Assembly: GCA_029860345.1 (NCBI GenBank)
Contig: JAOUBJ010000007.1
Coordinates: 124,001 to 188,000 of the forward strand
Source of the DNA: Candidatus Zixiibacteriota bacterium
GTDB lineage: Bacteria > Zixibacteria > MSB-5A5 > GN15 > FEB-12
Direction of reading: 5' to 3'
DNA length: 64,000 nt
Notes under the pieces: model-generated
What the model was told of the DNA's origin: nothing
The model's database searches: none
Seen by the model: only the letters and a program-made list of their open reading frames with translations
In this document: positions 1 through 64,000 of the stretch, piece after piece
Layout of the letters: each line of letters begins with the position of its first letter
Position numbering within the stretch: position 1 is the stretch's first letter
Translations under genes and position numbers: made by a program

Positions 1-1
1 C

Positions 2-694
2 CTGTGGGGACGATTTGCCATATTAACCTGGTGCGCACTCCTGGGTGGCCTGCTGATTCCATTTGCGGCCCTTTTCATTCAGGGCGTAACCAAGAGAATC
101 TGCAGCGTGGCGTTAACCGTGACGGCGGCCGTTATGTGTAACATCGGGCTGTGGTGCATTAGGTATTTGATTGTCGTTCCGACCTTTTATCATCCGCACC
201 TGCCCTACCGGATAACACCCTACGTGCCCACGCTGGAGGAGGGAATCGTAATGGGCGGCACATGGGTTTTTGCGATTTTGTTTTTCTCTGTTCTTCTCAA
301 GATTGTGCCGGTGATCGAGTTGCCCGAAGACACGCCTATACGCACGGACTCCCGGTTTGTCCTGTTCCCATGGATTACATTACCGGGGCGTTTGAAGAAT
401 CTGATAATCGCCGGTGTGACGCTTTTTTCGGTGGCCATGGTCGTGTATGGCATCTCAACCTGGCAAGGGGACTATGCTCCGCTTAAGTGGCTCACCGGAA
501 TCGGGCTGATTTGTATCGTTCCATTGCTTATCAGTGTGCTGATCCCGCGCGAGGAATGCGCCCGGCCGCCTTCGTTTCCGCGAGCCCATGCCCGGCAGTA
601 TATGACTTCGGCTACACCATGGCATGCCAGGGCGCCGAGGATGGTCCAGGATAAAATTGTGGCATCGCCTCAGGCCGGGCGTCCGCCACCATAG
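2..694 (+). CDS. NrfD/PsrC-family membrane subunit, 3' part
   Basis: The frame is already open at the left edge of the window, so the true start lies upstream. The visible 230 residues contain five hydrophobic segments, and the second ends in a WCIRYLIVVPTFYHP motif typical of NrfD/PsrC proteins. In known members this subunit anchors a molybdopterin or Fe-S oxidoreductase in the membrane and exchanges electrons with the quinone pool. The last ~48 residues form a hydrophilic, proline- and arginine-rich tail that is unusual for the family; it could be a lineage extension or read-through after a lost stop. The binding protein and multihaem cytochrome downstream fit a respiratory locus. The family call is fairly sure; the substrate is unknown. 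Confidence 0.75.
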   Translation: MWGRFAILTWCALLGGLLIPFAALFIQGVTKRICSVALTVTAAVMCNIGLWCIRYLIVVPTFYHPHLPYRITPYVPTLEEGIVMGGTWVFAILFFSVLLKIVPVIELPEDTPIRTDSRFVLFPWITLPGRLKNLIIAGVTLFSVAMVVYGISTWQGDYAPLKWLTGIGLICIVPLLISVLIPREECARPPSFPRAHARQYMTSATPWHARAPRMVQDKIVASPQAGRPPP

Positions 695-866
695 ATTCGG
701 AAGCTGAAATATTGAAGGTCACAGGCGTTATGCGTCTGGGACCGGCGGAGGGAAAACTCAGATGGCAGGGCAAAGCCCAAGGAGGTATCAATGACCACAC
801 CTGACTTGCTGATAAGTAGTAGGCATGACTCCGGGAAACCATACAGCCGGATTGGATGGTGAGAAT

Positions 867-1994
867 ATGAGATATATACTGGTTTTTTTGGGCTTGGTGT
901 TGATCGCTGCCTCTGTTCAGGCCGACGATGACGTTATTGACATCGGCGTCATCTTGCCTCTGAGCGGCCATACTTCAAACTACGGAACCGAAGCGCTTAA
1001 GGGTATCAATCTCGCCGTCGAAATCATCAACGACGGCGGCGGCGTCCGGGGGACCAAGCTTAAGCTGATTGTTGCCGATAACACCGATGATCCGGCCACT
1101 ACGTCTCAGGTGGTTTCCCGAATGATCCATGACCAGAATGTTATCGCGGTTATTGGTCCGATCACTTCGACCAATTCTGCGGCCGCCGCGGCTGTTGCCC
1201 AGCAGGCCGAAACACCGCTCATCCTGCCCGTGGCCACCAGCCCCCATGTAACTGAAATCGGAGAATACATCTGCCGTATCTGTTTCACCGACCCTCTACA
1301 GAGCAAGGCACTGGCCGAATTCTCACACAAGTTTTTGAAGTTGCACAAAGTAGCGGTGATCCTGGAAAAAGGCTCCGCCTACTCGGAAAAACTGGCTGAG
1401 TTTTTTGTTATGCGTCTTCGAGACACCGGCTGCGAGGTCGAATTCATGGAGAGCTTTGAAATCGACCAAGGGAATCTACTCACGGTCGTCGACCAGGCGC
1501 TGGCTGCCGCCCCCGATCTCATATTTGCGCCCGTATACTATCCCGAAGCGGCGGCCATCATAAATCGCATAGCCGAAGCGGGTAGTTCCGTGGCGTTGTT
1601 GGGTGGTGATGGCTGGGAGTCGCCGGAGTTGTTGAGATTGAGTGGCCGGAATATTAAGTCCGGCCAGGTATTCTTCAGTAGCCATTTTTCGCTACAGTAT
1701 CCCGAGAGAACCGGCTCTTCATTCGTGGAGGACTTTCGCAAGAGATTCGGCGATACACCAAATGCCGTGTCGGCGCTCGGGTTTGACGCCGTTGGAGTGC
1801 TCAGTGACGCCCTCAGCAGGGCAACCGTAATGAACCGGAAAGGTGTACAGCAGGCGCTTATTTCGACCAGCAGCTTTGCCGGAGTGACTGGAGCCATTTC
1901 GATAAATGAAAAGAGGAACGTGGTTAAAGATGTTTACATCCTGAAGGCGCTCGAAGACGAATTCGTTCTCGAGACAATAATCTCAGCCTTCTGA
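867..1994 (+). CDS. Periplasmic substrate-binding protein, Leu/Ile/Val type
   Basis: This is a 375-residue protein with a signal peptide ending near VQA, followed by the first strand of a type 1 periplasmic binding fold (DIGVILPLSGHTSNYG). Family features include the segment around IAVIGPITSTNSAAAAAVAQQ and the second-lobe segment around FAPVYYPEAAAI. The frame is open from 825, but the ATG at 867 is preferred because the signal peptide starts there directly. In the family these proteins deliver amino acids or related ligands to an ABC importer or a sensor. No permease or ATPase gene is next to it. It lies between an NrfD gene and a cytochrome gene, 14 bases before the latter, so it may act as a ligand-sensing or scaffolding part of that locus. 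The ligand cannot be read from sequence. Confidence 0.85.
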   Translation: MRYILVFLGLVLIAASVQADDDVIDIGVILPLSGHTSNYGTEALKGINLAVEIINDGGGVRGTKLKLIVADNTDDPATTSQVVSRMIHDQNVIAVIGPITSTNSAAAAAVAQQAETPLILPVATSPHVTEIGEYICRICFTDPLQSKALAEFSHKFLKLHKVAVILEKGSAYSEKLAEFFVMRLRDTGCEVEFMESFEIDQGNLLTVVDQALAAAPDLIFAPVYYPEAAAIINRIAEAGSSVALLGGDGWESPELLRLSGRNIKSGQVFFSSHFSLQYPERTGSSFVEDFRKRFGDTPNAVSALGFDAVGVLSDALSRATVMNRKGVQQALISTSSFAGVTGAISINEKRNVVKDVYILKALEDEFVLETIISAF

Positions 1995-2008
1995 CGCCAG
2001 GAGGAGTT

Positions 2009-3133
2009 ATGATTTCATTCCGATCGACCATACCCATAATAGTGGCCGTCGTCATCCTGGCACAGGCAAATGTCGGTCAGTGCCAATCGTACAGAGTCTG
2101 CAAAGAGTGCCACAGTGATATTTTCGAGCTGTGGAAGAATTCACTACATGCCAAGTCGTATGAGAATCCCACCTTTCGGGCAACCTATATGACGGCCAGA
2201 CTGGACCGGGGGGATGAGGTAGCTCAGAAGTGCCTGGCCTGCCACGCTCCGATGGCCAACGACGAGAATGGACACGATCCCGATGCTGCCGGTGCCGAAG
2301 AAGGCGTCACCTGTTCTTTCTGTCATAGTATCTCTTCCGTGGGAGAAGGCGGTATCGACACCTACTATAACCTGGATACCACAGGCGCCGTGTACGGACC
2401 CTACCGGGCCACACAGGATGTGGGGCATGAAACCAAGTACTCACCGCTCTACCTTGAGTCCAGACTCTGTGCCGGTTGTCATGAATACGTCAACAGTCAT
2501 GGTGTCAGGGTGTTGGACACCTATAAGGAGTGGGAAGAATCGCCCTACCGCAAGAACGACGTTCACTGTCAGAACTGTCACATGCCGACGGCACCGCTTT
2601 TGTCGGTTGCGGATGACTACGACGTTACCGGTTACTATGTGACTGCACACGAATTCCGGGGCGGACACTCCAACATAAACCTCGCCCACGCGGTCAAGCT
2701 GGAGACCGCCGTAACCAAGCGCGAGAGGAAACTGGAGGTCCTGGTGATGATAACCAACGCCGAATCCGGTCACATGCTGCCTACCGGGATTCCGATACGC
2801 AGCCTCGCCCTCAACGTGGTGCTGAAATCGGCCGAAGGCATCGAACTATCAGCCGTCCGTAAAGTGTACCGGAAGGTTTTGACAGACGCCTATGGTACGA
2901 TTATCGAGAATGCACTCGACATGTTTCTGAACGCTACCGATGTTTATTCCGATAACCGCATCGGACCGAAAGAGACACGGGTGGAAACTTTGACTTTTGA
3001 AATACCCAAGAAAGTGAAAGACTACTACGTCGAGACCACTTTGAATTACGAATACAGCCGGCCGGTGTTGATCGAGGAGTTTATCAGCATTGAGATGGCC
3101 AAACAGGTAGTCAATTCGCGGTCTATTCGTTAG
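2009..3133 (+). CDS. Secreted pentahaem cytochrome c
   Basis: The protein has 374 residues, a signal peptide ending near GQC, and a strong ribosome binding site (GGAGGAG) before the ATG. Five CxxCH haem motifs are visible: CKECH, CLACH, CSFCH, CAGCH and CQNCH, all in the first ~200 residues. Several extra histidines (HAKS, GHD, GHETK, AHEF, GGH) could be distal haem ligands. The rest is a haem-free beta-rich domain, as in cytochrome c554-like and related multihaem families. It should work in the periplasm, passing electrons to or from the NrfD-type complex upstream. The exact reaction is not evident. It is probably the last gene of that operon, since a 400-base gap follows. Confidence 0.85.
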   Translation: MISFRSTIPIIVAVVILAQANVGQCQSYRVCKECHSDIFELWKNSLHAKSYENPTFRATYMTARLDRGDEVAQKCLACHAPMANDENGHDPDAAGAEEGVTCSFCHSISSVGEGGIDTYYNLDTTGAVYGPYRATQDVGHETKYSPLYLESRLCAGCHEYVNSHGVRVLDTYKEWEESPYRKNDVHCQNCHMPTAPLLSVADDYDVTGYYVTAHEFRGGHSNINLAHAVKLETAVTKRERKLEVLVMITNAESGHMLPTGIPIRSLALNVVLKSAEGIELSAVRKVYRKVLTDAYGTIIENALDMFLNATDVYSDNRIGPKETRVETLTFEIPKKVKDYYVETTLNYEYSRPVLIEEFISIEMAKQVVNSRSIR

Positions 3134-3539
3134 CGGCTGGTTGTGGGAATATAGTTTTTGCGAGTGTGAACCTGGGGCCGAGTCCGGTACCAACGAAGAA
3201 AACAAAATCCCCGCGACTGGATGTAACCAGAACTTTCGAGCAAGTCTTGCCCTGTCTAAGTCTGACCGGGTGAGGACTGTCTTGGAACTTTGGCATATCT
3301 GATTAACACCCTCATCGGGTCCGGCCTATCATTTTCTGCCTGGTCTCGATACGTGGTCACCATGCACAATTGATAACTACCATCCAAGTCACAACCATTG
3401 AGCTCGAAGACTACAGCTTATATCAACTGGCAGTGTGTGATTCCTGATTTGGTTTCGTGTTTTCTTGTTTAAGCGGGGACGTTTTGCCGGACCTTTCGTG
3501 GAACCAATTGACCATGGAGTCGTTGCATCCATTAGTAAT
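3134..3539 (+). other. Intergenic region before the sigma-factor cassette
   Basis: This 406-base gap separates the cytochrome gene from the sigma-factor gene. I see no convincing gene, no strong terminator hairpin with a T tract, and no copy of the promoter block found before the two lipoprotein genes at 8985 and 9581. It should contain the promoter of the sigma-CHAT-subtilase cassette, but I cannot place it with confidence. Confidence 0.4.
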
Positions 3540-4106
3540 ATGTCCCGTACAGATGAACAGATTTGGAAAGATGCGTGCAAAGGTGATCACGCCGCCTGGA
3601 AGGAACTGGTGGATCGCTATCAGTCACTGGTTTACACCGTGGCTCTCCGTAACGGTCTCTCGATGGCCGATGCCTCCGACTGTTTCCAGCACACCTGGCT
3701 GGCCCTATGGCAGAGCCGGAAGCGCCTGAAAGAACCTGAGCGGTTATCAGCCTGGTTGGTAACCACTGCTCGTCGAGAGTCCATACGTATGTCTCGCCAG
3801 TCTCGCAGAATGGTGTCCGACGAGTGCCTAAGCGCTGAACCGGACCGGTCGGCGACGCCGGATATTGAATTTGAACAACTCGAACAACAATCGAAACTTC
3901 AGACCGGTCTGGATCAGATGGGTGAACGGTGCCGTAAGCTACTGAACCTTATGTTCTTTGCTCCCGAGGAACACAGCTACGAGCAGATCGCCGCCAAGTC
4001 GGGGATCGCCTTCAACAGCCTGGGTCCGATCAGGCGAAGGTGCCTCGAACAGCTCAAAGAGATTCTTGGAAAACTGGGCTTTTCGCATGTACGAGGAAAG
4101 GTGTAG
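3540..4106 (+). CDS. ECF-like RNA polymerase sigma factor
   Basis: This is a 188-residue sigma-70 family protein of ECF size. The sigma-2 region spans about residues 8-75 (WKELVDRYQSLVYTVALRNG, then DCFQHTWLALWQ). A charged linker follows, then a sigma-4 helix-turn-helix at about residues 125-180 (SYEQIAAKSGIAFNSLGPIR). The frame is open from 3465, but the ATG at 3540 begins the family-typical MSRTDEQIWKDACKGD and is chosen. It leads the cassette, 45 bases before the next gene. No membrane-anchored anti-sigma factor follows, so control may come from the cytoplasmic 190-residue protein or the CHAT protein downstream. A target promoter is unknown; see the paired promoter blocks at 8898 and 9500. 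Confidence 0.85.
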   Translation: MSRTDEQIWKDACKGDHAAWKELVDRYQSLVYTVALRNGLSMADASDCFQHTWLALWQSRKRLKEPERLSAWLVTTARRESIRMSRQSRRMVSDECLSAEPDRSATPDIEFEQLEQQSKLQTGLDQMGERCRKLLNLMFFAPEEHSYEQIAAKSGIAFNSLGPIRRRCLEQLKEILGKLGFSHVRGKV

Positions 4107-4151
4107 CCCCCTCTGTAAGACAGAGAAGGATGAAATATTAAGGACCCAATC

Positions 4152-4724
4152 ATGGCAAAGCCGACCCGAAGACAAGACCTTATAAAAGCAATCAAGAAAG
4201 GGAAACTGTCCCAGTCGTTTTTGCGGTCACTGACCGAGGATGAGAAGATATTCGTGGAGCTTTACAGGGAATTCCCAACGGCCGGCCTTGACCGCATGGT
4301 TGACGCTCCGGCCGCTCTGGTGAAACGGGCTTGCGAGATTCCTGTTTCCGTCCCTGTCCACCAGCGACTACGATCACTGGTTGCAAATCTGGTTTCAGAC
4401 TCCTGGGCCACTCCTCAGGTGGCCGGAGTTCGGGGAACAACCGAAATCGATCACCGTTCTCTGCGGTTCGGTGCCGAGGCTGCTATCGTTATGTTGCGAG
4501 CTGAGAAGCAAAGAGGTGAATGGCACTTTCTGGTTGAGTTATCGGAAACCGACCTGCCACAATCGCAGTGGTGCCTGAAAGTGGGTAGCCGTACCGTCGA
4601 GAGAACCGAAACCGGGTTGTTCGAATGGTCATCCAAAAGGCCCCCAAAAAGCGTTGACCTTGTCTGTGATGACGGTTCCACAATTCAATTGCCGGAGATA
4701 TCTTGGAAGCGCACGACAAAGTAG
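4152..4724 (+). CDS. Unknown 190-residue protein in the sigma-CHAT cassette
   Basis: I do not recognise a family. The first ~95 residues are basic and predicted helical (KPTRRQDLIKAIKKGKLSQS, then TEDEKIFVELYREF). The C-terminal ~90 residues look like a small beta-sandwich with alternating strands (AAIVMLRAEK, GEWHFLVELSE, PKSVDLVCDD, GSTIQLPEISW). There is no signal peptide or membrane segment, so it is cytoplasmic. It lies between a sigma factor and a TPR-CHAT protein, and its last 22 bases overlap the next gene, so the two are probably translationally coupled. By position it could be a sigma-binding regulator or a CHAT substrate or partner; this is inference only. Confidence 0.7.
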   Translation: MAKPTRRQDLIKAIKKGKLSQSFLRSLTEDEKIFVELYREFPTAGLDRMVDAPAALVKRACEIPVSVPVHQRLRSLVANLVSDSWATPQVAGVRGTTEIDHRSLRFGAEAAIVMLRAEKQRGEWHFLVELSETDLPQSQWCLKVGSRTVERTETGLFEWSSKRPPKSVDLVCDDGSTIQLPEISWKRTTK

Positions 4725-7423
4725 AATCTCAAGCGCGAGTGTTTATCAGGACCGGCACAACCGGAAGGCTGGCGCCCGAGGACTTGGCGATTGCTTGTGG
4801 TCGATTCATCCAGGACGTTTCGCGTAGGTCGTTGTCTGAATCCCTTGCCTTAGCCAAGCTGTTCTCGGGGCGAGTCAACAGACATGGTCAACCGCTTCGC
4901 TATCAGGCCGCCAGGTCGCTGGCACGAGTTTATCATCTTAACAGCCAACACTCTCAGGCCGAGGTGGCCTATCTGCGAGCGCGGAGGTTGGCAGGTTCGG
5001 ACCGGCTGGCAAAGGCTCGCATCGATAGGTCCTTAATCGATCTCTATATGTATCTCGGCGATTACACCAAGGCCAGACGGCGCGCCCAACAAGCGTTGAA
5101 GGTTTTCACCGAACTCGGCCGTGGGGATGAAGAAGCGATGACCCGCGTCAATCTGGCCAATCTGCTTCATCGACAGGACCGCCATGTCGATGCAGAGCGC
5201 GAGTACGACTGGGCAGCCGGATACTTCAGATCGATCAAGAACGACTTAGCCGAAGCACGCTGCCTCTACAACCAAGCCAACACACTGGTACAACTGTTTG
5301 AATTGGACAAAGCTGAAAAGCTATATGCCCGCGCGTTCTCCATTTACAACCGGGCCGGCCATACGATTGACGCCACCGACTCACACTACGGTCTTGCCTG
5401 GTTGCACATGTTGCAGGGCCGGTTCCACCAGGCACTGGTAGAGCTGGGAAAGTGCGAAGAGAGTTATAGACTGAAATCCCAGTGGCGCGGTGTAGCACTC
5501 TGCGAATTGGACCGGGCTGAAGTATTCCTCAGTTTGAACCTGATGGAAGACGCCCTGGTAAGCGCCGAAGGGGCCGAGAAATGGTTTCGCGGAAGGAAGT
5601 TCAATTATGAAGCGGCCAAAGCCGCTTTCTTCGTGGCCAAGGCAGCCTCCGCCTTAGGTAGCAAGCGCAAGGCTGCTCGATCAGCTTCACGGGCGTTCGA
5701 CGGATTTCAAAGGGAAAGAAACAGTGGTTTTCTGGGGGCGGTTCACCTGCATCTGGCATCCACCGATCAATCTTCGGTCGGCGAGAAGCAGAGTCTTACG
5801 CAGGCTCGCCGGTTGTTCGACCGGGCACAGTTACCGCTGTGGCAGGCTTACTGCGATCTGTTGGCCGGTTCCCGGGGAGATCAGAAGGCCATGACGAGAC
5901 TTGATGCCAACAAGGCTGTACAATGGGTGCCTCATCTTTTTGCCCAATGGCAGGTCTTAATCGGAGACGAGTGTGCCGCCGAGGGGAATATGGTAGCGGC
6001 GAGAAAACGGTGGGCTCGCGCCGCCAATAGGCTGGACCGAACCCGGTCGCAACTGCCGCCCGTGGAGTTGCGCCACGGTTTCGGGCGAGATATCCCCAGT
6101 CCTCATTTGCGTTTGATACACTCTGAAATACAATTCGATCCTCGGCGAGCCGCGGCGTGGCTGGAGCGTTTCAAGACATCCGGATTGTGGGCGCCAATAT
6201 CACCGGCACTGATTGAAGACCCGGTACGAGGAGGCGTGGAGAATTCGCTTTCCGCCCTGGCCGACTCGGTTGCCGGGTTTGCTTCAAACCTGAGTGGTCA
6301 GGCCGGAGAACGAGGTGTTGCAACCGCCAACGGCAGACGCAGGGTTGATCGATTGCAGCGTGACGTCAAACGCCGGATTTCCCAACTGGAGGAGTTTCGC
6401 GATCGGGACCCGCTGCACGTTGATCGAATTCTTGAATTGATAGACCACTCGTCGGCAAAGACCATTGTAGTTCAGTTCGCCATTATCGGGGAAGACCTGG
6501 TGGCTTTCACACACAGGACCGGAAACACCGAGACTATGGTTTGGCGGGGCGGTCGCACGAAGTTGGAAACATACATGCGGCGGTGGCGTTTTATACTTGA
6601 GAAAGAAGCAGGTTTGCAGAACCCATCGAAGGTCGGCCCCGACAGTCTCGAAACAAAAGTTCTGACCGAGATCGGCGAGTGGCTGTGGCGACCCCTGGAG
6701 ACGGTGCGGTCGGCTAAACGAATCCTGGTGATACCCGACGGAGAATTAGCCAACCTGCCCTGGCAGGCGCTGCACCTGGACGGTCGACCCCTGTGTGAAC
6801 AACATGAATTTGTGATTTCTCCCAGTGTTCGACACTATGTGAAAGCGCGCAGGACTGTTTGTCGAACAAACAAAACAGAAGTGTTTTTGGGTAATGTTGA
6901 CAATCTTCCCGCAGTGGAGAAGGAGATCGCCGCGCTAAAACTTCATTCAAAGGGTCCGATCAACGTACACTCGTCGGCCCGTCGTTGTGACTGGCCCGAG
7001 GATGGTTCCTACGGGCTCTGGCACTTTGCCGGCCATGCAGTCCATCGGGCGGACAACCCCTTCTACTCTTATCTGGAAATGGCCGACGGTCCGTTTTTCG
7101 CGGCCGACCTACGATTAAGACGGGCACGAGTGGGGATGGTGACGCTATCGGCCTGCCGTTCGGGAGAGCAGGTCGCAATTCCCGGCGAGGAATCAACGGG
7201 GCTTGTCCGTTCACTCCTGGAGATGGGCGTTCGTAACGTCGTGGCGGCCCACTGGCCGGTCTCCGATATATCCGCAGCGATGTGGATGACCAGTTTCTAC
7301 AAAGAGTATTACTCCGGTCGCACTCCGGCGGAGGCGGCTCGGAAGTCAACTATGAACGTTAAAGAGAGCTGTGAATCAGCCTATCATTGGGCAGCCTTTT
7401 CGGTGTTCGGTGCAGGAATATAG
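4703..7423 (+). CDS. TPR-CHAT domain protein (caspase-like protease)
   Basis: This 906-residue protein has tetratricopeptide-like helical repeats at about residues 60-400, for example around DLYMYLGDYTKARRRAQQAL and LANLLHRQDRHVDAEREYDW. A CHAT domain covers about residues 600-905. The caspase-type dyad is visible: His778 in WHFAGHA and Cys818 in LSACRSG. CHAT proteins are cysteine peptidases, with TPRs usually sensing or holding partners. The start is a TTG with GGAGA four bases upstream, inside the end of the previous gene. The subtilase gene begins ten bases after the stop. There is no export signal. Type III-E CRISPR Csx29 has the same TPR-CHAT layout and works with a sigma factor, but no Cas gene is present here. 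Confidence 0.88.
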   Translation: MEAHDKVESQARVFIRTGTTGRLAPEDLAIACGRFIQDVSRRSLSESLALAKLFSGRVNRHGQPLRYQAARSLARVYHLNSQHSQAEVAYLRARRLAGSDRLAKARIDRSLIDLYMYLGDYTKARRRAQQALKVFTELGRGDEEAMTRVNLANLLHRQDRHVDAEREYDWAAGYFRSIKNDLAEARCLYNQANTLVQLFELDKAEKLYARAFSIYNRAGHTIDATDSHYGLAWLHMLQGRFHQALVELGKCEESYRLKSQWRGVALCELDRAEVFLSLNLMEDALVSAEGAEKWFRGRKFNYEAAKAAFFVAKAASALGSKRKAARSASRAFDGFQRERNSGFLGAVHLHLASTDQSSVGEKQSLTQARRLFDRAQLPLWQAYCDLLAGSRGDQKAMTRLDANKAVQWVPHLFAQWQVLIGDECAAEGNMVAARKRWARAANRLDRTRSQLPPVELRHGFGRDIPSPHLRLIHSEIQFDPRRAAAWLERFKTSGLWAPISPALIEDPVRGGVENSLSALADSVAGFASNLSGQAGERGVATANGRRRVDRLQRDVKRRISQLEEFRDRDPLHVDRILELIDHSSAKTIVVQFAIIGEDLVAFTHRTGNTETMVWRGGRTKLETYMRRWRFILEKEAGLQNPSKVGPDSLETKVLTEIGEWLWRPLETVRSAKRILVIPDGELANLPWQALHLDGRPLCEQHEFVISPSVRHYVKARRTVCRTNKTEVFLGNVDNLPAVEKEIAALKLHSKGPINVHSSARRCDWPEDGSYGLWHFAGHAVHRADNPFYSYLEMADGPFFAADLRLRRARVGMVTLSACRSGEQVAIPGEESTGLVRSLLEMGVRNVVAAHWPVSDISAAMWMTSFYKEYYSGRTPAEAARKSTMNVKESCESAYHWAAFSVFGAGI

Positions 7424-7433
7424 AGGTGATACC

Positions 7434-8834
7434 ATGTTGAGACTTACCATACGAATTCAGTTGTGGCTGGCGATTCTTCTTGTCGTAACCTGGCCGGTGT
7501 TTAACGCGGCGGCCGGTTCGACGGGAGACTACAGTCCCGGAGATTTGGTGTGCGCCGTGACCCAGCCAGCGTTCATCGACAGCATCAACATAGATTACGG
7601 CACCACCGTAAAGAACTTCCTTCCGCAGATAGGCGGGTATTTACTGGAGGTTCCCAACGGGTCGGACATTGAGGCCCTGGCCTTGGATATTGCATTGCGG
7701 CCCGATGTCCTTTACTGCGAACCAAATTTCCTCCTGGATGCCCCGGAAGGTGTGCAATCGTCTCAGGGCTTTATCGACGAGATGCAGGTAGGCAGTTTCC
7801 TCGACCAAAACGCCGCCGCGCTGATCAACCTCGCTGGAGCGCACGATCTTGTGACCGGAGGAAACGTGTCCGTCGGTATTATTGACGCCGGCGTCAACAT
7901 GACTCATCCTGATTTGACCCAGAACGTAGCCAGCGGATTCGACTATGTGGACAACGACAGTAATGCCGTTGACGAGCCGGGCGGTCGCGCCTCCGGTCAC
8001 GGTACTTTTGTCGCCGGATTGGTGAGCCTGGTAGCGCCCGACGCCGACTTGATTTCATACCGAGTGTTGGACACCACCGGCCGAGGCAATGGTTACACTA
8101 TCGCCGAGGCTCTGTTGCAGGCGGTGGCCGATGGCTGTCGCGCAGTCAATCTTTCGATTGTGATGACCGGAAAGCACTCCACCCTTGATGAGGCTATCTC
8201 TTTTGCCCGCGACCAGGGTGTTGTCGTCACAGCCGCTGCCGGGAACGACTCCACGGGTCTCGAACGGTTTCCGGCAAAGGACTCTTATACGCTCGCTGTA
8301 GCGGGGGTCGACTCCAATTTGGTCAAGGCTGACTTCTCCAATTTCAACGGCAAGGTGGATATTTGCGCCCCGGCTACAAGAGTGTACGCGCCGTATGACG
8401 ACTCGATGTATGCCTGGTGGGACGGAACCAGTTTCGCTGCGCCTTTCGTAGCCGGTCTGGCCGCGCTGCTCTATGAACGACATCCCGGCGCTTCCTGGGA
8501 TGACATCATTAATAGTATTCTGGAGCCGGCCGTAGACATAGATAGTCTGAACGAGGAGTACGCAGGCATGCTCGGATCGGGACTGATTGATCCTGTTGCC
8601 TCTCTCCGTTTTCTTGATTTGCAGAAGTGCGGCGACATAGACGGCAACGGTCAGGGACCGGACATCTCAGATCTGATCTACCTTGTAGATTACATGTTCA
8701 ACGGCGGGGCCGTCCCGCCCGTGCTCGAACTGGCCGATCTGAACGGTGACGGCGTACCGGCCGAAATAGGGGACCTGGTGCACTTGGTTGATTACATGTT
8801 TAGCGGCGGACTCCCCCCGGCCTGCGATCCATAA
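7434..8834 (+). CDS. Secreted subtilase (S8) with dockerin-like repeats
   Basis: The 466-residue protein has a signal peptide (hydrophobic core LAILLVVTWPVF), an inhibitor-I9-like propeptide at about 30-105, and a subtilisin domain. The triad is intact: Asp151 in GIIDAG, His189 in GHGTFVAG and Ser333 in GTSFAAP. Two dockerin-like calcium motifs close the protein (PDISDLIYLVDYMF and EIGDLVHLVDYMF). The ATG at 7434 follows an AGAGGTG ribosome binding site; upstream codons in the open frame overlap the CHAT gene and are not used. As the last gene of the sigma-CHAT cassette it may be the exported effector. A CHAT peptidase and a subtilase in one operon suggests a proteolytic signalling route, which is not proven. 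Confidence 0.88.
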   Translation: MLRLTIRIQLWLAILLVVTWPVFNAAAGSTGDYSPGDLVCAVTQPAFIDSINIDYGTTVKNFLPQIGGYLLEVPNGSDIEALALDIALRPDVLYCEPNFLLDAPEGVQSSQGFIDEMQVGSFLDQNAAALINLAGAHDLVTGGNVSVGIIDAGVNMTHPDLTQNVASGFDYVDNDSNAVDEPGGRASGHGTFVAGLVSLVAPDADLISYRVLDTTGRGNGYTIAEALLQAVADGCRAVNLSIVMTGKHSTLDEAISFARDQGVVVTAAAGNDSTGLERFPAKDSYTLAVAGVDSNLVKADFSNFNGKVDICAPATRVYAPYDDSMYAWWDGTSFAAPFVAGLAALLYERHPGASWDDIINSILEPAVDIDSLNEEYAGMLGSGLIDPVASLRFLDLQKCGDIDGNGQGPDISDLIYLVDYMFNGGAVPPVLELADLNGDGVPAEIGDLVHLVDYMFSGGLPPACDP

Positions 8835-8862
8835 TGGCTTAAATCCGAAGTATGGCAGAAAG

Positions 8863-8888
8863 CCCGCTGGAAACAGCGGGTTTTTTTT
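8863..8888 (+). terminator. Rho-independent terminator after the subtilase gene
   Basis: CCCGCTG and CAGCGGG form a perfect stem around a GAAA-type loop, followed by eight T residues. It closes the sigma-CHAT-subtilase operon. Confidence 0.9.
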
Positions 8889-8897
8889 GAGCTTTCT

Positions 8898-8934
8898 TGT
8901 ACGAACCAGTCCACAACTCCCTCTGTGTAGTAAA
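8898..8934 (+). promoter_or_regulatory. Promoter-like block upstream of the first lipoprotein gene
   Basis: TGTACGA, exactly 16 bases, then CTCTGTGTAGTAAA. The same block with the same spacing occurs at 9500-9536 before the next gene. The spacers have no evident similarity while the two boxes are nearly identical, as expected for a promoter. It does not match sigma-70 well; the 16-base spacing suits an ECF-type promoter, possibly read by the sigma factor at 3540 (inference). Confidence 0.55.
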
Positions 8935-8984
8935 TGGAGAAAAACAATCCATGTTAGTGGTAACTTTAACTATCGGAGGTTCTC

Positions 8985-9428
8985 ATGCTGAGAAAGAAAA
9001 ACAGTCTGCTGGCAGCCCTGACTTTGGTGCTCGTGGCTGCGATGGGCATCGGATGCTCAACAGACAGTCTGCTCGGATCCAACGAAGGCACGACCAGCAA
9101 TCGGGCTGACATCCTGGCGGCGCCCGGCGACCTTGGTCGAACCAATAACTACACCTATTCCTACTACGGCCTCGTGATGAAAGTCGAGCCGAATGAGCGC
9201 GTGCTGGCTCTGGGTAAAGAAGAGCAAATGGTACTGGTCGACAAGAATGCACAGGCGTTCTTTATCCCCGACGGCAAAGAAATCCCGGACATCTTCGGCT
9301 TTATCGAAGAGGGGATGATAATGGGTTTTTACGGCAAAGCCCCCCGTACCAGGAATGAACTGCCGGTCATCGAACTGATTGAAGTGAAGAAAGACAGGCC
9401 GAACGCATCCATTGGAAACCAACAATAG
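8985..9428 (+). CDS. Small lipoprotein of unknown function
   Basis: The 147-residue protein has a lipoprotein signal with lipobox MGIGC and a GGAGG ribosome binding site. The mature part has a short linker and then a beta-rich domain (YSYYGLVMKVEPNERVLALG, EEQMVLVDKNAQAF, EGMIMGFYGKA). This layout of strand, turn and strand resembles one unit of the DUF5666-type domain in the next gene, so the two are probably related small envelope proteins. It is transcribed alone: a promoter-like block lies upstream and a terminator directly downstream. Function unknown. Confidence 0.75.
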   Translation: MLRKKNSLLAALTLVLVAAMGIGCSTDSLLGSNEGTTSNRADILAAPGDLGRTNNYTYSYYGLVMKVEPNERVLALGKEEQMVLVDKNAQAFFIPDGKEIPDIFGFIEEGMIMGFYGKAPRTRNELPVIELIEVKKDRPNASIGNQQ

Positions 9429-9458
9429 CATGTAGTAACCTCTGTGCTATCGGTCACT

Positions 9459-9488
9459 TAGCCCTGTCCTCCGGACAGGGCTATTTTT
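9459..9488 (+). terminator. Rho-independent terminator
   Basis: TAGCCCTGTCC and GGACAGGGCTA pair around a three-base loop and are followed by a run of T residues. It separates the two lipoprotein genes. Confidence 0.9.
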
Positions 9489-9499
9489 TTTCGATTTTC

Positions 9500-9536
9500 T
9501 GTACGAGAGGACGGGCTCACCGCTCTGTGTAATAAA
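9500..9536 (+). promoter_or_regulatory. Second copy of the promoter-like block
   Basis: TGTACGA, 16 bases, then CTCTGTGTAATAAA, nearly identical in both boxes to 8898-8934. It lies just after the terminator of the preceding gene, so it must start a new transcript for the DUF5666-type lipoprotein gene. Confidence 0.55.
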
Positions 9537-9580
9537 GAGAAAATGAATCAATGTACTCTACAAACATCAAGGAGACCACA

Positions 9581-10789
9581 ATGTCTAAAGTCAACCGATT
9601 CGCATTAACTGCAACCATGGGTTTGGCCCTGCTGGTCATGTTGGTTGCCGGTTGTTCCAAACAGTCACCGGTCGGTCCGTCGCTTTCGACCTCGGATGGA
9701 GAGTATTTTCTTCCTGACGGCGCCGCAACCGGTGGTGATGTCGATTTGTACGGACGAGTTGCCACTATTGATTCCGCATCCAGAATGATGACTCTGGTCG
9801 GCAACCCCACTAATATTGAGGTTGCCGCGGACGCTGAAGTCGTCTGGAAGGATGACGGTAACGAGATTCCCATCGATCTTTCCGAAATCAATCCCGGCGA
9901 CTCAGTCGACGTCCGAGGGACGATGACCGGTGGAAACAGCCTTCTGGCCGATCGAGTGCGGGTGCGCGCCAACGACACCCCGGAGAACGAGCTGGAGACA
10001 TCCGGAAGAGTAGAGACTGTCGATCCGGCGCTGCGGACGATTACCCTCGTCGGCGTCGCCTTACAGATCAACGTGGCAGCCGGAGCCGAGATAGTCCAGA
10101 AGCACTCGGGTGTTGAGACTGTCATTGAACTGTCCGACATTCTGCCGGGAGATTCTGTGGATATCAGGGGTGACGTGCAGACCGATGGTTCCCTTCTGGC
10201 CAACCGTGTTCGCGTGCGCGACGGTGACGATTTCCGCGCCGATCTGGAATTCTACGGAACTGTAACAGAGATCAATTACGCCGAGTCCTGGCTTACCGTT
10301 GACAGTCGAACCGAGAAGATATTCGTCGATTCCAACACCTCCATTTTTGTCAAGTCCGGCTCCGACCCAAATGGCGGTGCACTCGCAAAACGGGGTGGTG
10401 GGGACGATGATGATGACGACGGACATCTTCCAATCTACTTTGCTTTCGAGGATATCATGGTCGGTGACTCTCTTGAGGTCCATGCCAATGTGGTCAATGA
10501 GTCTACGCTGTATGCCGTGGCTATCGAAATCGAGGATGGCGCGGCCAACGACAATATGCAGGTGGAAGTAAAGGACACACTTGCAACTGTGGATGTTGAG
10601 GCGAGAACAATCACGCTCGTCGGACAGGCATGGACCGGTATTGTCAACGAGAACGCCGACTTACGAGGACTGAATGACGAGCTGTTGACCCTGGCCGACT
10701 TTGGTGCGGGAGAACTGGTCGAAGTCAAGGGATTCGCTCAGTCCGACGGCACCGTTTTGATTACACGCATGCACAAGGACAACAACTGA
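9581..10789 (+). CDS. Lipoprotein with three or four DUF5666-type repeats
   Basis: The 402-residue lipoprotein has lipobox LVAGC. Its mature part is a series of ~75-residue beta-barrel-like units, each starting with a (Y/S)GRV.T(I/V)D motif and ending in LLADRVRVR or a related string. Two units are clear, at about residues 45-125 and 130-205. Two more diverged ones follow, separated by an unusual aspartate run (GGGDDDDDDG, near residue 275). The ATG at 9581 has GGAGA nine bases upstream; the open frame from 9551 lacks the signal start. DUF5666 proteins are exported and of unknown function. No partner gene is attached; a terminator follows. Confidence 0.82.
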   Translation: MSKVNRFALTATMGLALLVMLVAGCSKQSPVGPSLSTSDGEYFLPDGAATGGDVDLYGRVATIDSASRMMTLVGNPTNIEVAADAEVVWKDDGNEIPIDLSEINPGDSVDVRGTMTGGNSLLADRVRVRANDTPENELETSGRVETVDPALRTITLVGVALQINVAAGAEIVQKHSGVETVIELSDILPGDSVDIRGDVQTDGSLLANRVRVRDGDDFRADLEFYGTVTEINYAESWLTVDSRTEKIFVDSNTSIFVKSGSDPNGGALAKRGGGDDDDDDGHLPIYFAFEDIMVGDSLEVHANVVNESTLYAVAIEIEDGAANDNMQVEVKDTLATVDVEARTITLVGQAWTGIVNENADLRGLNDELLTLADFGAGELVEVKGFAQSDGTVLITRMHKDNN

Positions 10790-10841
10790 CTGTTGTTTGA
10801 CTCATAAAACCTCGGCATGTTGCTTTGCCGATGTACCCATA

Positions 10842-10876
10842 GGACGGTCGGGTGCCTTGCCCGGCCGTCCCTTTTT
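10842..10876 (+). terminator. Rho-independent terminator
   Basis: GGACGGTCGGG and CCCGGCCGTCC pair (one G-T pair) around a seven-base loop and are followed by six T residues. It ends the DUF5666-type gene. Confidence 0.88.
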
Positions 10877-11104
10877 TGTGTTCGAGCATCACTGAGCCAA
10901 TACGACTGCAAGCGGTAGTAAACCTTCATCATTATGCAGCTGTCTTAACTGGCGAGTCTGGAAATGTTGTGTTCAAGGATCATTTCACCTCTATTCGTTT
11001 GCCGAAAAAAACGCGACCGTCCAGAAAGTTCTTTCGAAATCCGAATATTTGGTTATATCGTATGAACAGACTTGAGAACTTCGTGAATGACTCTTGGTAC
11101 TTAT
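10877..11104 (+). other. Leader region of the glucan locus
   Basis: Together with the terminator this makes a 315-base gap. I find no gene and no copy of the ACTTTGTTCG palindrome seen at 17684 and 36736. A promoter for the GH16-like gene should lie here but is not obvious. Confidence 0.35.
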
Positions 11105-12418
11105 ATGTCTAAAGACAGTGTATTGATAATCCTGCTTGTCTGTTTGGTTGTTCCGGTTTCCGTAACAGCACAATCCGATCCGTTACCGGACAGGACTCAC
11201 ATAGCCGTCGGTGTTGAGAATCCTATTATGTTTAATCTCCAATCTGTCATCGATGGCTGCTGTGTGGATATTCGAGGCAATATTGACGGAGATCCCTTGG
11301 ATCAGATCGATATCTCTGATCTTGTTTACCTGGTAGATTATATGTTCAGCGGTGGCCCGGAGCCGCCATGCATCGACGAGACCGATGTAGATGCCAGCGG
11401 TGGAATAGACATCAGCGATTTGGTGTACGTTGTTGACTATATGTTCACCGGCGGCCCACCGCCGGGTGCTTGTCCGTCTTTGATAAGTATCGTAGGACTT
11501 CAACCAGATGACGACACTGTAAACGGTACCGCGAACGTTCTGGATACGACACAGTTCCAGGTCGTCCTGTGGGCTAAGACCAATCAATGGTATGTTCAAC
11601 CGACAGTCGCAGACCCGTATACCCATATCCAAGGCGATGGCTCGTGGTCAAACTACACTCATCCATGGGATCGGATAGTAGCATTGCTGGTTGATTCGAG
11701 TTATCTCCCCGAATCTATTAGGGACTATCATCCATCATTGGATTCTGGAGTTATAGGCTGGGACGAATATCCCGGCAAATCGATTAGGTTTGTTAATTGG
11801 AGCAACTTTTGTTGGCAGGTCAAGACAGGCGATCTTGTCGGTCCCGGTCCGAATTATTTCTCAGATGATACTGCCAATGTTTGGATAGACCAACAAGGTC
11901 GAATGCATCTAAAAATCGACTCCCGTGACAGCAAATGGTATTGTGCGGAACTGGTTCTTGATCATTCACTGGGGTATGGTGTTTACTCATTCAAGCTTGA
12001 TTCGAGGGTTGACAGCTTAGACTTCAATACCATTTTGGGCTGTTTCGTTTACGAGACGACGAACCAGGAATTCGACATTGAGTTTTCGCAGAGGTTGGCA
12101 AACCCTTTCAATGCGCAGTTTGTAATCCAACCATGGTATACATCTGGAAATATCGAGTTCTTTAATATGCCGAACAGCACCCAGACATCCCATTCCTGGG
12201 AATGGCGCTCGGATAGTATTGTCTTCCAAAGCTGGAATGGACACGCTGATACTCCCACGCCCACCACATTAATCCACACCTGGACCTACACAGGCGAAGA
12301 CATCACGATACCGGGCGGTGAAAGGATGAGGTTTAATCTCTACCTCTATGGTGGAGACGCGCCGACTCAAGGAACCGGGGATGAAGTGATCATCACATCA
12401 TTTGAGTATTCTGAGTAA
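11105..12418 (+). CDS. Secreted GH16-like protein with dockerin-like repeats
   Basis: After a signal peptide (ending near VTA) the 437-residue protein has two dockerin-like calcium motifs at about residues 68-115. A linker domain follows (QWYVQPTVADPYTHIQGDGS onward). The C-terminal half looks like a GH16 jelly-roll: it has E322-F-D324-I-E326, the short E-x-D-x-E catalytic pattern of lichenase-type GH16, then a HSWEWRSDSIVFQSW strand typical of the fold. Laminarinase-type GH16 enzymes have a longer E-x-D-x-x-E pattern, as in the two other GH16 genes here. The start could also be the ATG at 11087. It probably cuts extracellular beta-glucan, but the rest of the active-site cleft is weakly conserved. 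Confidence 0.65.
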   Translation: MSKDSVLIILLVCLVVPVSVTAQSDPLPDRTHIAVGVENPIMFNLQSVIDGCCVDIRGNIDGDPLDQIDISDLVYLVDYMFSGGPEPPCIDETDVDASGGIDISDLVYVVDYMFTGGPPPGACPSLISIVGLQPDDDTVNGTANVLDTTQFQVVLWAKTNQWYVQPTVADPYTHIQGDGSWSNYTHPWDRIVALLVDSSYLPESIRDYHPSLDSGVIGWDEYPGKSIRFVNWSNFCWQVKTGDLVGPGPNYFSDDTANVWIDQQGRMHLKIDSRDSKWYCAELVLDHSLGYGVYSFKLDSRVDSLDFNTILGCFVYETTNQEFDIEFSQRLANPFNAQFVIQPWYTSGNIEFFNMPNSTQTSHSWEWRSDSIVFQSWNGHADTPTPTTLIHTWTYTGEDITIPGGERMRFNLYLYGGDAPTQGTGDEVIITSFEYSE

Positions 12419-12687
12419 TCAAAGGTCACCTCTTTACAATGACCAACCCTCAAGGGTCAGGATAATTTGCCTAAACCGACATCCTCTTGTTATATTGGCA
12501 AGCGATAACTGGGTCTTGGATTCCGGCACCAGTTGTGAGAAGACAAACAGAGGAAAGCGAAGTTGGACTACCGTTCTGTTTCATTGCGTAGAAAAGAAAA
12601 CCCTGCTGGGGCAAGACAGGCATCCATCGCAGTCCACAGGTAGCGCTTTCAATTCATAATCGACAAGACAAGACGAGAGGCAAACCT

Positions 12688-15600
12688 TTGGAGCACTCTG
12701 ATACAAATAAATCGCGGTACTACCTGAATGAAGATGGTGAGTTTATCATCACCGATTATAACTCATCAAAACCGTTTTCAAGTTTTTTCCCCGGCATTGC
12801 CGGAGTGAACGGAATTCCCATGTGGGTTTTCTACGTAAACCGTGGGCAGTGTATCTCCAGCATGGGGATTCAGGACAAAGACCATTCCATCATGGAGTTC
12901 CTGCCGGCAAACTGGGCCTATAATCTGGTAGCCAGACAAGGCTTCAGAACATTTATCAAGCTATCCGATGATTCGTCATGCAGCTATTATGAGCCGTTCC
13001 AGAGTCACTATATTGATAGGCAGCTGAAACGAACTCAGCGAATGATTATTGCACCATCGCATTTAACACTTGAAGAGGTCAATCATTCACTGAATCTGAA
13101 ATTCTCGGTCGAGTATTTCACCGTCCCCCAAGACAATTACGCCGGTCTTGTACGAACGCTGCGCATTGACAATTTGGGCCCCGACTCGGTCGCTTTGGAC
13201 GGACTGGACGGGTTACCCTTGATTGTTCCGTATGGTGTTGATAATTTTTGTCTGAAGAATATGAGACGAACAATCGAGGCTTTTGTCGAAGTCAGCAATT
13301 TTTGTGAAAAGGTACCCTTCTTCAGGAGTAAAGTGGAGCCGGACGATCGAGCCGATGTCATGCGGATTACGAGGGGGAACTTCTATGTCGGTTTTGAAAC
13401 AGACGGATCAGATACAAATATAATCGCACCAATTGTCGACCCGACCAGAATCTTCGGGACCCAAAGCGACCTGAGTTATCCTAAGAGATTTCTGGCGGTG
13501 TCAGCGGAAGAGGTTTTCAACGATCAAATCCTGGAAAACCAACTCCCATGTGCTATGGGCCTATTTCGTGCCACAATCCCGGCGGGGGAGAGTTACACTT
13601 ACACTTCGATCATTGGCCATGCTTCATCCATTCAGGAATTGAACGGGATGGTTCCACATATTGCCAGTCGAGATTACGCAGAATCAAAAGCACAAACAAA
13701 TCAGGAGATCGTACAGACACTGACTCAGAATAATCTAATCTGTAGCAGTGAACCTACGCTGGATCACTATGTCAGGCAGAATTTCCTGGACAATGTCATG
13801 AGGGGTGGCCTTCCCTATACGATAGATGGAGATAAGGCCCGTTCAACGCTTTATCTGTATTCTCGCAAGCATGGCGATATGGAAAGAGATTACAATGACT
13901 TTCGTCTCATGCCAACTTATTACTCACAGGGAAACGGGAATTTCCGTGACATTAACCAAAATCGCCGCTCCGATGTGCTGTTTAATCCGGATATTCAAGA
14001 ATACAATGTGGAATACTTCTATAACCTGATCCAACTTGACGGTTTCAATCCGCTTGTTTTAGGAGAGATCTACTTCGCAGTTGGGGACAGGGACAAATTG
14101 TACTCTATCTTAGAGAAGTTCATAGAGGCCGAACATGTACAAACTGTCAAGTCCTTCTTCGATGAGTCCTTTACTCCTGGGGAATTGTTAGTATTCCTCG
14201 ATGAGCAGGATATTGCGCTTGGCGCCGACTCGGAGATATTTCTCGGAGAGATTCTCGACCATTGCCGCAGAATCTGTGACCCCGACCATGGCGAAGGTTT
14301 TTGGACCGATCACTGGACTTACAATCTGGATCTATTGGAAAACTACTTAGCCGTTTATCCGGACAAATTCCCAAATCTGCTGTTTTGGAAGAAGACGTTT
14401 TCTTTTTATGATAATCCGCATCGCGTGCTGCCCCGCGAAGATAAATATGTTCTTTGGGAACAGAATGCGATGCAACTCGGCGCCGTGGTCCTGGACGAGG
14501 AAAAAGAAAGACTGATTGAGAATCGGGATCAGAATCCTAATCAGGTTCGCATCCAATCGGGCACGGGTGACGTCTACTACACATCACTGTTCAATAAGAT
14601 ACTGTGTCTGATAGTCAATAAGCTGGCTTCTCTGGATCCCGAAGGAGTCGGTGTGGAAATGGAAGCTGGAAAACCAAGCTGGTATGACGCACTTAATGGA
14701 TTACCTGGTTTATTCGGATCGAGTATTAGCGAATCGCTGGAGATCAAGCGGCACATTCTGTTTCTTATAGACAAGCTTCATGAGTCGAAGATTGATATTG
14801 AGGAGATAGCTATCTTCGAGGAGTTGAGTGAGTTCATGGAGACAGTACATGACATTCTCACACGTAACCTCTCACCATTCGAGTTCTGGGACAGCGCTTC
14901 AACAGCCAAAGAACATTACCGTGAGAAGATAAGAATGGGGATTAGCGGAAAAGAGACAACGGTCGAGTTTGTCAGGATTAGAGATTTCTTCGCGGCTGCT
15001 CTGGGCAAATTGAACGAAGGTATTGAAAAAGCACGAGATCAGGAAAGTAATACTCTATTCACGTATTTTTGTTATGATGTGACTGGTTACCAGATGTTGG
15101 AGACCACAGATTCTCACGGTGAGAAGAAGCCGAAATACAATGCCAATGGGCAACCGTGTATAAAGGCTTTGGAATTCAAACAAGTCGCATTGCCTCTGTT
15201 TCTGGAAGGGCCGGTGCATTATCTGAAGTGTCTCACTGATATGAAAGAGGCTAAGGAATTTGCTGCAAGTGTCAAGGCGAGTGGATTATATGATAGTCCT
15301 TTGAAGATGTACAAAGTCAATGCATCACTGTCGGACCAGCCGTTGGAGATTGGGCGCGCCAGAGTTTTTTCACCTGGTTGGCTGGAAAATGAATCAATCT
15401 GGCTTCACATGGAATACAAATATCTGCTTGAACTGTTGCGCGCCGGGCTCTACTCTGAGTTCTTTCAGGAGTTCAAGAACGTATGCATACCGTTCTTGAA
15501 TCCGGATGTATATGGCAGGTCTCTTTTGGAAAACTCGTCTTTCATTGTCAGCAGTGCCCACCCCGACCAGTCAATCCATGGAAACGGTTTTGTGGCACGA

Positions 15601-16014
15601 TTAAGCGGGGCGACTGCCGAGTTCATTCACATCGTGCAACTGATGGCAGTAGGTCCCCGGCCTTTCCGGCTCAGCCCCAAAGGAGAGCTGCAACTTGGTC
15701 TCAACCTTTCCCTGCCTGGGTGGCTTTTCACTCAAGAAACGCGAAAGATAAGACTGTTCAGACAGAATCAATGGCAAGAAGTTGAACTGCCGGCCAGAAC
15801 CTTCACCTTTATGTTTCTTGGTAAAATCCTGGTCACCTACCACAACATCGAACTGAAAGACACATACGGTGCGGCCGGAGTGACACCTGCCGAATGGAGA
15901 ATAGCAGATAAAAGTGGGATTATTCAAACATTCAACACCGAGACCTTGAGCGGAGAAATAGCCTATAACATTCGTGAAAGAAAGGTCGACAAAATAGACA
16001 TAGTGCTCCGTTAA
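12688..16014 (+). CDS. Cytoplasmic beta-glucan phosphorylase (GH94/GH149/GH161 type)
   Basis: This is a 1108-residue protein with no signal peptide. The N-terminal YYLNEDGEFIITDYNSSKPF and FFPGIAGVNGIPMWVFYVNR segments resemble cellobiose-phosphorylase relatives. The length and these motifs fit the long beta-1,3-glucan phosphorylases of GH149 or GH161 better than GH94, which is nearer 800 residues. A likely catalytic acid is the Asp in GFWTDHWTYNLDLL at about residue 535. Phosphorylases of this kind release glucose 1-phosphate from oligosaccharides inside the cell. The start is TTG with GAGAGG eight bases upstream; no ATG fits better. The surrounding GH16, GH17 and GH3 genes favour laminari-oligosaccharides as substrate. 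The family assignment is from memory of motifs and needs an HMM search. Confidence 0.7.
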   Translation: MEHSDTNKSRYYLNEDGEFIITDYNSSKPFSSFFPGIAGVNGIPMWVFYVNRGQCISSMGIQDKDHSIMEFLPANWAYNLVARQGFRTFIKLSDDSSCSYYEPFQSHYIDRQLKRTQRMIIAPSHLTLEEVNHSLNLKFSVEYFTVPQDNYAGLVRTLRIDNLGPDSVALDGLDGLPLIVPYGVDNFCLKNMRRTIEAFVEVSNFCEKVPFFRSKVEPDDRADVMRITRGNFYVGFETDGSDTNIIAPIVDPTRIFGTQSDLSYPKRFLAVSAEEVFNDQILENQLPCAMGLFRATIPAGESYTYTSIIGHASSIQELNGMVPHIASRDYAESKAQTNQEIVQTLTQNNLICSSEPTLDHYVRQNFLDNVMRGGLPYTIDGDKARSTLYLYSRKHGDMERDYNDFRLMPTYYSQGNGNFRDINQNRRSDVLFNPDIQEYNVEYFYNLIQLDGFNPLVLGEIYFAVGDRDKLYSILEKFIEAEHVQTVKSFFDESFTPGELLVFLDEQDIALGADSEIFLGEILDHCRRICDPDHGEGFWTDHWTYNLDLLENYLAVYPDKFPNLLFWKKTFSFYDNPHRVLPREDKYVLWEQNAMQLGAVVLDEEKERLIENRDQNPNQVRIQSGTGDVYYTSLFNKILCLIVNKLASLDPEGVGVEMEAGKPSWYDALNGLPGLFGSSISESLEIKRHILFLIDKLHESKIDIEEIAIFEELSEFMETVHDILTRNLSPFEFWDSASTAKEHYREKIRMGISGKETTVEFVRIRDFFAAALGKLNEGIEKARDQESNTLFTYFCYDVTGYQMLETTDSHGEKKPKYNANGQPCIKALEFKQVALPLFLEGPVHYLKCLTDMKEAKEFAASVKASGLYDSPLKMYKVNASLSDQPLEIGRARVFSPGWLENESIWLHMEYKYLLELLRAGLYSEFFQEFKNVCIPFLNPDVYGRSLLENSSFIVSSAHPDQSIHGNGFVARLSGATAEFIHIVQLMAVGPRPFRLSPKGELQLGLNLSLPGWLFTQETRKIRLFRQNQWQEVELPARTFTFMFLGKILVTYHNIELKDTYGAAGVTPAEWRIADKSGIIQTFNTETLSGEIAYNIRERKVDKIDIVLR

Positions 16015-16203
16015 TCTATTCGTTGGCAAGGGAGATGATTGTTAAAGACTGGTAAATGGGATATAACCGTGACAGCCGATGAAAACCATTGCCATCGCAG
16101 CAACTCTGGTTTAAATTCAGATAATAATTGTCGGGTATGTTTCCGGCTTCTACTATTAGGCCAATTCGTTGTTTGCCAGGTGAGTCTTATAGGATGAATA
16201 CTC

Positions 16204-17325
16204 GTGAATTTCATTACAAACGTTGTTTTGCGTTTTCCCGTAATCGCTGCAATGATTTTGCTCGCTTGCAACCAGAATGAGTCGAACGCAGATCACAAAG
16301 AACCGCAGTCAGTCATGACAAAGCTCATAACCGAACTGGAATCCGGCCTTTCACAAAAGAGGGAAGAGCCATTTGAAATACGTTCTTTCAAACCGTATCT
16401 GGGAGATGTTTGGATAGGGAATGCTGTCGCGTATGGTTGCTATCGGGCCGGTCAGGCTCCGGGACAGAAGGGCCCCGCCGATGAAGAAATTCTGGAAGAC
16501 CTGAACATCATGGCTAAACATTGGAATCTGATAAGGGTCTATGGTGCGGACCGTGATACCAAGCGCATCCTTCGACTGATCGAGACTCACAAACTGCCTA
16601 TCAAGGTGATCCAGGGTATCTGGTTGGAGCCGGAAGAAAACGATCCCGAAAAGAAGAAATCTAACATTGAGCAGGTTACCCTTGGTGTCGAACTGGCAAA
16701 TGAGTATCCAGATATCGTAGTCGCCATAAGTGTGGCCAATGAAACGCAGGTGTTCTGGTCAGGGCATAAGATGAATCCCGAAATCCTGATACGATATACC
16801 CGTGCCGTTCGAAGCAATGTCTCTGTGCCGGTGACGACAGCTGATGACTACCTCTATTGGAACAAGCCTGAAAGTAAACAGGTGGCTGACGAAATCGACT
16901 TTGTCTTTACTCATATACACCCCCTGTGGAACGGAAAGTCGCTGGAGGATGGCATCAGTTGGATGGACGGGGTTTATCATGAACTTCAGGAAGTGCATCC
17001 CGACCGTATGATTGTACTCGGCGAGACCGGCTGGGCCACCGATTACAATGCCAACAAGACCGGACCCGGTGAGCAAGGCACACTGATAAAAGGGAAAGTC
17101 GACATAGCCGCCCAAGCCACGTTCCTGATCCAAATGAACCAGTGGATCGAGTCAAATCAGGTTACTACCTTCCTTTTTGAAGCCTTCGACGAATCCTGGA
17201 AAGGTGGCGGCGAGGATTCCCCGCCAAATGAGGTTGAAAAGCATTGGGGAGTCTATAACGAGGATCGTACTCCGAAAGAGTCATTTCTCAAGTCTCTGCC
17301 GCATCACCGCAAGGTTTTGGATTAG
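16204..17325 (+). CDS. GH17-like glucanase or glucanosyltransferase lipoprotein
   Basis: The 373-residue protein starts with GTG and has a lipobox (LLAC, Cys22), so it is lipid-anchored. The mature domain is a beta/alpha barrel of the GH17 kind. It has the first-strand region around VAYGCYRAGQ, NLIRVYGADRDT, the acid/base Glu180 in SVANET and the nucleophile Glu274 in LGETGWATD. GH17 members cut or rearrange beta-1,3-glucans. The barrel is slightly longer than average, and a YNANKTGPGEQGT loop after the nucleophile is not familiar. It sits 190 bases after the phosphorylase gene, so it may be the last gene of that operon. Endo-glucanase versus transferase activity cannot be told from sequence. 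Confidence 0.78.
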   Translation: MNFITNVVLRFPVIAAMILLACNQNESNADHKEPQSVMTKLITELESGLSQKREEPFEIRSFKPYLGDVWIGNAVAYGCYRAGQAPGQKGPADEEILEDLNIMAKHWNLIRVYGADRDTKRILRLIETHKLPIKVIQGIWLEPEENDPEKKKSNIEQVTLGVELANEYPDIVVAISVANETQVFWSGHKMNPEILIRYTRAVRSNVSVPVTTADDYLYWNKPESKQVADEIDFVFTHIHPLWNGKSLEDGISWMDGVYHELQEVHPDRMIVLGETGWATDYNANKTGPGEQGTLIKGKVDIAAQATFLIQMNQWIESNQVTTFLFEAFDESWKGGGEDSPPNEVEKHWGVYNEDRTPKESFLKSLPHHRKVLD

Positions 17326-17659
17326 GGTGCTTGCCTGGCGTTCACACTGTCAGCCTGGAAGAAACTGAAGATAGTCTATCTGAAGTAAACGGACTAATCA
17401 GGTCGCATTTAGCCATAATGCGCCCTAACTTCTTGTGCCGCAACATGGATACGAGATTCGACTCCCCTTGTCTCCATTGATTACTATCCCAACACAAAAA
17501 AAGCCACGAAACCGCAATACAGCCTAAAGCCTCAAGCAAATCCGAGTCGCCAATCATAATCGGTTGTTATAATTGGACTTAGCCGCCGCCCCACTGTCTG
17601 TCCGGGCTGCCCAGAGGCTCGCCTCATCAGAATCGGAATTTAACTGTTGAAATATCCTA
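17326..17659 (+). other. Gap between GH17 gene and array operon promoter
   Basis: No gene, tRNA or terminator-grade hairpin is visible in these 334 bases. The GH17 transcript presumably ends here. The promoter and operator of the next operon follow at once. Confidence 0.4.
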
Positions 17660-17708
17660 TTGACAAAATCCGGATTATCTTTTACTTTGTTCGGGAGTCG
17701 AACAAAGT
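17660..17708 (+). promoter_or_regulatory. Promoter with overlapping 25-base palindromic operator
   Basis: TTGACA at 17660-17665, a 17-base spacer and TACTTT at 17683-17688 form a good sigma-70-type promoter. The -10 overlaps a perfect inverted repeat: ACTTTGTTCG (17684-17693), GGAGT, CGAACAAAGT (17699-17708). A repressor bound here would block RNA polymerase. The same arrangement occurs on the minus strand at 36736-36784. The ROK regulator in this operon is the likely ligand-controlled binder (inference). Confidence 0.85.
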
Positions 17709-17780
17709 GGGAAGTTGTGAGAGCGAATTCTGTTAGTCCGTTCTCGATTTCTCACGGTAAATCTTTCCAAGGAGGAAAAG

Positions 17781-20198
17781 ATGTTCATGCGGACTTCCGT
17801 TCACATTTTGGCGGTGGTTGCGATTATTGTGATGATAGGACTGCTTGGCTGCAGCGACGACAACGGCGTGGGCCCGGCACCGTTCCCGACCCAGAGCGAG
17901 GTGTTCATTGATGAATTCGGCAACAGTGTCACATTCGAGGCGTTTCTTGGTTCTAAGCTTGACGCTGTCCAAATAGATCAAACAGGTTATCAAAGCTCAC
18001 GATCATTGATCGTCACAGTTCCCGATTCCGGTGATGCTTCGGGTAGTTATGCAGGTGGAGCTTTTACTGCCAATGTTGCTCGCGATCTGACTGATTACAA
18101 CGCTCTGACATTCTGGGCAAAAGCCAGTACCGCCGCAACATTGGACGTTGCTGGTATTGGTAACGACAACACAGGAACGTCGAAGTACACCGCCGAAGTT
18201 ACGAATCTGGCTATAACAACCGGCTGGCAGAAATACACAATTCCGATTCCTCTTTCTGAAAAGTTGGATGCCGAACAGGGTCTTTTCTATTTTGCTGAAG
18301 GCCCGGAAGGTGGCGTTGGAAACACAATCTGGTTTGACGAAGTACAATTTGCCCAGCTTTCAACAATTACCAATCCTCGTCCTGCTTTGACCAGCCGGAC
18401 TATTGATGTTGAATCAGGTGAAACCGTTGATGTTGGCAATGCCATTGTAACATTCGATGTTGACGGTACAGATATTAATGTCAGCGCCATGCCGGGATAT
18501 TTTACATTCACCTCATCGAATACCGGGGTCGTTTCTGTTGACGCCGATGGTGTCATTTCCGGTGCCGGAGTAGGTGATGCTACTTTAACTGCCACATTAG
18601 GTACCGTAGCTGCCACAGGTTCCATTACAGTCAATGTAAACACACCGCAGGCTGTTCCTTCTACAGCAGCTCCTACCCCGACGGTGGACGCTGCCGATGT
18701 GATTTCATTGTTCAGCAACGCCTACACTGACGAAACGGTTAATCTGTGGTCAACGGATTGGGATGATACCGACCTTGAGGATATCACGATCGGTTCTGAC
18801 GATATCAAGAAATACTATAATCTGTCATTTGCAGGCGTTGATTTTTCAGACCCAACAATTGACGTGTCATCAATGACCCGTTTTCACATGGATGTATGGA
18901 CACCGGTCCCGACTGATGCTCCGGCGGAGTTTACAATCAAGCTGGTCGATTTCGGCGCCGACGGTGCCTTTGGTGGGGGTGACGATCGTGAGCATGAACT
19001 TGCATTCGATGAAAACACTATGTCTTCTGAAAGCTGGGTGAGTATAGACGTTCCTCTTCTGGCCTTCTCCGGATTAACTACTAAAGGGCATCTCGCTCAG
19101 ATGATAATCTCCGGTGATCTCGGAACGGTTTACATAGACAATATTTATTTCTACGACGCCGGTCCCCAAACAGCGCCGACAGTTCCAGCACCGACACCTA
19201 CAGTTGGCGCTGCTAATGTCATCTCTCTTTTCAGCGATGCCTACACCGACGTGCCGGTTGATACCTGGTCGGCGGTCTATGATGTCGCCGATGTTGAAGA
19301 ATATGCGATCGGTTCTGATAACACGAAAAAATACAGTAACCTTCTCTTTGCAGGCATAGAGTTTCTTACTACCACGGTTGATGCTTCTGCGCTGACTCAT
19401 TTCCATATTGATGTCTGGACAGCCGATGCAACAGCTTCGCCGGCCCTGTTCAAAATCAAGCTGGTTGATCTTGGAGCCAATGGAGTCTATGGTGGTGGTG
19501 ACGATGTTGAACATGAAGTCACTTTAGATCACAACACTATGAACACCGGCATCTGGGTAAGCATAGATATTCCTCTGTCCAGTTTCAGCGGTCTAACCAC
19601 AAGAGGACAACTTGGTCAGTTGATTATTTCTGGAAATCCAAACACTGTATTCGTTGACAATATCTACTTCTATGATTCAGGTATCCCGACTATCCCGCTG
19701 GTTCCGGCACCGACACCCACACTTGATGCTGCCGATGTTGTTTCGTTGTTCAGCGATGCCTACACCGACGTGCCTGTTGATACCTGGTCGGCTGCCTGGG
19801 ACAGCGCAACAGTCGAAGACTTTATGATTGGGTCTGATGCCACCAAAAAATACAGTTACCTTCTTTTTGCCGGCATAGAGTTCAAGACTACTACGATTGA
19901 TGCTTCTGCGATGACTCATCTCTATATGAATGTATGGACACCAGATGCGACAGCTTCACCGTCAGTACTCAAAATCAAACTGGTCGATTTTGGAGCCAAT
20001 GGTGTTTGGGATGGGGGTGACGATGTCGAACATGAAATCACTTTAGATGAAAGCAGCATGAATACCAGCAGTTGGGTGACTCTTGATATACCCTTGAGTG
20101 ACTTCGTTGATTTGACAACAAAAGGACACCTGGCTCAGTTAATCATCTCAGGCGATCCAAACACCCTATATGTTGACAATATATATCTCCATAAGTGA
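17781..20198 (+). CDS. Lipoprotein with three carbohydrate-binding-like modules
   Basis: The 805-residue lipoprotein (lipobox LLGC, AAGGAGG site five bases before the ATG) has these parts in order. A galactose-binding-like domain with a DEFGNSVTFEAFLGSKLDAV start covers about 35-190. A bacterial Ig-like (Big_2 type) domain covers about 195-290 (VVSVDADGVISGAGVGDATL). Three repeats of about 165 residues follow, each with a VISLFS.AYTD start, a (T/S)HFHMDVWTP-type core and an end like LAQLIISGDPNT(V/L)YVDN. The repeat is a predicted beta-sandwich like modules attached to laminarinases in other bacteria. It has no catalytic domain, so it is probably a surface glucan-binding protein, perhaps doing the SusD/SusE/SusF job. 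First gene of the operon. Confidence 0.75.
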   Translation: MFMRTSVHILAVVAIIVMIGLLGCSDDNGVGPAPFPTQSEVFIDEFGNSVTFEAFLGSKLDAVQIDQTGYQSSRSLIVTVPDSGDASGSYAGGAFTANVARDLTDYNALTFWAKASTAATLDVAGIGNDNTGTSKYTAEVTNLAITTGWQKYTIPIPLSEKLDAEQGLFYFAEGPEGGVGNTIWFDEVQFAQLSTITNPRPALTSRTIDVESGETVDVGNAIVTFDVDGTDINVSAMPGYFTFTSSNTGVVSVDADGVISGAGVGDATLTATLGTVAATGSITVNVNTPQAVPSTAAPTPTVDAADVISLFSNAYTDETVNLWSTDWDDTDLEDITIGSDDIKKYYNLSFAGVDFSDPTIDVSSMTRFHMDVWTPVPTDAPAEFTIKLVDFGADGAFGGGDDREHELAFDENTMSSESWVSIDVPLLAFSGLTTKGHLAQMIISGDLGTVYIDNIYFYDAGPQTAPTVPAPTPTVGAANVISLFSDAYTDVPVDTWSAVYDVADVEEYAIGSDNTKKYSNLLFAGIEFLTTTVDASALTHFHIDVWTADATASPALFKIKLVDLGANGVYGGGDDVEHEVTLDHNTMNTGIWVSIDIPLSSFSGLTTRGQLGQLIISGNPNTVFVDNIYFYDSGIPTIPLVPAPTPTLDAADVVSLFSDAYTDVPVDTWSAAWDSATVEDFMIGSDATKKYSYLLFAGIEFKTTTIDASAMTHLYMNVWTPDATASPSVLKIKLVDFGANGVWDGGDDVEHEITLDESSMNTSSWVTLDIPLSDFVDLTTKGHLAQLIISGDPNTLYVDNIYLHK

Positions 20199-20235
20199 CA
20201 TGACAGGATTAGACCATAGACGGAGGTGACAATGA

Positions 20236-20316
20236 ATGAATGTACTATCGGGTCGGAATGACTCACATCCTGAAGAACGTACACTTACCGATTCGGTACT
20301 ACGTAGGATTAGGTAA
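20236..20316 (+). pseudogene. Remnant of a ROK regulator gene (first 26 codons)
   Basis: An ATG with GGAGG nine bases upstream opens a 26-codon frame ending in TAA. Its product aligns without gaps to the first 26 residues of the ROK protein at 27629 (shared E14-R15, L17, V21, R23) and more closely to the 59-codon frame at 24566 (14 of 26 identical, both starting MNVLS). It is a truncated copy of the ROK gene start, left between two array genes. Whether it is still translated is unknown; its stop is 30 bases before the next start. Confidence 0.65.
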
Positions 20317-20346
20317 TCAACGAAGTAATTGGAGAGAGAAGAAAAG

Positions 20347-23300
20347 ATGAGACACTTACAATGCGTTTTAGCCCTTTGTTTACTGCTACTCTCGAGCAAT
20401 CTCTTTGAGGCGAATGCTTCTCCTGCAGAATCATGCTGTATAGGGATCAGAGGTAATGTAGATAATTCAGTGGCCCAAGATGCTGACATTTCAGATTTAG
20501 TCTATTTGGTCGACTTTATGTTCACCGGTGGTCCCCCGCCGCCGTGTTTCGACGAAGCTGATATGGATGCTAGCGGAAGTATTGATATTTCCGACTTGGT
20601 TTACCTGGTCGACTTCATGTTCACCGGAGGTCCTCCGCCCCTCGAATGCACGTCGAGTGCTGTATTCATTGATGAATACGACGCTGGTGTAACTTATGAA
20701 GCTTTTCTCGGGTCCTATCTTGAGGCGGTTCAGGTTGATGCAGATAGTATGTATGCCGGCACTCAGGGCTTGGTAGTATCGATACCGGATGCTAACTGGG
20801 CCGGAGGGGCATTTACCGACTCTACGCCTCGTGACCTCTGGGAATACAACGCCCTTACTTTCTATGCCAAAGCAAGCGCCGAAGCAACCCTGGATGTAGC
20901 TGGCCTTGGGAATGACAATACCGGGACATCAAAATACACGGCCGAAGTAACAGGTCTCGCTCTTACTACAGAATGGCAGAAACTCATCATCCCGATCCCG
21001 GATCCTTCCAAACTAACCGCCGAGCAGGGACTGTTCTATTTTGCCGAAGGAAATGAAGGCGGTGAAGGATATCAGGTTTGGATGGATGAGATTGCGTTTG
21101 AAAATCTGCCCATAACCAACCCTCGTCCCGTAATCCCAACCATCACGCTCAATGTGACACTGGGTGGCGACATCGTGATTGAAGGTGGAACTTGCACCTT
21201 TGATGTTGGCGGTGGAGTTGATGTTGAAGTTAGCACCATGATGGGCTATTTCAATTTTACGTCCTCGGATGAAGCAGTTGTTACCGTTGGTGGCGACGGT
21301 GTTATCTCCGCAGTTGGCGCCGGAACGGCAGAATTGACTGCCGAACTCGGTAATGGTGGTGCTAAGGCTGCTATTCCTGCCCTCGGTACTGTTACGGTGG
21401 TCGTCAGTCCTCCCGAACCTGAACCGTCAACACCTGCCCCGACGCCGACGGTTGCCTCTGACAGTGTTGTCTCTCTTTACAGCGAAGCCTACACTAACGA
21501 AACGGTCAATACCTGGTCGGCGGCATGGGATGATGCCGATGTTGCAACCTATATGATCGGCGCCGACAGTACGAAGAAATACACCAACCTCGTCTTTGCC
21601 GGGATAGAGTTTACGAGCCCGACCGTTGATGTTTCTGCGATGGACCATTTCCATATTGATGTCTGGACCCCGAACCCATCGGGAACTCCGAATCTGTTCA
21701 AAGTCAAACTTGTCTCCTTCGGTGCTGACGGCGCCTGGGGTGGTGGCGACGATACCGAACATGAGCTATCTTTTGACGAGAGCACAATGTCATCTGAAGC
21801 CTGGGTCGGCATAGATGTGCCTCTGGCCAGTTTCAGCGGACTGGCGGAAACCGCTCACATGGCTCAGATGGTTATTTCGACTGACCCAACAACAGCCTAC
21901 AATACCGTATACTTGGACAACATCTACTTCTACGACTCCGGCCTCCCCTCAGAGCCGGAAGTTGCAGCTCCCTCCCCGACCGTCAATCCTGACTACGTTG
22001 TGTCGCTCTATAGTGATGCCTACGCCAGTGCGACCATTGACACCTGGTCGGCTGTCTGGGATCAGGCCGATGTGTCTGATTTTGTGGTCGATGCTGATAA
22101 CTCCAAGCATTACACCAACCTTGTCTTTGCCGGCGTAGAGTTTACATCCAGTCCGGTCGATGCTTCCGCGATGACTCGCTTCCACATGGACGTCTGGACA
22201 CCGGTCCCGACCGGCGCCCCGGCTCTCTACAAAGTCAAGCTGGTCGATTTCGGCGCCGATGGTGCCTACGGCGGCGGCGACGATGTCGAACACGAGTTGT
22301 CTTTTGACGAGACCACTATGAACAGCCACGAGTGGGTTAGTATCGATATCCCACTTACCGATTTCACCAATCTGACAACGACCGGCGCTCTTGCCCAGAT
22401 GATAATCTCAGGTGATCTGGGTGAGATCTATGTCGACAATATTTACTTCTGGACGCCTCCTCCGACCGAACCGCAAGAGGCGGCCCCGACACCGACTGAG
22501 GATGCCGGCGATGTAGTGTCACTCTTGAGCGATGCTTACACCAACCATCCGGTTGATACCTGGTCGGCCGGTTGGGATCAGGCCGATGTCTCAGACTTCG
22601 TGGTCGATGCCGACAGCTCCAAGCATTACACTAACCTCGTGTTTGCCGGTGTTGAGTTCACCACGACCACGCTCGATGCATCAAGTATGGATCGGTTCCA
22701 CATGGATGTATGGACACCAAACCCGACCGGTGCTCCGGCTGTCTACAAAGTCAAACTGGTAGACTTCGGCGCCGATGGTGCCTGGGGCGGTGGTGACGAT
22801 GTTGAGCACGAGTTGTCCTTCGACGAAACCACCATGAGCAGCCACAGCTGGGTTTCCATCGATATCCCGCTCACCGACTTCACAGGTTTGGTTACAACCG
22901 GTCACCTGGCTCAGATGATAATCTCAGGTGACATGTCAGAGGTCTGGGTAGACAATATTTACGTCTACACTACCGCCGGTCCGCCGACCGAACCGACAAC
23001 ATCAGCACCGACGCCGACTCAGGATGCCGGTGATGTTTTCTCTGTATTCAGTGATACTTACACAAGCACAGAGTTTGACGTTTGGTCACCTGGCTGGGAT
23101 ATGGGCGATGTTGTTGCCTTTACCATCGCTGCTGATAATCTCAAGAAATACACCAACTGGGGTTATGTCTTGTCTGAATATTCAGTAGGCGTAACGGGCC
23201 CTCAGGATATCAGTTCTATGACTCATTTCCACATGGACGTCTGGACACCGGATGCTACCGATGGATCTTCTGAGTTTAAGATCAAACTGGTAGACTTTGG

Positions 23301-24531
23301 TGCCGATGGTAATCCCGGCGGTGGAGATGATTCTGAACATGAGTTGACTCTTGGTGATGCTACAATGAGTACCGGCAGCTGGGTAAGCCTTGATATAGCA
23401 CTGGCTGACTTTAGTGGTATGACTGGAACAGGAAACTTCGCTCAGATGATCCTCTCCGGTACATACAGTACTTTCTTCATAGATAATCTGTATTTCTACG
23501 TGACTGCTGCTACCGAACCACAAGAAGCGGCTCCGACACCTGACTACGGTTCCGGAAGTGTTGTTGCTCTGTACAGTGATGCCTACACCAACCATCCGGT
23601 CGACACCTGGTCGGCTGGTTGGGATGTGGCTGATGTAGCAGACTTTGTGGTCGATGCGGACAGCTCGAAGCAATATACCAACCTCGTCTTTGCCGGTATT
23701 GAGTTCACGACTACCACGCTTGATGCATCTTCGATGGACCGCTTCCACATGGATGTATGGACTCCTGATGCAACACCGGGCGGCCAACTGTACCGAGTCA
23801 AACTGGTTGACTTCGGTGGTGATGGCGCCTGGGGTGGTGGTGATGACGTTGAACATGAGCTGGTTTTTGATGAGACCACGATGAGCACCGGTGGCTGGGT
23901 CGGCATCGATGTCCCGCTTTCCGACTTCACCGGTCTGACAACGACCGGTCATCTGGCTCAGATGATTATCGCCAGCGATTCTCTGAGTACAGTGTTCATG
24001 GATAATGTCTACTTCTATTCGACCGCTCCGCTCAGTGCGGCTACGACGCCGACACTTCCAAGTGGCGACGTCATTTCTCTCTACAGCGACGCCTACACCG
24101 ACGTGACGGTAGATACCTGGTCGGCTGGTTGGGATGCTGCCGACGTTGCAGACGTACTGGTTGGTTCCGACAACGCGAAACTGTACACCAACCTCTCGTT
24201 TGCCGGGATAGAGTTTACATCATCCACGATTGATGCTGACTCGATGACTCACTTCCATATCGATGTCTGGACTCCCGATGCTACAGGTGCACCTGCTGTC
24301 TTCATGATCAAACTTGTTGATTTCGGTGGTGACGGTGCCTGGGGTGGTGGCGATGACGTTGAACATGAGTTGACTCTTACCGAGAGCACCATGGACAGTG
24401 GCGGCTGGGTGAGTATTGAACTTGCCCTGTCAGCTTTCACCGGTCTGGTGACTAAGGGCCATCTGGCTCAGATGATCATCTCGGGTGATCCCAATACCAT
24501 GTGGGTTGATAATGTGTATCTACACAAGTAG
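20347..24531 (+). CDS. Giant secreted protein with dockerin motifs and six binding-like modules
   Basis: The 1394-residue protein has a signal peptide ending near ANA and two dockerin-like motifs at about 40-85 (DISDLVYLVDFMFTGG twice). A galactose-binding-like domain (about 100-250), a Big_2-like domain (about 255-355) and six copies of the ~165-residue sandwich module fill the rest. The fourth copy is the most diverged (DVWSPGWDMGDVVAF). The ATG at 20347 follows GGAGAGAG; an upstream TTG in frame is not needed. No enzyme domain is present. Compared with the GH16 gene downstream it looks like the same architecture with the GH16 domain lost and the array extended. Likely role: glucan binding or display at the surface. 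Confidence 0.78.
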   Translation: MRHLQCVLALCLLLLSSNLFEANASPAESCCIGIRGNVDNSVAQDADISDLVYLVDFMFTGGPPPPCFDEADMDASGSIDISDLVYLVDFMFTGGPPPLECTSSAVFIDEYDAGVTYEAFLGSYLEAVQVDADSMYAGTQGLVVSIPDANWAGGAFTDSTPRDLWEYNALTFYAKASAEATLDVAGLGNDNTGTSKYTAEVTGLALTTEWQKLIIPIPDPSKLTAEQGLFYFAEGNEGGEGYQVWMDEIAFENLPITNPRPVIPTITLNVTLGGDIVIEGGTCTFDVGGGVDVEVSTMMGYFNFTSSDEAVVTVGGDGVISAVGAGTAELTAELGNGGAKAAIPALGTVTVVVSPPEPEPSTPAPTPTVASDSVVSLYSEAYTNETVNTWSAAWDDADVATYMIGADSTKKYTNLVFAGIEFTSPTVDVSAMDHFHIDVWTPNPSGTPNLFKVKLVSFGADGAWGGGDDTEHELSFDESTMSSEAWVGIDVPLASFSGLAETAHMAQMVISTDPTTAYNTVYLDNIYFYDSGLPSEPEVAAPSPTVNPDYVVSLYSDAYASATIDTWSAVWDQADVSDFVVDADNSKHYTNLVFAGVEFTSSPVDASAMTRFHMDVWTPVPTGAPALYKVKLVDFGADGAYGGGDDVEHELSFDETTMNSHEWVSIDIPLTDFTNLTTTGALAQMIISGDLGEIYVDNIYFWTPPPTEPQEAAPTPTEDAGDVVSLLSDAYTNHPVDTWSAGWDQADVSDFVVDADSSKHYTNLVFAGVEFTTTTLDASSMDRFHMDVWTPNPTGAPAVYKVKLVDFGADGAWGGGDDVEHELSFDETTMSSHSWVSIDIPLTDFTGLVTTGHLAQMIISGDMSEVWVDNIYVYTTAGPPTEPTTSAPTPTQDAGDVFSVFSDTYTSTEFDVWSPGWDMGDVVAFTIAADNLKKYTNWGYVLSEYSVGVTGPQDISSMTHFHMDVWTPDATDGSSEFKIKLVDFGADGNPGGGDDSEHELTLGDATMSTGSWVSLDIALADFSGMTGTGNFAQMILSGTYSTFFIDNLYFYVTAATEPQEAAPTPDYGSGSVVALYSDAYTNHPVDTWSAGWDVADVADFVVDADSSKQYTNLVFAGIEFTTTTLDASSMDRFHMDVWTPDATPGGQLYRVKLVDFGGDGAWGGGDDVEHELVFDETTMSTGGWVGIDVPLSDFTGLTTTGHLAQMIIASDSLSTVFMDNVYFYSTAPLSAATTPTLPSGDVISLYSDAYTDVTVDTWSAGWDAADVADVLVGSDNAKLYTNLSFAGIEFTSSTIDADSMTHFHIDVWTPDATGAPAVFMIKLVDFGGDGAWGGGDDVEHELTLTESTMDSGGWVSIELALSAFTGLVTKGHLAQMIISGDPNTMWVDNVYLHK

Positions 24532-24565
24532 TCTTGTGTGAATAATTAGTGAACGGAGACAATGA

Positions 24566-24745
24566 GTGAATGTACTATCGGATCGGAATAACTTAGGTTC
24601 CCAAGAACGACCTTTGGCCGATCCGGTAGTACGTCTCATCTGGCGGGAGAAGCAGGCGACTCCTGTGGACGATTCCCGGCAGGTGGGACTGTCCCGTTCT
24701 ATCGTCTCAGAGCCAACGAATAACCTTCTAAAAATGAACTTGTAA
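24566..24745 (+). CDS. Mini-ROK: 59-residue truncated regulator ORF
   Basis: A GTG with CGGAG seven bases upstream opens 59 codons with no internal stop. The product aligns without any gap to residues 1-59 of the ROK protein at 27629, with about 30 identities, including ERPLA, WREK, GLSRS and VSE of the helix-turn-helix. Many codon differences are synonymous (for example in the ERPL, RL.WREK and LSRS stretches), so it evolved as coding sequence for some time. The recognition helix is damaged (a Pro after VSE, and Asp/Ser in the first helix), so DNA binding is doubtful. Its TAA overlaps the ATG of the GH16 gene (TAATG), so it may now serve translation of that gene. Too short for ordinary gene calling. 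Confidence 0.55.
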   Translation: MNVLSDRNNLGSQERPLADPVVRLIWREKQATPVDDSRQVGLSRSIVSEPTNNLLKMNL

Positions 24746-27594
24746 TGCTTTGCCGTATCCTGAGGCTAATCTTCCTGTCGGCCTCTTTTGCGATCTTAAT
24801 GTCCAATAACGGTTATTCCAGTCCATCTGATTCATCCGGGACCTGGACGTTGGTCTGGAACGATGAATTCGGCGGTACGGCCGGAGAGTCGCCCGATGCT
24901 GGTAACTGGGGATATGATATAGGGACCGACTGGGGCAATGCGCAGCTTGAATACGACACCGACCGTCCTTCTAATGTGTCTTTGGATGGAAACGGAAATC
25001 TCGCCATTATCGCCCGTGAAGAATCCTATATGGGTCGGCAGTATACGTCGGCAAGGATAGTGACAAGGGGTCTGTATGAACCGACTTACGGCAGAGTCGA
25101 GGCTCGTATCAATCTTCCAACCGGACAGGGTATCTGGCCCGCATTCTGGATGCTCGGCAGTGACTTCACCACAGTTGGCTGGCCCCAGTGTGGCGAGATT
25201 GATATCATGGAATATCTCGGACATCAGACAAATACGGTTTATGGTACTATTCACGGTCCCGGTGCTTATGGCGGAGGTGGTGTTGGAACGTCGTATGTTT
25301 TGGAGGACGGACAGTTCGATACCGACTTTCATGTTTTCGCGGTGGAATGGGAAGAAGACGTGATCAGGTGGTATGTGGACGACGTCAATTATTATACAGT
25401 CACTCCGGACAGTCTCGGCGGCAACGAATGGGTGTTTGACCACCCGTTCTACATTATTCTGAATGTAGCAGTCGGCGGTAACTGGCCCGGACCTCCCGAT
25501 GGTTCGACGGTTTTCCCTCAGACAATGCTCGTCGATTATGTCAGAGTTTACCAAAGGGGTTCATCTGCAGAATCATGCTGTCGAGGTTTCACAGGCAATG
25601 TTGACAATTCACCGAGCGAAACAGTTGATATTACTGACCTGGTTTATATGGTCGATTATATGTTTTCAGGAGGCTCACCCCCACCTTGCATGCAAGAAGT
25701 CGATATGGACGGGAGTCCGGGGATTGACATTGGTGACCTGGTCTATCTTGTCGACTACATGTTTACCGGTGGTCCTTTGCCTCTCGAATGTCCAGCCCCG
25801 CTGGATTTTGTATTCACGGATGAATTCCACGGTACGGTATTTTATCAGGCATTCCTCGGTTCCAAACTGGACGCCGTTCAGATCGATCAGACTATTATGT
25901 ATGCAGGCACACAGGGGTTGGTAGTAACCGTTCCGGATGTTGGAGACCCATCCGGAAATTATGCCGGGGGGGCATTTACGACCTCCATAGCCTTTGACTT
26001 AACAAAGTATAACGCACTTACATTCTGGGCGAAAGCGAGTACAGCCGCAACACTGGATATCGCCGGGATCGGCAATGATAATACCGGAACATCAGAATAC
26101 ACAGTCGATGTGAATGACCTTGCACTTACGACAACATGGCAAAAATACATCATTCCCTTCCCCCTTGCCGAGAAGTTAGACAATGAGCAAGGACTTTTCT
26201 ACTTTGCCGAAGGACCGGAAAACGGTAGCGGGTATCAGATTTGGATGGATGAAATTATCTTCGAAGACCTGGCGACCATAACCAACCCGCGTCCCGCCTT
26301 GAACTCACAGACAGTTGACGTGGAATCCGGTGATACTATCTTTGTCGATTACGGTACGGCTACTTTCGACGTTGACGGCACTGATTTAGATGTGAGCTTT
26401 ATGCCGGGATATTTCAGCTTCTTATCTTCAGATGAACTTGTGGTATCGGTCGGTGTCGATGGAACTATCACAGCCGTTGGAATCGGCACTGCAACCATAA
26501 CAGCAACTCTCGGCGCCACGGCTGCTACCGGGACGATTACAGTCAATGTAAACGCACCTCCAGACGAACCGGCAACATCAGCCCCGACGCCGACAGTTGA
26601 TGCCGGCAGTGTAATCTCCCTTTTCAGTGATGCCTACACCGATGTGACCGTTGATACCTGGTCGGCTCCGTGGGACCAGGCTGATGTCGAAGATTTTATG
26701 ATCGGTCCTGATGCCACGAAGAAGTACACTAACCTTGTCTTTGCCGGTATAGAGTTTACATCTACTACGGTTGATGTCTCTGCGATGACCCATTTCCACA
26801 TGGATGTATGGACCCCGGACAACACCAATGCGCCTTCGGTGTTCAAAGTTAAGCTGGTAGACTTTGGTGCCAATGGTGTTTGGAGCGGCGGCGATGATGT
26901 TGAGCACGAAATAACCCTTAACGAATCTACTATGAACACCGGAAGCTGGGTAAGTATTGATCTTGCTTTAACAGATTTCACTAACCTGACAACCAAAGAG
27001 CATCTGGCTCAGTTACTCATCTCGGGTGATCCAAATACAGTTTATGTGGATAATATTTACTTCTATGATGCCGGTTCTCCCACAGCTCCGACAGTTGCGG
27101 CTCCGACGCCGACAGTTGGTGCTGCCGATGTTATATCCTTGTTCAGCGATGCCTACACCGATGTGCCGGTAGACACTTGGTCGGCTGTCTGGGATGTTGC
27201 CGATGTTGAGGACTATGCAATCGGTTCTGACAACACCAAGAAATACACCAACCTTGTTTACGCCGGTATAGAGTTCAAGACTACTACCGTTGATGCATCG
27301 GCCATGACTCATTTTCACATGGATTTATGGACGCCGGACCCAACTATGTCTCCAGCGGTTTTCAATATCAAGCTGGTCGACTTTGGCGCCAATGGAGTTT
27401 GGGATGGTGGTGGTGACGATGTCGAACATGAGTTGTCTCTTGACCACAATACAATGAATACCGGTAGCTGGGTTAGTATTGAACTTGCTCTGTCGGATTT
27501 CACCGGTCTGACGACCAGAGCACATTTGGCTCAGTTGATAATTTCGGGTAATCCCAATACTGTATATGTTGATAATGTCTACTTTCATAAGTAA
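24745..27594 (+). CDS. Secreted GH16 laminarinase with dockerin and two binding-like modules
   Basis: The 949-residue protein has a signal peptide ending near GYS, then a GH16 catalytic domain at about 30-270. The E-x-D-x-x-E signature is intact (Glu151, Asp153, Glu156 in GEIDIMEY), with GQGIWPAFWML and FHVFAVEW flanking it, as in beta-1,3-glucanases (laminarinases). Two dockerin-like motifs (ITDLVYMVDYMF, IGDLVYLVDYMF), the galactose-binding-like domain, a Big_2-like domain and two ~165-residue modules follow. It should cut laminarin outside the cell or on its surface. Its start codon overlaps the stop of the mini-ROK frame. The catalytic domain is highly similar to the small GH16 lipoprotein at 28855, which points to duplication. 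Confidence 0.92.
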   Translation: MLCRILRLIFLSASFAILMSNNGYSSPSDSSGTWTLVWNDEFGGTAGESPDAGNWGYDIGTDWGNAQLEYDTDRPSNVSLDGNGNLAIIAREESYMGRQYTSARIVTRGLYEPTYGRVEARINLPTGQGIWPAFWMLGSDFTTVGWPQCGEIDIMEYLGHQTNTVYGTIHGPGAYGGGGVGTSYVLEDGQFDTDFHVFAVEWEEDVIRWYVDDVNYYTVTPDSLGGNEWVFDHPFYIILNVAVGGNWPGPPDGSTVFPQTMLVDYVRVYQRGSSAESCCRGFTGNVDNSPSETVDITDLVYMVDYMFSGGSPPPCMQEVDMDGSPGIDIGDLVYLVDYMFTGGPLPLECPAPLDFVFTDEFHGTVFYQAFLGSKLDAVQIDQTIMYAGTQGLVVTVPDVGDPSGNYAGGAFTTSIAFDLTKYNALTFWAKASTAATLDIAGIGNDNTGTSEYTVDVNDLALTTTWQKYIIPFPLAEKLDNEQGLFYFAEGPENGSGYQIWMDEIIFEDLATITNPRPALNSQTVDVESGDTIFVDYGTATFDVDGTDLDVSFMPGYFSFLSSDELVVSVGVDGTITAVGIGTATITATLGATAATGTITVNVNAPPDEPATSAPTPTVDAGSVISLFSDAYTDVTVDTWSAPWDQADVEDFMIGPDATKKYTNLVFAGIEFTSTTVDVSAMTHFHMDVWTPDNTNAPSVFKVKLVDFGANGVWSGGDDVEHEITLNESTMNTGSWVSIDLALTDFTNLTTKEHLAQLLISGDPNTVYVDNIYFYDAGSPTAPTVAAPTPTVGAADVISLFSDAYTDVPVDTWSAVWDVADVEDYAIGSDNTKKYTNLVYAGIEFKTTTVDASAMTHFHMDLWTPDPTMSPAVFNIKLVDFGANGVWDGGGDDVEHELSLDHNTMNTGSWVSIELALSDFTGLTTRAHLAQLIISGNPNTVYVDNVYFHK

Positions 27595-27628
27595 TATGAT
27601 GCAGATAATTCTTGAACGGCAAAACTAA

Positions 27629-28858
27629 ATGTGCTCACAATCAGATAAAAACAACACGCCTCCCAAAGAGCGACCCCTGGCCAATTCGGTTCGCCGTCTG
27701 GTCTGGCGCGAAAAGAGAACAACCAGAGCTGAGATTGCACGGTTGACCGGGCTGTCTCGTTCTACAGTTTCCGAGATTGTTGACAGTCTGCTAACCACCG
27801 GGCTCATAGAAGAGATCGGTGCCGGCAAGTCAAGCGGCGGTCGGCGTCCGATCGTACTTGAGTTTCAGGATGAAGCCAGGTGTATCCTGGGTGTAGATCT
27901 GGGAGCTACTCACGTAGGGGTAGTTCTGACCGATCTTCGAGGCAACGTCCTGGCCTGGAAGGAGCGCCGCCATCCGGTGAGATCCGATCCCAAGGGTTCC
28001 CGAGAACTGGTCATCGCCCTGTGTGACGAGTGCCTGAATGAGAGTGGCAAGGATAAGGGATCGCTCTTGAGTATCGGGGTAGCGGTGCCCAGTCCGGTAG
28101 ATCCTCTTAACCCAAAACTTCTTTCGGAAGTAGTGATTCCCGCCTGGCGTGGAGAAAGCGGACTGGAGCAACTTCAGCAATATTACGGCGTCAAGGTCCA
28201 TGTCGACAACGACGCCAATTTGGGCGCGGTGGCTGAAAATTGGTGGGGGGCTGGTCAAGGGATTGAGGATCTCGTATACATTAAGGTCGCACATGGAATC
28301 GGCGCCGGCTACATCCTGAATGGAGACGTATATCGTGGCGCCGCAGGCGTAGCAGGTGAGATGGGCCACCTGCCTATCGATCCAAACGGCTCCCCTTGCG
28401 TCTGCGGTCTCAAGGGCTGCCTGGCAACATTAGTCGGAGCGCCGGCGGTATCAGAGCGTGCGCGTGAATTGGCAGGGGATTATCCCGACAGTTGCCTCAA
28501 GATCAATTCTGCACCTTTCTCAGACTTGAGGGTAGCTGTAGAGCAGGGCGACGCACTCGCAACTCGACTTGTGGATGAAATCACCGATTATCTGGCCATT
28601 GCGATTGCAGGCTGGTTCAATCTCATGAATCCCAAACTCGCAATTCTGGGCGGAAGTATGGCCAGTCTCGGTGAATTCGTTGTGGGTCCTCTGAGGGAAA
28701 AGGTCAGGGGCAATACTCTGGTAAGCAAAGCGGCGGTGAGTATCAGGATCGGCGAACTCGGCCCGAGAGCGGTTGCAGTCGGTGCGGCAACACTGGCCCT
28801 GCAGGCGATGTTTTCAGATCCTCAACCGGTTGGTAGCAGTGAGCAGCCAAGGACATGA
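27629..28858 (+). CDS. ROK-family transcriptional repressor
   Basis: The 409-residue protein has an N-terminal winged helix-turn-helix at about 25-75 (AEIARLTGLSRSTVSEIVDS) and a ROK sugar-kinase-like domain. The first glycine-rich loop is GVDLGATHVGVVLTD, followed by DNDANLGAV, the GEMGHLPID motif and a zinc site CVCGLKGC. ROK repressors of the NagC/XylR type leave DNA when a sugar or sugar phosphate binds. It lies inside the glucan operon and its stop overlaps the next start (ATGATG). It is the best candidate for the palindromes at 17684 and 36736. Its own ribosome binding site is weak (AACGGC), weaker than those kept by the two truncated copies upstream. Confidence 0.92.
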   Translation: MCSQSDKNNTPPKERPLANSVRRLVWREKRTTRAEIARLTGLSRSTVSEIVDSLLTTGLIEEIGAGKSSGGRRPIVLEFQDEARCILGVDLGATHVGVVLTDLRGNVLAWKERRHPVRSDPKGSRELVIALCDECLNESGKDKGSLLSIGVAVPSPVDPLNPKLLSEVVIPAWRGESGLEQLQQYYGVKVHVDNDANLGAVAENWWGAGQGIEDLVYIKVAHGIGAGYILNGDVYRGAAGVAGEMGHLPIDPNGSPCVCGLKGCLATLVGAPAVSERARELAGDYPDSCLKINSAPFSDLRVAVEQGDALATRLVDEITDYLAIAIAGWFNLMNPKLAILGGSMASLGEFVVGPLREKVRGNTLVSKAAVSIRIGELGPRAVAVGAATLALQAMFSDPQPVGSSEQPRT

Positions 28859-29676
28859 TGCGCTGGCGGACGCTAACAAATACTGTTCATATAATCTCGA
28901 TCGTTGCCACTTTGGTGTTGAACGGATGCAGCAACTCTACAGATTCGAAAATGATATACCGCTTAGTATGGAACGATGAATTTGACGGACCGGTGGGCCA
29001 AAAGCTCGGCTCCGACAAATGGGGCTACGATGTCGGTACCGACTGGGGTAACGCTCAACTTGAGTACGATACCGACCGAGCTGAGAATGTCTCCCTGGAT
29101 GGAAACGGCAATCTAGCCATTGTCGCCCGCAAGGAGTCCTATCAGGGACAACCATACACCTCGGCTCGGATCGTGACACGGGATTTGTTCGAACCAAAGT
29201 ACGGCAGGATTGAGGCCCGAATCAAACTCCCGACCGGTCAGGGTATCTGGCCGGCTTTCTGGATGCTGGGTAATGACATCAAAACCGTTAGCTGGCCCCA
29301 ATGCGGCGAGATAGACATTATGGAATATCGTGGTCAGCATTCGCATGTCATCCACGGCAGTCTGCATGGCCCAGGCTACGCCGGGGGACGCGCCCTGTCT
29401 CGCAGTTACACGCTTGATGGAGCAGGATTCGATACCGACTTTCACGTTTTTGCGGTTGAATGGACCCGGGGGAGGATCGATTGGCACGTGGATGGTAGTC
29501 ACTACCTGACTATCCTGCCGGAGCATGCCAATGGTGATTGGGTGTTTGATCACCCGTTCTATATTATTCTGAATGTGGCTGTAGGTGGCCACTGGGTCGG
29601 ACCGCCCAACGAAAACACTGTTTTCCCGCAAACAATGTTGATTGACTACGTTCGAGTATACGCTGGAGAGTCATGA
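28855..29676 (+). CDS. GH16 laminarinase lipoprotein
   Basis: The 273-residue protein has a lipoprotein signal (LVLNGC) and a single GH16 domain. The catalytic signature is intact: Glu152, Asp154 and Glu157 in GEIDIMEY. It is close to the catalytic domain at 24745 throughout (shared GTDWGNAQLEYDTDR, SLDGNGNLAI, LPTGQGIWPAFWML), but has no dockerin or binding modules. It starts inside the ROK stop codon, so it is translationally coupled. As a lipid-anchored enzyme it would cut glucan fragments at the cell envelope, after longer pieces are made by the modular enzyme. Confidence 0.92.
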   Translation: MMRWRTLTNTVHIISIVATLVLNGCSNSTDSKMIYRLVWNDEFDGPVGQKLGSDKWGYDVGTDWGNAQLEYDTDRAENVSLDGNGNLAIVARKESYQGQPYTSARIVTRDLFEPKYGRIEARIKLPTGQGIWPAFWMLGNDIKTVSWPQCGEIDIMEYRGQHSHVIHGSLHGPGYAGGRALSRSYTLDGAGFDTDFHVFAVEWTRGRIDWHVDGSHYLTILPEHANGDWVFDHPFYIILNVAVGGHWVGPPNENTVFPQTMLIDYVRVYAGES

Positions 29677-29719
29677 TCACTCACGGCCTTCTGCGTGACA
29701 ACCCCTTTGAGGAGTTTTG

Positions 29720-31192
29720 ATGAACCCATCGCAGCACTTTGAAACTGCTCCGGAAGACCGGATTTCCCTCGCACAAAGACTGGTCTATGGCCTCGGCGGA
29801 TTGATAAACAACTTACTGGCCGCTGCCAGTGGCGGTATGATGATTGTTCTCAATCTCGGCCTCGGCATGAATCCCGCCCTCGTCGGTCTGCTGGGAGCGC
29901 TGCCTCGTTTCACCGATGCGCTGACGGACCCGATGATGGGATTTATTTCCGACCGCACCAAGTCAAGATGGGGAAGGCGTCGGCCATACATCTTTTGTGG
30001 CGCCATAGCCGCCGGTCTGATATTTGCCGCGCTGTGGCAATTACCGAGAGGGCAGAGCGAGACTTTCTACTTTATCTGGTTCCTTGCCGGTTCGATTCTT
30101 TTCTACATGGGATATACCGTGTTTGCCACTCCCTGGGTTGCCTTGGGGTATGAGTTGACGCCAGATTATCACGAGCGCACTCGTCTCATGGGTACGCAGA
30201 ACTTCCTCAGCCAACTCGCCTACGTGGTATCACCCTGGTTTTTGTGGATAATGACTTACCAGGGTTGGTTCAAAGATCAGATCGACGGCGCCGCCGGCCT
30301 GGCCATCATCATCGCCGCGGTGACTATTGGAGTTGGTATCCTACCTGCCATCTTTCTCAGAGAGCGTCTCAAAGGGATCGCTGTGGCCGAGATTACCGCT
30401 GAGGGTCAGAAATCCCAGAGTACCGCTGCCGCCTTCAAGCGAAATATTATCGAGTTCTTCAAAGGGTTTGCCGCTACTATAAAGTCGGGACCGTTTTTGA
30501 AACTCGGCCTGGCGACCTTTTTAGTTTTCAATGGCTTCATTCTGATAGCCGCCTTTCAGTCCTACGTGACTATTTATTACGTCTGTGGCGGGGATCAGAA
30601 TTTGGGTGCGGAATACGTAGGGTACACCGGAAGCGTCGCTGCGGTTTCCACCTTTATCGTTATTCCCATCGTAACATGGCTCGCTACCAAGATTGGTAAA
30701 CGGCGCGCCTTCTTCTACTCGACCGGCATCTCCATGGTCGGCTATGCTGTAAAATGGATCTGTTACAATCCTGAAATTCCCTGGCTGGTCGTGGTCCCGG
30801 CGCCGCTGCTTGCTTTCAGTCTGGGGGGTTTGTTCACGCTGATGCCTTCGATGATGGCCGATGTTGTTGATCTCGATGAACTCGAAACTCACGAACGCCG
30901 CGAGGGGATGTTCGGCTCCATATTCTGGTGGGTTGTAAAACTCGGAATGTCAGCCGCTCTGGCCGGTGGCGGATTCTTGCTCAACGCTAGTGGCTTCGAT
31001 GTTGAGCTGGGGGAAAGTCAGACCGTTAGTGCCCTCTTCTTGATGCGGATTTTTGACGTCGTTATCCCAATTGTGACATCAGCGATTGCGATCTGGGCAG
31101 TGGCCACATTCCCGATTACCGAAAAGAAAGCGCGCGAAGTAAGAGAAGAGTTGGAACGCAGAAGAGGCAAGGGGAACGAAGTAGCATCGTAA
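29720..31192 (+). CDS. GPH-family sugar:cation symporter
   Basis: The 490-residue protein has about 12 hydrophobic segments and the loop motif TDPMMGFISDRTKSRWGRRR of the glycoside-pentoside-hexuronide (MelB-like) family of the major facilitator superfamily. The ATG at 29720 has GAGGAG upstream; a TTG one codon earlier is less likely. It is the last gene of the plus-strand operon, 43 bases after the GH16 lipoprotein. It should carry mono- or oligosaccharides, here probably laminari-oligosaccharides or glucose, across the inner membrane for the GH3 and the phosphorylase. Confidence 0.9.
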   Translation: MNPSQHFETAPEDRISLAQRLVYGLGGLINNLLAAASGGMMIVLNLGLGMNPALVGLLGALPRFTDALTDPMMGFISDRTKSRWGRRRPYIFCGAIAAGLIFAALWQLPRGQSETFYFIWFLAGSILFYMGYTVFATPWVALGYELTPDYHERTRLMGTQNFLSQLAYVVSPWFLWIMTYQGWFKDQIDGAAGLAIIIAAVTIGVGILPAIFLRERLKGIAVAEITAEGQKSQSTAAAFKRNIIEFFKGFAATIKSGPFLKLGLATFLVFNGFILIAAFQSYVTIYYVCGGDQNLGAEYVGYTGSVAAVSTFIVIPIVTWLATKIGKRRAFFYSTGISMVGYAVKWICYNPEIPWLVVVPAPLLAFSLGGLFTLMPSMMADVVDLDELETHERREGMFGSIFWWVVKLGMSAALAGGGFLLNASGFDVELGESQTVSALFLMRIFDVVIPIVTSAIAIWAVATFPITEKKAREVREELERRRGKGNEVAS

Positions 31193-31219
31193 TGATTGTC
31201 GACCGACGACCAGAAAAAG

Positions 31220-31247
31220 AGCATCACCGTGAAGTGATGCTTTTTTT
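31220..31247. terminator. Bidirectional terminator between the two glucan operons
   Basis: AGCATCAC (31220-31227) pairs with GTGATGCT (31234-31241). Seven T residues follow on the plus strand, and the run of A before the stem gives a T tract on the minus strand. It serves the convergent symporter and GH3 genes. Confidence 0.9.
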
Positions 31248-31266
31248 GTATGACTTTGGCTAAAGC

Positions 31267-33471
31267 TCAATCGGTGATTTCGAATTCTGCTCTTAGGTCA
31301 GTATCGGAACATCCCCCGATCCAAAGGTGAAATTCTCCCGGCTCGGTGACAAGTTGCATCTGTCGGTTGTAAAAGGCCAGATCATCCGTGCTCAACTCGA
31401 AGCTGACCGTCTTGCCGGCGCCTGGACTAAGTTTGATCCGTTGGAATCCTTTTAGCTCTTTGACGGGTCGAGTTACGCTCCCCACCAGATCTCTGACGTA
31501 TAGCTGTACGACTTCCTCTGCCTCGACAGCACCTGAGTTGTGAAGGTCGACCGTCACTGTAAAGCTACTGCCCATCGGTATGCTGACGCTGGACAACATG
31601 AGATTCGTATACTCGAACTTAGAATACGAAAGACCGAAGCCGAATGGAAACAGTGGAGAGTTTGGTACATCCAGGTGAAACGAGGTGTCGCCAAAAGAGT
31701 GTTGAGGTGCATTGAGCTCGATGTCATCCATGCTCACGACCGATTCGGACGTGCCCGGACGACCGGTGTTCTTGTGCGAGTAGTAAATAGGAATCTGTCC
31801 GGCAACTCGGGGGAAGGTAACCGGTAGTCTGCCCGAAGGGGACTCTTTGCCGAAAAGAAGATCAACAATCGCCGGTCCGGCCATACTACCCGGATGCCAG
31901 GCACAAAGGAGGGCGTCGAACTTACCGACCACACTCTGCAAAGCGAGTGGTCGGCCGGCCATTAGCACTACGATTAACGGCTTGCCCAACCGACACATCT
32001 CCTCAATCAGCTCTTCCTGATTTCCCGGAAGGGAGATATCGGCCCGGCAGTGAGCCTCACCGGCCAGGATCGACTCTTCACCCAGGAACATAACAACTGC
32101 ATCAGACTTACTAGCGGCTTCTATCGCCTCAGGGAACCCATCGCGTGTTCGGCTACGCGTGCTTTCCATGCCACGAGCGTAGTGGATTTCAAACTCTCCG
32201 CCAAACTGTGTCTGCAGTGCCGCCACGGGAGTCTGACTCAACGATGGATCTCCGTCGAATACCCATGTCCCAAGCTGTTCGTATCCATCGTTAGCCAGTG
32301 GACCGATCAGGGCCAGTGACTTCAATCGGTTGGGCTTAAGAGGCAGAAGCTCATTCTTGTTTTTCAGTAGCACGATACTCTCAACAGACGCTCTTTTGGC
32401 AATCTCAAGGTGGTTGGCCGGCGACAGTGGATCTGATGCTGCCGTCGTTTTTATTGGATCATCAAAGAGTCCCAGCAGAATCTTCACCCTAAGTATATTG
32501 CCAACCATCGTGTCGATACGTTCGACAGATATCCTATCTTCTTCAACGAGCGCACCAAGGTAGTCAGCAAATGTGCTGCTGGTCATTTCCATATCGACAC
32601 CCGCGCTGGCAGCTTCGTAAGCCGACTCCTTGTCGTCGGACGTAAGTCCGTGGACCGATAGCTGGCTGATTGATTCCCAGTCGCTAACCACAAATCCATC
32701 GTATCGCCACTCTTCGCGGAGAATCTGTCGCAATAGAAACGGATTGGCCGATGCAGGGACGCCATTAAGGTCACCGAACGAAGTCATGAATGACGCCACT
32801 TGGGCCTCAGCGGCTGCACGGAACGGAACCAGATGGACATTGCGAAGTTCGTGTTCCGATAAATTGGTAGTGTTGTAGTCTTTGCCGCTTTCACTGGCGC
32901 CGTAACCAGCGAAGTGTTTGGCGCACGCAGCAATACTGTCCGCCCGAGCCAAGTCCTCACCCTGGAAACCGGCAATCATAGACTTGGCCAGCTCTGCGCA
33001 CAAGTGTGTGTCCTCGCCGAATGATTCTGCTATTCTACCCCAGCGCGGATCACGGCTTATGTCTATCATCGGAGCGAAGGTCCAGTTGACACCCGCTGCG
33101 GAAGCCTCAATTGCCGAGATTCGACCGCATTGTTCCACCAAGGTTGGGTTCCAGGTGGCCGCCAATCCCAATGGAATCGGAAAAACGGTCTTGAATCCGT
33201 GAATAACGTCGCGGCCAATCAACAAAGGAATCCCCAGACGACTCTCCTTCAGTGCAACTTGTTGGAGTTCGTCAACAGTCGTGACATCAACTTCGTTCAA
33301 CAGGCCGCCGATCTTGCCACCCGCAATGGAGTTTCGCAATTCCGGCGGGATGGAGCCACCCCCACCGTTGATCAGAGAGAGTTGCCCGATCTTTTCTGCA
33401 AGAGTCATTTGCTCCAGAAGATCGGTAGTCCGTTTTTCAACTACGTCCGGATTGTCAGTCACTTGTCTCAA
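31267..33471 (-). CDS. Cytoplasmic GH3 beta-glucosidase
   Basis: This 734-residue GH3 enzyme has the N-terminal barrel with the KHFAGYG segment and the nucleophile Asp264 in FVVSDWES. An alpha/beta sandwich (VVMFLGEESILAGEAHCRAD) and a C-terminal fibronectin-type III-like domain follow. No signal peptide is seen, so it should act inside the cell on imported oligosaccharides to give glucose. The start used is a TTG with AAGGA seven bases upstream; an in-frame GTG three codons later is an alternative. The gene lies 14 bases after the barrel-fusion glycosidase gene on the minus strand, in the same operon and under the same operator. Confidence 0.9.
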   Translation of the reverse strand: MRQVTDNPDVVEKRTTDLLEQMTLAEKIGQLSLINGGGGSIPPELRNSIAGGKIGGLLNEVDVTTVDELQQVALKESRLGIPLLIGRDVIHGFKTVFPIPLGLAATWNPTLVEQCGRISAIEASAAGVNWTFAPMIDISRDPRWGRIAESFGEDTHLCAELAKSMIAGFQGEDLARADSIAACAKHFAGYGASESGKDYNTTNLSEHELRNVHLVPFRAAAEAQVASFMTSFGDLNGVPASANPFLLRQILREEWRYDGFVVSDWESISQLSVHGLTSDDKESAYEAASAGVDMEMTSSTFADYLGALVEEDRISVERIDTMVGNILRVKILLGLFDDPIKTTAASDPLSPANHLEIAKRASVESIVLLKNKNELLPLKPNRLKSLALIGPLANDGYEQLGTWVFDGDPSLSQTPVAALQTQFGGEFEIHYARGMESTRSRTRDGFPEAIEAASKSDAVVMFLGEESILAGEAHCRADISLPGNQEELIEEMCRLGKPLIVVLMAGRPLALQSVVGKFDALLCAWHPGSMAGPAIVDLLFGKESPSGRLPVTFPRVAGQIPIYYSHKNTGRPGTSESVVSMDDIELNAPQHSFGDTSFHLDVPNSPLFPFGFGLSYSKFEYTNLMLSSVSIPMGSSFTVTVDLHNSGAVEAEEVVQLYVRDLVGSVTRPVKELKGFQRIKLSPGAGKTVSFELSTDDLAFYNRQMQLVTEPGEFHLWIGGCSDTDLRAEFEITD

Positions 33472-33485
33472 TCTTCATCCTTCAC

Positions 33486-36400
33486 TTAGTTACCGACATA
33501 TAGGTGCAAGTAAGTTCTGATCTCCCACTCGTTACCGTCGTCAGCATCTGGGTTTGGTATGGGACCGTCCGGGCCCGGCAGTGAAGTGGGACGATACCGG
33601 GAGGAGTATTCGTCGAGCGACCGCCAGATGGCCTTCACGCCAAGCCGTGTTTGCGGCAGGGCGAACCACTCGGGCTTCCCGATGAACGTTGAAATGTCAG
33701 CATACAATTGAATCGGAAAGGTAAGGTTGTGATCACGATGGTAATCATAAGGGCCCCAATCGTTAAGTTCAATAGCAGCCTGCAACCTCGTGGATCCGGA
33801 GATAAGGCGAACATCAGCTCCATACCGATCAATCAGTCTTGGATCGTCTCCGTGTGGTTCACCTTTGCCCGCGTAAAGATTGGCAATCATACTAAAGTCT
33901 GGCCTAAGTTTCGAGACTATTCGAGCACGAGCTTCCCATACATCACGTGCCGGGGTGGCACCGGGGAACGGGTAGATAGGATTACCAGCAGCAGAATCAA
34001 AGAAAAGAGCCGCATCCATAGTCGTTTTATAGTGCTTGATAATGAGACCAAAGGTCGCTGCGAGTTTGGCGTCTTCGCGTATATCGCTATCCCAGAGATA
34101 CATCCATGTAGCAGGGGTCGGGTCGTAGGTAATAACGATTTCGCCGGCGACCATCTCGCGGTTTTCACGAACAGCAAAGGCATCGTCCCGAACGTTGCGC
34201 GGATGTCCGGGTTGTGGAACATCTGCAGGCATTGGACCCTTGAGAGGTTTTTGCCACAAGAAGTTGGGAGATACTTCGAGATTTCCGAAACGGGTTGAAA
34301 CACCGGTTATGAGATTTCGTTGGTTTCCCTTCCCACTCTCCTTCAACCACCAATCAGAGTAAGTTTGGGTCAATGTAGGTCCACCGTCGGCAACCAGTCC
34401 CATGGATGCTCCTTGAAGGTACCAAAGCCAGCTTCCCATGGAGTAGCTCAGTTTGAATTTACCGCCAAAAGCGTCCTTGGATTCTATGCTGTCCTGCAAA
34501 ACTTCGTAGTTACCTTCTGTTCCCTTTACGAACTGAAAAGGCTGCCCAACTTTGTTATCACCAGACCAGATTCCGCCCAGTTCGACTGTCAGTGGTCCGC
34601 GATTGATCTCGAGATGGAGAGTGGCCTTCTTTGTCTTGGGCAGGGGGATCGCCGTGGAAGTAACAGCGTTCGTTTGATCGGCAAGATCATGCTGGTAGAT
34701 TCCAGTCGCCAGAACAGATCCGATTCTCCGTTGGTATTTCAACAGGGCGGCCGGGTTCGCTCCCCACCAGAGTTCCGGCCCTATCGCGAACTTAAGACCA
34801 TTGAGGTTCTTTTTTCCGGTGAACTCCAACCCCAACGGTGCTTCGCCGTTATAAATGTCTATGTTCGGTCCGTAGTTGGCCTCGCGGTAAAGACCGAAAA
34901 AATCTCCCTCATATCCCCAGTGATAGTGACCTGTTCGGTAGAACCCTTCAACGTCGAACAAGCGTCCGGCCCAGGAAACTGATGCGCTATAGACCTTGAG
35001 ACGTTCGATATCTTTCAATTCGATCTCGCCGTTATTGAACACGATAGCTTGCACCCGGCCACGATTCTCATAAAAAATCTCGTCAATCGGGTTCTCAGGA
35101 ACGTGTCCTATATAATTCAATGCCAACGTGCCTCGCACAGCCCCCGAGGGCTTCGCCTCGATTTCTGTGTAATAAGACTCCAGGTGATCAAAACCTTGGA
35201 ACGCGGGGTATCCCGGCGGGCCTGGATTTTTGGGTGTGGTGACATTGATACCACCCGTGCTGATTGTCTCAAATCTGAACCAGGCGCGACTTACCCTAAC
35301 CCTGCCGCCTGTCTCCGCAGTGAGGGCAGCTTTGTTGCCTCTAGCTTCAAGGGCCGCTCCCATTGGAGTGATTTTGGAAAAGTGAGCGCGAATTGTCTCC
35401 AGTGAGGTGCTTGGCCCGTATGGGTCCAGAGTATACGCCTTTTTCAACGCGTAATAAGCAGCCCTCGGGTAAAGTTGGTATAGACCTGAAGCATCGGGGA
35501 ATCCCTTGGCACAAATACCCCACCACTCCTCGTTCATATTATTCTCGCCCGGTATCAAGTCTTCTTGGTATCCGCCGTTGGGCCAGGAGGCGTTTATGTC
35601 GTGTATATCGAGATTCTCCTCCTGCTTGTATTTCCACCAACCATCCGAGAACTGAAATGTGAATCCACCGCAGGCGTTACCGATTCTGCCTTTGTCATGC
35701 GACTGTTCATAGATTTCCTGCCATTGACCGATCAAATAGCGCGCCTGAGTCTGCTGATCTTCCTGCAGGGTTTTGGCATTGAACGCATCAGCGCCGAACT
35801 CTGTGAAGATATAGGGGATACCCATTTTCTCTTTGACAACTTCAAAGGCGTCTCGTGCCGAAATCCCGCGGTATACATTGGAACCAAGGATATCCAGGTT
35901 CGATAGTTCCTCGGCGATGATATCGATATATTGCAGATCACCGTTGGCCATCGCGACAGGACGCCCAGGGTCCCTGGACTTAATCATGTCGGTAACATCG
36001 CCGAACAACGTGTAGAGATAACGAGCTTTGGCCGCCCTGCGTTCACCCTCGGGTAGAGCCTCGGTTTCGGCCGAGCTCCATTCAAGTCCATAGTTGTTTT
36101 CGTTGCCTAACAGCCAGAAGAGCATTCCCGGCGTACCATCAAACTCGGCGACAAGAGCTTCCATCTCCGCCATAAGCACGGCGCGCGTGGTGGGGTCGGA
36201 GTAGTCGGTGATGGGTGTCCATACACCGTTGAGCGTCAACCCGTAGCGCCCCAGCGGATGGTTAACAACGGTATAGATGCCATACGTCTCATATATGTAC
36301 TTGACCCATCGAGGTGGGATGCCAACATAGTGACGAATGGTGTTGACACCCATATTCTGCAAAAGCGGCATCTCACGGGCGAGGGCGGCCATGATAAAAT

Positions 36401-36647
36401 CGTCCGACTGAGTCCAGAGACTGTAAGCATAGTTCTTTCCGATCGGGATATAGCCCCAGTTCATTCCCTTGATCATGAAATCGGCGCCGTTGACCTGGAG
36501 CTTCGATCCCGATTGGTCATTGATGATCTTGACTGTTGGTACTTCAGTCGCCATCACCGGTTGAACGGAAGTGCCGGCAATTACTATGGCCAGCAAGACA
36601 ATAACGACCGATACGGTATGATTGATACGCGGAGTTGCAGTAGTCAT
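33486..36647 (-). CDS. Clan GH-A glycosidase fused to a predicted outer-membrane beta-barrel
   Basis: The 1053-residue protein has a signal peptide cut near VMA (residue 33). Residues ~38-420 form a clan GH-A barrel like GH2/GH5: strand GADFMIKGMNWGY, acid/base Glu183 in LLGNENNYG and nucleophile Glu283 in IFTEFGADAF. Residues ~430-1053 contain no known enzyme motif. They are a long series of short alternating amphipathic strands with polar turns (LAATFGLIIKHYKTTMDAAL, ADVRLISGSTRLQAAIEL) and end in EIRTYLHLYVGN, with aromatic and hydrophobic residues placed as in outer-membrane barrel proteins. I infer an enzyme tethered to, and perhaps feeding, its own pore. A soluble beta-sandwich array is the alternative. 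First gene of the minus-strand operon. Confidence 0.72.
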   Translation of the reverse strand: MTTATPRINHTVSVVIVLLAIVIAGTSVQPVMATEVPTVKIINDQSGSKLQVNGADFMIKGMNWGYIPIGKNYAYSLWTQSDDFIMAALAREMPLLQNMGVNTIRHYVGIPPRWVKYIYETYGIYTVVNHPLGRYGLTLNGVWTPITDYSDPTTRAVLMAEMEALVAEFDGTPGMLFWLLGNENNYGLEWSSAETEALPEGERRAAKARYLYTLFGDVTDMIKSRDPGRPVAMANGDLQYIDIIAEELSNLDILGSNVYRGISARDAFEVVKEKMGIPYIFTEFGADAFNAKTLQEDQQTQARYLIGQWQEIYEQSHDKGRIGNACGGFTFQFSDGWWKYKQEENLDIHDINASWPNGGYQEDLIPGENNMNEEWWGICAKGFPDASGLYQLYPRAAYYALKKAYTLDPYGPSTSLETIRAHFSKITPMGAALEARGNKAALTAETGGRVRVSRAWFRFETISTGGINVTTPKNPGPPGYPAFQGFDHLESYYTEIEAKPSGAVRGTLALNYIGHVPENPIDEIFYENRGRVQAIVFNNGEIELKDIERLKVYSASVSWAGRLFDVEGFYRTGHYHWGYEGDFFGLYREANYGPNIDIYNGEAPLGLEFTGKKNLNGLKFAIGPELWWGANPAALLKYQRRIGSVLATGIYQHDLADQTNAVTSTAIPLPKTKKATLHLEINRGPLTVELGGIWSGDNKVGQPFQFVKGTEGNYEVLQDSIESKDAFGGKFKLSYSMGSWLWYLQGASMGLVADGGPTLTQTYSDWWLKESGKGNQRNLITGVSTRFGNLEVSPNFLWQKPLKGPMPADVPQPGHPRNVRDDAFAVRENREMVAGEIVITYDPTPATWMYLWDSDIREDAKLAATFGLIIKHYKTTMDAALFFDSAAGNPIYPFPGATPARDVWEARARIVSKLRPDFSMIANLYAGKGEPHGDDPRLIDRYGADVRLISGSTRLQAAIELNDWGPYDYHRDHNLTFPIQLYADISTFIGKPEWFALPQTRLGVKAIWRSLDEYSSRYRPTSLPGPDGPIPNPDADDGNEWEIRTYLHLYVGN

Positions 36648-36670
36648 CCAAGTCTACCTTCTGTTTAAGT

Positions 36671-36688
36671 CTTTGTTAGCGAACAAAA
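36671..36688 (-). promoter_or_regulatory. Partial operator-like site in the leader
   Basis: On the minus strand this reads ATTTTGTTCG (9 of 10 match to the operator arm) followed by an AACAAAG at a shorter spacing than in the full operators. It lies about 25-40 bases before the start codon of the barrel-fusion gene. It may be an auxiliary half-site or chance. Confidence 0.35.
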
Positions 36689-36735
36689 TAAGCATCCGCG
36701 TGGCAACAAAAAACAGTCGCGCTACGAAAAACAAG

Positions 36736-36784
36736 ACTTTGTTCTCTTACCGAACAAAGTACCCCAGAATCCCAGATTTGTCAA
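36736..36784 (-). promoter_or_regulatory. Second promoter with the same palindromic operator
   Basis: Read on the minus strand: TTGACA (36784-36779), a 17-base spacer, TACTTT (36761-36756), with the -10 inside ACTTTGTTCG, GTAAG, AGAACAAAGT (36760-36736). The palindrome has the same 10-5-10 geometry as at 17684, with one arm mismatch. It drives the barrel-fusion glycosidase and GH3 genes. Confidence 0.85.
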
Positions 36785-36910
36785 GCAATATTGACCGAAA
36801 CAGTGGTCGAGTGATCTATGAAAATCCGGCTCAGTGGTAAACCTGCCGCAGTAGCCATCGATAGTCTCCCAATCCTCTCGGCCCTTGTTTGAGACGGTTG
36901 GCAGCTCTCA
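36785..36910. other. Unassigned gap upstream of the minus-strand glucan operon
   Basis: I see no gene here. Between 36648 and 37246 (599 bases) the recognisable items are the two operator-like sites, the tRNA relic and the terminator listed separately. Confidence 0.4.
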
Positions 36911-37010
36911 TCCCTTTATCCCACATACAAAAGCCCTCCATTTGCCTTGTTGATTTGCCCGGTCATACAGAAGAGCTCCCCCCGGCTGGACGGAACTGGA
37001 ACTCTGAGCT
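36911..37010 (-). pseudogene. Probable relic of a tRNA-Asn 3' end and its terminator
   Basis: CCCACATACAAAAGCCCT at 36920 matches the terminator flank of the intact tRNA-Asn at 48142. GCTCCCCCCGGCTGGAC at 36975 matches that tRNA's 3' end. The distance between the two matches is 53 bases here and 54 there. The rest of the tRNA is unrecognisable. It may be an old duplication or a decayed attachment-site copy. Confidence 0.45.
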
Positions 37011-37189
37011 GGTTCTCACCTATCTCAGACAAACTGGGTGAGAGTCTTCAGGGCTTCGACCTCGCGGAGTGAGTCAGGCCGCCACCGACTAAGTCGGGAT
37101 AGCATCCGACCCAATGGCCGGGTCTACGAAACAAGTTCCACTACTGGGTGATTGAGAAATCGGTTTTGCGAATGACAAATAGCGGGGAT

Positions 37190-37223
37190 AAAAAAAGAGG
37201 ACAGACCGCATTGGTCTGTCCTC
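37190..37223 (-). terminator. Rho-independent terminator of the repeat-protein gene
   Basis: GAGGACAGACC (37197-37207) and GGTCTGTCCTC (37213-37223) form a perfect 11-pair stem with a five-base loop. A T tract follows on the minus strand. Confidence 0.92.
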
Positions 37224-37246
37224 TGATCAATCAATCTACTGTGTTG

Positions 37247-40200
37247 CTACTTCAGCAGTAGCATCTTCTTGGTATCAACAAAAGCGTCAGCCTGCAAGCG
37301 ATAGAAGTAAACACCGCTGGCGTTTCTTCCGGAGTTCCAGGTAACGCTGTGATGACCGGCACCGAAAGACCCATCCACAACCGTAGCAACCTTCTGACCC
37401 ATGATGTTGAAGATTTCAAGGGTCACTCGGGCCGCATTCGGCAGCGCGAAGCTGATCTCAGTCAGCGGGTTGAACGGGTTGGGATAGTTCTGTCCCAATC
37501 CGAACTCGATCGGCAGGTTCTCGTCTGTCGGGTGAGCCACGAACGGGACAACGTCATCGCGGCAGTTGTTGTGCAACTCATTCAGACAGGTGGCGGTGAA
37601 GTTGACATCGGAGAGAGTTGCTCCGAAGCCGTCCAGCACCGCGGTGTTACCGCCGACCGCCATATCTGCAACGGCCAGGAACTCGTTGACGGTCAAACCG
37701 GCAAACGGTCCGCCACAAGAATCGATGACATAGGCGCCATAATTGCCGCCGCCATCGAGCAGACCCAGCAGCACCGGGATACCGGCTTCTGAGAACCCGA
37801 CATTCAGTTTCAGGGCCAGTATCTGACCGGCCAGAACGCCCGCACTTGTGTACGTGGGGTTGTGGTAGTCATCGTCGAGTGTGCCGGGTGTCCCGCCGGC
37901 CGGCAGGTACTTCCGGACCTTACTGGAATTGGTCCAGTGGGCCGTGTAATAATCCGGATGACCGATGGTGACACCGTCCGGGAAGACATCATCGAAATAA
38001 TGATCTCGGATGCAGCCCGGTTGGGTCGAGAACATGTCATCGGCCTGGCTATCCGGACAGTCGGTGCCCCAGCCACCCATCGTATAGGTGCAGAACTCAC
38101 GCGGACAGGACTCTCTGAATATTTCCTGTGAGCAAGTATCGGAAGCGTTGCCACAGGTATCCATCGCGTACCAGTACCGCGTGTAGATGAACTCGCCGTC
38201 GTTCGGACCGGCGGCTGTGTCGGTACCGACCATGATTATGGCCGGATCAGAATCACAGTCATCAGTAGCCGTTGGCGGAGTGAATTCGAGCACATCCTCG
38301 CAACCGATGGTGTCGGCAGCAGCACACGCAATCACCGGTGGCGTGTTGTCCTCCACAGTGATCGTCTGAGTGGCCGACGAAGTGTTGCCACAAGAGTCAG
38401 CAGCCGTCCAGGTGCGAGTAATACTATACTCAGCCGGACAGTCGCCGAATGTGGTGTCGTCGGCATAGGACAAATCAGCCGGACCACAGGCATCAGTCGC
38501 ACTTGGCGTGCTGAAGTTCGGTTCGGCGGGACATTCCAGAGTTTCATTGCCGCCCACGCCGGAGATTACCGGTGGCGTGTTGTCGACAACTGTAATGGTC
38601 TGGCTGGCCGTCGACGTGTTGCCACATGAATCAGCCGCCGTCCAGGTGCGAGTGACCGCGTACTCCTGCGGACAATCGCCCGGAGTGGTCTGGTCACTAT
38701 GGCTCAGGCTGGCCGGGCCACAGGCGTCTGTCGCACTCGGAGTGCTGAACTGAGGCTCGGCCGGACAATCGATGGTTTGAGGACCACCTACACCGGTGAT
38801 AACCGGAGCGGTGTTATCGACCACCGTTATGGCCTGGCTGGCCGTTGCCGTGTTGCCGCAAGCATCGGTAGCCGTCCAGGTACGAGTAACCGAATACTCC
38901 TGAGGGCAAGCGCCCGGAGTGGTTTGGTCACTGTACTCAAGCGTCGGGTCGCCGCAATTGTCTGAGGCCGACGGATTGCTGAAGACCGGTTCGGCCGGAC
39001 ACTCGATAGTCTGCGGTCCACCTACGCCAGAGATAACCGGCGGAGTCTCATCGCGAATGATGATGTTCTGCTGGCATGACGAAGAGTTGCCACAGGCATC
39101 AGTAGCTGTCCAGGTGCGCACAATCTCCAACGGACAAGTGGTAGTCACGGTGTCGTCGCTGGATACGATACTCGGGTTCGGATCGCAGGCATCGACCGCC
39201 GTGGCCTCACCATAGGCGCCAACCGACTCACAACTGAAGTCAACATCGCTGGGACAAGAAATGACCGGTGGCGTGTTGTCTTCGACCGTGATCGTCTGGC
39301 TGGCCGTGGAAGTGTTACCGCATTCGTCCACAGCCGTCCAGGTACGAGTCACCGAGAACTCCTGCGGACAGGCGCCCGGAGTGGTCTCGTCGTTGAACGA
39401 AAAGTCTACCGGACCGCAAGCGTCATTTGCTGACGGGTTGCTGAAGTTCGGTTCGGAAGGACACTCGATGGTCTCGTTGCCCCCCACACCAGAGATAACC
39501 GGCGCGGTGTTGTCAACGACCGTAATCGTCTGGCTGGCCGTTGAAGCGTTGCCGCAATCATCGGTGGCCGTCCAGGTACGAGTGATTGAGTACTCCTGCG
39601 GACATGCGCCCGGTGTGGTCTCGTCGTTGTAGCCCAGGTCAGCCGGACCGCAGGCGTCGGTTGCACTCGGATTGCTGAACTGAGGCTCGGCCGGACACTC
39701 GATTGTTTCCGGTCCACCGACACCGGTGATTACGGGAGCGGTGTTATCGACTACGGTAATTGTCTGACTGGCCGTTGAAGCGTTGCCGCAATCATCGGTA
39801 GCCGTCCAGGTACGAGTGATCGAGTACTCCTGTGGGCATGCGCCAGGAGTGGTCACGTCGTTGTAGCCCAGGTCAGCCGGACCACAGGCGTCGGTCGCAC
39901 TCGGGTTGCTGAACACAGGCTCGGCCGGACACTCGATGGTTTCCGGTCCACCGACACCGGTGATTACGGGAGCGGTGTTATCGACTACCGTAATGGTCTG
40001 GCTGGCTGTGGCAGTGTTACCGCAAGCATCGGTAGCTGTCCAGGTACGTGTGACCGAATACTCCTGCGGGCAAGCGCCCGGAGTGGTTTGGTCGTTGTAT
40101 TCAAGCGTCGGGTCGCCGCAATTGTCTGAGGCCGACGGATTGCTGAAGACCGGTTCGGCGGGACACTCGATAGTTTGCGGTCCACCCACGCCAGAGATAA

Positions 40201-43108
40201 CCGGCGGAGTTTCATCATTAATGATGATATTCTGCTGGCATGACGAGGAGTTGCCACAAGCGTCGGTCGCGGTCCAGGTGCGCACGATCTCCAGAGGACA
40301 GGTCGTAGTGACCGTGTCGTCGCTGAAGTCGATACTTGGATCAGGATCGCAGGCATCAACCGCCGTGGCTTCACCAAAGGCACCGACCGATTCACAACTG
40401 AAATCAACATCGTTCGGGCAGCTGATGACCGGCGCAGTATTGTCTTCGACCGTGATTGTCTGGCTGGCCGTTGAAGTGTTACCACAGTCATCGACCGCTG
40501 TCCAGGTGCGGGTTACCGAGAACTCCTGTGGGCAGTTGCCCGGAGTCGTTACATCGTTAAACGAGAAGTCTACCGGGCCGCAGGCATCAGTCGCGTCTGG
40601 ATTGCTGAAGACCGGTTCGGCCGGACATTCGATAGTCTGGGGACCACCGACACCAGTGATGACCGGGGCGGTGTTATCCTCAACGGTAATGGTCTGACTG
40701 GCCGTGGATGAATTGCCGCAGTCGTCGGTAGCTGTCCAGGTACGAGTGACGCTGTATTCCTGCGGGCAAGCGCCTGGGGTGGTCACGTCGTTGAACGAGA
40801 AGTCAACCGGACCACACGCATCGGTCGCACTTGGGTTACTGAAGACTGGTTCGGCCGGGCACTCGATAGTTTCCGGACCACCGACACCGGTGATTACCGG
40901 AGCCGTGTTGTCTTCGACCGTAATGGTCTGGCTGGCCGTCGACGTGTTGCCACATGAATCGGCAGCCGTCCAGGTGCGAGTGACCGAATACTCCTGCGGG
41001 CAATTACCCGGAGTGGTGACGTCGTTGAACGACAAGTCAGCGGGACCACAAGCATCGGTTGCGCTCGGGTTACTGAACACAGGCTCGGCCGGACACTCGA
41101 TAGTCTCAGGACCACCGACACCGGTGATAACCGGAGCCGTGTTGTCCTCGACGGTTATGGTCTGGCTGGCCGTGGACGTGTTGCCACATGAATCGGCAGC
41201 CGTCCAGGTGCGAGTGACCGAATACTCCTGCGGGCAGTTGCCCGGGGTTGTGACGTCGTTGAACGACAAATCAGCGGGACCACAGGCATCGGTGGCACTC
41301 GGATTGCTGAAGACCGGCTCGGCCGGGCATTCGATAGTCTCAGGACCACCTACACCGGTGATGACCGGCGCCGTGTTGTCTTCCACCGTTATGGTCTGAC
41401 TGACGCTGACTGAATTGCCGCAGGCGTCAGTAGCCGTCCAGGTACGAGTGACACTATACTCTTGGGGGCAGGCGCCCGGAGTGGTGACATCGTTGAACCC
41501 GAACTCCGGATCGCCGCAGTTATCGGTAGCGTTCGGTGTGCTGAACTGAGGCACGGCCGGACATTCGATTGTATCATCGGGTCCTACGCCGGTGATAACC
41601 GGATCAGTCTCATCGGTGATGTAGATATTCTGCACACAAGTGTCGGCCATGCCGGCCACATCGGTAACGATCCAGGTGCGCTCGATCCATACGAGATAGC
41701 CGTCGACATCGCAGTCACCTTCGGTCACATTGTCACTGTAGGTGGTGTCGATCGGCGGACAGTTGGCATCGACCAGCGGCCAGCCGGTGTTGGCCGGAGC
41801 TGCGCTGGCGTTGCAGCCGATAGTGGCATCGGGCGGGCAGGTGATCGTCACCGCGCAGAGTTTGTTACCGAAATTCATGTCGCCCTGGTCGGTGACATCG
41901 GCGCTCAACGCGACTTTCCAACCATAGGCAGCACTATCATCCACGAATCCAAAGTCGAACCCTGTGCCAACACCGACGACGTCGCCGGGCTGCGGATAGG
42001 TCTGCATCCAACCGATAGATGCCGGATTGAATCGCTGAGCATCTTCGACAATATTCCAGACAACGTTCGAGGTCAGATTGGGGAAGGAGTAGTTGCCGGT
42101 TTCATCCGTCACAGTGAAGGTTTCAAAGTTAATGCCTTCGAGTGATCCGGAAACATAGATCCTCCATCCGGACAAAGTCTGCTCGGCATTGTCGAGGAGT
42201 CCGTTGCCGTCGGTATCCTGCCACTTGAGACCGCTGACCGCGCCGGGTAGCCGCTCCGGAATCGGAATCGGTACTGTCTTGGCGCCACCGGCGAACTCGA
42301 CCTCAATGTGACCGGACGAGCCCGGCACCCAGCCGGCCCCGTTGCGCACGTCGGCCGGGAAAGCGCCCAGCGAATACAGATAACCACCCCAGTCATCGGT
42401 GGGGTATTGGTCGTACTGCTCCTGTAGCGAGTTGGCCCAGACAAAACTGCGTGACTCGTGCAACTGGTAGTAAATCACGATAGTATTCGTAGTCAACGGA
42501 ATACCGGCGGCAACAAGGTCGGCCTTGGTGATGGTGAATGTGGCCTCGGCCGCATCGGGCGTATTCTCGCTCGTGAAGTCGGAGGCGCGGTTGACCTGCG
42601 AGTTGGGCAGATTCAGCAGAGAGAAGTTGGTCCATTCGTTGTCCAGAGGATCGGCGTTGCCGATATCGTTCTGGGCGTCTTCGATTCCGGCCCGAGTGGC
42701 GTCAGGATAGGCCGTTCCGGCATCATTGACCCAGCCTTCACCGTCGGCCAGAACTGTAGTGCCGGCCTGGATGCCCCTGACCAGATCGACAAACCGGTTG
42801 CCCTGGCTGGTGAAGTCATAAGACATGTGGATGTCCGGGAAACCGTCCATATTCGGGAAGTCGGTTTGGACGTTGCTGATAATCAACTGATATGGCACCC
42901 ATTCGCCTTCGGCCCAGGTGTTACCCAGGTTACCGGTGGTCCATTCAGCCGTAATCGCACCGCCGCCGCCTTCATTGGCGCGGTAGCCCGTAGATGTAAT
43001 GCTGGTTGCCTGTCCGAAAGCGGTGGCCGAAAGGCCGATAGAACACAGAATCGCTATGGTGAACACCAAAGCGGACTGCCTTCCATTTGTCGTGAACAGG
43101 TTTTTCAT
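37247..43108 (-). CDS. Giant secreted HYR-like repeat protein with C-terminal sorting domain
   Basis: The 1953-residue protein starts after AAGGAGAGGG and has a signal peptide ending near AFG. A beta-rich N-terminal domain and an SdrD B-like domain (GLKWQDTDGNGLLDNAEQTL, about 290-400) come first. About 16 HYR-like repeats of ~76-78 residues follow, with the core CPQEYSVTRTWTATD.CGN and two cysteine pairs each. The region after the repeats (about 1670-1850) starts CTYTMGGWGTDCPDSQADD and is not recognised. The last ~85 residues form a FlgD-Ig/type IX sorting-like domain (LGQNYPNPFNP to VDTKKMLLLK). HYR domains are adhesion modules of the immunoglobulin fold. A role at the cell surface or in the matrix is likely. 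It is transcribed alone. Confidence 0.85.
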   Translation of the reverse strand: MKNLFTTNGRQSALVFTIAILCSIGLSATAFGQATSITSTGYRANEGGGGAITAEWTTGNLGNTWAEGEWVPYQLIISNVQTDFPNMDGFPDIHMSYDFTSQGNRFVDLVRGIQAGTTVLADGEGWVNDAGTAYPDATRAGIEDAQNDIGNADPLDNEWTNFSLLNLPNSQVNRASDFTSENTPDAAEATFTITKADLVAAGIPLTTNTIVIYYQLHESRSFVWANSLQEQYDQYPTDDWGGYLYSLGAFPADVRNGAGWVPGSSGHIEVEFAGGAKTVPIPIPERLPGAVSGLKWQDTDGNGLLDNAEQTLSGWRIYVSGSLEGINFETFTVTDETGNYSFPNLTSNVVWNIVEDAQRFNPASIGWMQTYPQPGDVVGVGTGFDFGFVDDSAAYGWKVALSADVTDQGDMNFGNKLCAVTITCPPDATIGCNASAAPANTGWPLVDANCPPIDTTYSDNVTEGDCDVDGYLVWIERTWIVTDVAGMADTCVQNIYITDETDPVITGVGPDDTIECPAVPQFSTPNATDNCGDPEFGFNDVTTPGACPQEYSVTRTWTATDACGNSVSVSQTITVEDNTAPVITGVGGPETIECPAEPVFSNPSATDACGPADLSFNDVTTPGNCPQEYSVTRTWTAADSCGNTSTASQTITVEDNTAPVITGVGGPETIECPAEPVFSNPSATDACGPADLSFNDVTTPGNCPQEYSVTRTWTAADSCGNTSTASQTITVEDNTAPVITGVGGPETIECPAEPVFSNPSATDACGPVDFSFNDVTTPGACPQEYSVTRTWTATDDCGNSSTASQTITVEDNTAPVITGVGGPQTIECPAEPVFSNPDATDACGPVDFSFNDVTTPGNCPQEFSVTRTWTAVDDCGNTSTASQTITVEDNTAPVISCPNDVDFSCESVGAFGEATAVDACDPDPSIDFSDDTVTTTCPLEIVRTWTATDACGNSSSCQQNIIINDETPPVISGVGGPQTIECPAEPVFSNPSASDNCGDPTLEYNDQTTPGACPQEYSVTRTWTATDACGNTATASQTITVVDNTAPVITGVGGPETIECPAEPVFSNPSATDACGPADLGYNDVTTPGACPQEYSITRTWTATDDCGNASTASQTITVVDNTAPVITGVGGPETIECPAEPQFSNPSATDACGPADLGYNDETTPGACPQEYSITRTWTATDDCGNASTASQTITVVDNTAPVISGVGGNETIECPSEPNFSNPSANDACGPVDFSFNDETTPGACPQEFSVTRTWTAVDECGNTSTASQTITVEDNTPPVISCPSDVDFSCESVGAYGEATAVDACDPNPSIVSSDDTVTTTCPLEIVRTWTATDACGNSSSCQQNIIIRDETPPVISGVGGPQTIECPAEPVFSNPSASDNCGDPTLEYSDQTTPGACPQEYSVTRTWTATDACGNTATASQAITVVDNTAPVITGVGGPQTIDCPAEPQFSTPSATDACGPASLSHSDQTTPGDCPQEYAVTRTWTAADSCGNTSTASQTITVVDNTPPVISGVGGNETLECPAEPNFSTPSATDACGPADLSYADDTTFGDCPAEYSITRTWTAADSCGNTSSATQTITVEDNTPPVIACAAADTIGCEDVLEFTPPTATDDCDSDPAIIMVGTDTAAGPNDGEFIYTRYWYAMDTCGNASDTCSQEIFRESCPREFCTYTMGGWGTDCPDSQADDMFSTQPGCIRDHYFDDVFPDGVTIGHPDYYTAHWTNSSKVRKYLPAGGTPGTLDDDYHNPTYTSAGVLAGQILALKLNVGFSEAGIPVLLGLLDGGGNYGAYVIDSCGGPFAGLTVNEFLAVADMAVGGNTAVLDGFGATLSDVNFTATCLNELHNNCRDDVVPFVAHPTDENLPIEFGLGQNYPNPFNPLTEISFALPNAARVTLEIFNIMGQKVATVVDGSFGAGHHSVTWNSGRNASGVYFYRLQADAFVDTKKMLLLK
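38100..41860 (-). repeat. Tandem array of ~234-base HYR-like coding repeats
   Basis: About 16 units with a period near 234 bases encode the HYR domains. Neighbouring units near 41045 and 41279 give identical protein. A larger block ending in the variant CESVGAFGEATAVDACDP unit recurs later as CESVGAYGEATAVDACDP, so both single-unit and multi-unit duplications occurred. Confidence 0.85.
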
Positions 43109-43944
43109 AGTCCCTCTCCTTCTAGAAAAGAGCGTTAACGGTTAGTACTGTTTATTTCCATACTCTCTAAGGTGAGTAGTTGTAGGCTGCAAGAAGATGG
43201 ATTCGCCGGCCTGTTGTTTAGTAACAGAGTTTAACACAAATACCGTCCACTGGCAAGCTGAAAATGCCTGCCTGGAGCGGCTTTGCACATGTACATATTA
43301 GACCTATAATACTTTTTTATCAGCATGCTTAGAATACGCGAATAGGGTCTAAGCTGTTTGCAGGATTCTCCACAGAGCCCAGAATCTGCGATTTGGGGAT
43401 TGATCCTATCGACTTATCTACCCACATCGTTGCTTTTGACTTACTCCAGTCAGAGTGCTTTTGGGTCCTTTGCTGGATTGACCCTGAGTGATTAGGTTTG
43501 TAACTGATTGTGGTGCCAAAACAAAGCTCCCCCGAATAGACGAGTTTTGCAACTGGCTGATGGATGCGGCCTCTGATGTCTTTATTCAACTCGGATCCTT
43601 CTGTGCTTGGCTCTCAGATCAGCCGGGAGACAAGAAAAGAATCGGCCGTGACAGCACATCCTATGTTTCGCTCGACAAGGAGAAGGTGCGGGGAGCAGAG
43701 CCGACCCAACCCAACTGCGCTCAAGCCGTGAGCCTACCGCTCGAGCTTACAGGAAGCCGTGATCGTTTCGCTGTCTGGTGCAGCCGCCGACAGACCCGAA
43801 TATCGATTGACAGAGATCGTCTATTGGATGTATGTTACTGTGTGTTAGCAACCCACTTCTCTTTTGGAAGTAAAGTTTCATACTGGAGATGGCTGTGTTT
43901 GCATTGCGACAAATCGGTCAACGGGTGCACTTGGCAAGGGAGAT
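43109..43944. other. Long divergent intergenic region
   Basis: These 836 bases lie between the start of the repeat-protein gene (minus) and the start of the PAS kinase gene (plus). Open frames exist (for example 43488-43991 plus, 43329-43589 minus), but they resemble nothing, and the first runs into the kinase gene in another frame. I see no RNA gene or hairpin. It must hold both promoters. Confidence 0.4.
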
Positions 43945-46125
43945 ATGATGGACGCACAGAGCCTGGAACAAGAGCTCAAAGGCAAGGTTGATCTGACCCC
44001 CTTTCGTGACCTTCCACTCGGCTTATATCTGGTTACTCCAAACGGCAAGTTTGTTGACTGCAACCCGAAGCTGCGACAGATACTGGGGCTTTCCGAAGCC
44101 GATTGGCGGGATAAATCCATCGCACACTTCTACGTCAGAAAACGTAGTCGCGAAGAGCTACTTGAGCTCGCTAGAAGTGCTGAGCCCAAAGGTAGTTTCG
44201 TTGAAAACCAAGAGATAGTCTTTAACGTAAGCAATAGTAAGATATGGGTTAAGTCAAGTTGTCGAGCTATACGGGATGATGACAACGAGAATGTTATTGG
44301 TTACCACGGCTATCTGGTTGATGTTACCGAGGAAGTTGAGTATCGTAGCCTCTTTGAGGATGTTCCCATTGGAGTTTTTCGTCTGGACAAGGATGAGAAT
44401 TACCTGATGGTTAACCAGTCGCTTGCGCGGATGCTCGGCTACGACTCCCCCGAAGAACTTCTCGGTAAGCACATCGGGTTATTCTACGCCGAACTCAGCC
44501 GGGCATCGGCAATCAAAACTCGAATGCTTGATGGAGAAACGGATGTTATAGAGCAGGTGGAACTGACCAAGAAGTCGGGCGAGATTGTCATCTGTTCTGT
44601 ATTCACTAGAGGATTGTTCACACCAGACAATCACTACGATGGTCGCGAGGGTGTTGTAATTGATATAACCACCCAGGCACGGTATCGAGAGATTTTGGAC
44701 GAAATGCCGGTGGGGATGTTCTTGCTGCGGACGGAGGATGGAAAAGACATTGTACGGGCTTGCAATAACGCTTTCCTGAGGATTTTTGGGTGCGAAACAC
44801 CCGATGAGATGATTGGTAGAGACATCCTCGATATGTATGTGAATACAGATGACTACGAGAATCTCAAGGCGGAAGTACAAAAGGAGCACGAGCAGGGCCG
44901 TCCACTTGTTGGCTACGGGCTGAAGGTGAAAACGCTTGAGAAAGAACCTCGTGAGTTTACGATAGAAGTGAATGTCAGGTTGTTGACTGACAAGAGCGGC
45001 CAGGAGATCGGCCGGGTCGGTGCTATCCGAGATATTAGCGATGAGGCAGCACTATGGGAACTGAAGCGGGATGTCGGACACACCTTGCATACTTACAGTT
45101 CGATGCTCAACCTTATCCAATATACGATTGAGCCGGTCCGTGCCCATACCCAACGAGCGCCATTTGAAGCAACGGGTACGGCACCTGATGACGAAACGTA
45201 CACACTTGAGACCATCCTACACCATCTGAAGAGCGGGCTTGAAGAACTTCTTGAAACTGCTAAACAGCTTGCGAAAAGCGGAGATGTGGAGCCTCTTCTG
45301 CCAAGTGACCTGCTACACACAGAATTGCTTAACCTCGCCGACTACGATACTCGAGTCTCCTATCCTGAGCTTCATCTTGCAGCAATCCATGACTCAGCAA
45401 CCAAGATCGCCACCCTGTCGGATGTATCTCTGACCAACGAAGCTCTTGATGAACTCGTTGGTAACGTACTGCGAGCGGCCGAAGATGTTGAACGATACTG
45501 CTGTTTGGAGGACGTTCGATTTCTTGCGAACGCAGTTCAGAATATGGATTATCAGGTTCGAGCATTTCGCAGCTTCGTGATATCGAGTCAACGCACAGAC
45601 CTTAACATGAGCGAATACAACCTGGATGCAGTCATCTTACAGGGAGTCAGTGAACACCGTGCGTTTGCCGTTTCACGAAATGTCAGATTCGATTTCAGAA
45701 ACGATGCTCGTTCGACAAAAATAACGGCCGCTGAGTCAGATATTGTCCGAGCCTTTGGGAACATAATTCACAATGCGATAAAGTATAGCTGGGCCAAGGC
45801 TGTTCAGCCGTCGGAAGTTAGAATTCACTCGTACGTTAAGGGAGATGATGCCGTCACCGAGATCAGCAGCTATGGTGTAGCAATAACTAAGGAAGAGATC
45901 GATCAGGAACTGATATTCGAACTTGGTTACCGTGGCGTTTGGTCCGGTGACCGGGGTCGACTTGGGACCGGAGTCGGACTGCATGATGCCCGGGATGTCA
46001 TTCGCCAACATGACGGAGATATCACAGTAACAGCCAGATCGGTGGCAACAAGGCCAGACCCAAATGATCCGTACGCCGGGCCCTTCATGGTAATTGTCAC
46101 GGTGAGAATACCGAGAAAACGGTAA
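43945..46125 (+). CDS. PAS-domain histidine-kinase-like protein
   Basis: The protein is 726 residues long if it starts at the ATG at 43945, which follows AAGGGA; ATG 43948 is equally possible and the frame opens at 43864. It has three PAS domains at about 15-130, 135-250 and 255-370 (repeated motifs LPLGLYLV, VPIGVFRL, MPVGMFLL). A helical region with GHTLHTYSSM may hold a non-standard phosphate-accepting His. A C-terminal ATPase domain at about 560-725 has an N box (GNIIHNAIKYS) and a GTGVGL loop. There are no membrane segments, so it senses inside the cell. The receiver gene begins 10 bases after its stop. Kinase activity is likely but the dimerisation domain is atypical. Confidence 0.82.
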   Translation: MMDAQSLEQELKGKVDLTPFRDLPLGLYLVTPNGKFVDCNPKLRQILGLSEADWRDKSIAHFYVRKRSREELLELARSAEPKGSFVENQEIVFNVSNSKIWVKSSCRAIRDDDNENVIGYHGYLVDVTEEVEYRSLFEDVPIGVFRLDKDENYLMVNQSLARMLGYDSPEELLGKHIGLFYAELSRASAIKTRMLDGETDVIEQVELTKKSGEIVICSVFTRGLFTPDNHYDGREGVVIDITTQARYREILDEMPVGMFLLRTEDGKDIVRACNNAFLRIFGCETPDEMIGRDILDMYVNTDDYENLKAEVQKEHEQGRPLVGYGLKVKTLEKEPREFTIEVNVRLLTDKSGQEIGRVGAIRDISDEAALWELKRDVGHTLHTYSSMLNLIQYTIEPVRAHTQRAPFEATGTAPDDETYTLETILHHLKSGLEELLETAKQLAKSGDVEPLLPSDLLHTELLNLADYDTRVSYPELHLAAIHDSATKIATLSDVSLTNEALDELVGNVLRAAEDVERYCCLEDVRFLANAVQNMDYQVRAFRSFVISSQRTDLNMSEYNLDAVILQGVSEHRAFAVSRNVRFDFRNDARSTKITAAESDIVRAFGNIIHNAIKYSWAKAVQPSEVRIHSYVKGDDAVTEISSYGVAITKEEIDQELIFELGYRGVWSGDRGRLGTGVGLHDARDVIRQHDGDITVTARSVATRPDPNDPYAGPFMVIVTVRIPRKR

Positions 46126-46135
46126 GGAGTCGAGA

Positions 46136-46624
46136 ATGGAATCAAGGAAAAGAGTCCTCTGGATTGAAGACGGCGCTCTGTTTGAGTACAAGCATGTTTC
46201 TGCTCCAGTTTTGAATAGCCGCAATTACGAACTGGTCATAGCGCTGGACGCTACCGATGCTGAGCGAGAATTGGCAGGAGGTAAGTTTGATATTGTCATT
46301 TTCGACATCAGATTGGACTCAGGATCAGGGAAGAAGTGGAGAGAATCCTTCGCATCAGCCAAAGGTAACAAAGAAGAAGCCAGACTAGGACTTGTCTTGC
46401 TGTATGCCATTTTCTTGCCGGAGAAGACGACGATGAAACTCGACAAGTCTGTCGAGTGGCTGACTCAATCTCAAGTGGGAGTACTGTCGATTGAGACCTG
46501 GGCGGAGCTTTGCGATCACCTTGACGACCTTGCGATTTCTGAAGATGCATACCGGAACAAGTCACAGGATGCCGGATCGAATATCCTTCTCGAATTGATC
46601 GAGAGTATTGAAGCAAAACAGTAG
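46136..46624 (+). CDS. Small response-regulator receiver-like protein
   Basis: The 162-residue protein has a receiver-type start (KRVLWIEDGALFEY, acidic pair Glu11-Asp12) and a probable phospho-acceptor Asp57 in IVIFDIRLDSG. The second half is less conserved, with an inserted charged segment (GKKWRESFASAKGNKEE) where receivers have a short loop. No output domain follows, so it would act by protein contact. It lies 10 bases after the PAS kinase gene and 17 bases before the membrane-protein gene, which makes the kinase its likely partner. Confidence 0.65.
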   Translation: MESRKRVLWIEDGALFEYKHVSAPVLNSRNYELVIALDATDAERELAGGKFDIVIFDIRLDSGSGKKWRESFASAKGNKEEARLGLVLLYAIFLPEKTTMKLDKSVEWLTQSQVGVLSIETWAELCDHLDDLAISEDAYRNKSQDAGSNILLELIESIEAKQ

Positions 46625-46641
46625 TCTACAGTAAGAATCAC

Positions 46642-47763
46642 TTGGATACTCCACTTTCACATTCGGATGCCGCTACATTCCTGACTATCTCGGTGACCTT
46701 ACTGGTTTTTAACGTAGGTCTTCCCGGTCTAATTGTCCAGATTGCAACTCCAGAGAGATTCCGGACTCTCATCAGGAGATATCAAGGGAGAGTATTCTTT
46801 GGACTCCTACCTGCTACCATGTATCTGTTCGGGTTGTCGGCTGCTTTTGCCTGGCTCATCTTCCCTCACCCCCCATTGCTGCCGCTCGTGCCCTGGAATG
46901 GTAGCTTTGCAGGCCACTTAACAGTATTCGGATTGGCGATCAGCTTGGCCACCTGGGTTGTCTATTTCAGGCTCTCTGGAGTCTCCAGATTGATCCAATT
47001 ACTCGGTGAGAAACTCAAGAGTGGTTTGGAAGATCGTGACGCGATATCTCCTGATCACTTGAAAGACTTGTTGTTCATTGGAGAATACTGTGAGGCCGGC
47101 GGAGAGAAGAATCAGGTGATTGATCTGCTCGTTGAGCTTATCCCACCGAGAAGTAGAAGTGGGGACGTGTATTTGGAGTCGGTACTGAGGAAAGCTGTGA
47201 ACATTGTCATTAATCCTGCCCAGCCGGGTAACGAAGAGAATTACTTTGGCTTGCTCGCACTCGCCACAAGCATTATCGACGGTCGGCAGGATACAAACCA
47301 AGCCGGTCACAAACTCGCTAATTTGGTGTGGGAGCTAATCAGGCGCCTGGGAGTTGAAGCTGTCCGAACCCAGCCCAGAACAGTCTGTCACCAGTTTCTC
47401 AAAGCTTCAGCTGGAAATGCGGTAGTTCTGTTTGAAATTGGAGAGGCCGCTCTGGCTTCTAACCGTCACCGCGTTGTCCAAGATACTCTGCACAGGCTTG
47501 AGATCTTGGGAGAGAAGGCGGGTTTGGCCCAAAACGACGAGACACGTGCTCTTCTCTCATTTCTGGCCTATCTCTCACACAGCGAAAGCAAGTCAATGTC
47601 GAGCCTGGCTTTGTCATATCTGGAGCTCAGGCAAATCCACTTCTCCCCATCCAGGAAGAAGTGCCTCCTCCATACTCTTTCCCTAGAGACACGCTTTGAT
47701 ACTCAGGATGCGCTCCGCGAATTGTATCAGACACTATACAAGAAAGAACCACCAGCCGCATAG
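46642..47763 (+). CDS. Membrane protein with C-terminal helical domain, unknown
   Basis: I do not recognise the family. The 373-residue protein has three hydrophobic segments in the first ~110 residues (FLTISVTLLVFNVGLPGLIV, VFFGLLPATMYLFGLSAAF, HLTVFGLAISLATWVVYF). A ~260-residue all-helical cytoplasmic part follows that could be HEAT-like. The start is TTG at 46642 with no strong ribosome binding site; translation may be coupled to the receiver gene 17 bases upstream. It is probably the effector or anchor of the PAS kinase-receiver set (inference). Confidence 0.65.
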   Translation: MDTPLSHSDAATFLTISVTLLVFNVGLPGLIVQIATPERFRTLIRRYQGRVFFGLLPATMYLFGLSAAFAWLIFPHPPLLPLVPWNGSFAGHLTVFGLAISLATWVVYFRLSGVSRLIQLLGEKLKSGLEDRDAISPDHLKDLLFIGEYCEAGGEKNQVIDLLVELIPPRSRSGDVYLESVLRKAVNIVINPAQPGNEENYFGLLALATSIIDGRQDTNQAGHKLANLVWELIRRLGVEAVRTQPRTVCHQFLKASAGNAVVLFEIGEAALASNRHRVVQDTLHRLEILGEKAGLAQNDETRALLSFLAYLSHSESKSMSSLALSYLELRQIHFSPSRKKCLLHTLSLETRFDTQDALRELYQTLYKKEPPAA

Positions 47764-47857
47764 CGGCACGATGATTTCGAGATTTTTATGTTGCAGGTAA
47801 TCGTCTATGATAGGTTTCTTACTTTCAGACATAGATATATGCGCTGGAGAACACTGC

Positions 47858-48070
47858 ATGGGTAGAGTCAGGGATCGACGAGACCTGCACTTGGAACAAC
47901 GCATCCGAGAAATGATCAGGGATCACCCCGAGGTTTCGATTGAACAGATAGCACTGTTGCTCAACGCGTCGATTTCCAAAGTTAAATCAGTGGCAGGAAA
48001 GACCAGCCCATCCAGACCGAAGCCGATACCAACTGAGAATCAGCAGCCCCCAAACAACAATACCATCTGA
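47858..48070 (+). CDS. Small helix-turn-helix-like protein
   Basis: A 70-residue frame starts at an ATG with GGAG eight bases upstream; a longer version from 47807 lacks a good site. The centre (HPEVSIEQIALLLNASISKV) looks like a helix-turn-helix of the kind found in small regulators. The tail is rich in Pro, Asn and Gln. It lies 94 bases after the membrane-protein gene. It may be real, but the family is unknown. Confidence 0.45.
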   Translation: MGRVRDRRDLHLEQRIREMIRDHPEVSIEQIALLLNASISKVKSVAGKTSPSRPKPIPTENQQPPNNNTI

Positions 48071-48150
48071 TGTCAGCTATTCTCAGTTGCAGCAGACCCG
48101 CAGAAGATCCGATCTAGTGCACTTAAAACACAACTCTTTACCCCACATAC

Positions 48151-48180
48151 AAAAAGCCCTTCAACTACATAGCTGAAGGG
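48151..48180 (-). terminator. Terminator downstream of tRNA-Asn
   Basis: CCCTTCA and TGAAGGG pair across a ten-base loop, and the minus strand continues with a GCTTTTTG tract. It ends the tRNA transcript. Confidence 0.8.
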
Positions 48181-48198
48181 GTCCAAATGCAATTTAAG

Positions 48199-48271
48199 CT
48201 CCCCCGGCTAGACTCGAACTAGCGACCCGCTGATTAACAGTCAGCTGCTCTACCAACTGAGCTACAGGGGA
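48199..48271 (-). tRNA. tRNA-Asn (GTT anticodon)
   Basis: On the minus strand the 73 bases fold as a full cloverleaf: acceptor TCCCCTG with CGGGGGA, D-arm GCTCAGTTGGTAGAGC, anticodon loop CTGTTAA, T-arm GCTAG-TTCGAGT-CTAGC, and discriminator G. The anticodon GTT reads Asn codons. The 3' CCA is not encoded. Confidence 0.97.
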
Positions 48272-48517
48272 GTATAACGAATATCACCCACGTCGGGCAG
48301 GCTCCATTATATTCTTTCTCGGCATTTTGTCAACCGGTTTTACACGGCCATTGCAGCTAATATAAGCTCCCGAGCAGTAGCTTCAGAACCAGGTCATTGG
48401 TCCTCAAAACCTAAAGGATTGACCGCCCCACTGAAATTGCGCCGGGTGAAACTCTGGCAGTTTCAAGCCGTATAAACAGCCAAAGAGACACTTTACAAAG
48501 AACCCCGAGGTGACCAG
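48272..48517. other. Promoter region of tRNA-Asn and of the PDZ protein gene
   Basis: With the tRNA this makes a 447-base gap. No other gene is visible. The promoters of the divergent tRNA and PDZ genes should lie here. Confidence 0.4.
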
Positions 48518-49552
48518 ATGAAATCATACCTAAAAATAACTCTGATAATCCTGGCTCTGGCTGCCATGATAGGCGCCGTGGCTTTGGCCAAAAGCTCTCG
48601 CTCCAATCGCGGCGCCTGGCTGGGCGTTGTTACCCAATCGGTCGACTACGATCTGGCCGAGGCATTCGACCTCGATATCAAATATGGCGTCATCGTCAAT
48701 GAACTTGTCGAAGATTCTCCGGCTGAAGAGGTCGGGCTTGAGATCGATGACATAATTGTCGCGGTCGATGGCGAAGAAGTCACCGATTATGACGATCTGG
48801 TCGACCTGCTGGATGAACGCAAAGTTGGTGATCAGGTGACGATAAGTCTGTTCCGTGACGGCGAAAAAATTGATGTTTCGGTCGAGCTGGCCGAACGTCC
48901 GCGGGGTCGCTTCAAATGGGATGCCGGCTCGAACTACAGCTACGGACTCGGAAACTGGTCCCACTCCAGTCATGCCTACATTGGTGTGCATGTCACCGAT
49001 CTTTCCCGCCAGTTGGGTGAGTTCTTTGGTGTTGACAAAGGTCGCGGCGCTCTGATTCGGGAGGTCGAGGAAGATTCACCGGCTGATGAGGCCGGTCTGA
49101 AAGCGGGCGATGTCATTGTTGCTATCGACTCCGACAAGATACGCGATGCCGGAGATGTGGCTGAGTATATTCACGACACCGAGCCCGGCGATAATCTGAG
49201 CGTTACTGTAATGCGCGACAAAGTGGAAGTCACGCTTGAGGTAGAGGTGGATGAATCGCATGGCGGTTCTCGCTTTGGTGGTTTGTTCGACACTTACTAC
49301 ACGCCACACGTTCCCAGCCCATCGGTAGACATCAACCTGGACGCCCTGGATGCGTTGGATGATCTGGACATTCGAGTCCCGAACCTGCGCAGCAACTTTC
49401 ACAGCAGTTTCAGGGCGCCGCTCGATCGGGATCGTGACAAACTGAAAGGTGAGATGGAGAAACTCCGCCAGGAGTTGAAGGAAATGCAGAAGGACCTGCG
49501 CAAGGAAATGAAAACCGAACTTGACATCCTTCGCGAGATGATCGACAACTGA
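48518..49552 (+). CDS. Exported double-PDZ protein
   Basis: The 344-residue protein has a signal peptide (cut near ALA). Two PDZ domains lie at about 33-125 and 147-240, each with an LG(V)..T/V start, an ED(S)PAEEVGL or DSPADEAGL turn and GD.I.A.D. A Ser/Asp-rich linker and a C-terminal coiled coil (about 300-344, DKLKGEMEKLRQELKEMQKD) follow. It lacks the protease domain of DegP-like proteins, so it is probably a periplasmic scaffold or substrate-binding adaptor. The next genes encode periplasmic folding factors, which suits a role in envelope quality control. Confidence 0.85.
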   Translation: MKSYLKITLIILALAAMIGAVALAKSSRSNRGAWLGVVTQSVDYDLAEAFDLDIKYGVIVNELVEDSPAEEVGLEIDDIIVAVDGEEVTDYDDLVDLLDERKVGDQVTISLFRDGEKIDVSVELAERPRGRFKWDAGSNYSYGLGNWSHSSHAYIGVHVTDLSRQLGEFFGVDKGRGALIREVEEDSPADEAGLKAGDVIVAIDSDKIRDAGDVAEYIHDTEPGDNLSVTVMRDKVEVTLEVEVDESHGGSRFGGLFDTYYTPHVPSPSVDINLDALDALDDLDIRVPNLRSNFHSSFRAPLDRDRDKLKGEMEKLRQELKEMQKDLRKEMKTELDILREMIDN

Positions 49553-49610
49553 TTTCGACTATTATTAAAGTACCTCCGACTTGACCAGTCATTAAACGGT
49601 CTGCTTGAAA

Positions 49611-49639
49611 GAAGCCCCGCTCGACGGGGCTTCCTTTTT
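49611..49639 (+). terminator. Rho-independent terminator after the PDZ gene
   Basis: GAAGCCCCG (49611-49619) pairs with CGGGGCTTC (49625-49633) and is followed by CTTTTT. Confidence 0.93.
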
Positions 49640-49687
49640 GGAAGTTCTTTCTTGCCCTGGGGTGCGGTCCCGGTATATTGCAAAAGT

Positions 49688-50656
49688 ATGCCCAATATCA
49701 GCGTAGAAAAGTTCTATAGTTCGCGCAACCAGGACCTGGAACTCACCCTGCTGAATACAGAAGCCGGGATGAGGAAGATCATCAGCAATCCGGAGTTACA
49801 CCGGCCGGGCTTGGCCTTGACCGGGTTTTTCGAGCGTTTCGCCTCTCAACGGGTGCAGGTGCTGGGTGAAACGGAATTGGCCTTTGTGCAGCAACTTACC
49901 GCAGAGCGCATGACAGAGGTGTCGGAGCGTCTTTTTGAGCACGACATTCCTATGGTCATCATCACCAAAGCTATCGCCCCGCCGGACGAGTTCCTCAAGG
50001 CCGCCGATAAGCACGGCACGGCGGTGTTTTCCAGTCGTCTGACAACAGCCGAAATGACCAACCGGCTATCCGCTTTTCTCGATCTCTTGTTCGCCCCCAG
50101 CATAAACGTCCATGGCTCGCTGGTTGATGTGTACGGGGTTGGTCTTCTCTATACCGGCAAGTCGGGCATCGGCAAGTCGGAGGTGGCGCTGGACCTGGTC
50201 GAACGCGGCCATCGATTGGTGGCCGATGATGTCGTCAAGATCACCCGCACCGCGCCGGATGTCATTATCGGCACTAGTTCGGAGCTGTTGGGGCATCACA
50301 TGGAAATCCGCGGTGTTGGGATTATCGACATCGAAGAGCTGTTCGGTATCCGCGCTATCCGGATGCAGAAACGGATCGAGGTCGAAGTAAACCTGACTCT
50401 TTGGCAAGAAGGTGAAGATTACGAACGGCTGGGCATCGAGGACAAGATGACCAAAGTGCTGGCGGTGGAATTGCCGGTGGTCAAAGTGCCTATTTCGCCG
50501 GGGAAAAACATCACGGTGATCTCCGAAGTCATCGCCATGAACCACATGCTCAAAGTGTACGGTGAGAATTCGGCGATCGAGTTCACCAAGAAGCTGTCGC
50601 AGAAGATCAACCGCCAGTCTCAGACAATGGGCTATCTTGAGGCGGATTACGAGTAG
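49688..50656 (+). CDS. hprK: HPr kinase/phosphorylase
   Basis: The 322-residue protein has the two HprK domains. The C-terminal kinase domain has the Walker A loop GKSGIGKS at 157-164 and VADDVVKI after it. A conserved His lies just before, in VHGSLVDV. HprK phosphorylates a serine on HPr (or a homologue) and links carbon supply to regulation. The frame is open from 49652, but the ATG at 49688 gives the family-typical start MPNISVEKFY. No HPr or PTS gene is in view, as is common in non-Firmicutes. With a large glucan locus nearby, a role in carbon control is plausible but unproven. Confidence 0.92.
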   Translation: MPNISVEKFYSSRNQDLELTLLNTEAGMRKIISNPELHRPGLALTGFFERFASQRVQVLGETELAFVQQLTAERMTEVSERLFEHDIPMVIITKAIAPPDEFLKAADKHGTAVFSSRLTTAEMTNRLSAFLDLLFAPSINVHGSLVDVYGVGLLYTGKSGIGKSEVALDLVERGHRLVADDVVKITRTAPDVIIGTSSELLGHHMEIRGVGIIDIEELFGIRAIRMQKRIEVEVNLTLWQEGEDYERLGIEDKMTKVLAVELPVVKVPISPGKNITVISEVIAMNHMLKVYGENSAIEFTKKLSQKINRQSQTMGYLEADYE

Positions 50657-50809
50657 ACAGCGTCGGCTGACTGTTTTCCCGCCCCCCAAAACCCCTTGCA
50701 TTTCAGAACACATTCTTTATACTGCGTGACCGAGTTTCTGCATATAACGGAACCGGACGGCAAACGACCTGTACAAGTTAGGAAAAACGACTCTAAGGTA
50801 GGAATGTTC

Positions 50810-52534
50810 ATGAAATCGACAGTTAAAGCAGTAGTTCTGGTTCTCACTTGGGCCCTGATAGCCACCCTCTCAGGCTGTGGGGGCTCCGGAGGCCGCACCG
50901 TGGCGGTGGTAGACGACTATGAAATCTCCACTGAGGAGTTCGAGCGGTTTTACCCGGTTGGTTATTACGCCTTCCCCAGTGCACAGGACGAATTCGACAA
51001 GAAACTGGAACAGGTTGACAGCCTGATGATTATTCACATGCTTGTGCATGCGGCTTACGAACTGGGTATCGACCGTTCTGAAGAACTAGCCCGAGTGGTG
51101 CTGGCCAATAAGGACCGATTCCTGCTTGATATCCTCTACAAAACCGAAGTGAGTGACAAGGCAACTGTGGGAGATACCGAAGTACGTGACTTCTGGGAAC
51201 GCCTGGAGGACAAGATTAGAGCTTCGCATATTGTGGTAAGCGACGAGGACACCGCTCAGGTGTTGTTTGAGCGTCTGAAAGCCGGTGAGAGTTTTGAGAA
51301 GATCGCTTACGAGCGTTCAATCGACCCTTCGGCCAAAAGAAACAAGGGGGATTTGGGCTATTTCACCTGGGGCGCTTTGGTGGATGAAGTTCAAGAAGTG
51401 GCTTTTCAGATGGAGCCCGGTGAGCTTTCGCCGCCGGTGGAATCCAATCTCGGATTTCATTTGATCAAGCTGGTGGACCGACTGCCGAACGAACAACGCC
51501 GCGAATTCAAGACTATGAAAGCCGAACTTGAACAGCAAGTCACGGCGCGCAAGCGTTACGCTCTGCAACGGGATTTCTTCAAGTATATCACCGAAGCTTA
51601 TCCGGTGACTATCGATACCACCACTTGTGCCTATCTGCTTCACAAGCGGGAACAGATGTATCCACCCCAGCTTTTGGAAACCCTGCCGCGCAACGATTTT
51701 GATGTGGAGCAACTCGACCGGAACGAGCGGGAGTTGGTGGTAGGGTCCTGGGACGGCGGCCAGATGACAGTGGTGGAGTATCTGGAAGAGATTAAAAAGA
51801 TACCTGCCAATGTACGCCCCGATCTGGATAAGTACGATTCTCTGGCCCTGGTCATTGCAGCCATCAAACGGCAGGACATCCTGCTGATCGAAGCGCACCG
51901 GCGCGGACTGGACTCCGATCCTGAAATGTCTCGCAAGCTGAAGTTGTTCAAAGAGTACACGATGGCCGACATGATGCGTAACGACTCGCTTCCCAAATCG
52001 CCGCCGCCGGACGACGGTGTCATCAGGATGTACTACGACAAGCATCCAGACGAGTTTACCGATCCGGCAACCTATCATGTGTATGAGATTCTCCTGGCCG
52101 ATGAGTTGAAAGCGATCGAGTTGAGGAACAGTATCAAAACTGAAGAGGAGTTCAGGGAGATAGCCCTGGAGATTTCGGAGCGACCCGGAAAGCGTGCGCT
52201 CCAGGGGGATCTCGGTTACATTCGTCCTGAAGCTTATCCCGACATTCACGCCGTGGCGGCCAAAACAAGAGTGAGAACCATCGGCGGTCCGGTGGTAACT
52301 CGCGGCAAGTATTCCATCTTTTGGGTGTCCGACAAAACAGAACCGGTACTGAAAGATTTCCTCGGTGTCAAACGGATCATCTTCGAGAAAATATCACAAC
52401 AGAATTCTCATGCCGCCTTTGCGGCCTGGGTGGACGAGCGCAAACAGACAATAGATTACGAAGTCTATGAGGACGCGCTCCGGGCTACAATTGACATGGA
52501 TAGGTATCCTGATGAGGAAGAGACCGGTTCATAA
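50810..52534 (+). CDS. Parvulin-type peptidyl-prolyl isomerase lipoprotein
   Basis: The 574-residue lipoprotein (LSGC lipobox) has a SurA/PrsA-like helical N-terminal region and a parvulin (PpiC) domain at about 135-235 (KIRASHIVVSDEDTAQVLFE, KGDLGYFTWGAL, GFHLIKL). A long helical region and a second, partial parvulin-like domain near 430-530 (TYHVYEILLADELKA, LQGDLGYIRPEAY) follow. ATG 50810 is chosen because AGGAA lies six bases upstream; ATG 50804 is the alternative. It should act in the periplasm as a folding factor for exported or outer-membrane proteins. The next foldase gene starts 10 bases later. Confidence 0.85.
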   Translation: MKSTVKAVVLVLTWALIATLSGCGGSGGRTVAVVDDYEISTEEFERFYPVGYYAFPSAQDEFDKKLEQVDSLMIIHMLVHAAYELGIDRSEELARVVLANKDRFLLDILYKTEVSDKATVGDTEVRDFWERLEDKIRASHIVVSDEDTAQVLFERLKAGESFEKIAYERSIDPSAKRNKGDLGYFTWGALVDEVQEVAFQMEPGELSPPVESNLGFHLIKLVDRLPNEQRREFKTMKAELEQQVTARKRYALQRDFFKYITEAYPVTIDTTTCAYLLHKREQMYPPQLLETLPRNDFDVEQLDRNERELVVGSWDGGQMTVVEYLEEIKKIPANVRPDLDKYDSLALVIAAIKRQDILLIEAHRRGLDSDPEMSRKLKLFKEYTMADMMRNDSLPKSPPPDDGVIRMYYDKHPDEFTDPATYHVYEILLADELKAIELRNSIKTEEEFREIALEISERPGKRALQGDLGYIRPEAYPDIHAVAAKTRVRTIGGPVVTRGKYSIFWVSDKTEPVLKDFLGVKRIIFEKISQQNSHAAFAAWVDERKQTIDYEVYEDALRATIDMDRYPDEEETGS

Positions 52535-52544
52535 CGGCACTCGA

Positions 52545-53849
52545 ATGATCAGTTTGGTGAGATACCTGCAACTGATGTTGCCGGTCTTGCTGTTGGTGTC
52601 TTCATCAGCCTATGCTCAGCGTGAGACGGTCGACAAAATAGTCGCGGTAGTAGGCGATCAGGTCATTTTGGCTTCAGAGCTGGCCGGGCAGATTCAATTC
52701 ACCGCCCTTCAGACAGGTCGTCAGCCTCGATCTGAAAGCGAGGTGGAGGAGCTCCAGAACGAAGTGCTGGATCAGATGATCTCCGACCAGCTTTTTCTGA
52801 TAGCCGCCCGCCTGGACACAACTATCAATGTACGCAATGAAGAAGTCGAAATGGCGCTGGACGAACGGGTGGCCACTATATCGAAAAATTTCCCTACCGA
52901 ACAGGCTTTTCTCGACGCTTTGGCGGCCGAAGAGATCACTCTGCGGGAATTACGCAAGCGATTCAAGAGCGAAGTCAAGAACCAGATTCTCAAACAGCGT
53001 TTCATTCAAAAGAAGCTGTCGTCGGTCTCCATCTCTCGGCACGAGGTGGAGAAGTTCTATGGCGAGTTTAGGGATTCAATTCCGGCCCAACCGGAGGCAG
53101 CCAGGCTGGCCCATGTCCTGTTGAGTATCCAGCCGTCGACCGATGTCGAAGATTCAGTCATGCAAAGAGCCACACAACTGAGGCAGGAGATACTGGACGG
53201 CGCCGATTTCGCCGACATCTCCCGCCAACATTCCTCGCTGGGCGCCGGCGCCGAAGGCGGCGATCTCGGATGGATATCTCGTGAGGATGTCGTGGAAGAG
53301 TTCGCTCGTGCCGCCTTCCAGTTGCAGGAAGGTGATATCTCAGGCGTTGTGCGCTCACCCTTTGGCTATCACGTCATCAAGTGTGAAGGCAAGCGTGATG
53401 ACAAGCTCAAGCTCAGGCACCTTTTGCTGGCCGTAACGCCATCGGCCGGGGATACCATCCGAGTACTTGACTTGGCCGATTCATTGGTGCAGTCGCTACG
53501 TGAGGGAGCCTCGTTTGAGGAGACAGCCAAGATATTCTCGGCCGACAATGAAACGCGCACCCAGGGGGGTGAACTGGGTTGGTTTGCATTGGGCAATCTA
53601 CCGCCGGAGTTTGCAGCCGCCGTGGCTGGGTGGAACACGCCGGGCGAATACCGTGGACCGATTACAACCCAGTATGGCGTGCATCTGTTCAAGCTTCTGG
53701 AATACCAAGCCGAGAAAGAGTACACACTGGACGATGATTTTGATTCCCTCAAAGAACTGGCCCGGCAGGATAAAACCGGACGGTTGGTCGACAAGTGGAT
53801 CGGTCAGATCAAAGCTGAGACTCATATCGAAAACAGGCTGGACAACTGA
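52545..53849 (+). CDS. SurA-like periplasmic foldase with two parvulin domains
   Basis: The 434-residue protein has a signal peptide ending at AYA and then RETVDKIVAVVGDQVILASE, the typical SurA N-terminus. Two parvulin domains lie at about 175-275 (ARLAHVLLSIQPS, GGDLGWISREDV, FGYHVIKCEG) and 280-385 (KLRHLLLAVTPS, GGELGWFALGNL, YGVHLFKLLE). SurA proteins escort beta-barrel proteins through the periplasm. The order signal, chaperone region, two parvulins matches E. coli SurA. It forms an operon with the preceding PpiC lipoprotein and the S4 gene, whose ATG overlaps its TGA. Confidence 0.9.
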   Translation: MISLVRYLQLMLPVLLLVSSSAYAQRETVDKIVAVVGDQVILASELAGQIQFTALQTGRQPRSESEVEELQNEVLDQMISDQLFLIAARLDTTINVRNEEVEMALDERVATISKNFPTEQAFLDALAAEEITLRELRKRFKSEVKNQILKQRFIQKKLSSVSISRHEVEKFYGEFRDSIPAQPEAARLAHVLLSIQPSTDVEDSVMQRATQLRQEILDGADFADISRQHSSLGAGAEGGDLGWISREDVVEEFARAAFQLQEGDISGVVRSPFGYHVIKCEGKRDDKLKLRHLLLAVTPSAGDTIRVLDLADSLVQSLREGASFEETAKIFSADNETRTQGGELGWFALGNLPPEFAAAVAGWNTPGEYRGPITTQYGVHLFKLLEYQAEKEYTLDDDFDSLKELARQDKTGRLVDKWIGQIKAETHIENRLDN

Positions 53850-54100
53850 TGCGCCTGGATGACTACCTCTCGACTGTCGGCATGATAAAGCGGCGCACCG
53901 TTGCCAAAGAACTAGCCCAGAAAGGGCTGGTTCATGTCAACGAGCGGCGAGCCAAACCGGCCTACCAGATCAAACTTAACGATATCATTGCAATCCGGGG
54001 CACCCATCCGGTAACGGTCGAGGTGGTCGGTATTCCCACCGGATCGGTACCCAAAGAACGTCGCGAAGAGTTTTTCCGTATTCTACCCACCGAGCAATAG
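53849..54100 (+). CDS. Small S4-domain RNA-binding protein (Hsp15-like)
   Basis: The 83-residue protein begins MRLDDYLSTVGMIKRRTVAK and contains one S4 domain (AKELAQKGLVHVNERRAKPA), like Hsp15 or YlmH/RqcP-type ribosome-associated proteins. These bind ribosomal RNA or stalled 50S subunits. Its start overlaps the foldase stop (ATGA), so the two are coupled. This pairing of an S4 protein with a SurA-type gene suggests a shared stress or quality-control role (inference). Confidence 0.85.
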   Translation: MRLDDYLSTVGMIKRRTVAKELAQKGLVHVNERRAKPAYQIKLNDIIAIRGTHPVTVEVVGIPTGSVPKERREEFFRILPTEQ

Positions 54101-54187
54101 CCATTCAGCCCCGACGCTGTCTTTATAAGCGGCTGTCGGGAGGCTACTTAAGCGCCCCTGCGCTTCGCCTGGATTAATGCCGGGCCA

Positions 54188-54240
54188 CTTGACTTCGGTC
54201 AAGGTCGAGTTTTGGCTTCTGCCGTTTACTAAGGCAGAAG
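54188..54240 (+). other. Two hairpins between the S4 and ferredoxin genes
   Basis: CTTGAC-TTCG-GTCAAG (54188-54203) is a UUCG-loop hairpin. CTTCTGCC and GGCAGAAG (54216-54240) form a second perfect stem. Neither has a T tract. They may slow or end transcription, or protect the downstream message. Confidence 0.4.
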
Positions 54241-54266
54241 AAAGAACCAAAGCCTGAGGAGTTGCC

Positions 54267-55037
54267 ATGGCGGTCCGTAAGATCATAGTAATAGACGAAG
54301 AGAAGTGCGACGGTTGCGGCGACTGTGTAGCTGCCTGCCACGAAGGAGCTATCAAGATCATTGACGGTAAAGCCAGGCTGATCTCTGACACATATTGTGA
54401 CGGCCTGGGTGACTGTTTGAGTGAGTGTCATGTCGGCGCCATTAAAATCATAGAACGTGAAGCAGCTGACTTCGATGAGGCAGCCGTAGCCGAACATCTG
54501 GCCCGCCAGAAGATGGCCATGCCGGTAGCCGGACCCTCGGGCGGCTGCCCCGGTTCAGCCATGCGACAGTTTGATGGACCTCCGAAAGCAGCCGGTGCTC
54601 CGGTAGCGGCTACGCCGGGTGGATCACAGCCTGAGGACCCGTCGCTTCTGAGTCATTGGCCCATCCAACTGATGTTGGTGCCGCCGGGCGCACCCTTCTT
54701 GCAGGGCGCCGACCTGGTCATCTGTGCCGACTGTGTGCCGTTCACCGTACCTGACTTTCATGCTCGGTACCTGAACGGTCGTGCTGTGTTGGTAGGTTGT
54801 CCCAAGCTGGATGATTTGAACTTTTACTTCGACAAACTGCAAGCTATTTTTGCTCAGGCCAAGCCGAGTCGTATCACTGTGCTGCGGATGGAAGTTCCTT
54901 GCTGTGGAGGGATCGCCGATGCCACTTTGAGGGCGCGTGAGAATTCGGCCCCGCAAGCGCTTTTGGAAGTGCACACGATAGGTGTCCGTGGAGGTATCCA
55001 CGAGCAGACGGTCGCGGTCCGGCCACAGGAGAGTTGA
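54267..55037 (+). CDS. 4Fe-4S ferredoxin-like protein
   Basis: The 256-residue protein has a ferredoxin domain at about 8-65. The first cluster motif is complete (CDGCGDCVAAC, later CHEGAIKI). The second has the form CDGLGDCLSEC, lacking the middle Cys of the usual motif. The long C-terminal part has further cysteines (ICADCVPF, VGCPKLDD, VPCCGG) and a helical linker. Related proteins are cytoplasmic electron carriers. It starts a run of redox and hemerythrin genes, and its stop overlaps the open frame of the membrane Fe-S gene. The partner and reaction are unknown. Confidence 0.82.
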   Translation: MAVRKIIVIDEEKCDGCGDCVAACHEGAIKIIDGKARLISDTYCDGLGDCLSECHVGAIKIIEREAADFDEAAVAEHLARQKMAMPVAGPSGGCPGSAMRQFDGPPKAAGAPVAATPGGSQPEDPSLLSHWPIQLMLVPPGAPFLQGADLVICADCVPFTVPDFHARYLNGRAVLVGCPKLDDLNFYFDKLQAIFAQAKPSRITVLRMEVPCCGGIADATLRARENSAPQALLEVHTIGVRGGIHEQTVAVRPQES

Positions 55038-55057
55038 CGACGATTAAGGAGAGACAA

Positions 55058-56197
55058 GTGAGCGACCAAAACGGGGTAACTCACGCCGGGCGAAAAGAAG
55101 ATCAGAGTGTTCCCAACGGGTTGGAAGCACCCATCGGCCGGTATCGGTTGGCCGTTCAGGTGGCATTTGTGTTGATCTGCGTGTGGATCGGCGTTGAGTT
55201 TCATTATTTCGTCAAGTACCTGGAAAGCGGCGGCGCTGCGACCTTCGTGAACCGGCCGCCGGGCGCGGAAGCGTTTCTGCCGATCAGCTCGTTGATGAGT
55301 CTCTACTATTATTTTCTGACCGGTGTTATCCACTGGGCCCACCCGGCCGGAGTTTTCATTTTGATTGCGATAATCGTCGGGTCGTTGGTTTTCGGCAAGT
55401 CATTCTGTTCGTGGATTTGTCCGGTCGGCTTGCTTTCGGAGTCATTGGGCGACTGGTCCAAAAAACTGTTCGGCCGCCAAATGAAACTTCCGCGCTGGCT
55501 TGACTACCCACTGCGCAGTCTCAAGTATCTACTACTGGCTTTTTTCGTCTATGCTATCTTTTTTCTCATGACCGCCGCCTCGCTTAAGACTTTTCTGGAC
55601 AGTCCGTACAACCAGGTTGCCGACATCAAGATGTACTACTTCTTTGCAGATATCTCCGCCTTTGTTTGGTGGACCTTGGTCGTGTTGTTCGTGCTTTCGT
55701 TCTTCGTTCGCAACTTTTGGTGTCGCTATCTCTGTCCCTACGGTGCTCTGTTGGGATCGCTTTCGCTGCTGCGTCCGTTCAAGATTCGCCGCAACGTTCA
55801 GTCGTGCATCGATTGCGCCAAGTGTGCCGTCGTCTGTCCGTCGAGTATCAAAGTAGATAAAGTTGTGGCAGTGAATTCCGACGAATGCACAACCTGCCTG
55901 AGTTGTCTCGACGTTTGCCCGGTTCCACAGACGCTCGAACTAAAAGCAACGCCGCAACGTTTCAACGTCTCGAAAAAAACCGTTGCCGTTGGGGTGGTGG
56001 CAATCTATCTCCTGGTTTGTGCTCTCGGTTGGATCAGCGGCAACTGGCAGAACAGGATCACAGCGGATGAATACCTGATCCATCAGAAATATCTCCACAG
56101 CTACGGGCATCCCACCGGCACGAACGAGATAGACAAACTCAACCAACAGTCGAAGGACCAGGGTAGCAGCAACCAAAATACTAATGACGGACGGTAG
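55058..56197 (+). CDS. NapH-like membrane protein with two 4Fe-4S clusters
   Basis: The 379-residue protein has about five transmembrane segments, the CSWICPVG and CRYLCPYG motifs of the NapH/RdxA/MauN group, and two cytoplasmic cluster motifs (CIDCAKCAVVCP, CTTCLSCLDVCP). A last hydrophobic segment and a polar tail follow. The GTG at 55058 with AAGGAG five bases upstream is preferred over the TTG at 55034, which overlaps the previous stop. Such proteins pass electrons from quinol to periplasmic or cytoplasmic acceptors. With the ferredoxin upstream it may form a membrane electron branch feeding the hemerythrin proteins. Confidence 0.87.
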   Translation: MSDQNGVTHAGRKEDQSVPNGLEAPIGRYRLAVQVAFVLICVWIGVEFHYFVKYLESGGAATFVNRPPGAEAFLPISSLMSLYYYFLTGVIHWAHPAGVFILIAIIVGSLVFGKSFCSWICPVGLLSESLGDWSKKLFGRQMKLPRWLDYPLRSLKYLLLAFFVYAIFFLMTAASLKTFLDSPYNQVADIKMYYFFADISAFVWWTLVVLFVLSFFVRNFWCRYLCPYGALLGSLSLLRPFKIRRNVQSCIDCAKCAVVCPSSIKVDKVVAVNSDECTTCLSCLDVCPVPQTLELKATPQRFNVSKKTVAVGVVAIYLLVCALGWISGNWQNRITADEYLIHQKYLHSYGHPTGTNEIDKLNQQSKDQGSSNQNTNDGR

Positions 56198-56242
56198 CAA
56201 ACGGGAGGACCGGGCCGGGCTCCAGGAAACGAGGATAAGTAG

Positions 56243-57502
56243 ATGAGCGAACTGATAGACAATACCAACCGGCGACGCGACCTGCTAAAACATCTGATCC
56301 TGCAACTGCACAATGGAGAGGCCCCCGAAGCGGTCAAGAAGCAGCTGGTCCGGTTGTTGGGCGAGGTGCCTTACGACGATGTGGTAGCCGCCGAGCAGGA
56401 GTTGATTGCCGAGGGACTGCCGACTGAAGAAGTATTGAAACTGTGCGATATTCACTCCGACGTCCTGAAAGGTCAGATAGATCGTTCCGATGCCGCCGAA
56501 GTGCCGCCCGGCCATCCGGTGCACACTTTCCAGCAGGAGAACCGCGCCTTGGAAGGAGAGCTGGCCCTGTTGGATAAACTCTGTGAGTCGATAGCCGAAG
56601 CCACTTCTGCCGATGAAGTGCCTGCGCTGATGCTTCAGGTTCAGGTGCGGATTAACGCCCTGGCTGATGTGGAGAAGCACTATCAGCGCAAAGAGAATCT
56701 GCTTTTTCCCTTTCTCGAAAAACATGGGATCACCGGTCCACCCACCGTGATGTGGGGTAAGCATGACGAGACGCGGGCATTGCTCAAAACGGCGATTGAA
56801 GCTATACGACAAACTGCGGATATCAATGCAGATGAAGCAAAAGTAGTTGTTGAGACAATCGTCAGGCCGGCGGCTTCGTCGATTGCCGAGATGGTATTCA
56901 AGGAAGAAGAGATTCTGCTTCCCATGTCCATGGATACTCTCACCGAATCGGAATGGGGTCAGGTGCAGGCTCAGAGCTTGTCCATCGGCTATTGTCTCTT
57001 CGATCCCAGCGACGAATGGCGCCCGAGAACCGAAGTGTCTTCGACAACCGCCGAAGCGACACCAACAAGTACGGACCCGGACGATCGTATCCAACTACCT
57101 TCCGGTTCGCTCAATCCTGCCGAACTCCATGCAATCCTCAGCAACATCCCGTTTGATCTGACTTTCGTCGACAATGATGACACCGTGCGCTATTTCACGC
57201 AGGGGCGGGAACGGATATTCCAGCGCAATCGGGCCATCCTGGGCCGCAAGGTGCAGATGTGTCATCCGCCCAAGTCTGTTCACATGGTGGAGAAGATTAT
57301 TGACGACTTCAAAAGCGGAGCACAGGATCGGGCCGCCTTCTGGATCACGCTTGGTGAACGATTCGTGCATATTGAATACTTCGCACTGCGAGACAACAGT
57401 GGCGCCTATCTCGGCACACTGGAAGTCAGTCAGGACCTCACCGAAAAACGTGCCCTCAGCGGTGAGCAACGACTGCTAAACTACGGCAGTCCCGGCCAAT
57501 GA
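56243..57502 (+). CDS. DUF438-hemerythrin-PAS sensor-like protein
   Basis: The 419-residue protein has a DUF438 domain at about 5-80 and a hemerythrin-type HHE domain at about 88-235 (HPVHTFQQEN, EKHYQRKENLLFPFLE, WGKHDETRA, FKEEEILLPM). A PAS domain follows at about 295-410 (LTFVDNDDTVRYFTQGRERI). Di-iron HHE domains bind O2 or NO; this domain order is common in anaerobes and is thought to serve gas sensing or repair of damaged Fe-S. Its stop overlaps the next start (ATGA). No kinase or DNA-binding domain is present. Confidence 0.9.
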   Translation: MSELIDNTNRRRDLLKHLILQLHNGEAPEAVKKQLVRLLGEVPYDDVVAAEQELIAEGLPTEEVLKLCDIHSDVLKGQIDRSDAAEVPPGHPVHTFQQENRALEGELALLDKLCESIAEATSADEVPALMLQVQVRINALADVEKHYQRKENLLFPFLEKHGITGPPTVMWGKHDETRALLKTAIEAIRQTADINADEAKVVVETIVRPAASSIAEMVFKEEEILLPMSMDTLTESEWGQVQAQSLSIGYCLFDPSDEWRPRTEVSSTTAEATPTSTDPDDRIQLPSGSLNPAELHAILSNIPFDLTFVDNDDTVRYFTQGRERIFQRNRAILGRKVQMCHPPKSVHMVEKIIDDFKSGAQDRAAFWITLGERFVHIEYFALRDNSGAYLGTLEVSQDLTEKRALSGEQRLLNYGSPGQ

Positions 57503-58026
57503 ATCGTCCGACCGGTCCGGCTATCACTCCGGAGATGAAGGTGGCCGACCTGCTCAAAGAGTATCCGGACCTTGAAGAAACTCTCTACGACATAGCCCCC
57601 GCCTTCGCAAAACTTCGTAGTCCTATCCTGCGTCGAACCGTGGCCAAAGCAACTTCCCTCAGGCAGGCGGCCAAAGTGGCCGGGGTCGACTTGTCGGAGA
57701 TGATTGGTCGATTGCGCCAAGCGGCGGGACAGGCGCGCGATTTGGTCGACTCAATCGAAGTCGATTCGCCGACCTCAAAGCCTGAGTGGGTGGACCCATC
57801 GAAAGTATCCAAGACCTTCGACGCATGCGCTTTAATAGAAGCCGGTGAACAACCGGTGGCGCAAGTTCTGGCTGATCTGGGACAGCTAGCGACTGATGGC
57901 GTTTACGAACTGATCACACCGTTCGAACCGGTGCCGCTGATTGATTTGGCCAGAACAAAAGCATTCGATGTCTGGTCGGCAGGGGTACAGGAGGGCACGG
58001 TACGAACCTATTTCAGGCGCCGATAA
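57499..58026 (+). CDS. DUF1858/DUF2249 protein
   Basis: The 175-residue protein has an N-terminal DUF1858 domain at about 8-68 (ITPEMKVADLLKEYPDLEET, then RRTVAKATSLRQAAKVAGVD) and a C-terminal DUF2249-like domain at about 105-173 (DLGQLATDGVYELITPFEPV, then PLIDLARTKAFDVWSAG). Both occur with hemerythrin and nitric-oxide-related proteins. The gene overlaps the DUF438 gene by four bases, so they are made together. Function unknown; a role in Fe-S repair or NO response is inferred from company. Confidence 0.85.
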   Translation: MNRPTGPAITPEMKVADLLKEYPDLEETLYDIAPAFAKLRSPILRRTVAKATSLRQAAKVAGVDLSEMIGRLRQAAGQARDLVDSIEVDSPTSKPEWVDPSKVSKTFDACALIEAGEQPVAQVLADLGQLATDGVYELITPFEPVPLIDLARTKAFDVWSAGVQEGTVRTYFRRR

Positions 58027-58056
58027 ATCGGTTTTTTGCGCTTCGCGCGCTGCTAA

Positions 58057-58128
58057 TGTCATCCCGAACGCAGTCGGGGGGTCTGTCATACTGGCGCAGG
58101 CCAGTATCCAGTTTTCGCGTGAATGACA
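58057..58128. repeat. Palindromic intergenic repeat (REP/MITE-like)
   Basis: A 72-base segment has inverted ends TGTCAT and ATGACA. Its core is a perfect hairpin, ATACTGGC-GCAG-GCCAGTAT (58088-58107). A separate hairpin, AGGTGGC-TT-GCCACCT, lies at 58168-58183. I cannot see a second full copy in this window. Confidence 0.45.
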
Positions 58129-58182
58129 ATGGTAGAATGATGCGCGTAGCGAGAGGGATATCTTTATAGGTGGCTTGCCACC

Positions 58183-58587
58183 TCAGCTCATCTTGGAAAC
58201 AGCGGCCTGACCAACCCGTTTGTCCTCTTTGAGGATATGATCGATCAACCATTTGCCCAAGTATGACCCCAGCTCGTCTGTAGTTAGCTTCTTGCCACCT
58301 TTAACATCGAAAATCATTTTGACAAACCACTGGCGCAGGGCGGTGTGCTCCCCTTTATGCGCGATATAATCCGGGAAATCGATCTGTTGCATCAACGCTT
58401 CTTCGTCCTCGAAATGCTCGCGGGCAAATTTCGAGAGATCGGTCAAAGGTTGGGACGTTTCGTTGGTGATATTTCCATCCGGAACCTTAGTATGCAACTC
58501 GTTGATAAGCTCGACAAATTTGCGAAGTTGCTCATCGAGCCGATCGTTTCCGGTATCGTACTTTTCCTGCCATTCAATCGCCGCCAT
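58183..58587 (-). CDS. Bacteriohemerythrin-like protein lacking one His ligand
   Basis: The 134-residue protein begins MAAIEWQEKYDTGNDRLDEQ. It keeps most iron ligands of bacteriohemerythrin: HFEDEE (His, Glu), HKGEH (two His) and HILKED (His, Asp). The first helix, normally D.QH, reads DEQL, so the first His ligand is replaced by Leu (CTT instead of CAT, one base). Bacteriohemerythrins bind O2 at a di-iron site. Here the site may hold one iron or be altered. ATG 58587 is chosen over the in-frame ATG at 58605 because the conserved domain begins there. It is convergent with the DUF438 operon. Confidence 0.85.
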   Translation of the reverse strand: MAAIEWQEKYDTGNDRLDEQLRKFVELINELHTKVPDGNITNETSQPLTDLSKFAREHFEDEEALMQQIDFPDYIAHKGEHTALRQWFVKMIFDVKGGKKLTTDELGSYLGKWLIDHILKEDKRVGQAAVSKMS

Positions 58588-58788
58588 ATTATGTCCAACC
58601 TTCAAAGGGTGGCACCAAGCCCTGGCTTGGTGGCGTAACTACTTCTATCTTATGTATATCGTCAGAATCCGATCTTAATTGATCAAATTCTGCACAGATC
58701 GGCAAACCGGCTTTGGGGCCTAACTTGCTCTGTTTCGTTCTTCGTTTTTTGCGCCACAGGGCGGACTCAGGCATTATATTAGCGGGCC

Positions 58789-60090
58789 GTGAAAAGTAAA
58801 GCGACAAAAACAATTGCCTTCCAGACGGTTGGCTGTCGGCTGAATCAGTACGAAACTGAAAAAATGGCCGCCGGTCTGGCGCCGTTCGGATTCGAGCGCG
58901 TTGCGCACGGGCAACCGGCTGATCTGTACATTATAAATACCTGCACGGTCACTCACCGCGCCGACAAGGATTCGCGCTACCTGGTGCGCCGGGCCAAACG
59001 GGAGAATCCCGATTGCCGAGTGGTGTTGGTGGGTTGTTATGTCGAGACCGATCCGGCGGGAATCGCGGCCCTGAACGGAGTCGATGTGGTTGTGGGCAAT
59101 CGTGAAAAGGACCAACTGCCCCAGATTCTGCCGGAAAAGCTGCCCGGCCTGTTTGACAACGGGGGAGAGGCGGCCAAAGCCGGCGTACTCACTGAATTTC
59201 ATCAGCGCAACCGGGCCTGGATCAAGATTTCCGATGGCTGCAACCAGGTCTGTACCTTCTGTCTGGTCACAATCGTTCGCGGGGAGCTCACTTGTCGCCC
59301 GGCTGAGGAAATTGTAGCCGAAATCAATGAACTGGTGGCCGGCGGCTACAATGAGGTAGTTCTGACCGGGGTCAATATCGGCTACTATAATGACAACAAA
59401 GTCGACCCGCCGATCAGAAACCTCTCGGAGTTGTGCGCCAGAATCCTGCAAAATACCGAACTGTACCGCATGCGCCTTTCATCGATCGAGCCGCAGACCG
59501 TCACCGACGACCTGGTTCGCCTCTGCTCGGAACAGTCCAAGCGAATCTGCCGGCATTTCCACCTTCCTTTGCAGTCCGGCTCTTCACGCTTGTTGAAGCT
59601 GATGCGCAGACCCTACGACCGGGAGCGCTTTCTGGAAAAGGCGGCTCAGATAAGACAGGCCATCCCCAATGTGATTATCGGCGCCGACGTTATCGTCGGA
59701 TTTCCGAGCGAGACAGAAGAGGATTTCGCCGATAGCTGCTCCATAACGGAGAGTGGCTTGGTCGATTACCTGCATGTTTTCAGCTATTCCGACCGTCCCG
59801 GCACACCGGCAGCAGCTATGACTCCCAAAGTCAAGCCTCAAGCAATCAAAGAGCGCAGTGAAATACTGACACAGATGTCCGATGGAATGCTGCGAAAAGC
59901 GTACCAGCGCCAGGTTGGTCAGAGGCTCGAAGCGATTTCAGAGCACAGAGGTTCTCCCGGCGAGTGCTTTGGAATATCGGACAACTATGTCAAAGTAAAA
60001 CTGCCGGACCAGTTGGCCGGTGGACGCCACATTGTAAAGCTCGATATCACTGAATCGCATGGCGAGTTCGTCTCGGGCGAACTGTTGTAA
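58789..60090 (+). CDS. mtaB: tRNA t6A37 methylthiotransferase MtaB
   Basis: The 433-residue radical-SAM enzyme has the N-terminal UPF0004 domain with its three cysteines (TVGCRLNQYE, NTCTVTHRAD, LVGCYVETD). The radical-SAM motif is CNQVCTFC, and a C-terminal TRAM-like region follows. It adds a methylthio group to t6A37 in tRNAs reading ANN codons. The order of motifs and the TVGCRLNQ.E start fit MtaB rather than MiaB or RimO. The start is GTG at 58789. It has no operon partner; a 455-base gap follows. Confidence 0.9.
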   Translation: MKSKATKTIAFQTVGCRLNQYETEKMAAGLAPFGFERVAHGQPADLYIINTCTVTHRADKDSRYLVRRAKRENPDCRVVLVGCYVETDPAGIAALNGVDVVVGNREKDQLPQILPEKLPGLFDNGGEAAKAGVLTEFHQRNRAWIKISDGCNQVCTFCLVTIVRGELTCRPAEEIVAEINELVAGGYNEVVLTGVNIGYYNDNKVDPPIRNLSELCARILQNTELYRMRLSSIEPQTVTDDLVRLCSEQSKRICRHFHLPLQSGSSRLLKLMRRPYDRERFLEKAAQIRQAIPNVIIGADVIVGFPSETEEDFADSCSITESGLVDYLHVFSYSDRPGTPAAAMTPKVKPQAIKERSEILTQMSDGMLRKAYQRQVGQRLEAISEHRGSPGECFGISDNYVKVKLPDQLAGGRHIVKLDITESHGEFVSGELL

Positions 60091-60490
60091 GACGCATCAT
60101 AGCGGCTGAGTGCTGCCGAAACCCACACACGGCCATGAGTGTGGCGTTGGGCGACCCCGCCCGACGCCTCCCGATGGCAGACGCCCCACTTGGAAGCTTG
60201 TTAAAAGGGTCTCGCAGGGTCTTGATCTCGAACCAGTCGGGATTGTGATCCTGCGATTCTCGGCATCGTGTTGTGAGAGAGCAACCTCAAGAACCACCGA
60301 CTCACACGCTCGCCTTCGGAATACGCAGCACCCACCCAATCGACCAACGTTCACTGCTCACATCGAACCTCTTCTTCCTACCTGGACGGAAAAACCTTCC
60401 TCACCATCTATGTCATCGAGGCTGTCGTGCCCCCCTACGAATTCGGCTAACTCGCATTGGTACAATGCGATAGCATCCACCGGTGGCTGG
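60091..60490 (+). other. Gap before the flagellar operon
   Basis: I find no convincing gene in these 400 bases. An open frame at 60110-60553 runs across the flagellar promoter and looks random. Short G/C-rich stretches such as GGGCGACCCCGCCCGAC could form hairpins but have no T tract. Confidence 0.4.
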
Positions 60491-60507
60491 TGGCATGGGG
60501 CTTGCTT
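60491..60507 (+). promoter_or_regulatory. Sigma-54 (-24/-12) promoter of the flagellar operon
   Basis: TGGCATG, four bases, TTGCTT matches the sigma-54 consensus TGGCACG-N4-TTGCW with one change. Spacing of the invariant GG and GC is correct. It lies 39 bases before the MotE-like gene, which has GGAG seven bases before its ATG. Flagellar hook genes are often sigma-54 dependent. Confidence 0.8.
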
Positions 60508-60545
60508 TTTAGGGCGGCGGAGAAATAGGTTTATGGAGTCTATGC

Positions 60546-61319
60546 ATGACTGACGAAAAAGAAAACACTGCGGAAACCACGACCAACGAAGCCGAAGTCT
60601 CAAAGACCGGCAAGAGTGGTCTGATGAAGTACATCATTATAGGTGGTGCCGCTTTTGTGCTGGTTATCGGGGTTGCGATAGCAGCCATGATGTTCCTCGG
60701 CCCGGATGAATCCCATAATGACGAGCCAGAACAACAGGCCACCCAGCACGACAAATCAAATACCGAAAGACCCGACGGCCAGTTGTCCGCCGATGACGAC
60801 GGCGAGCACGATGAACCGCCCGCTTTCTATGATGACGATGAATTCATGACCGATGCCGACGATCCCGGCGTTCTGGAAGACATCACCGATAACCTCGCCT
60901 TTCTCGATTACCGGCCGGATGCGGAAGTGGCCATGGCCGAGGAAGAGACGGAGGGTATGTCGGTCGAAGACTCCATGGACGCGGCTCGTTGGTTGGAGGG
61001 CGAAAAAGCGGCGCTGGCGGAAAGAGAGAACGATCTGGCCGCTCGCGAACGTGAGTTGAAGTTGTTGGACAAAAAAGTTTCCCAGAAACTGCTCACACTG
61101 GACCAGGCGGAAACGTCACGAGTTAACAGCCTGGCCAAACTTTACGATGGTATGGATGCTCGTTCGGTGGCCGCCTTGATGGCAAACCTCGATGATGCTA
61201 CCGTGGTGTCGATTCTGCCGCGCATGAAGACCAAGAACGCTTCGGAAGTACTGGCTCTGTTTCCGCCCAAGCGGGGGGCCAAGCTATCCAAACAGATGAT
61301 TACGATCGCGGAAAAATAG
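60546..61319 (+). CDS. MotE-like flagellar protein
   Basis: The 257-residue protein has a short polar N-terminus and one transmembrane segment at about 27-55 (GLMKYIIIGGAAFVLVIGVA). An acidic linker and a coiled coil (about 160-200, EKAALAERENDLAARERELK) follow. A C-terminal MgtE-N/MotE-type helical domain closes it (LYDGMDARSVAALMANLDDA, VSILPRMKTKNASEVLALFP). MotE-type proteins assist stator or rotor assembly in the periplasm. The N-terminal segment recalls FliL. It is the first gene of the sigma-54 operon, two bases before fliK. Confidence 0.75.
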   Translation: MTDEKENTAETTTNEAEVSKTGKSGLMKYIIIGGAAFVLVIGVAIAAMMFLGPDESHNDEPEQQATQHDKSNTERPDGQLSADDDGEHDEPPAFYDDDEFMTDADDPGVLEDITDNLAFLDYRPDAEVAMAEEETEGMSVEDSMDAARWLEGEKAALAERENDLAARERELKLLDKKVSQKLLTLDQAETSRVNSLAKLYDGMDARSVAALMANLDDATVVSILPRMKTKNASEVLALFPPKRGAKLSKQMITIAEK

Positions 61320-61321
61320 TT

Positions 61322-63292
61322 ATGATAAACCCGAACGACATGAACATTGATTTCCTGCTCGGGCTTGGCGCCGGCCCGGATGGTTCCACCACTGTCGGTA
61401 AGACCGATGTGGAAAACAGCGGCCCGCTGTTTGCGGAAATGCTGAATGAGATGTTGATGTCGTATCCCGGTGCAAGCAATCGCCCGGTGGTCGTGTCCGA
61501 GAGGCCCGAAGGTTCGGATTTCGCCGGGCAGCTTGAACGACTGACCAACCCGACCGCGAATGATCCGAAACAGCCAGTGGCTTTTCAAAACCAGGACCTT
61601 GAACGTCCGCCGGTGATGCACGATCAAAATCGTTCCGTGGATACAGCGCCGAGACCGATCACCAACGCCCTCTTACCGGCCCTGAATACCGACGGGCAAG
61701 CGGGCGTTACGATCACAGATAAGCTCGAGTTGGCTGTTACGCCAACAGCCGCGAATCCACAGGCCGTCGTTGAGGATAACGTGGTTGCGTTCAACAAAGC
61801 GATACGGACAGAACTACCGGTGAACGATCTTCCGATTCAACATTCGGTTGTGCGAATGAACCTTGCTGTCCCGACCAATCTTGAGACGGGGCGCTACGAA
61901 GTGATCGAATCAAGCCGAACCGACGGAACTATCCAAATGAAGCTGGTCGATCCCACCGATCGCGGATCGGTAATCCAGGTATCGCTACCATCAGATCAAT
62001 TGGTACCCGCAGCGGTCGGATCAGATGCCGAACAATCGAGTTCGCGGGGGAGCATTGAGCGGGTTGACCTCAAGGCCCTGCCCAGGCAGACGACCAACAT
62101 GGAACGTTTGTTCTCGCAGCTTAATCTCAAACATATCGAAGTAAACACGGTGAAATCCGAAAACGATTCCATCGGTGAGCAGTTGACCATCAAGTTGTCC
62201 GGTGTCAAGAACGCCGATGTCGATTTTCACTTGAGAACGAAACTGCCGCAAGATCAAGTCAAGGCCGTCAAAGTAGAGCTTCAACCGACGCCGGAAGTGA
62301 AAACGAACGGACGGATACAACAGGTGGCATCCACGACAAGAGCCACAAACCAACCGACGACTCAGACTCCCGGTGCGGCTCAGGGTATGGCAGGCGACTA
62401 TGACAGTCCCGACGAACTGTTGACGGCAGTTCGACAACAGCCATCGCCCGGTCCCAAACAGACAACCGGCCAAAATGCGGTGGAATCTTCGCAGCCCCGA
62501 CTGGTTCGGGCTGCCGTGACGCCGTTTGTGATGCCAACGCCTTCCCCGAAGATTCGGAAGCCTGACATTCAACATCGGTCCGGACGTGTGGTTGGTTCCG
62601 ACAATCCACGCTCCCATGTGGCATCAACGCCACCGGTGGCAGCCACTATTGAAAATGAGCAGCTACTGACGACCTTCAGTCAATCACTGAAACAGGGTCA
62701 GGTAACCGCTGATAAGATGGTAAAGAACATCGTTAAACAAACTACCGCCGGATTTGACGTTTCAACCTTCAACAACGAATTCGATGCTGTTGACCCGCTG
62801 AACGGTTCCGGCGGTGTCCACACCGATACCAAGATCGACAGCAAAGAGGTTACAACGAGAAACGTCCGGTTCAGTCTGCCGGAGGATCTGGCGTCCAAAC
62901 TGAAACCGAACGGCCAGAGTGTCATGATCCGAATTCAACCGGATAATCTCGGCCCGGCTCGGTTGTCACTGAGAATGCATCTGGACAAGCTGAGCGCCCG
63001 CATCACAGTCGAGACGGTTGAGATTAAGGCGGTGGTTGAACAATCGTTGGATCGTCTCACTCAGCAGCTTGTCAAATCCGGAATAGATATAGAAAAGATC
63101 GAAGTCGCTCTGGACGGCCGCCAGTCCGGCGAACAACTGTCCGAGCGTCATCCGCATTGGCGGCGTCAAACACGTGAAAACCACGTTGAAGAGAATAACC
63201 TTACAGAATCAAACGAAGTCAGCCCGCCCGCTGCTGTTTCGACAACGGCGCCTGCCTATGTCGGCTCCGGTGGGTTGAACGTGCTGGCTTAG
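61322..63292 (+). CDS. fliK: Flagellar hook-length control protein FliK
   Basis: The 656-residue protein has a long low-conservation N-terminal ruler region rich in Pro, Thr and Gln. The conserved C-terminal hook-length domain lies at about 525-610 (LKPNGQSVMIRIQPDNLGPA and RLSLRMHLDKLSARITVETV), where FliK switches the export gate from hook to filament proteins. It is longer than the E. coli protein (~375-405 residues), mostly in the ruler region. It lies between the MotE-like gene and flgD in one operon, a usual neighbourhood. Confidence 0.9.
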   Translation: MINPNDMNIDFLLGLGAGPDGSTTVGKTDVENSGPLFAEMLNEMLMSYPGASNRPVVVSERPEGSDFAGQLERLTNPTANDPKQPVAFQNQDLERPPVMHDQNRSVDTAPRPITNALLPALNTDGQAGVTITDKLELAVTPTAANPQAVVEDNVVAFNKAIRTELPVNDLPIQHSVVRMNLAVPTNLETGRYEVIESSRTDGTIQMKLVDPTDRGSVIQVSLPSDQLVPAAVGSDAEQSSSRGSIERVDLKALPRQTTNMERLFSQLNLKHIEVNTVKSENDSIGEQLTIKLSGVKNADVDFHLRTKLPQDQVKAVKVELQPTPEVKTNGRIQQVASTTRATNQPTTQTPGAAQGMAGDYDSPDELLTAVRQQPSPGPKQTTGQNAVESSQPRLVRAAVTPFVMPTPSPKIRKPDIQHRSGRVVGSDNPRSHVASTPPVAATIENEQLLTTFSQSLKQGQVTADKMVKNIVKQTTAGFDVSTFNNEFDAVDPLNGSGGVHTDTKIDSKEVTTRNVRFSLPEDLASKLKPNGQSVMIRIQPDNLGPARLSLRMHLDKLSARITVETVEIKAVVEQSLDRLTQQLVKSGIDIEKIEVALDGRQSGEQLSERHPHWRRQTRENHVEENNLTESNEVSPPAAVSTTAPAYVGSGGLNVLA

Positions 63293-63304
63293 GAGTGTAG
63301 CTAT

Positions 63305-63997
63305 ATGAGTGTAATTTCAGGAATGGGTAACGAGATCAGCGGTTCTCAGAGCACCGGTATCAAGTCGCTGGGGAAAGATGACTTTCTTCAGTTGATGATT
63401 ACCAAACTGCGCCACCAGGACCCATTGAAACCGATGGAGGACGAAGATTTCATCGCACAATTGGCTCAGTTCTCCTCGCTTGAGCAGATGAACAACATAG
63501 CCGAGGGTATTGCGACTTCGAATGAGTGGGACTTTCTGCAAATGCAGTCGATCAACAACACGATGGCAGCCGGTTTGATCGGCAAAGACATCAAGGCGAC
63601 CTACAACGGTCTCTATGTCGATGCTACCAACCAGCCGCAGATCACCTACACCACCGACGAGTTCGTGACCGACGTCACCTTCACCATCAGCGATACAAAT
63701 GGTAACGTGGTGGCCAGGTTGAATGCCGACAACATCGAACCTGGTGTCAACTCCATCGAGTGGGATGGTCGTGACAGTCTTGGTAATCGAGTCGACCAGG
63801 GCTACTACACCATCGAAGCATCAGCCACCAACGCCGCCGGGCAGACGATTCAGCCGAGGTTGTCGTTGATCGGTACGGTCGAAACCATAGTCTATCGCGA
63901 AGGAGCCGCCTTCCTGCGTGTTAACGGCACCGAGATACCTCTGGGTGACGTCACCGCGGTCGGAGAACAGGGTTCTTTCGACGAGGATGAAGGCTAA
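63305..63997 (+). CDS. flgD: Flagellar hook-capping protein FlgD
   Basis: The 230-residue protein has the conserved FlgD N-terminus ([20 protein letters not shown], then [17 protein letters not shown]). A core with a FlgD Ig-like fold follows ([19 protein letters not shown], then [21 protein letters not shown]-type strands). It caps the growing hook and is needed for hook assembly. It starts 12 bases after fliK and ends 3 bases before the window edge; further flagellar genes are expected to the right. Confidence 0.95.
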
Positions 63998-64000
63998 GAG

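Follow-up and report, generated by a model that had tools for sequence, protein, structure and literature searches.

An N-terminal winged helix-turn-helix (HTH) distinguishes the regulators of the ROK family from the ROK kinases. The ROK regulator BglR of Thermotoga maritima, which responds to cellobiose and glucose, controls a laminarinase and a beta-glucosidase (PMC3750489). XylR of Paenibacillus polymyxa, also a ROK protein, binds a 25-bp site, ACTTAGTTT-AAGCAAT-AGACAAAGT (PMC9104551). For NagR of Bifidobacterium, a repressor, 10 of 11 operators overlap the -10 or the -35, and its regulon was inferred by footprinting and later proved by knockout and gel shift (PMC9599254); among ROK proteins as a whole, both repression and activation are on record (PMC9599254).

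We compared with these systems a beta-1,3-glucan locus in a 64-kb window (the whole stretch of DNA that was analysed). Judged by the description of the system, the locus resembles that of BglR, whose gene sits in the operon of its laminarinase and beta-glucosidase targets, whereas BglR is accompanied by ABC transporters and the window by MFS and porin-like proteins. Its candidate operators resemble those of Paenibacillus/Bacillus XylR, which are 25-bp inverted repeats on sugar promoters with nearly the same outer arms (ACTTWGTT / ACAAAGT), but the inner bases differ (TTT-N7-A in XylR, TTC-N7-G here), and XylR serves xylose genes in Firmicutes. Palindromic operators on the -10 or -35 are shared with NagR, which in contrast answers to other sugars, controls other genes and has a larger regulon (11 operators). 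By sequence, the closest full-length solved regulator is Lmo0178 of Listeria (PDB 5f7p/5f7q/5f7r), which likewise joins an HTH to a ROK domain but is a distant homologue with another regulon. The kind of switch that we propose is thus already known, in that it would work like BglR or the Bacillus-type XylR; what we describe is an apparently undescribed and testable beta-1,3-glucan regulon in groups for which genetic tools are scarce or lacking (Zixibacteria, Gemmatimonadota, Krumholzibacteria, Neomarinimicrobiota and Ignavibacteria). A literature search on ROK together with Gemmatimonadetes found nothing, and the matches listed for the ten-base arm were unrelated by title.

Two promoter-operator units and the genes behind them

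The promoters, candidate operators and genes of the locus are as follows.

17660-17688, plus strand: promoter P1, with TTGACA at 17660-17665, a 17-bp spacer at 17666-17682 and TACTTT at 17683-17688
17684-17708, plus strand: candidate operator O1, ACTTTGTTCG-GGAGT-CGAACAAAGT, a perfect 10-5-10 palindrome
17781-20198, plus strand: lipoprotein-like repeat protein of 805 aa, first gene of the P1 operon, with homologues that follow the box in most related loci
20329-24531, plus strand: second repeat protein, 1400 aa, P1 operon
24578-24740, plus strand: decayed copy of the ROK winged-HTH region, ending in TAA, directly before the first GH16 gene
24745-27594, plus strand: GH16 protein of 949 aa, P1 operon
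27629-28858, plus strand: ROK regulator with an N-terminal winged HTH and a ROK sugar-kinase-like domain, P1 operon, the proposed autoregulated repressor
28855-29676, plus strand: GH16 beta-glucanase of 273 aa, P1 operon
29717-31192, plus strand: MFS_2 sugar transporter (by family match), last gene of the P1 operon
31267-33471, minus strand: GH3 beta-glucosidase, second gene of the P2 operon after a 14-bp gap
33486-36647, minus strand: GH158-like TIM barrel with a predicted outer-membrane beta-barrel (by model), 1053 aa, first gene of the P2 operon
36736-36760, minus strand: candidate operator O2, ACTTTGTTCG-GTAAG-AGAACAAAGT, with one arm mismatch
36756-36784, minus strand: promoter P2, with TTGACA at 36784-36779, a 17-bp spacer and TACTTT at 36761-36756

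O1 overlaps both the -10 of P1 and the expected start point, its left arm carrying the -10 such that the first base of the box is the second base of TACTTT. A preliminary description had reported this perfect 10-5-10 palindrome on the -10 of TTGACA-N17-TACTTT at 17660-17708, and the recurrence of the unit on the opposite strand at 36736-36784 before the other glucan operon; both can be read directly. The identical spacing reported for the two units also holds, and the promoter spacers, the box centres and the leaders all differ between P1 and P2. The box sequences had been called identical, which needs correction, since O2 has an A for C at the inner position of the right arm (1 of 20 arm bases), leaving 9 of 10 arm pairs matched. 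As for the 'strong promoter' of that description, the perfect -35 and the conservation in relatives bear it out, but the -10 does not: TACTTT agrees with TATAAT at only 3 of 6 positions, for which reason a generic promoter scan of the window reported neither P1 nor P2. A Bacteroidota-type -10 (TAnnTTTG) was weighed by eye, and TACTTTG falls one base short of it.

When up to 3 mismatches were allowed, the box pattern occurred in the window only at O1 and O2 (0 matches in 100 dinucleotide shuffles), and no third site was present in the 4.76 Mb genome. The genome-wide motif search, which the preliminary description had named as a check, therefore rules out a scattered or global motif, as there are two sites only, each before a glucan operon. 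Separately, we noticed at 36671-36687 (minus strand), immediately upstream of the P2 gene's start codon, a pair of box arms without a spacer, TTTGTTCGCTAACAAAG, with an expectation of 0.02 in shuffles when up to 2 mismatches are allowed; it may be a secondary site or a relic. Similar CTTTGTYCGCYAA stretches lie downstream of the P1 box in the related loci L055 and L056.

The two repeat proteins (17781-24531) are built from a unit of ~130 aa with a GGGDD-EHEL motif and have no Pfam or NCBIfam match; the unit is possibly a glucan-binding module. In one genome (G052), the GH158-like protein carries a single unit of this kind, fused N-terminally. The decayed HTH copy at 24578-24740 retains 52% identity to ROK residues 5-60 and contains an internal stop, suggesting a past tandem duplication of a ROK-GH16 pair. 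The neighbourhood also contains a GH17 gene (16204-17325) and a protein (12688-16014) that matches a GH149 beta-1,3-glucan phosphorylase model well under the model cut-off. Overall, the locus looks dedicated to beta-1,3-glucan of the laminarin type.

The ROK protein and its box across phyla

The ROK protein matches PF00480 over residues 87-392 (E 3.9e-54) and, over residues 25-62, the HTH_24 and HTH_IclR families above cut-off, the latter region aligning with the HTH of Lmo0178 and Mlc. We searched it for the zinc motif CxCGxxGC and the sugar-site motifs DND and ExGH: residues N194-D195, E244, G246-H247 and the zinc motif C257xCGxxGC264 are invariant in three aligned orthologues, and sugar sensing is therefore plausible. 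The recognition region SRSTV(S/T)E is kept, as the box is, in the orthologues in which it was printed. Scores against the NCBIfam equivalog models fell short for both NagC (181.7/650 bits) and Mlc (132.3/530 bits). As claimed earlier, ROK is the only DNA-binding protein of the locus, as far as Pfam detects such families in the genes at 16.2-43.1 kb of the window, and it is the only regulator in the gene set common to the box loci.

ROK orthologues were collected from genome contigs by short conserved peptides, that is, by protein only, a procedure that misses more distant ones. It returned 37 loci (49-69% identity) from Zixibacteria, Neomarinimicrobiota, Ignavibacteria, Bacteroidota, Gemmatimonadota and Krumholzibacteria, together with single bins labelled Planctomycetota and Myxococcota, labels that can be wrong. 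The box (up to 4 mismatches) was present in 34 of the 37, compared with ~1 in shuffled DNA of equal size, and the three loci without it start close to a contig end. Behind the boxes lie two sets of genes, one consisting of a repeat protein (or a GH16 or GH158-like gene), ROK, GH16 and MFS, and the other of a GH158-like gene, often with GH3. As in a BglR-type regulon, then, the genes with a box in front include those for GH16, GH158-like and GH3 enzymes as well as the rok operon; five Zixibacteria species, and several loci from other phyla, have a box before each of the two operons.

Among 46 boxes at up to 2 mismatches, window included, TTGAC lies 17-21 bp upstream of CTTTG in 43, placing the box on the -10 in nearly all cases, and all 10 Zixibacteria boxes have TTGACA-N17-TACTTT. 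The gap between the -35 and the box is 19 bp in Zixibacteria, 20 bp in Ignavibacteria and most Neomarinimicrobiota, and 21 bp at the main promoters of most Gemmatimonadota and Krumholzibacteria, which rules out a fixed register of operator and promoter. At a constant 17-bp spacing, the -10 would read TACTTT, TATCTT/ATACTT or CATACT across these lineages; the match to TATAAT is best at this spacing, by a modest signal (mean 2.69/6 vs. 1.6-2.2 elsewhere). Of 45 cases, 27 have a TA adjoining the box towards the promoter and 11 have one at the opposite edge, a bias that is expected if the TA serves the -10. These comparisons of sequence suggest two distinct elements, a promoter and an operator, that overlap and have slipped by up to 2 bp relative to each other.

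Most of 22 host genomes contain 1-3 boxes, and in a few the count reaches up to six. Glucan genes follow several of the boxes outside the ROK locus, namely GH16 with CBM6 (L117), a GH158-like gene (L119), MFS and GH17 (L121), GH158-like and GH3 genes (L125), a second ROK-GH16 operon (L120) and a run with GH1 and GH158-like genes (L116). Five others (L114, L115, L122, L124 and L126) have no evident link to glucan genes, and those with two mismatches may be chance; L124 and L126, with two mismatches and lying inside or beside unrelated ORFs, were taken as such. The box CTTTGTTCG-N5-CGAACAAAG has the specificity needed to mark such genes in whole genomes, some of them outside the main locus.

Next, we scanned whole genomes with a pattern scan blind to the protein and a protein scan blind to the box. 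Among 132 Zixibacteria genomes, the box (up to 1 mismatch) was found in five, two per genome, and in none of the other 127, and a ROK orthologue (E up to 1e-55) in exactly those five; two congeners of box-bearing Zixibacteria (G053 and G091) have neither. Of 298 Gemmatimonadota genomes, sampled around G152, 36 had both, 3 had the box only, 5 had ROK only and 254 had neither, so that 36 of the 39 box-bearing genomes have the ROK orthologue (Fisher p ~2e-37 with shared ancestry ignored, the independent events being fewer than the genomes). The reversed pattern, our control, matched in one Gemmatimonadota genome, and incomplete bins may lie behind the genomes with one partner only. The sites are rare, have a characteristic geometry on the promoters and, across phyla, are inherited together with ROK and the same glucan genes. 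The earlier proposal of one regulator, the ROK protein at 27629, gains strong comparative support from these distributions. Two Gemmatimonadota genomes (G217 and G305) have 12 and 13 boxes, respectively, and their regulon seems greatly expanded.

A proposed repressor and the competing readings

We conclude, with a probability of about 0.9, that the ROK protein at 27629-28858 has its operators in O1 and O2 and would act as an autoregulated, sugar-released repressor of P1 and P2. By analogy with the described ROK regulators, binding to O1 and O2, repression and an effector are inferred for this protein: a ROK dimer would set one winged HTH on each ACTTTGTTCG arm and, once bound, would cover the -10 and the start point, leaving RNA polymerase unable to open P1 or P2. 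Since the rok gene is in the P1 operon, the regulator would set its own synthesis. Breakdown of beta-1,3-glucan would yield a sugar product that binds the sugar-kinase-like domain (glucose, laminaribiose or a relative, its identity being a guess), upon which sugar-bound ROK would leave both operators and the P1 and P2 operons would be induced together. Besides P1, internal promoters could also drive the MFS transporter and the ROK gene.

The box might instead be read by a different DNA-binding protein encoded elsewhere, with ROK controlling something else or only sensing the sugar, and the 8 of 298 Gemmatimonadota genomes with one partner only would fit such an arrangement. We consider it unlikely, because box and ROK are distributed alike in two phyla, the box matches a known ROK operator (that of P. 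polymyxa XylR) in length and outer arms, and ROK stands alone as a regulator both in the locus by Pfam and in the shared gene set. Similarly unlikely is that ROK binds the box as an activator. Some ROK proteins do activate (PMC9599254 records both modes), and a -10 that matches TATAAT poorly is often found in activator-dependent promoters; the -35 is perfect, however, the site covers the -10 and the expected start in nearly all 46 boxes, where bound protein blocks polymerase, and for the ROK proteins NagR and Caldicellulosiruptor bescii XylR, operators so placed are interpreted as sites of repression.

A palindrome in this position could also work as RNA, forming an attenuator or terminator hairpin in the leader, and a terminator scan did mark O2 as terminator-like (a 9-pair stem, then CTTGTTTTTC). 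With the -10 in the left arm, transcription is expected to start near the box centre (~17695), inside the palindrome, so that the RNA would be without the left arm; a T-run is missing after O1 and most other boxes, and we rejected this very improbable reading. Least credible of all is that P1 and P2 are merely a recent duplication of one promoter region, devoid of regulatory meaning. The two units do have the -35, the -10 and the box in common, and duplication did happen nearby (the ROK HTH remnant and the two GH16 genes), but their promoter spacers, box centres and leaders are unlike, and the presence of boxes at both operons in five Zixibacteria species and several other-phylum loci indicates that the pair is old and selected.

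The second target and the history of the module

The first gene of the P2 operon encodes a 1053-aa protein that we modelled from 14 orthologues at low confidence (mean pLDDT 64.8, pTM 0.48). In this low-confidence model, residues ~35-390 best match GH158 laminarinases (9p26, Z 17.6, rmsd 3.0 over 201 residues; BuGH158 6pal, Z 16.1) and residues ~450-912 match OprD/Occ- and AlgE-kind porins (Z ~15, rmsd 3.9-6.3); modelled strands continue past ~912 to the C-terminus, giving a barrel of ~450-1052. It is reasonable, as far as the model goes, to regard the product as a laminarinase fused to an outer-membrane porin, and the box flags this unusual predicted fusion as a core target. Orthologues in other phyla have 53-71% identity, and a literature search combining GH158, porin and laminarin found nothing.

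In the ROK tree, the window protein groups with L055 and L056, Zixibacteria of another family (support 100/99), and not with L057 and L058 of its own family, and among six other genomes of its genus a ROK orthologue was found in 0/6 and the box in 0/6. This pattern of sequences fits horizontal spread of the module; differential loss could also account for it. More tentatively, at somewhat less than even odds, we envisage that regulator, operator and promoter move between phyla as one compact beta-1,3-glucan module, the operator sliding by 0-2 bp against the promoter, and that this module controls a laminarinase-porin fusion responsible for the cutting and uptake at the cell surface that SusC/SusD systems perform elsewhere. 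In the window, MFS transporter and GH3 beta-glucosidase are encoded by two convergent genes, while in L057 (6224-9559), L058 (12128-15457), L060 (12211-15516) and L072 (12168-15491) the pair forms a single open frame of ~1100 aa, as read for G051.

Follow-up and report, generated by a model that had tools for sequence, protein, structure and literature searches.

A predicted fusion of a glycosidase to an outer-membrane beta-barrel in the beta-1,3-glucan loci of Zixibacteria, Bacteroidota and other phyla

Glycan entry across the outer membrane in PULs is the role of SusC/SusD complexes, and it is this role that we propose here for a single protein of a different make: SusC/SusD has a TonB plug domain, a lipoprotein lid, 22 strands and no enzyme domain. 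The enzyme most readily compared is BuGH158 of Bacteroides uniformis (PDB 6PAL), which shares with our protein a GH-A fold, an aligned Asn-Glu acid/base and Glu nucleophile, and a locus for beta-1,3-glucan with GH16 and GH3 (PMC7157763). However, BuGH158, a small lipoprotein, has an Ig-like domain and no barrel and is encoded in a PUL with SusC/SusD (PMC7157763). In concept, the MFS-GH17 fusion of Formosa comes closest; it likewise joins a glucanase to a membrane transporter in laminarin use, but its transporter is an unrelated inner-membrane permease with no barrel (PMC6246565). Outer-membrane barrels of similar fold include AlgE, the OprD/OccK porins, LamB, chitoporin and the FimD/PapC ushers, the last with the same 24 strands; in contrast to the present protein they carry no glycosidase domain, and at about 10% identity the likeness is at fold level only. 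The open-access papers searched contained no account of a glycosidase joined to a barrel of the outer membrane. The parts are known and their combination was not found described there, in line with an initial annotation of this DNA, which knew of no described enzyme with such a layout.

The gene in question lies in a window of 64,000 nucleotides from a Candidatus Zixiibacteriota bacterium (Table 1). Its reading frame is intact, with zero internal stops. As the initial annotation had proposed, a GH-A glucanase-like domain is joined to a predicted outer-membrane barrel, and a single polypeptide combining a glucan-cutting enzyme with a 24-strand barrel is supported by the structural model, fold matches, strand statistics and conservation in more than 100 homologues. 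Inspection of N-termini identified a Sec signal peptide in the fusion protein and a lipobox-like motif ahead of the GH domain in 1 of 79 homologues. Our main reading, to which we assign a probability of roughly 0.55, is that the protein acts as an outer-membrane pore with a glucanase at its periplasmic mouth and imports laminarin-like beta-1,3-glucan.

Table 1. Features of the fusion gene and its surroundings (positions in the window; residue numbers refer to the fusion protein)
Feature	Position	Strand	Basis
Fusion gene, GH-A enzyme plus predicted outer-membrane barrel, 1053 aa	33486..36647	-	ORF and full-length homologues
Signal peptide, residues 1-34, signal peptidase I type, without lipobox Cys	36546..36647	-	Sequence
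GH-A TIM barrel, residues 36-412, GH158/GH157-like	35412..36542	-	Pfam, alignment to 6pal, folds
Catalytic N182/E183	36099-36104	-	Alignment to BuGH158
Catalytic E283	35799-35801	-	Alignment to BuGH158
Linker, residues 413-449, helices 416-424 and 428-446	35301..35411	-	AlphaFold models
Predicted 24-strand outer-membrane beta-barrel, residues 450-1052	33492..35300	-	AlphaFold, strand statistics, fold matches
GH161-type beta-1,3-glucan phosphorylase	12688..16014	+	PDB 9qqk, E 1.3e-229
GH17-like enzyme	16204..17325	+	Pfam
Operator-like palindrome ACTTTGTTCGGGAGTCGAACAAAGT, before + strand operon from 17781	17684..17708	.	Sequence similarity
Putative glucan-binding protein, homologous to the gene adjoining the fusion in most loci	17781..20198	+	Homology; no confident Pfam family
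Second putative binding protein, 1400 aa	20329..24531	+	Pfam scan and locus comparison
GH16 protein with extra domains	24745..27594	+	Pfam
ROK-type regulator	27629..28858	+	Named from sequence alone
GH16 lipoprotein, endo-beta-1,3-glucanase-like	28855..29676	+	Pfam; lipobox LNGC
MFS sugar transporter	29717..31192	+	Pfam
GH3 beta-glucosidase (BglX-like), same operon, downstream of fusion gene	31267..33471	-	Pfam, NCBIfam
Operator-like palindrome TTTGTTAGCGAACAAA, before fusion gene	36672..36687	.	Sequence similarity
Second operator-like site TTTGTTCTCTTACCGAACAAA	36738..36758	.	Sequence similarity

The enzyme half has the TIM barrel fold of clan GH-A. PF02836 (GH2 TIM barrel; residues 83-304, E 3.3e-9) was the sole Pfam family in the protein, next to a weak match to beta-galactosidase in NCBIfam. 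Both glutamates expected of a GH-A domain were present: E183 and E283, together with N182, were invariant in 82 sequences and aligned with N136/E137 and E220 of BuGH158, whose mutation abolished activity (PMC7157763). This Asn-Glu/Glu pattern is common to clan GH-A and is therefore not specific for GH158. When a profile of the 82 full-length homologues was searched against solved structures, BuGH158 was the best relative (E 6e-7), followed by GH158(Pro), with GH2 beta-galactosidases close behind. Structural scores were nearly tied between GH157 (Z 28.6), beta-glucuronidases (27) and GH158 (26.9), so we describe the domain, from sequence and model, as clan GH-A, GH158/GH157-like, with no single family assigned. 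Full membership of GH2 was rejected because the N-terminal jelly roll and Ig-like sandwich domains that precede the TIM barrel in that family are missing; ahead of the barrel there are only the signal peptide and short strands, and Pfam GH2_C alone matches. Endo-beta-1,3-glucanases of GH158 and GH157 rank among the nearest relatives, and the enzyme half probably cuts beta-1,3-glucan (laminarin, of algal or fungal origin).

Residues 305-1053 matched no family in Pfam or NCBIfam, non-barrel domains included. This lack of a covering sequence family would also suit a soluble, beta-rich C-terminal part for which the barrel model is an artefact, a reading that we find barely credible in view of what the models gave. 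AlphaFold, run on the C-terminal part alone with 81 homologues (pLDDT 85.0, pTM 0.80), produced 24 long strands from residue 450 to 1052, the full-length model agreed, and no soluble sandwich appeared in either run. The two faces of the strands differ in hydrophobicity by 0.66, compared with 0.30 +/- 0.05 when segments of the GH domain were drawn at random, none of 2000 draws reaching 0.66. Linkers average 23 aa after odd strands and 5 aa after even strands (p = 1.3e-4). The modelled strands are amphipathic and even in number, the periplasmic turns are short and the outer loops long, a pattern typical of outer-membrane barrels whose two ends lie in the periplasm. Conservation is higher on the lumen face (0.76) than on the lipid face (0.62). 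The best Foldseek matches were BtuB3G3, MOMP, OprC, porins, LptD and ushers. A second structural aligner returned exclusively outer-membrane barrels in its best 50 rows (AlgE, porins, ushers), with AlgE first (Z 15.3, rmsd 6.2 over 299 residues) and usher barrels aligned over about 360 residues, spanning the first to the last strand.

These results agree with the earlier description of the C-terminal part as a barrel of amphipathic strands. As to the accompanying statement that it ends like a barrel protein, the last strand is conserved as EWEIRTYLHxNIGx, and the final residue is N in the fusion protein and mostly K, M or N in the family, with only 5 of 82 homologues ending in F or W. An aromatic residue at the C-terminus of the last strand is frequent in outer-membrane barrels, although not universal. 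Two known classes of barrel were rejected: the protein has no plug domain PF07715, which argues against a TonB/SusC receptor, and it has no usher sequence domains, strand count and fold being all that it has in common with FimD/PapC chaperone-ushers. The long loops at 571-604, 626-632 and 964-976 show 93-99% conservation and abound in W, Y and H; such near-invariant aromatic loops are unusual on the outer side, and their composition would fit a saccharide-binding entrance. We also observed that two of the otherwise tiny periplasmic turns, residues 842-862 and 989-1000 (window 33648-34124, - strand; e.g. DPTPATWMYLWDSDIREDAKL), are long and conserved; the GH domain may dock there.

The enzyme could be displayed outside, with the linker threading the barrel in the manner of an autotransporter and the barrel serving mainly as anchor, to give a surface laminarinase in a role like that of SusG or GH16. 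The order of an N-terminal passenger, a helix and a C-terminal barrel is that of autotransporters, the cell would benefit from a glucanase at its surface, and surface exposure is expected for BuGH158 within its own PUL (PMC7157763). We nevertheless consider this arrangement unlikely. In the models, strand 1 starts on the short-turn, periplasmic side. Residues 411-440 have a pLDDT of 87-94 when the GH domain is included and 66-75 when it is not, which suggests that the linker helices pack on the enzyme. The second of these helices ends at 446 and strand 1 begins at 450; three residues are too few to cross the membrane, and the enzyme is thus most likely at the periplasmic mouth, under the pore. 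Moreover, a classical autotransporter has a translocator of 12 strands rather than 24, no autotransporter family matched, and conservation is higher on the lumen side. With 52 effective sequences, mutual information computed across the two domains gave no decision on the side of the enzyme. Of the pore or anchor suggested at first, anchoring of the enzyme at the cell surface is the less likely and probably wrong.

The fusion is conserved far beyond this genome. Only four other carriers were found among 132 genomes of the phylum-level group to which the window belongs, 63-71% identical across the whole length. With the C-terminal part alone as query and one genome per species, at least 500 relatives were obtained, the nearest named ones being MAGs of Zixiibacteriota. 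The 80 best, whose loci were compared, are 51-66% identical and belong to Bacteroidota, Ignavibacteria, Gemmatimonadota, Calditrichia, KSB1, Zixibacteria and others; all 80 have the enzyme domain in frame with the C-terminal part, one of them being truncated at the end of its contig. Relatives are single ORFs of about 1030-1270 aa overall. In a sample of 392 Bacteroidota genomes, 38 (10%) carry the fusion, nearly always as a single copy, in frames of about 1030-1090 aa. The search returned no barrel-only relatives, the short matches sitting near contig ends, and neither part is missing from any complete family member found; since enzyme and barrel always occur together, the fusion is no accident of assembly or annotation. 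One member, WP_022275059.1 of Bacteroides finegoldii, is 52% identical over 96% of the protein and lies in a GH16/BglX cluster without annotated SusC/D. Its RefSeq name, "glycoside hydrolase family 2 TIM barrel-domain containing protein", covers the enzyme half only and leaves the barrel unannotated.

The surroundings of the fusion are similarly conserved. Among 50 well-covered loci, in which 7.5 kb or more flank the homologue on either side, GH16 was present in 48, as was a gene like that of the putative binding protein (an immediate neighbour in 33); MFS was present in 29, GH17 in 26, a GH149/GH161 phosphorylase in 25 and GH30 in 20, and the loci also include GH3. The GH149 assignment comes from a curated model and is far above its cut-off. 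From this gene content, the substrate is very probably beta-1,3-glucan. Searched by phmmer with 10 TonB-receptor and 2 SusD queries, SusC/SusD appeared in only 3 of the 50. The genome of the window has no SusD, and the contig of the window has no TonB plug. Among the matches listed, SusD is lacking altogether in 10 of 49 carrier genomes; most Bacteroidota carriers have SusC/D elsewhere in the genome, so that the imported product could use those.

This distribution also bears on whether the barrel is open. The long conserved loops might fill the lumen and leave the modelled barrel as a mere anchor for the enzyme beneath a separate transporter, with import through another porin or TonB receptor; TonB receptors and plugs do exist on other contigs of the genome. 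We regard a closed barrel as quite improbable: 24 strands exceed the needs of an anchor, and apart from the fusion these loci conserve no candidate for an outer-membrane channel. It is plausible, as suggested at first, that the fusion, with its predicted pore, stands in for SusC/SusD at these loci.

In the window, the GH3 gene starts 14 bp downstream of the fusion gene on the same strand, consistent with the initial placement of the fusion at the head of an operon, and this operon faces the cluster on the + strand. The gene at 12688-16014, which had been guessed from its size to encode a TonB receptor, was reassigned to GH161 by its PDB match. Two further genes were noted. A 443-aa protein (11087-12418, +) is conserved near the fusion in several loci (L011, L045, L047 and L067) and had no match in Pfam, NCBIfam or the PDB. 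Directly upstream of the fusion gene, 37247-43108 (-) encodes a protein of 1953 aa, which contains about 14 HYR_4C repeats as well as a sorting tail for type IX secretion.

The catabolic neighbours (phosphorylase, MFS, beta-glucosidase) also speak against traffic in the opposite direction. In that case the protein would export or remodel the cell's own beta-glucan, an exopolysaccharide, with the GH domain trimming chains at an exit pore as in PgaA/PgaB or AlgE systems. The alginate exporter AlgE is the closest single-barrel fold (Z 15), and enzymes of GH-A and those like GH72 or GH17 can be transglycosylases; a weak GH72 match was noted. The cluster of the window showed neither a glycosyltransferase nor a synthase, and export is very improbable.

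For import, we propose the following mechanism. At the surface, the neighbouring binding protein and the GH16 lipoprotein would bind the glucan and shorten it. Chains would then pass into the 24-strand barrel, whose entry would be lined by the aromatic-rich extracellular loops, and the tethered GH158-like domain would cut them as they emerge, preventing back-diffusion and pulling the flow inward. GH3, GH17 and GH30 enzymes, the MFS permease and the GH149/GH161 phosphorylase would complete degradation. We infer an open pore and an inward flow in this scheme, in which the pore-plus-cutter would fill the outer-membrane role held elsewhere by SusC/SusD.

More tentatively, and at somewhat under even odds, such SusC/SusD-independent entry, with laminarin pulled in by a glucanase at the inner mouth of the pore, would be a widespread and overlooked route in Bacteroidota and several other phyla. 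It would have been overlooked because finders of glycan loci seek SusC/D and because the gene is filed as GH2. A conserved laminarin locus of Muricauda contains a "GH2" of unclear role beside GH16, GH149, GH17, GH30 and MFS (PMC13188888), and marine laminarin PULs contain an unclassified "GH0" beside GH149 (PMC10108472); both may belong to the present family. If the proposal is true, a single-chain pore-plus-enzyme, carried by about 10% of the Bacteroidota genomes sampled and by members of other phyla, would be a second outer-membrane solution. The detection and annotation of such loci would change accordingly, and the protein would suggest how hydrolysis can drive transport without TonB. Many bacteria may then import laminarin, an abundant sugar, by a pore with a built-in cutter, as opposed to the textbook SusC/SusD.

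For the operator that the initial annotation had described as shared, the support is sequence similarity: similar palindromes precede both operons. In a comparison of upstream regions, ACTTTGTTCGGGAGTCGAACAAAGT resembled both sites before the fusion gene and was a better shared site than the strict pattern TTTGTTN4AACAAA, which gave one perfect site and 5 in total at no more than 2 mismatches, against 2.2 expected. The regulator, called ROK-type from its sequence and conserved in 17 of 80 loci, is a candidate to act on this operator.

Phage records held no match to the fusion protein. Plasmid records held only two full-length relatives, one of them in a record with valS and rpsA that may thus be chromosomal: NZ_OY725931.1, labelled as a plasmid of Bacteroides finegoldii, carries genes for valine--tRNA ligase, rpsA and glutamine synthetase and resembles a chromosomal piece. 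One locus with the outer-membrane fusion also encodes, as a single frame of 1113 aa (L013:1015-4353, -), an MFS permease joined to a GH3 beta-glucosidase: both membrane transporters of the pathway can be enzyme-fused. In another (L005:1498-5292, -), the fusion relative has about 200 extra residues before the GH domain and shares 56% identity with part of the GH16 protein at 24745-27594 of the window; the region common to the two is possibly a glucan-binding module.
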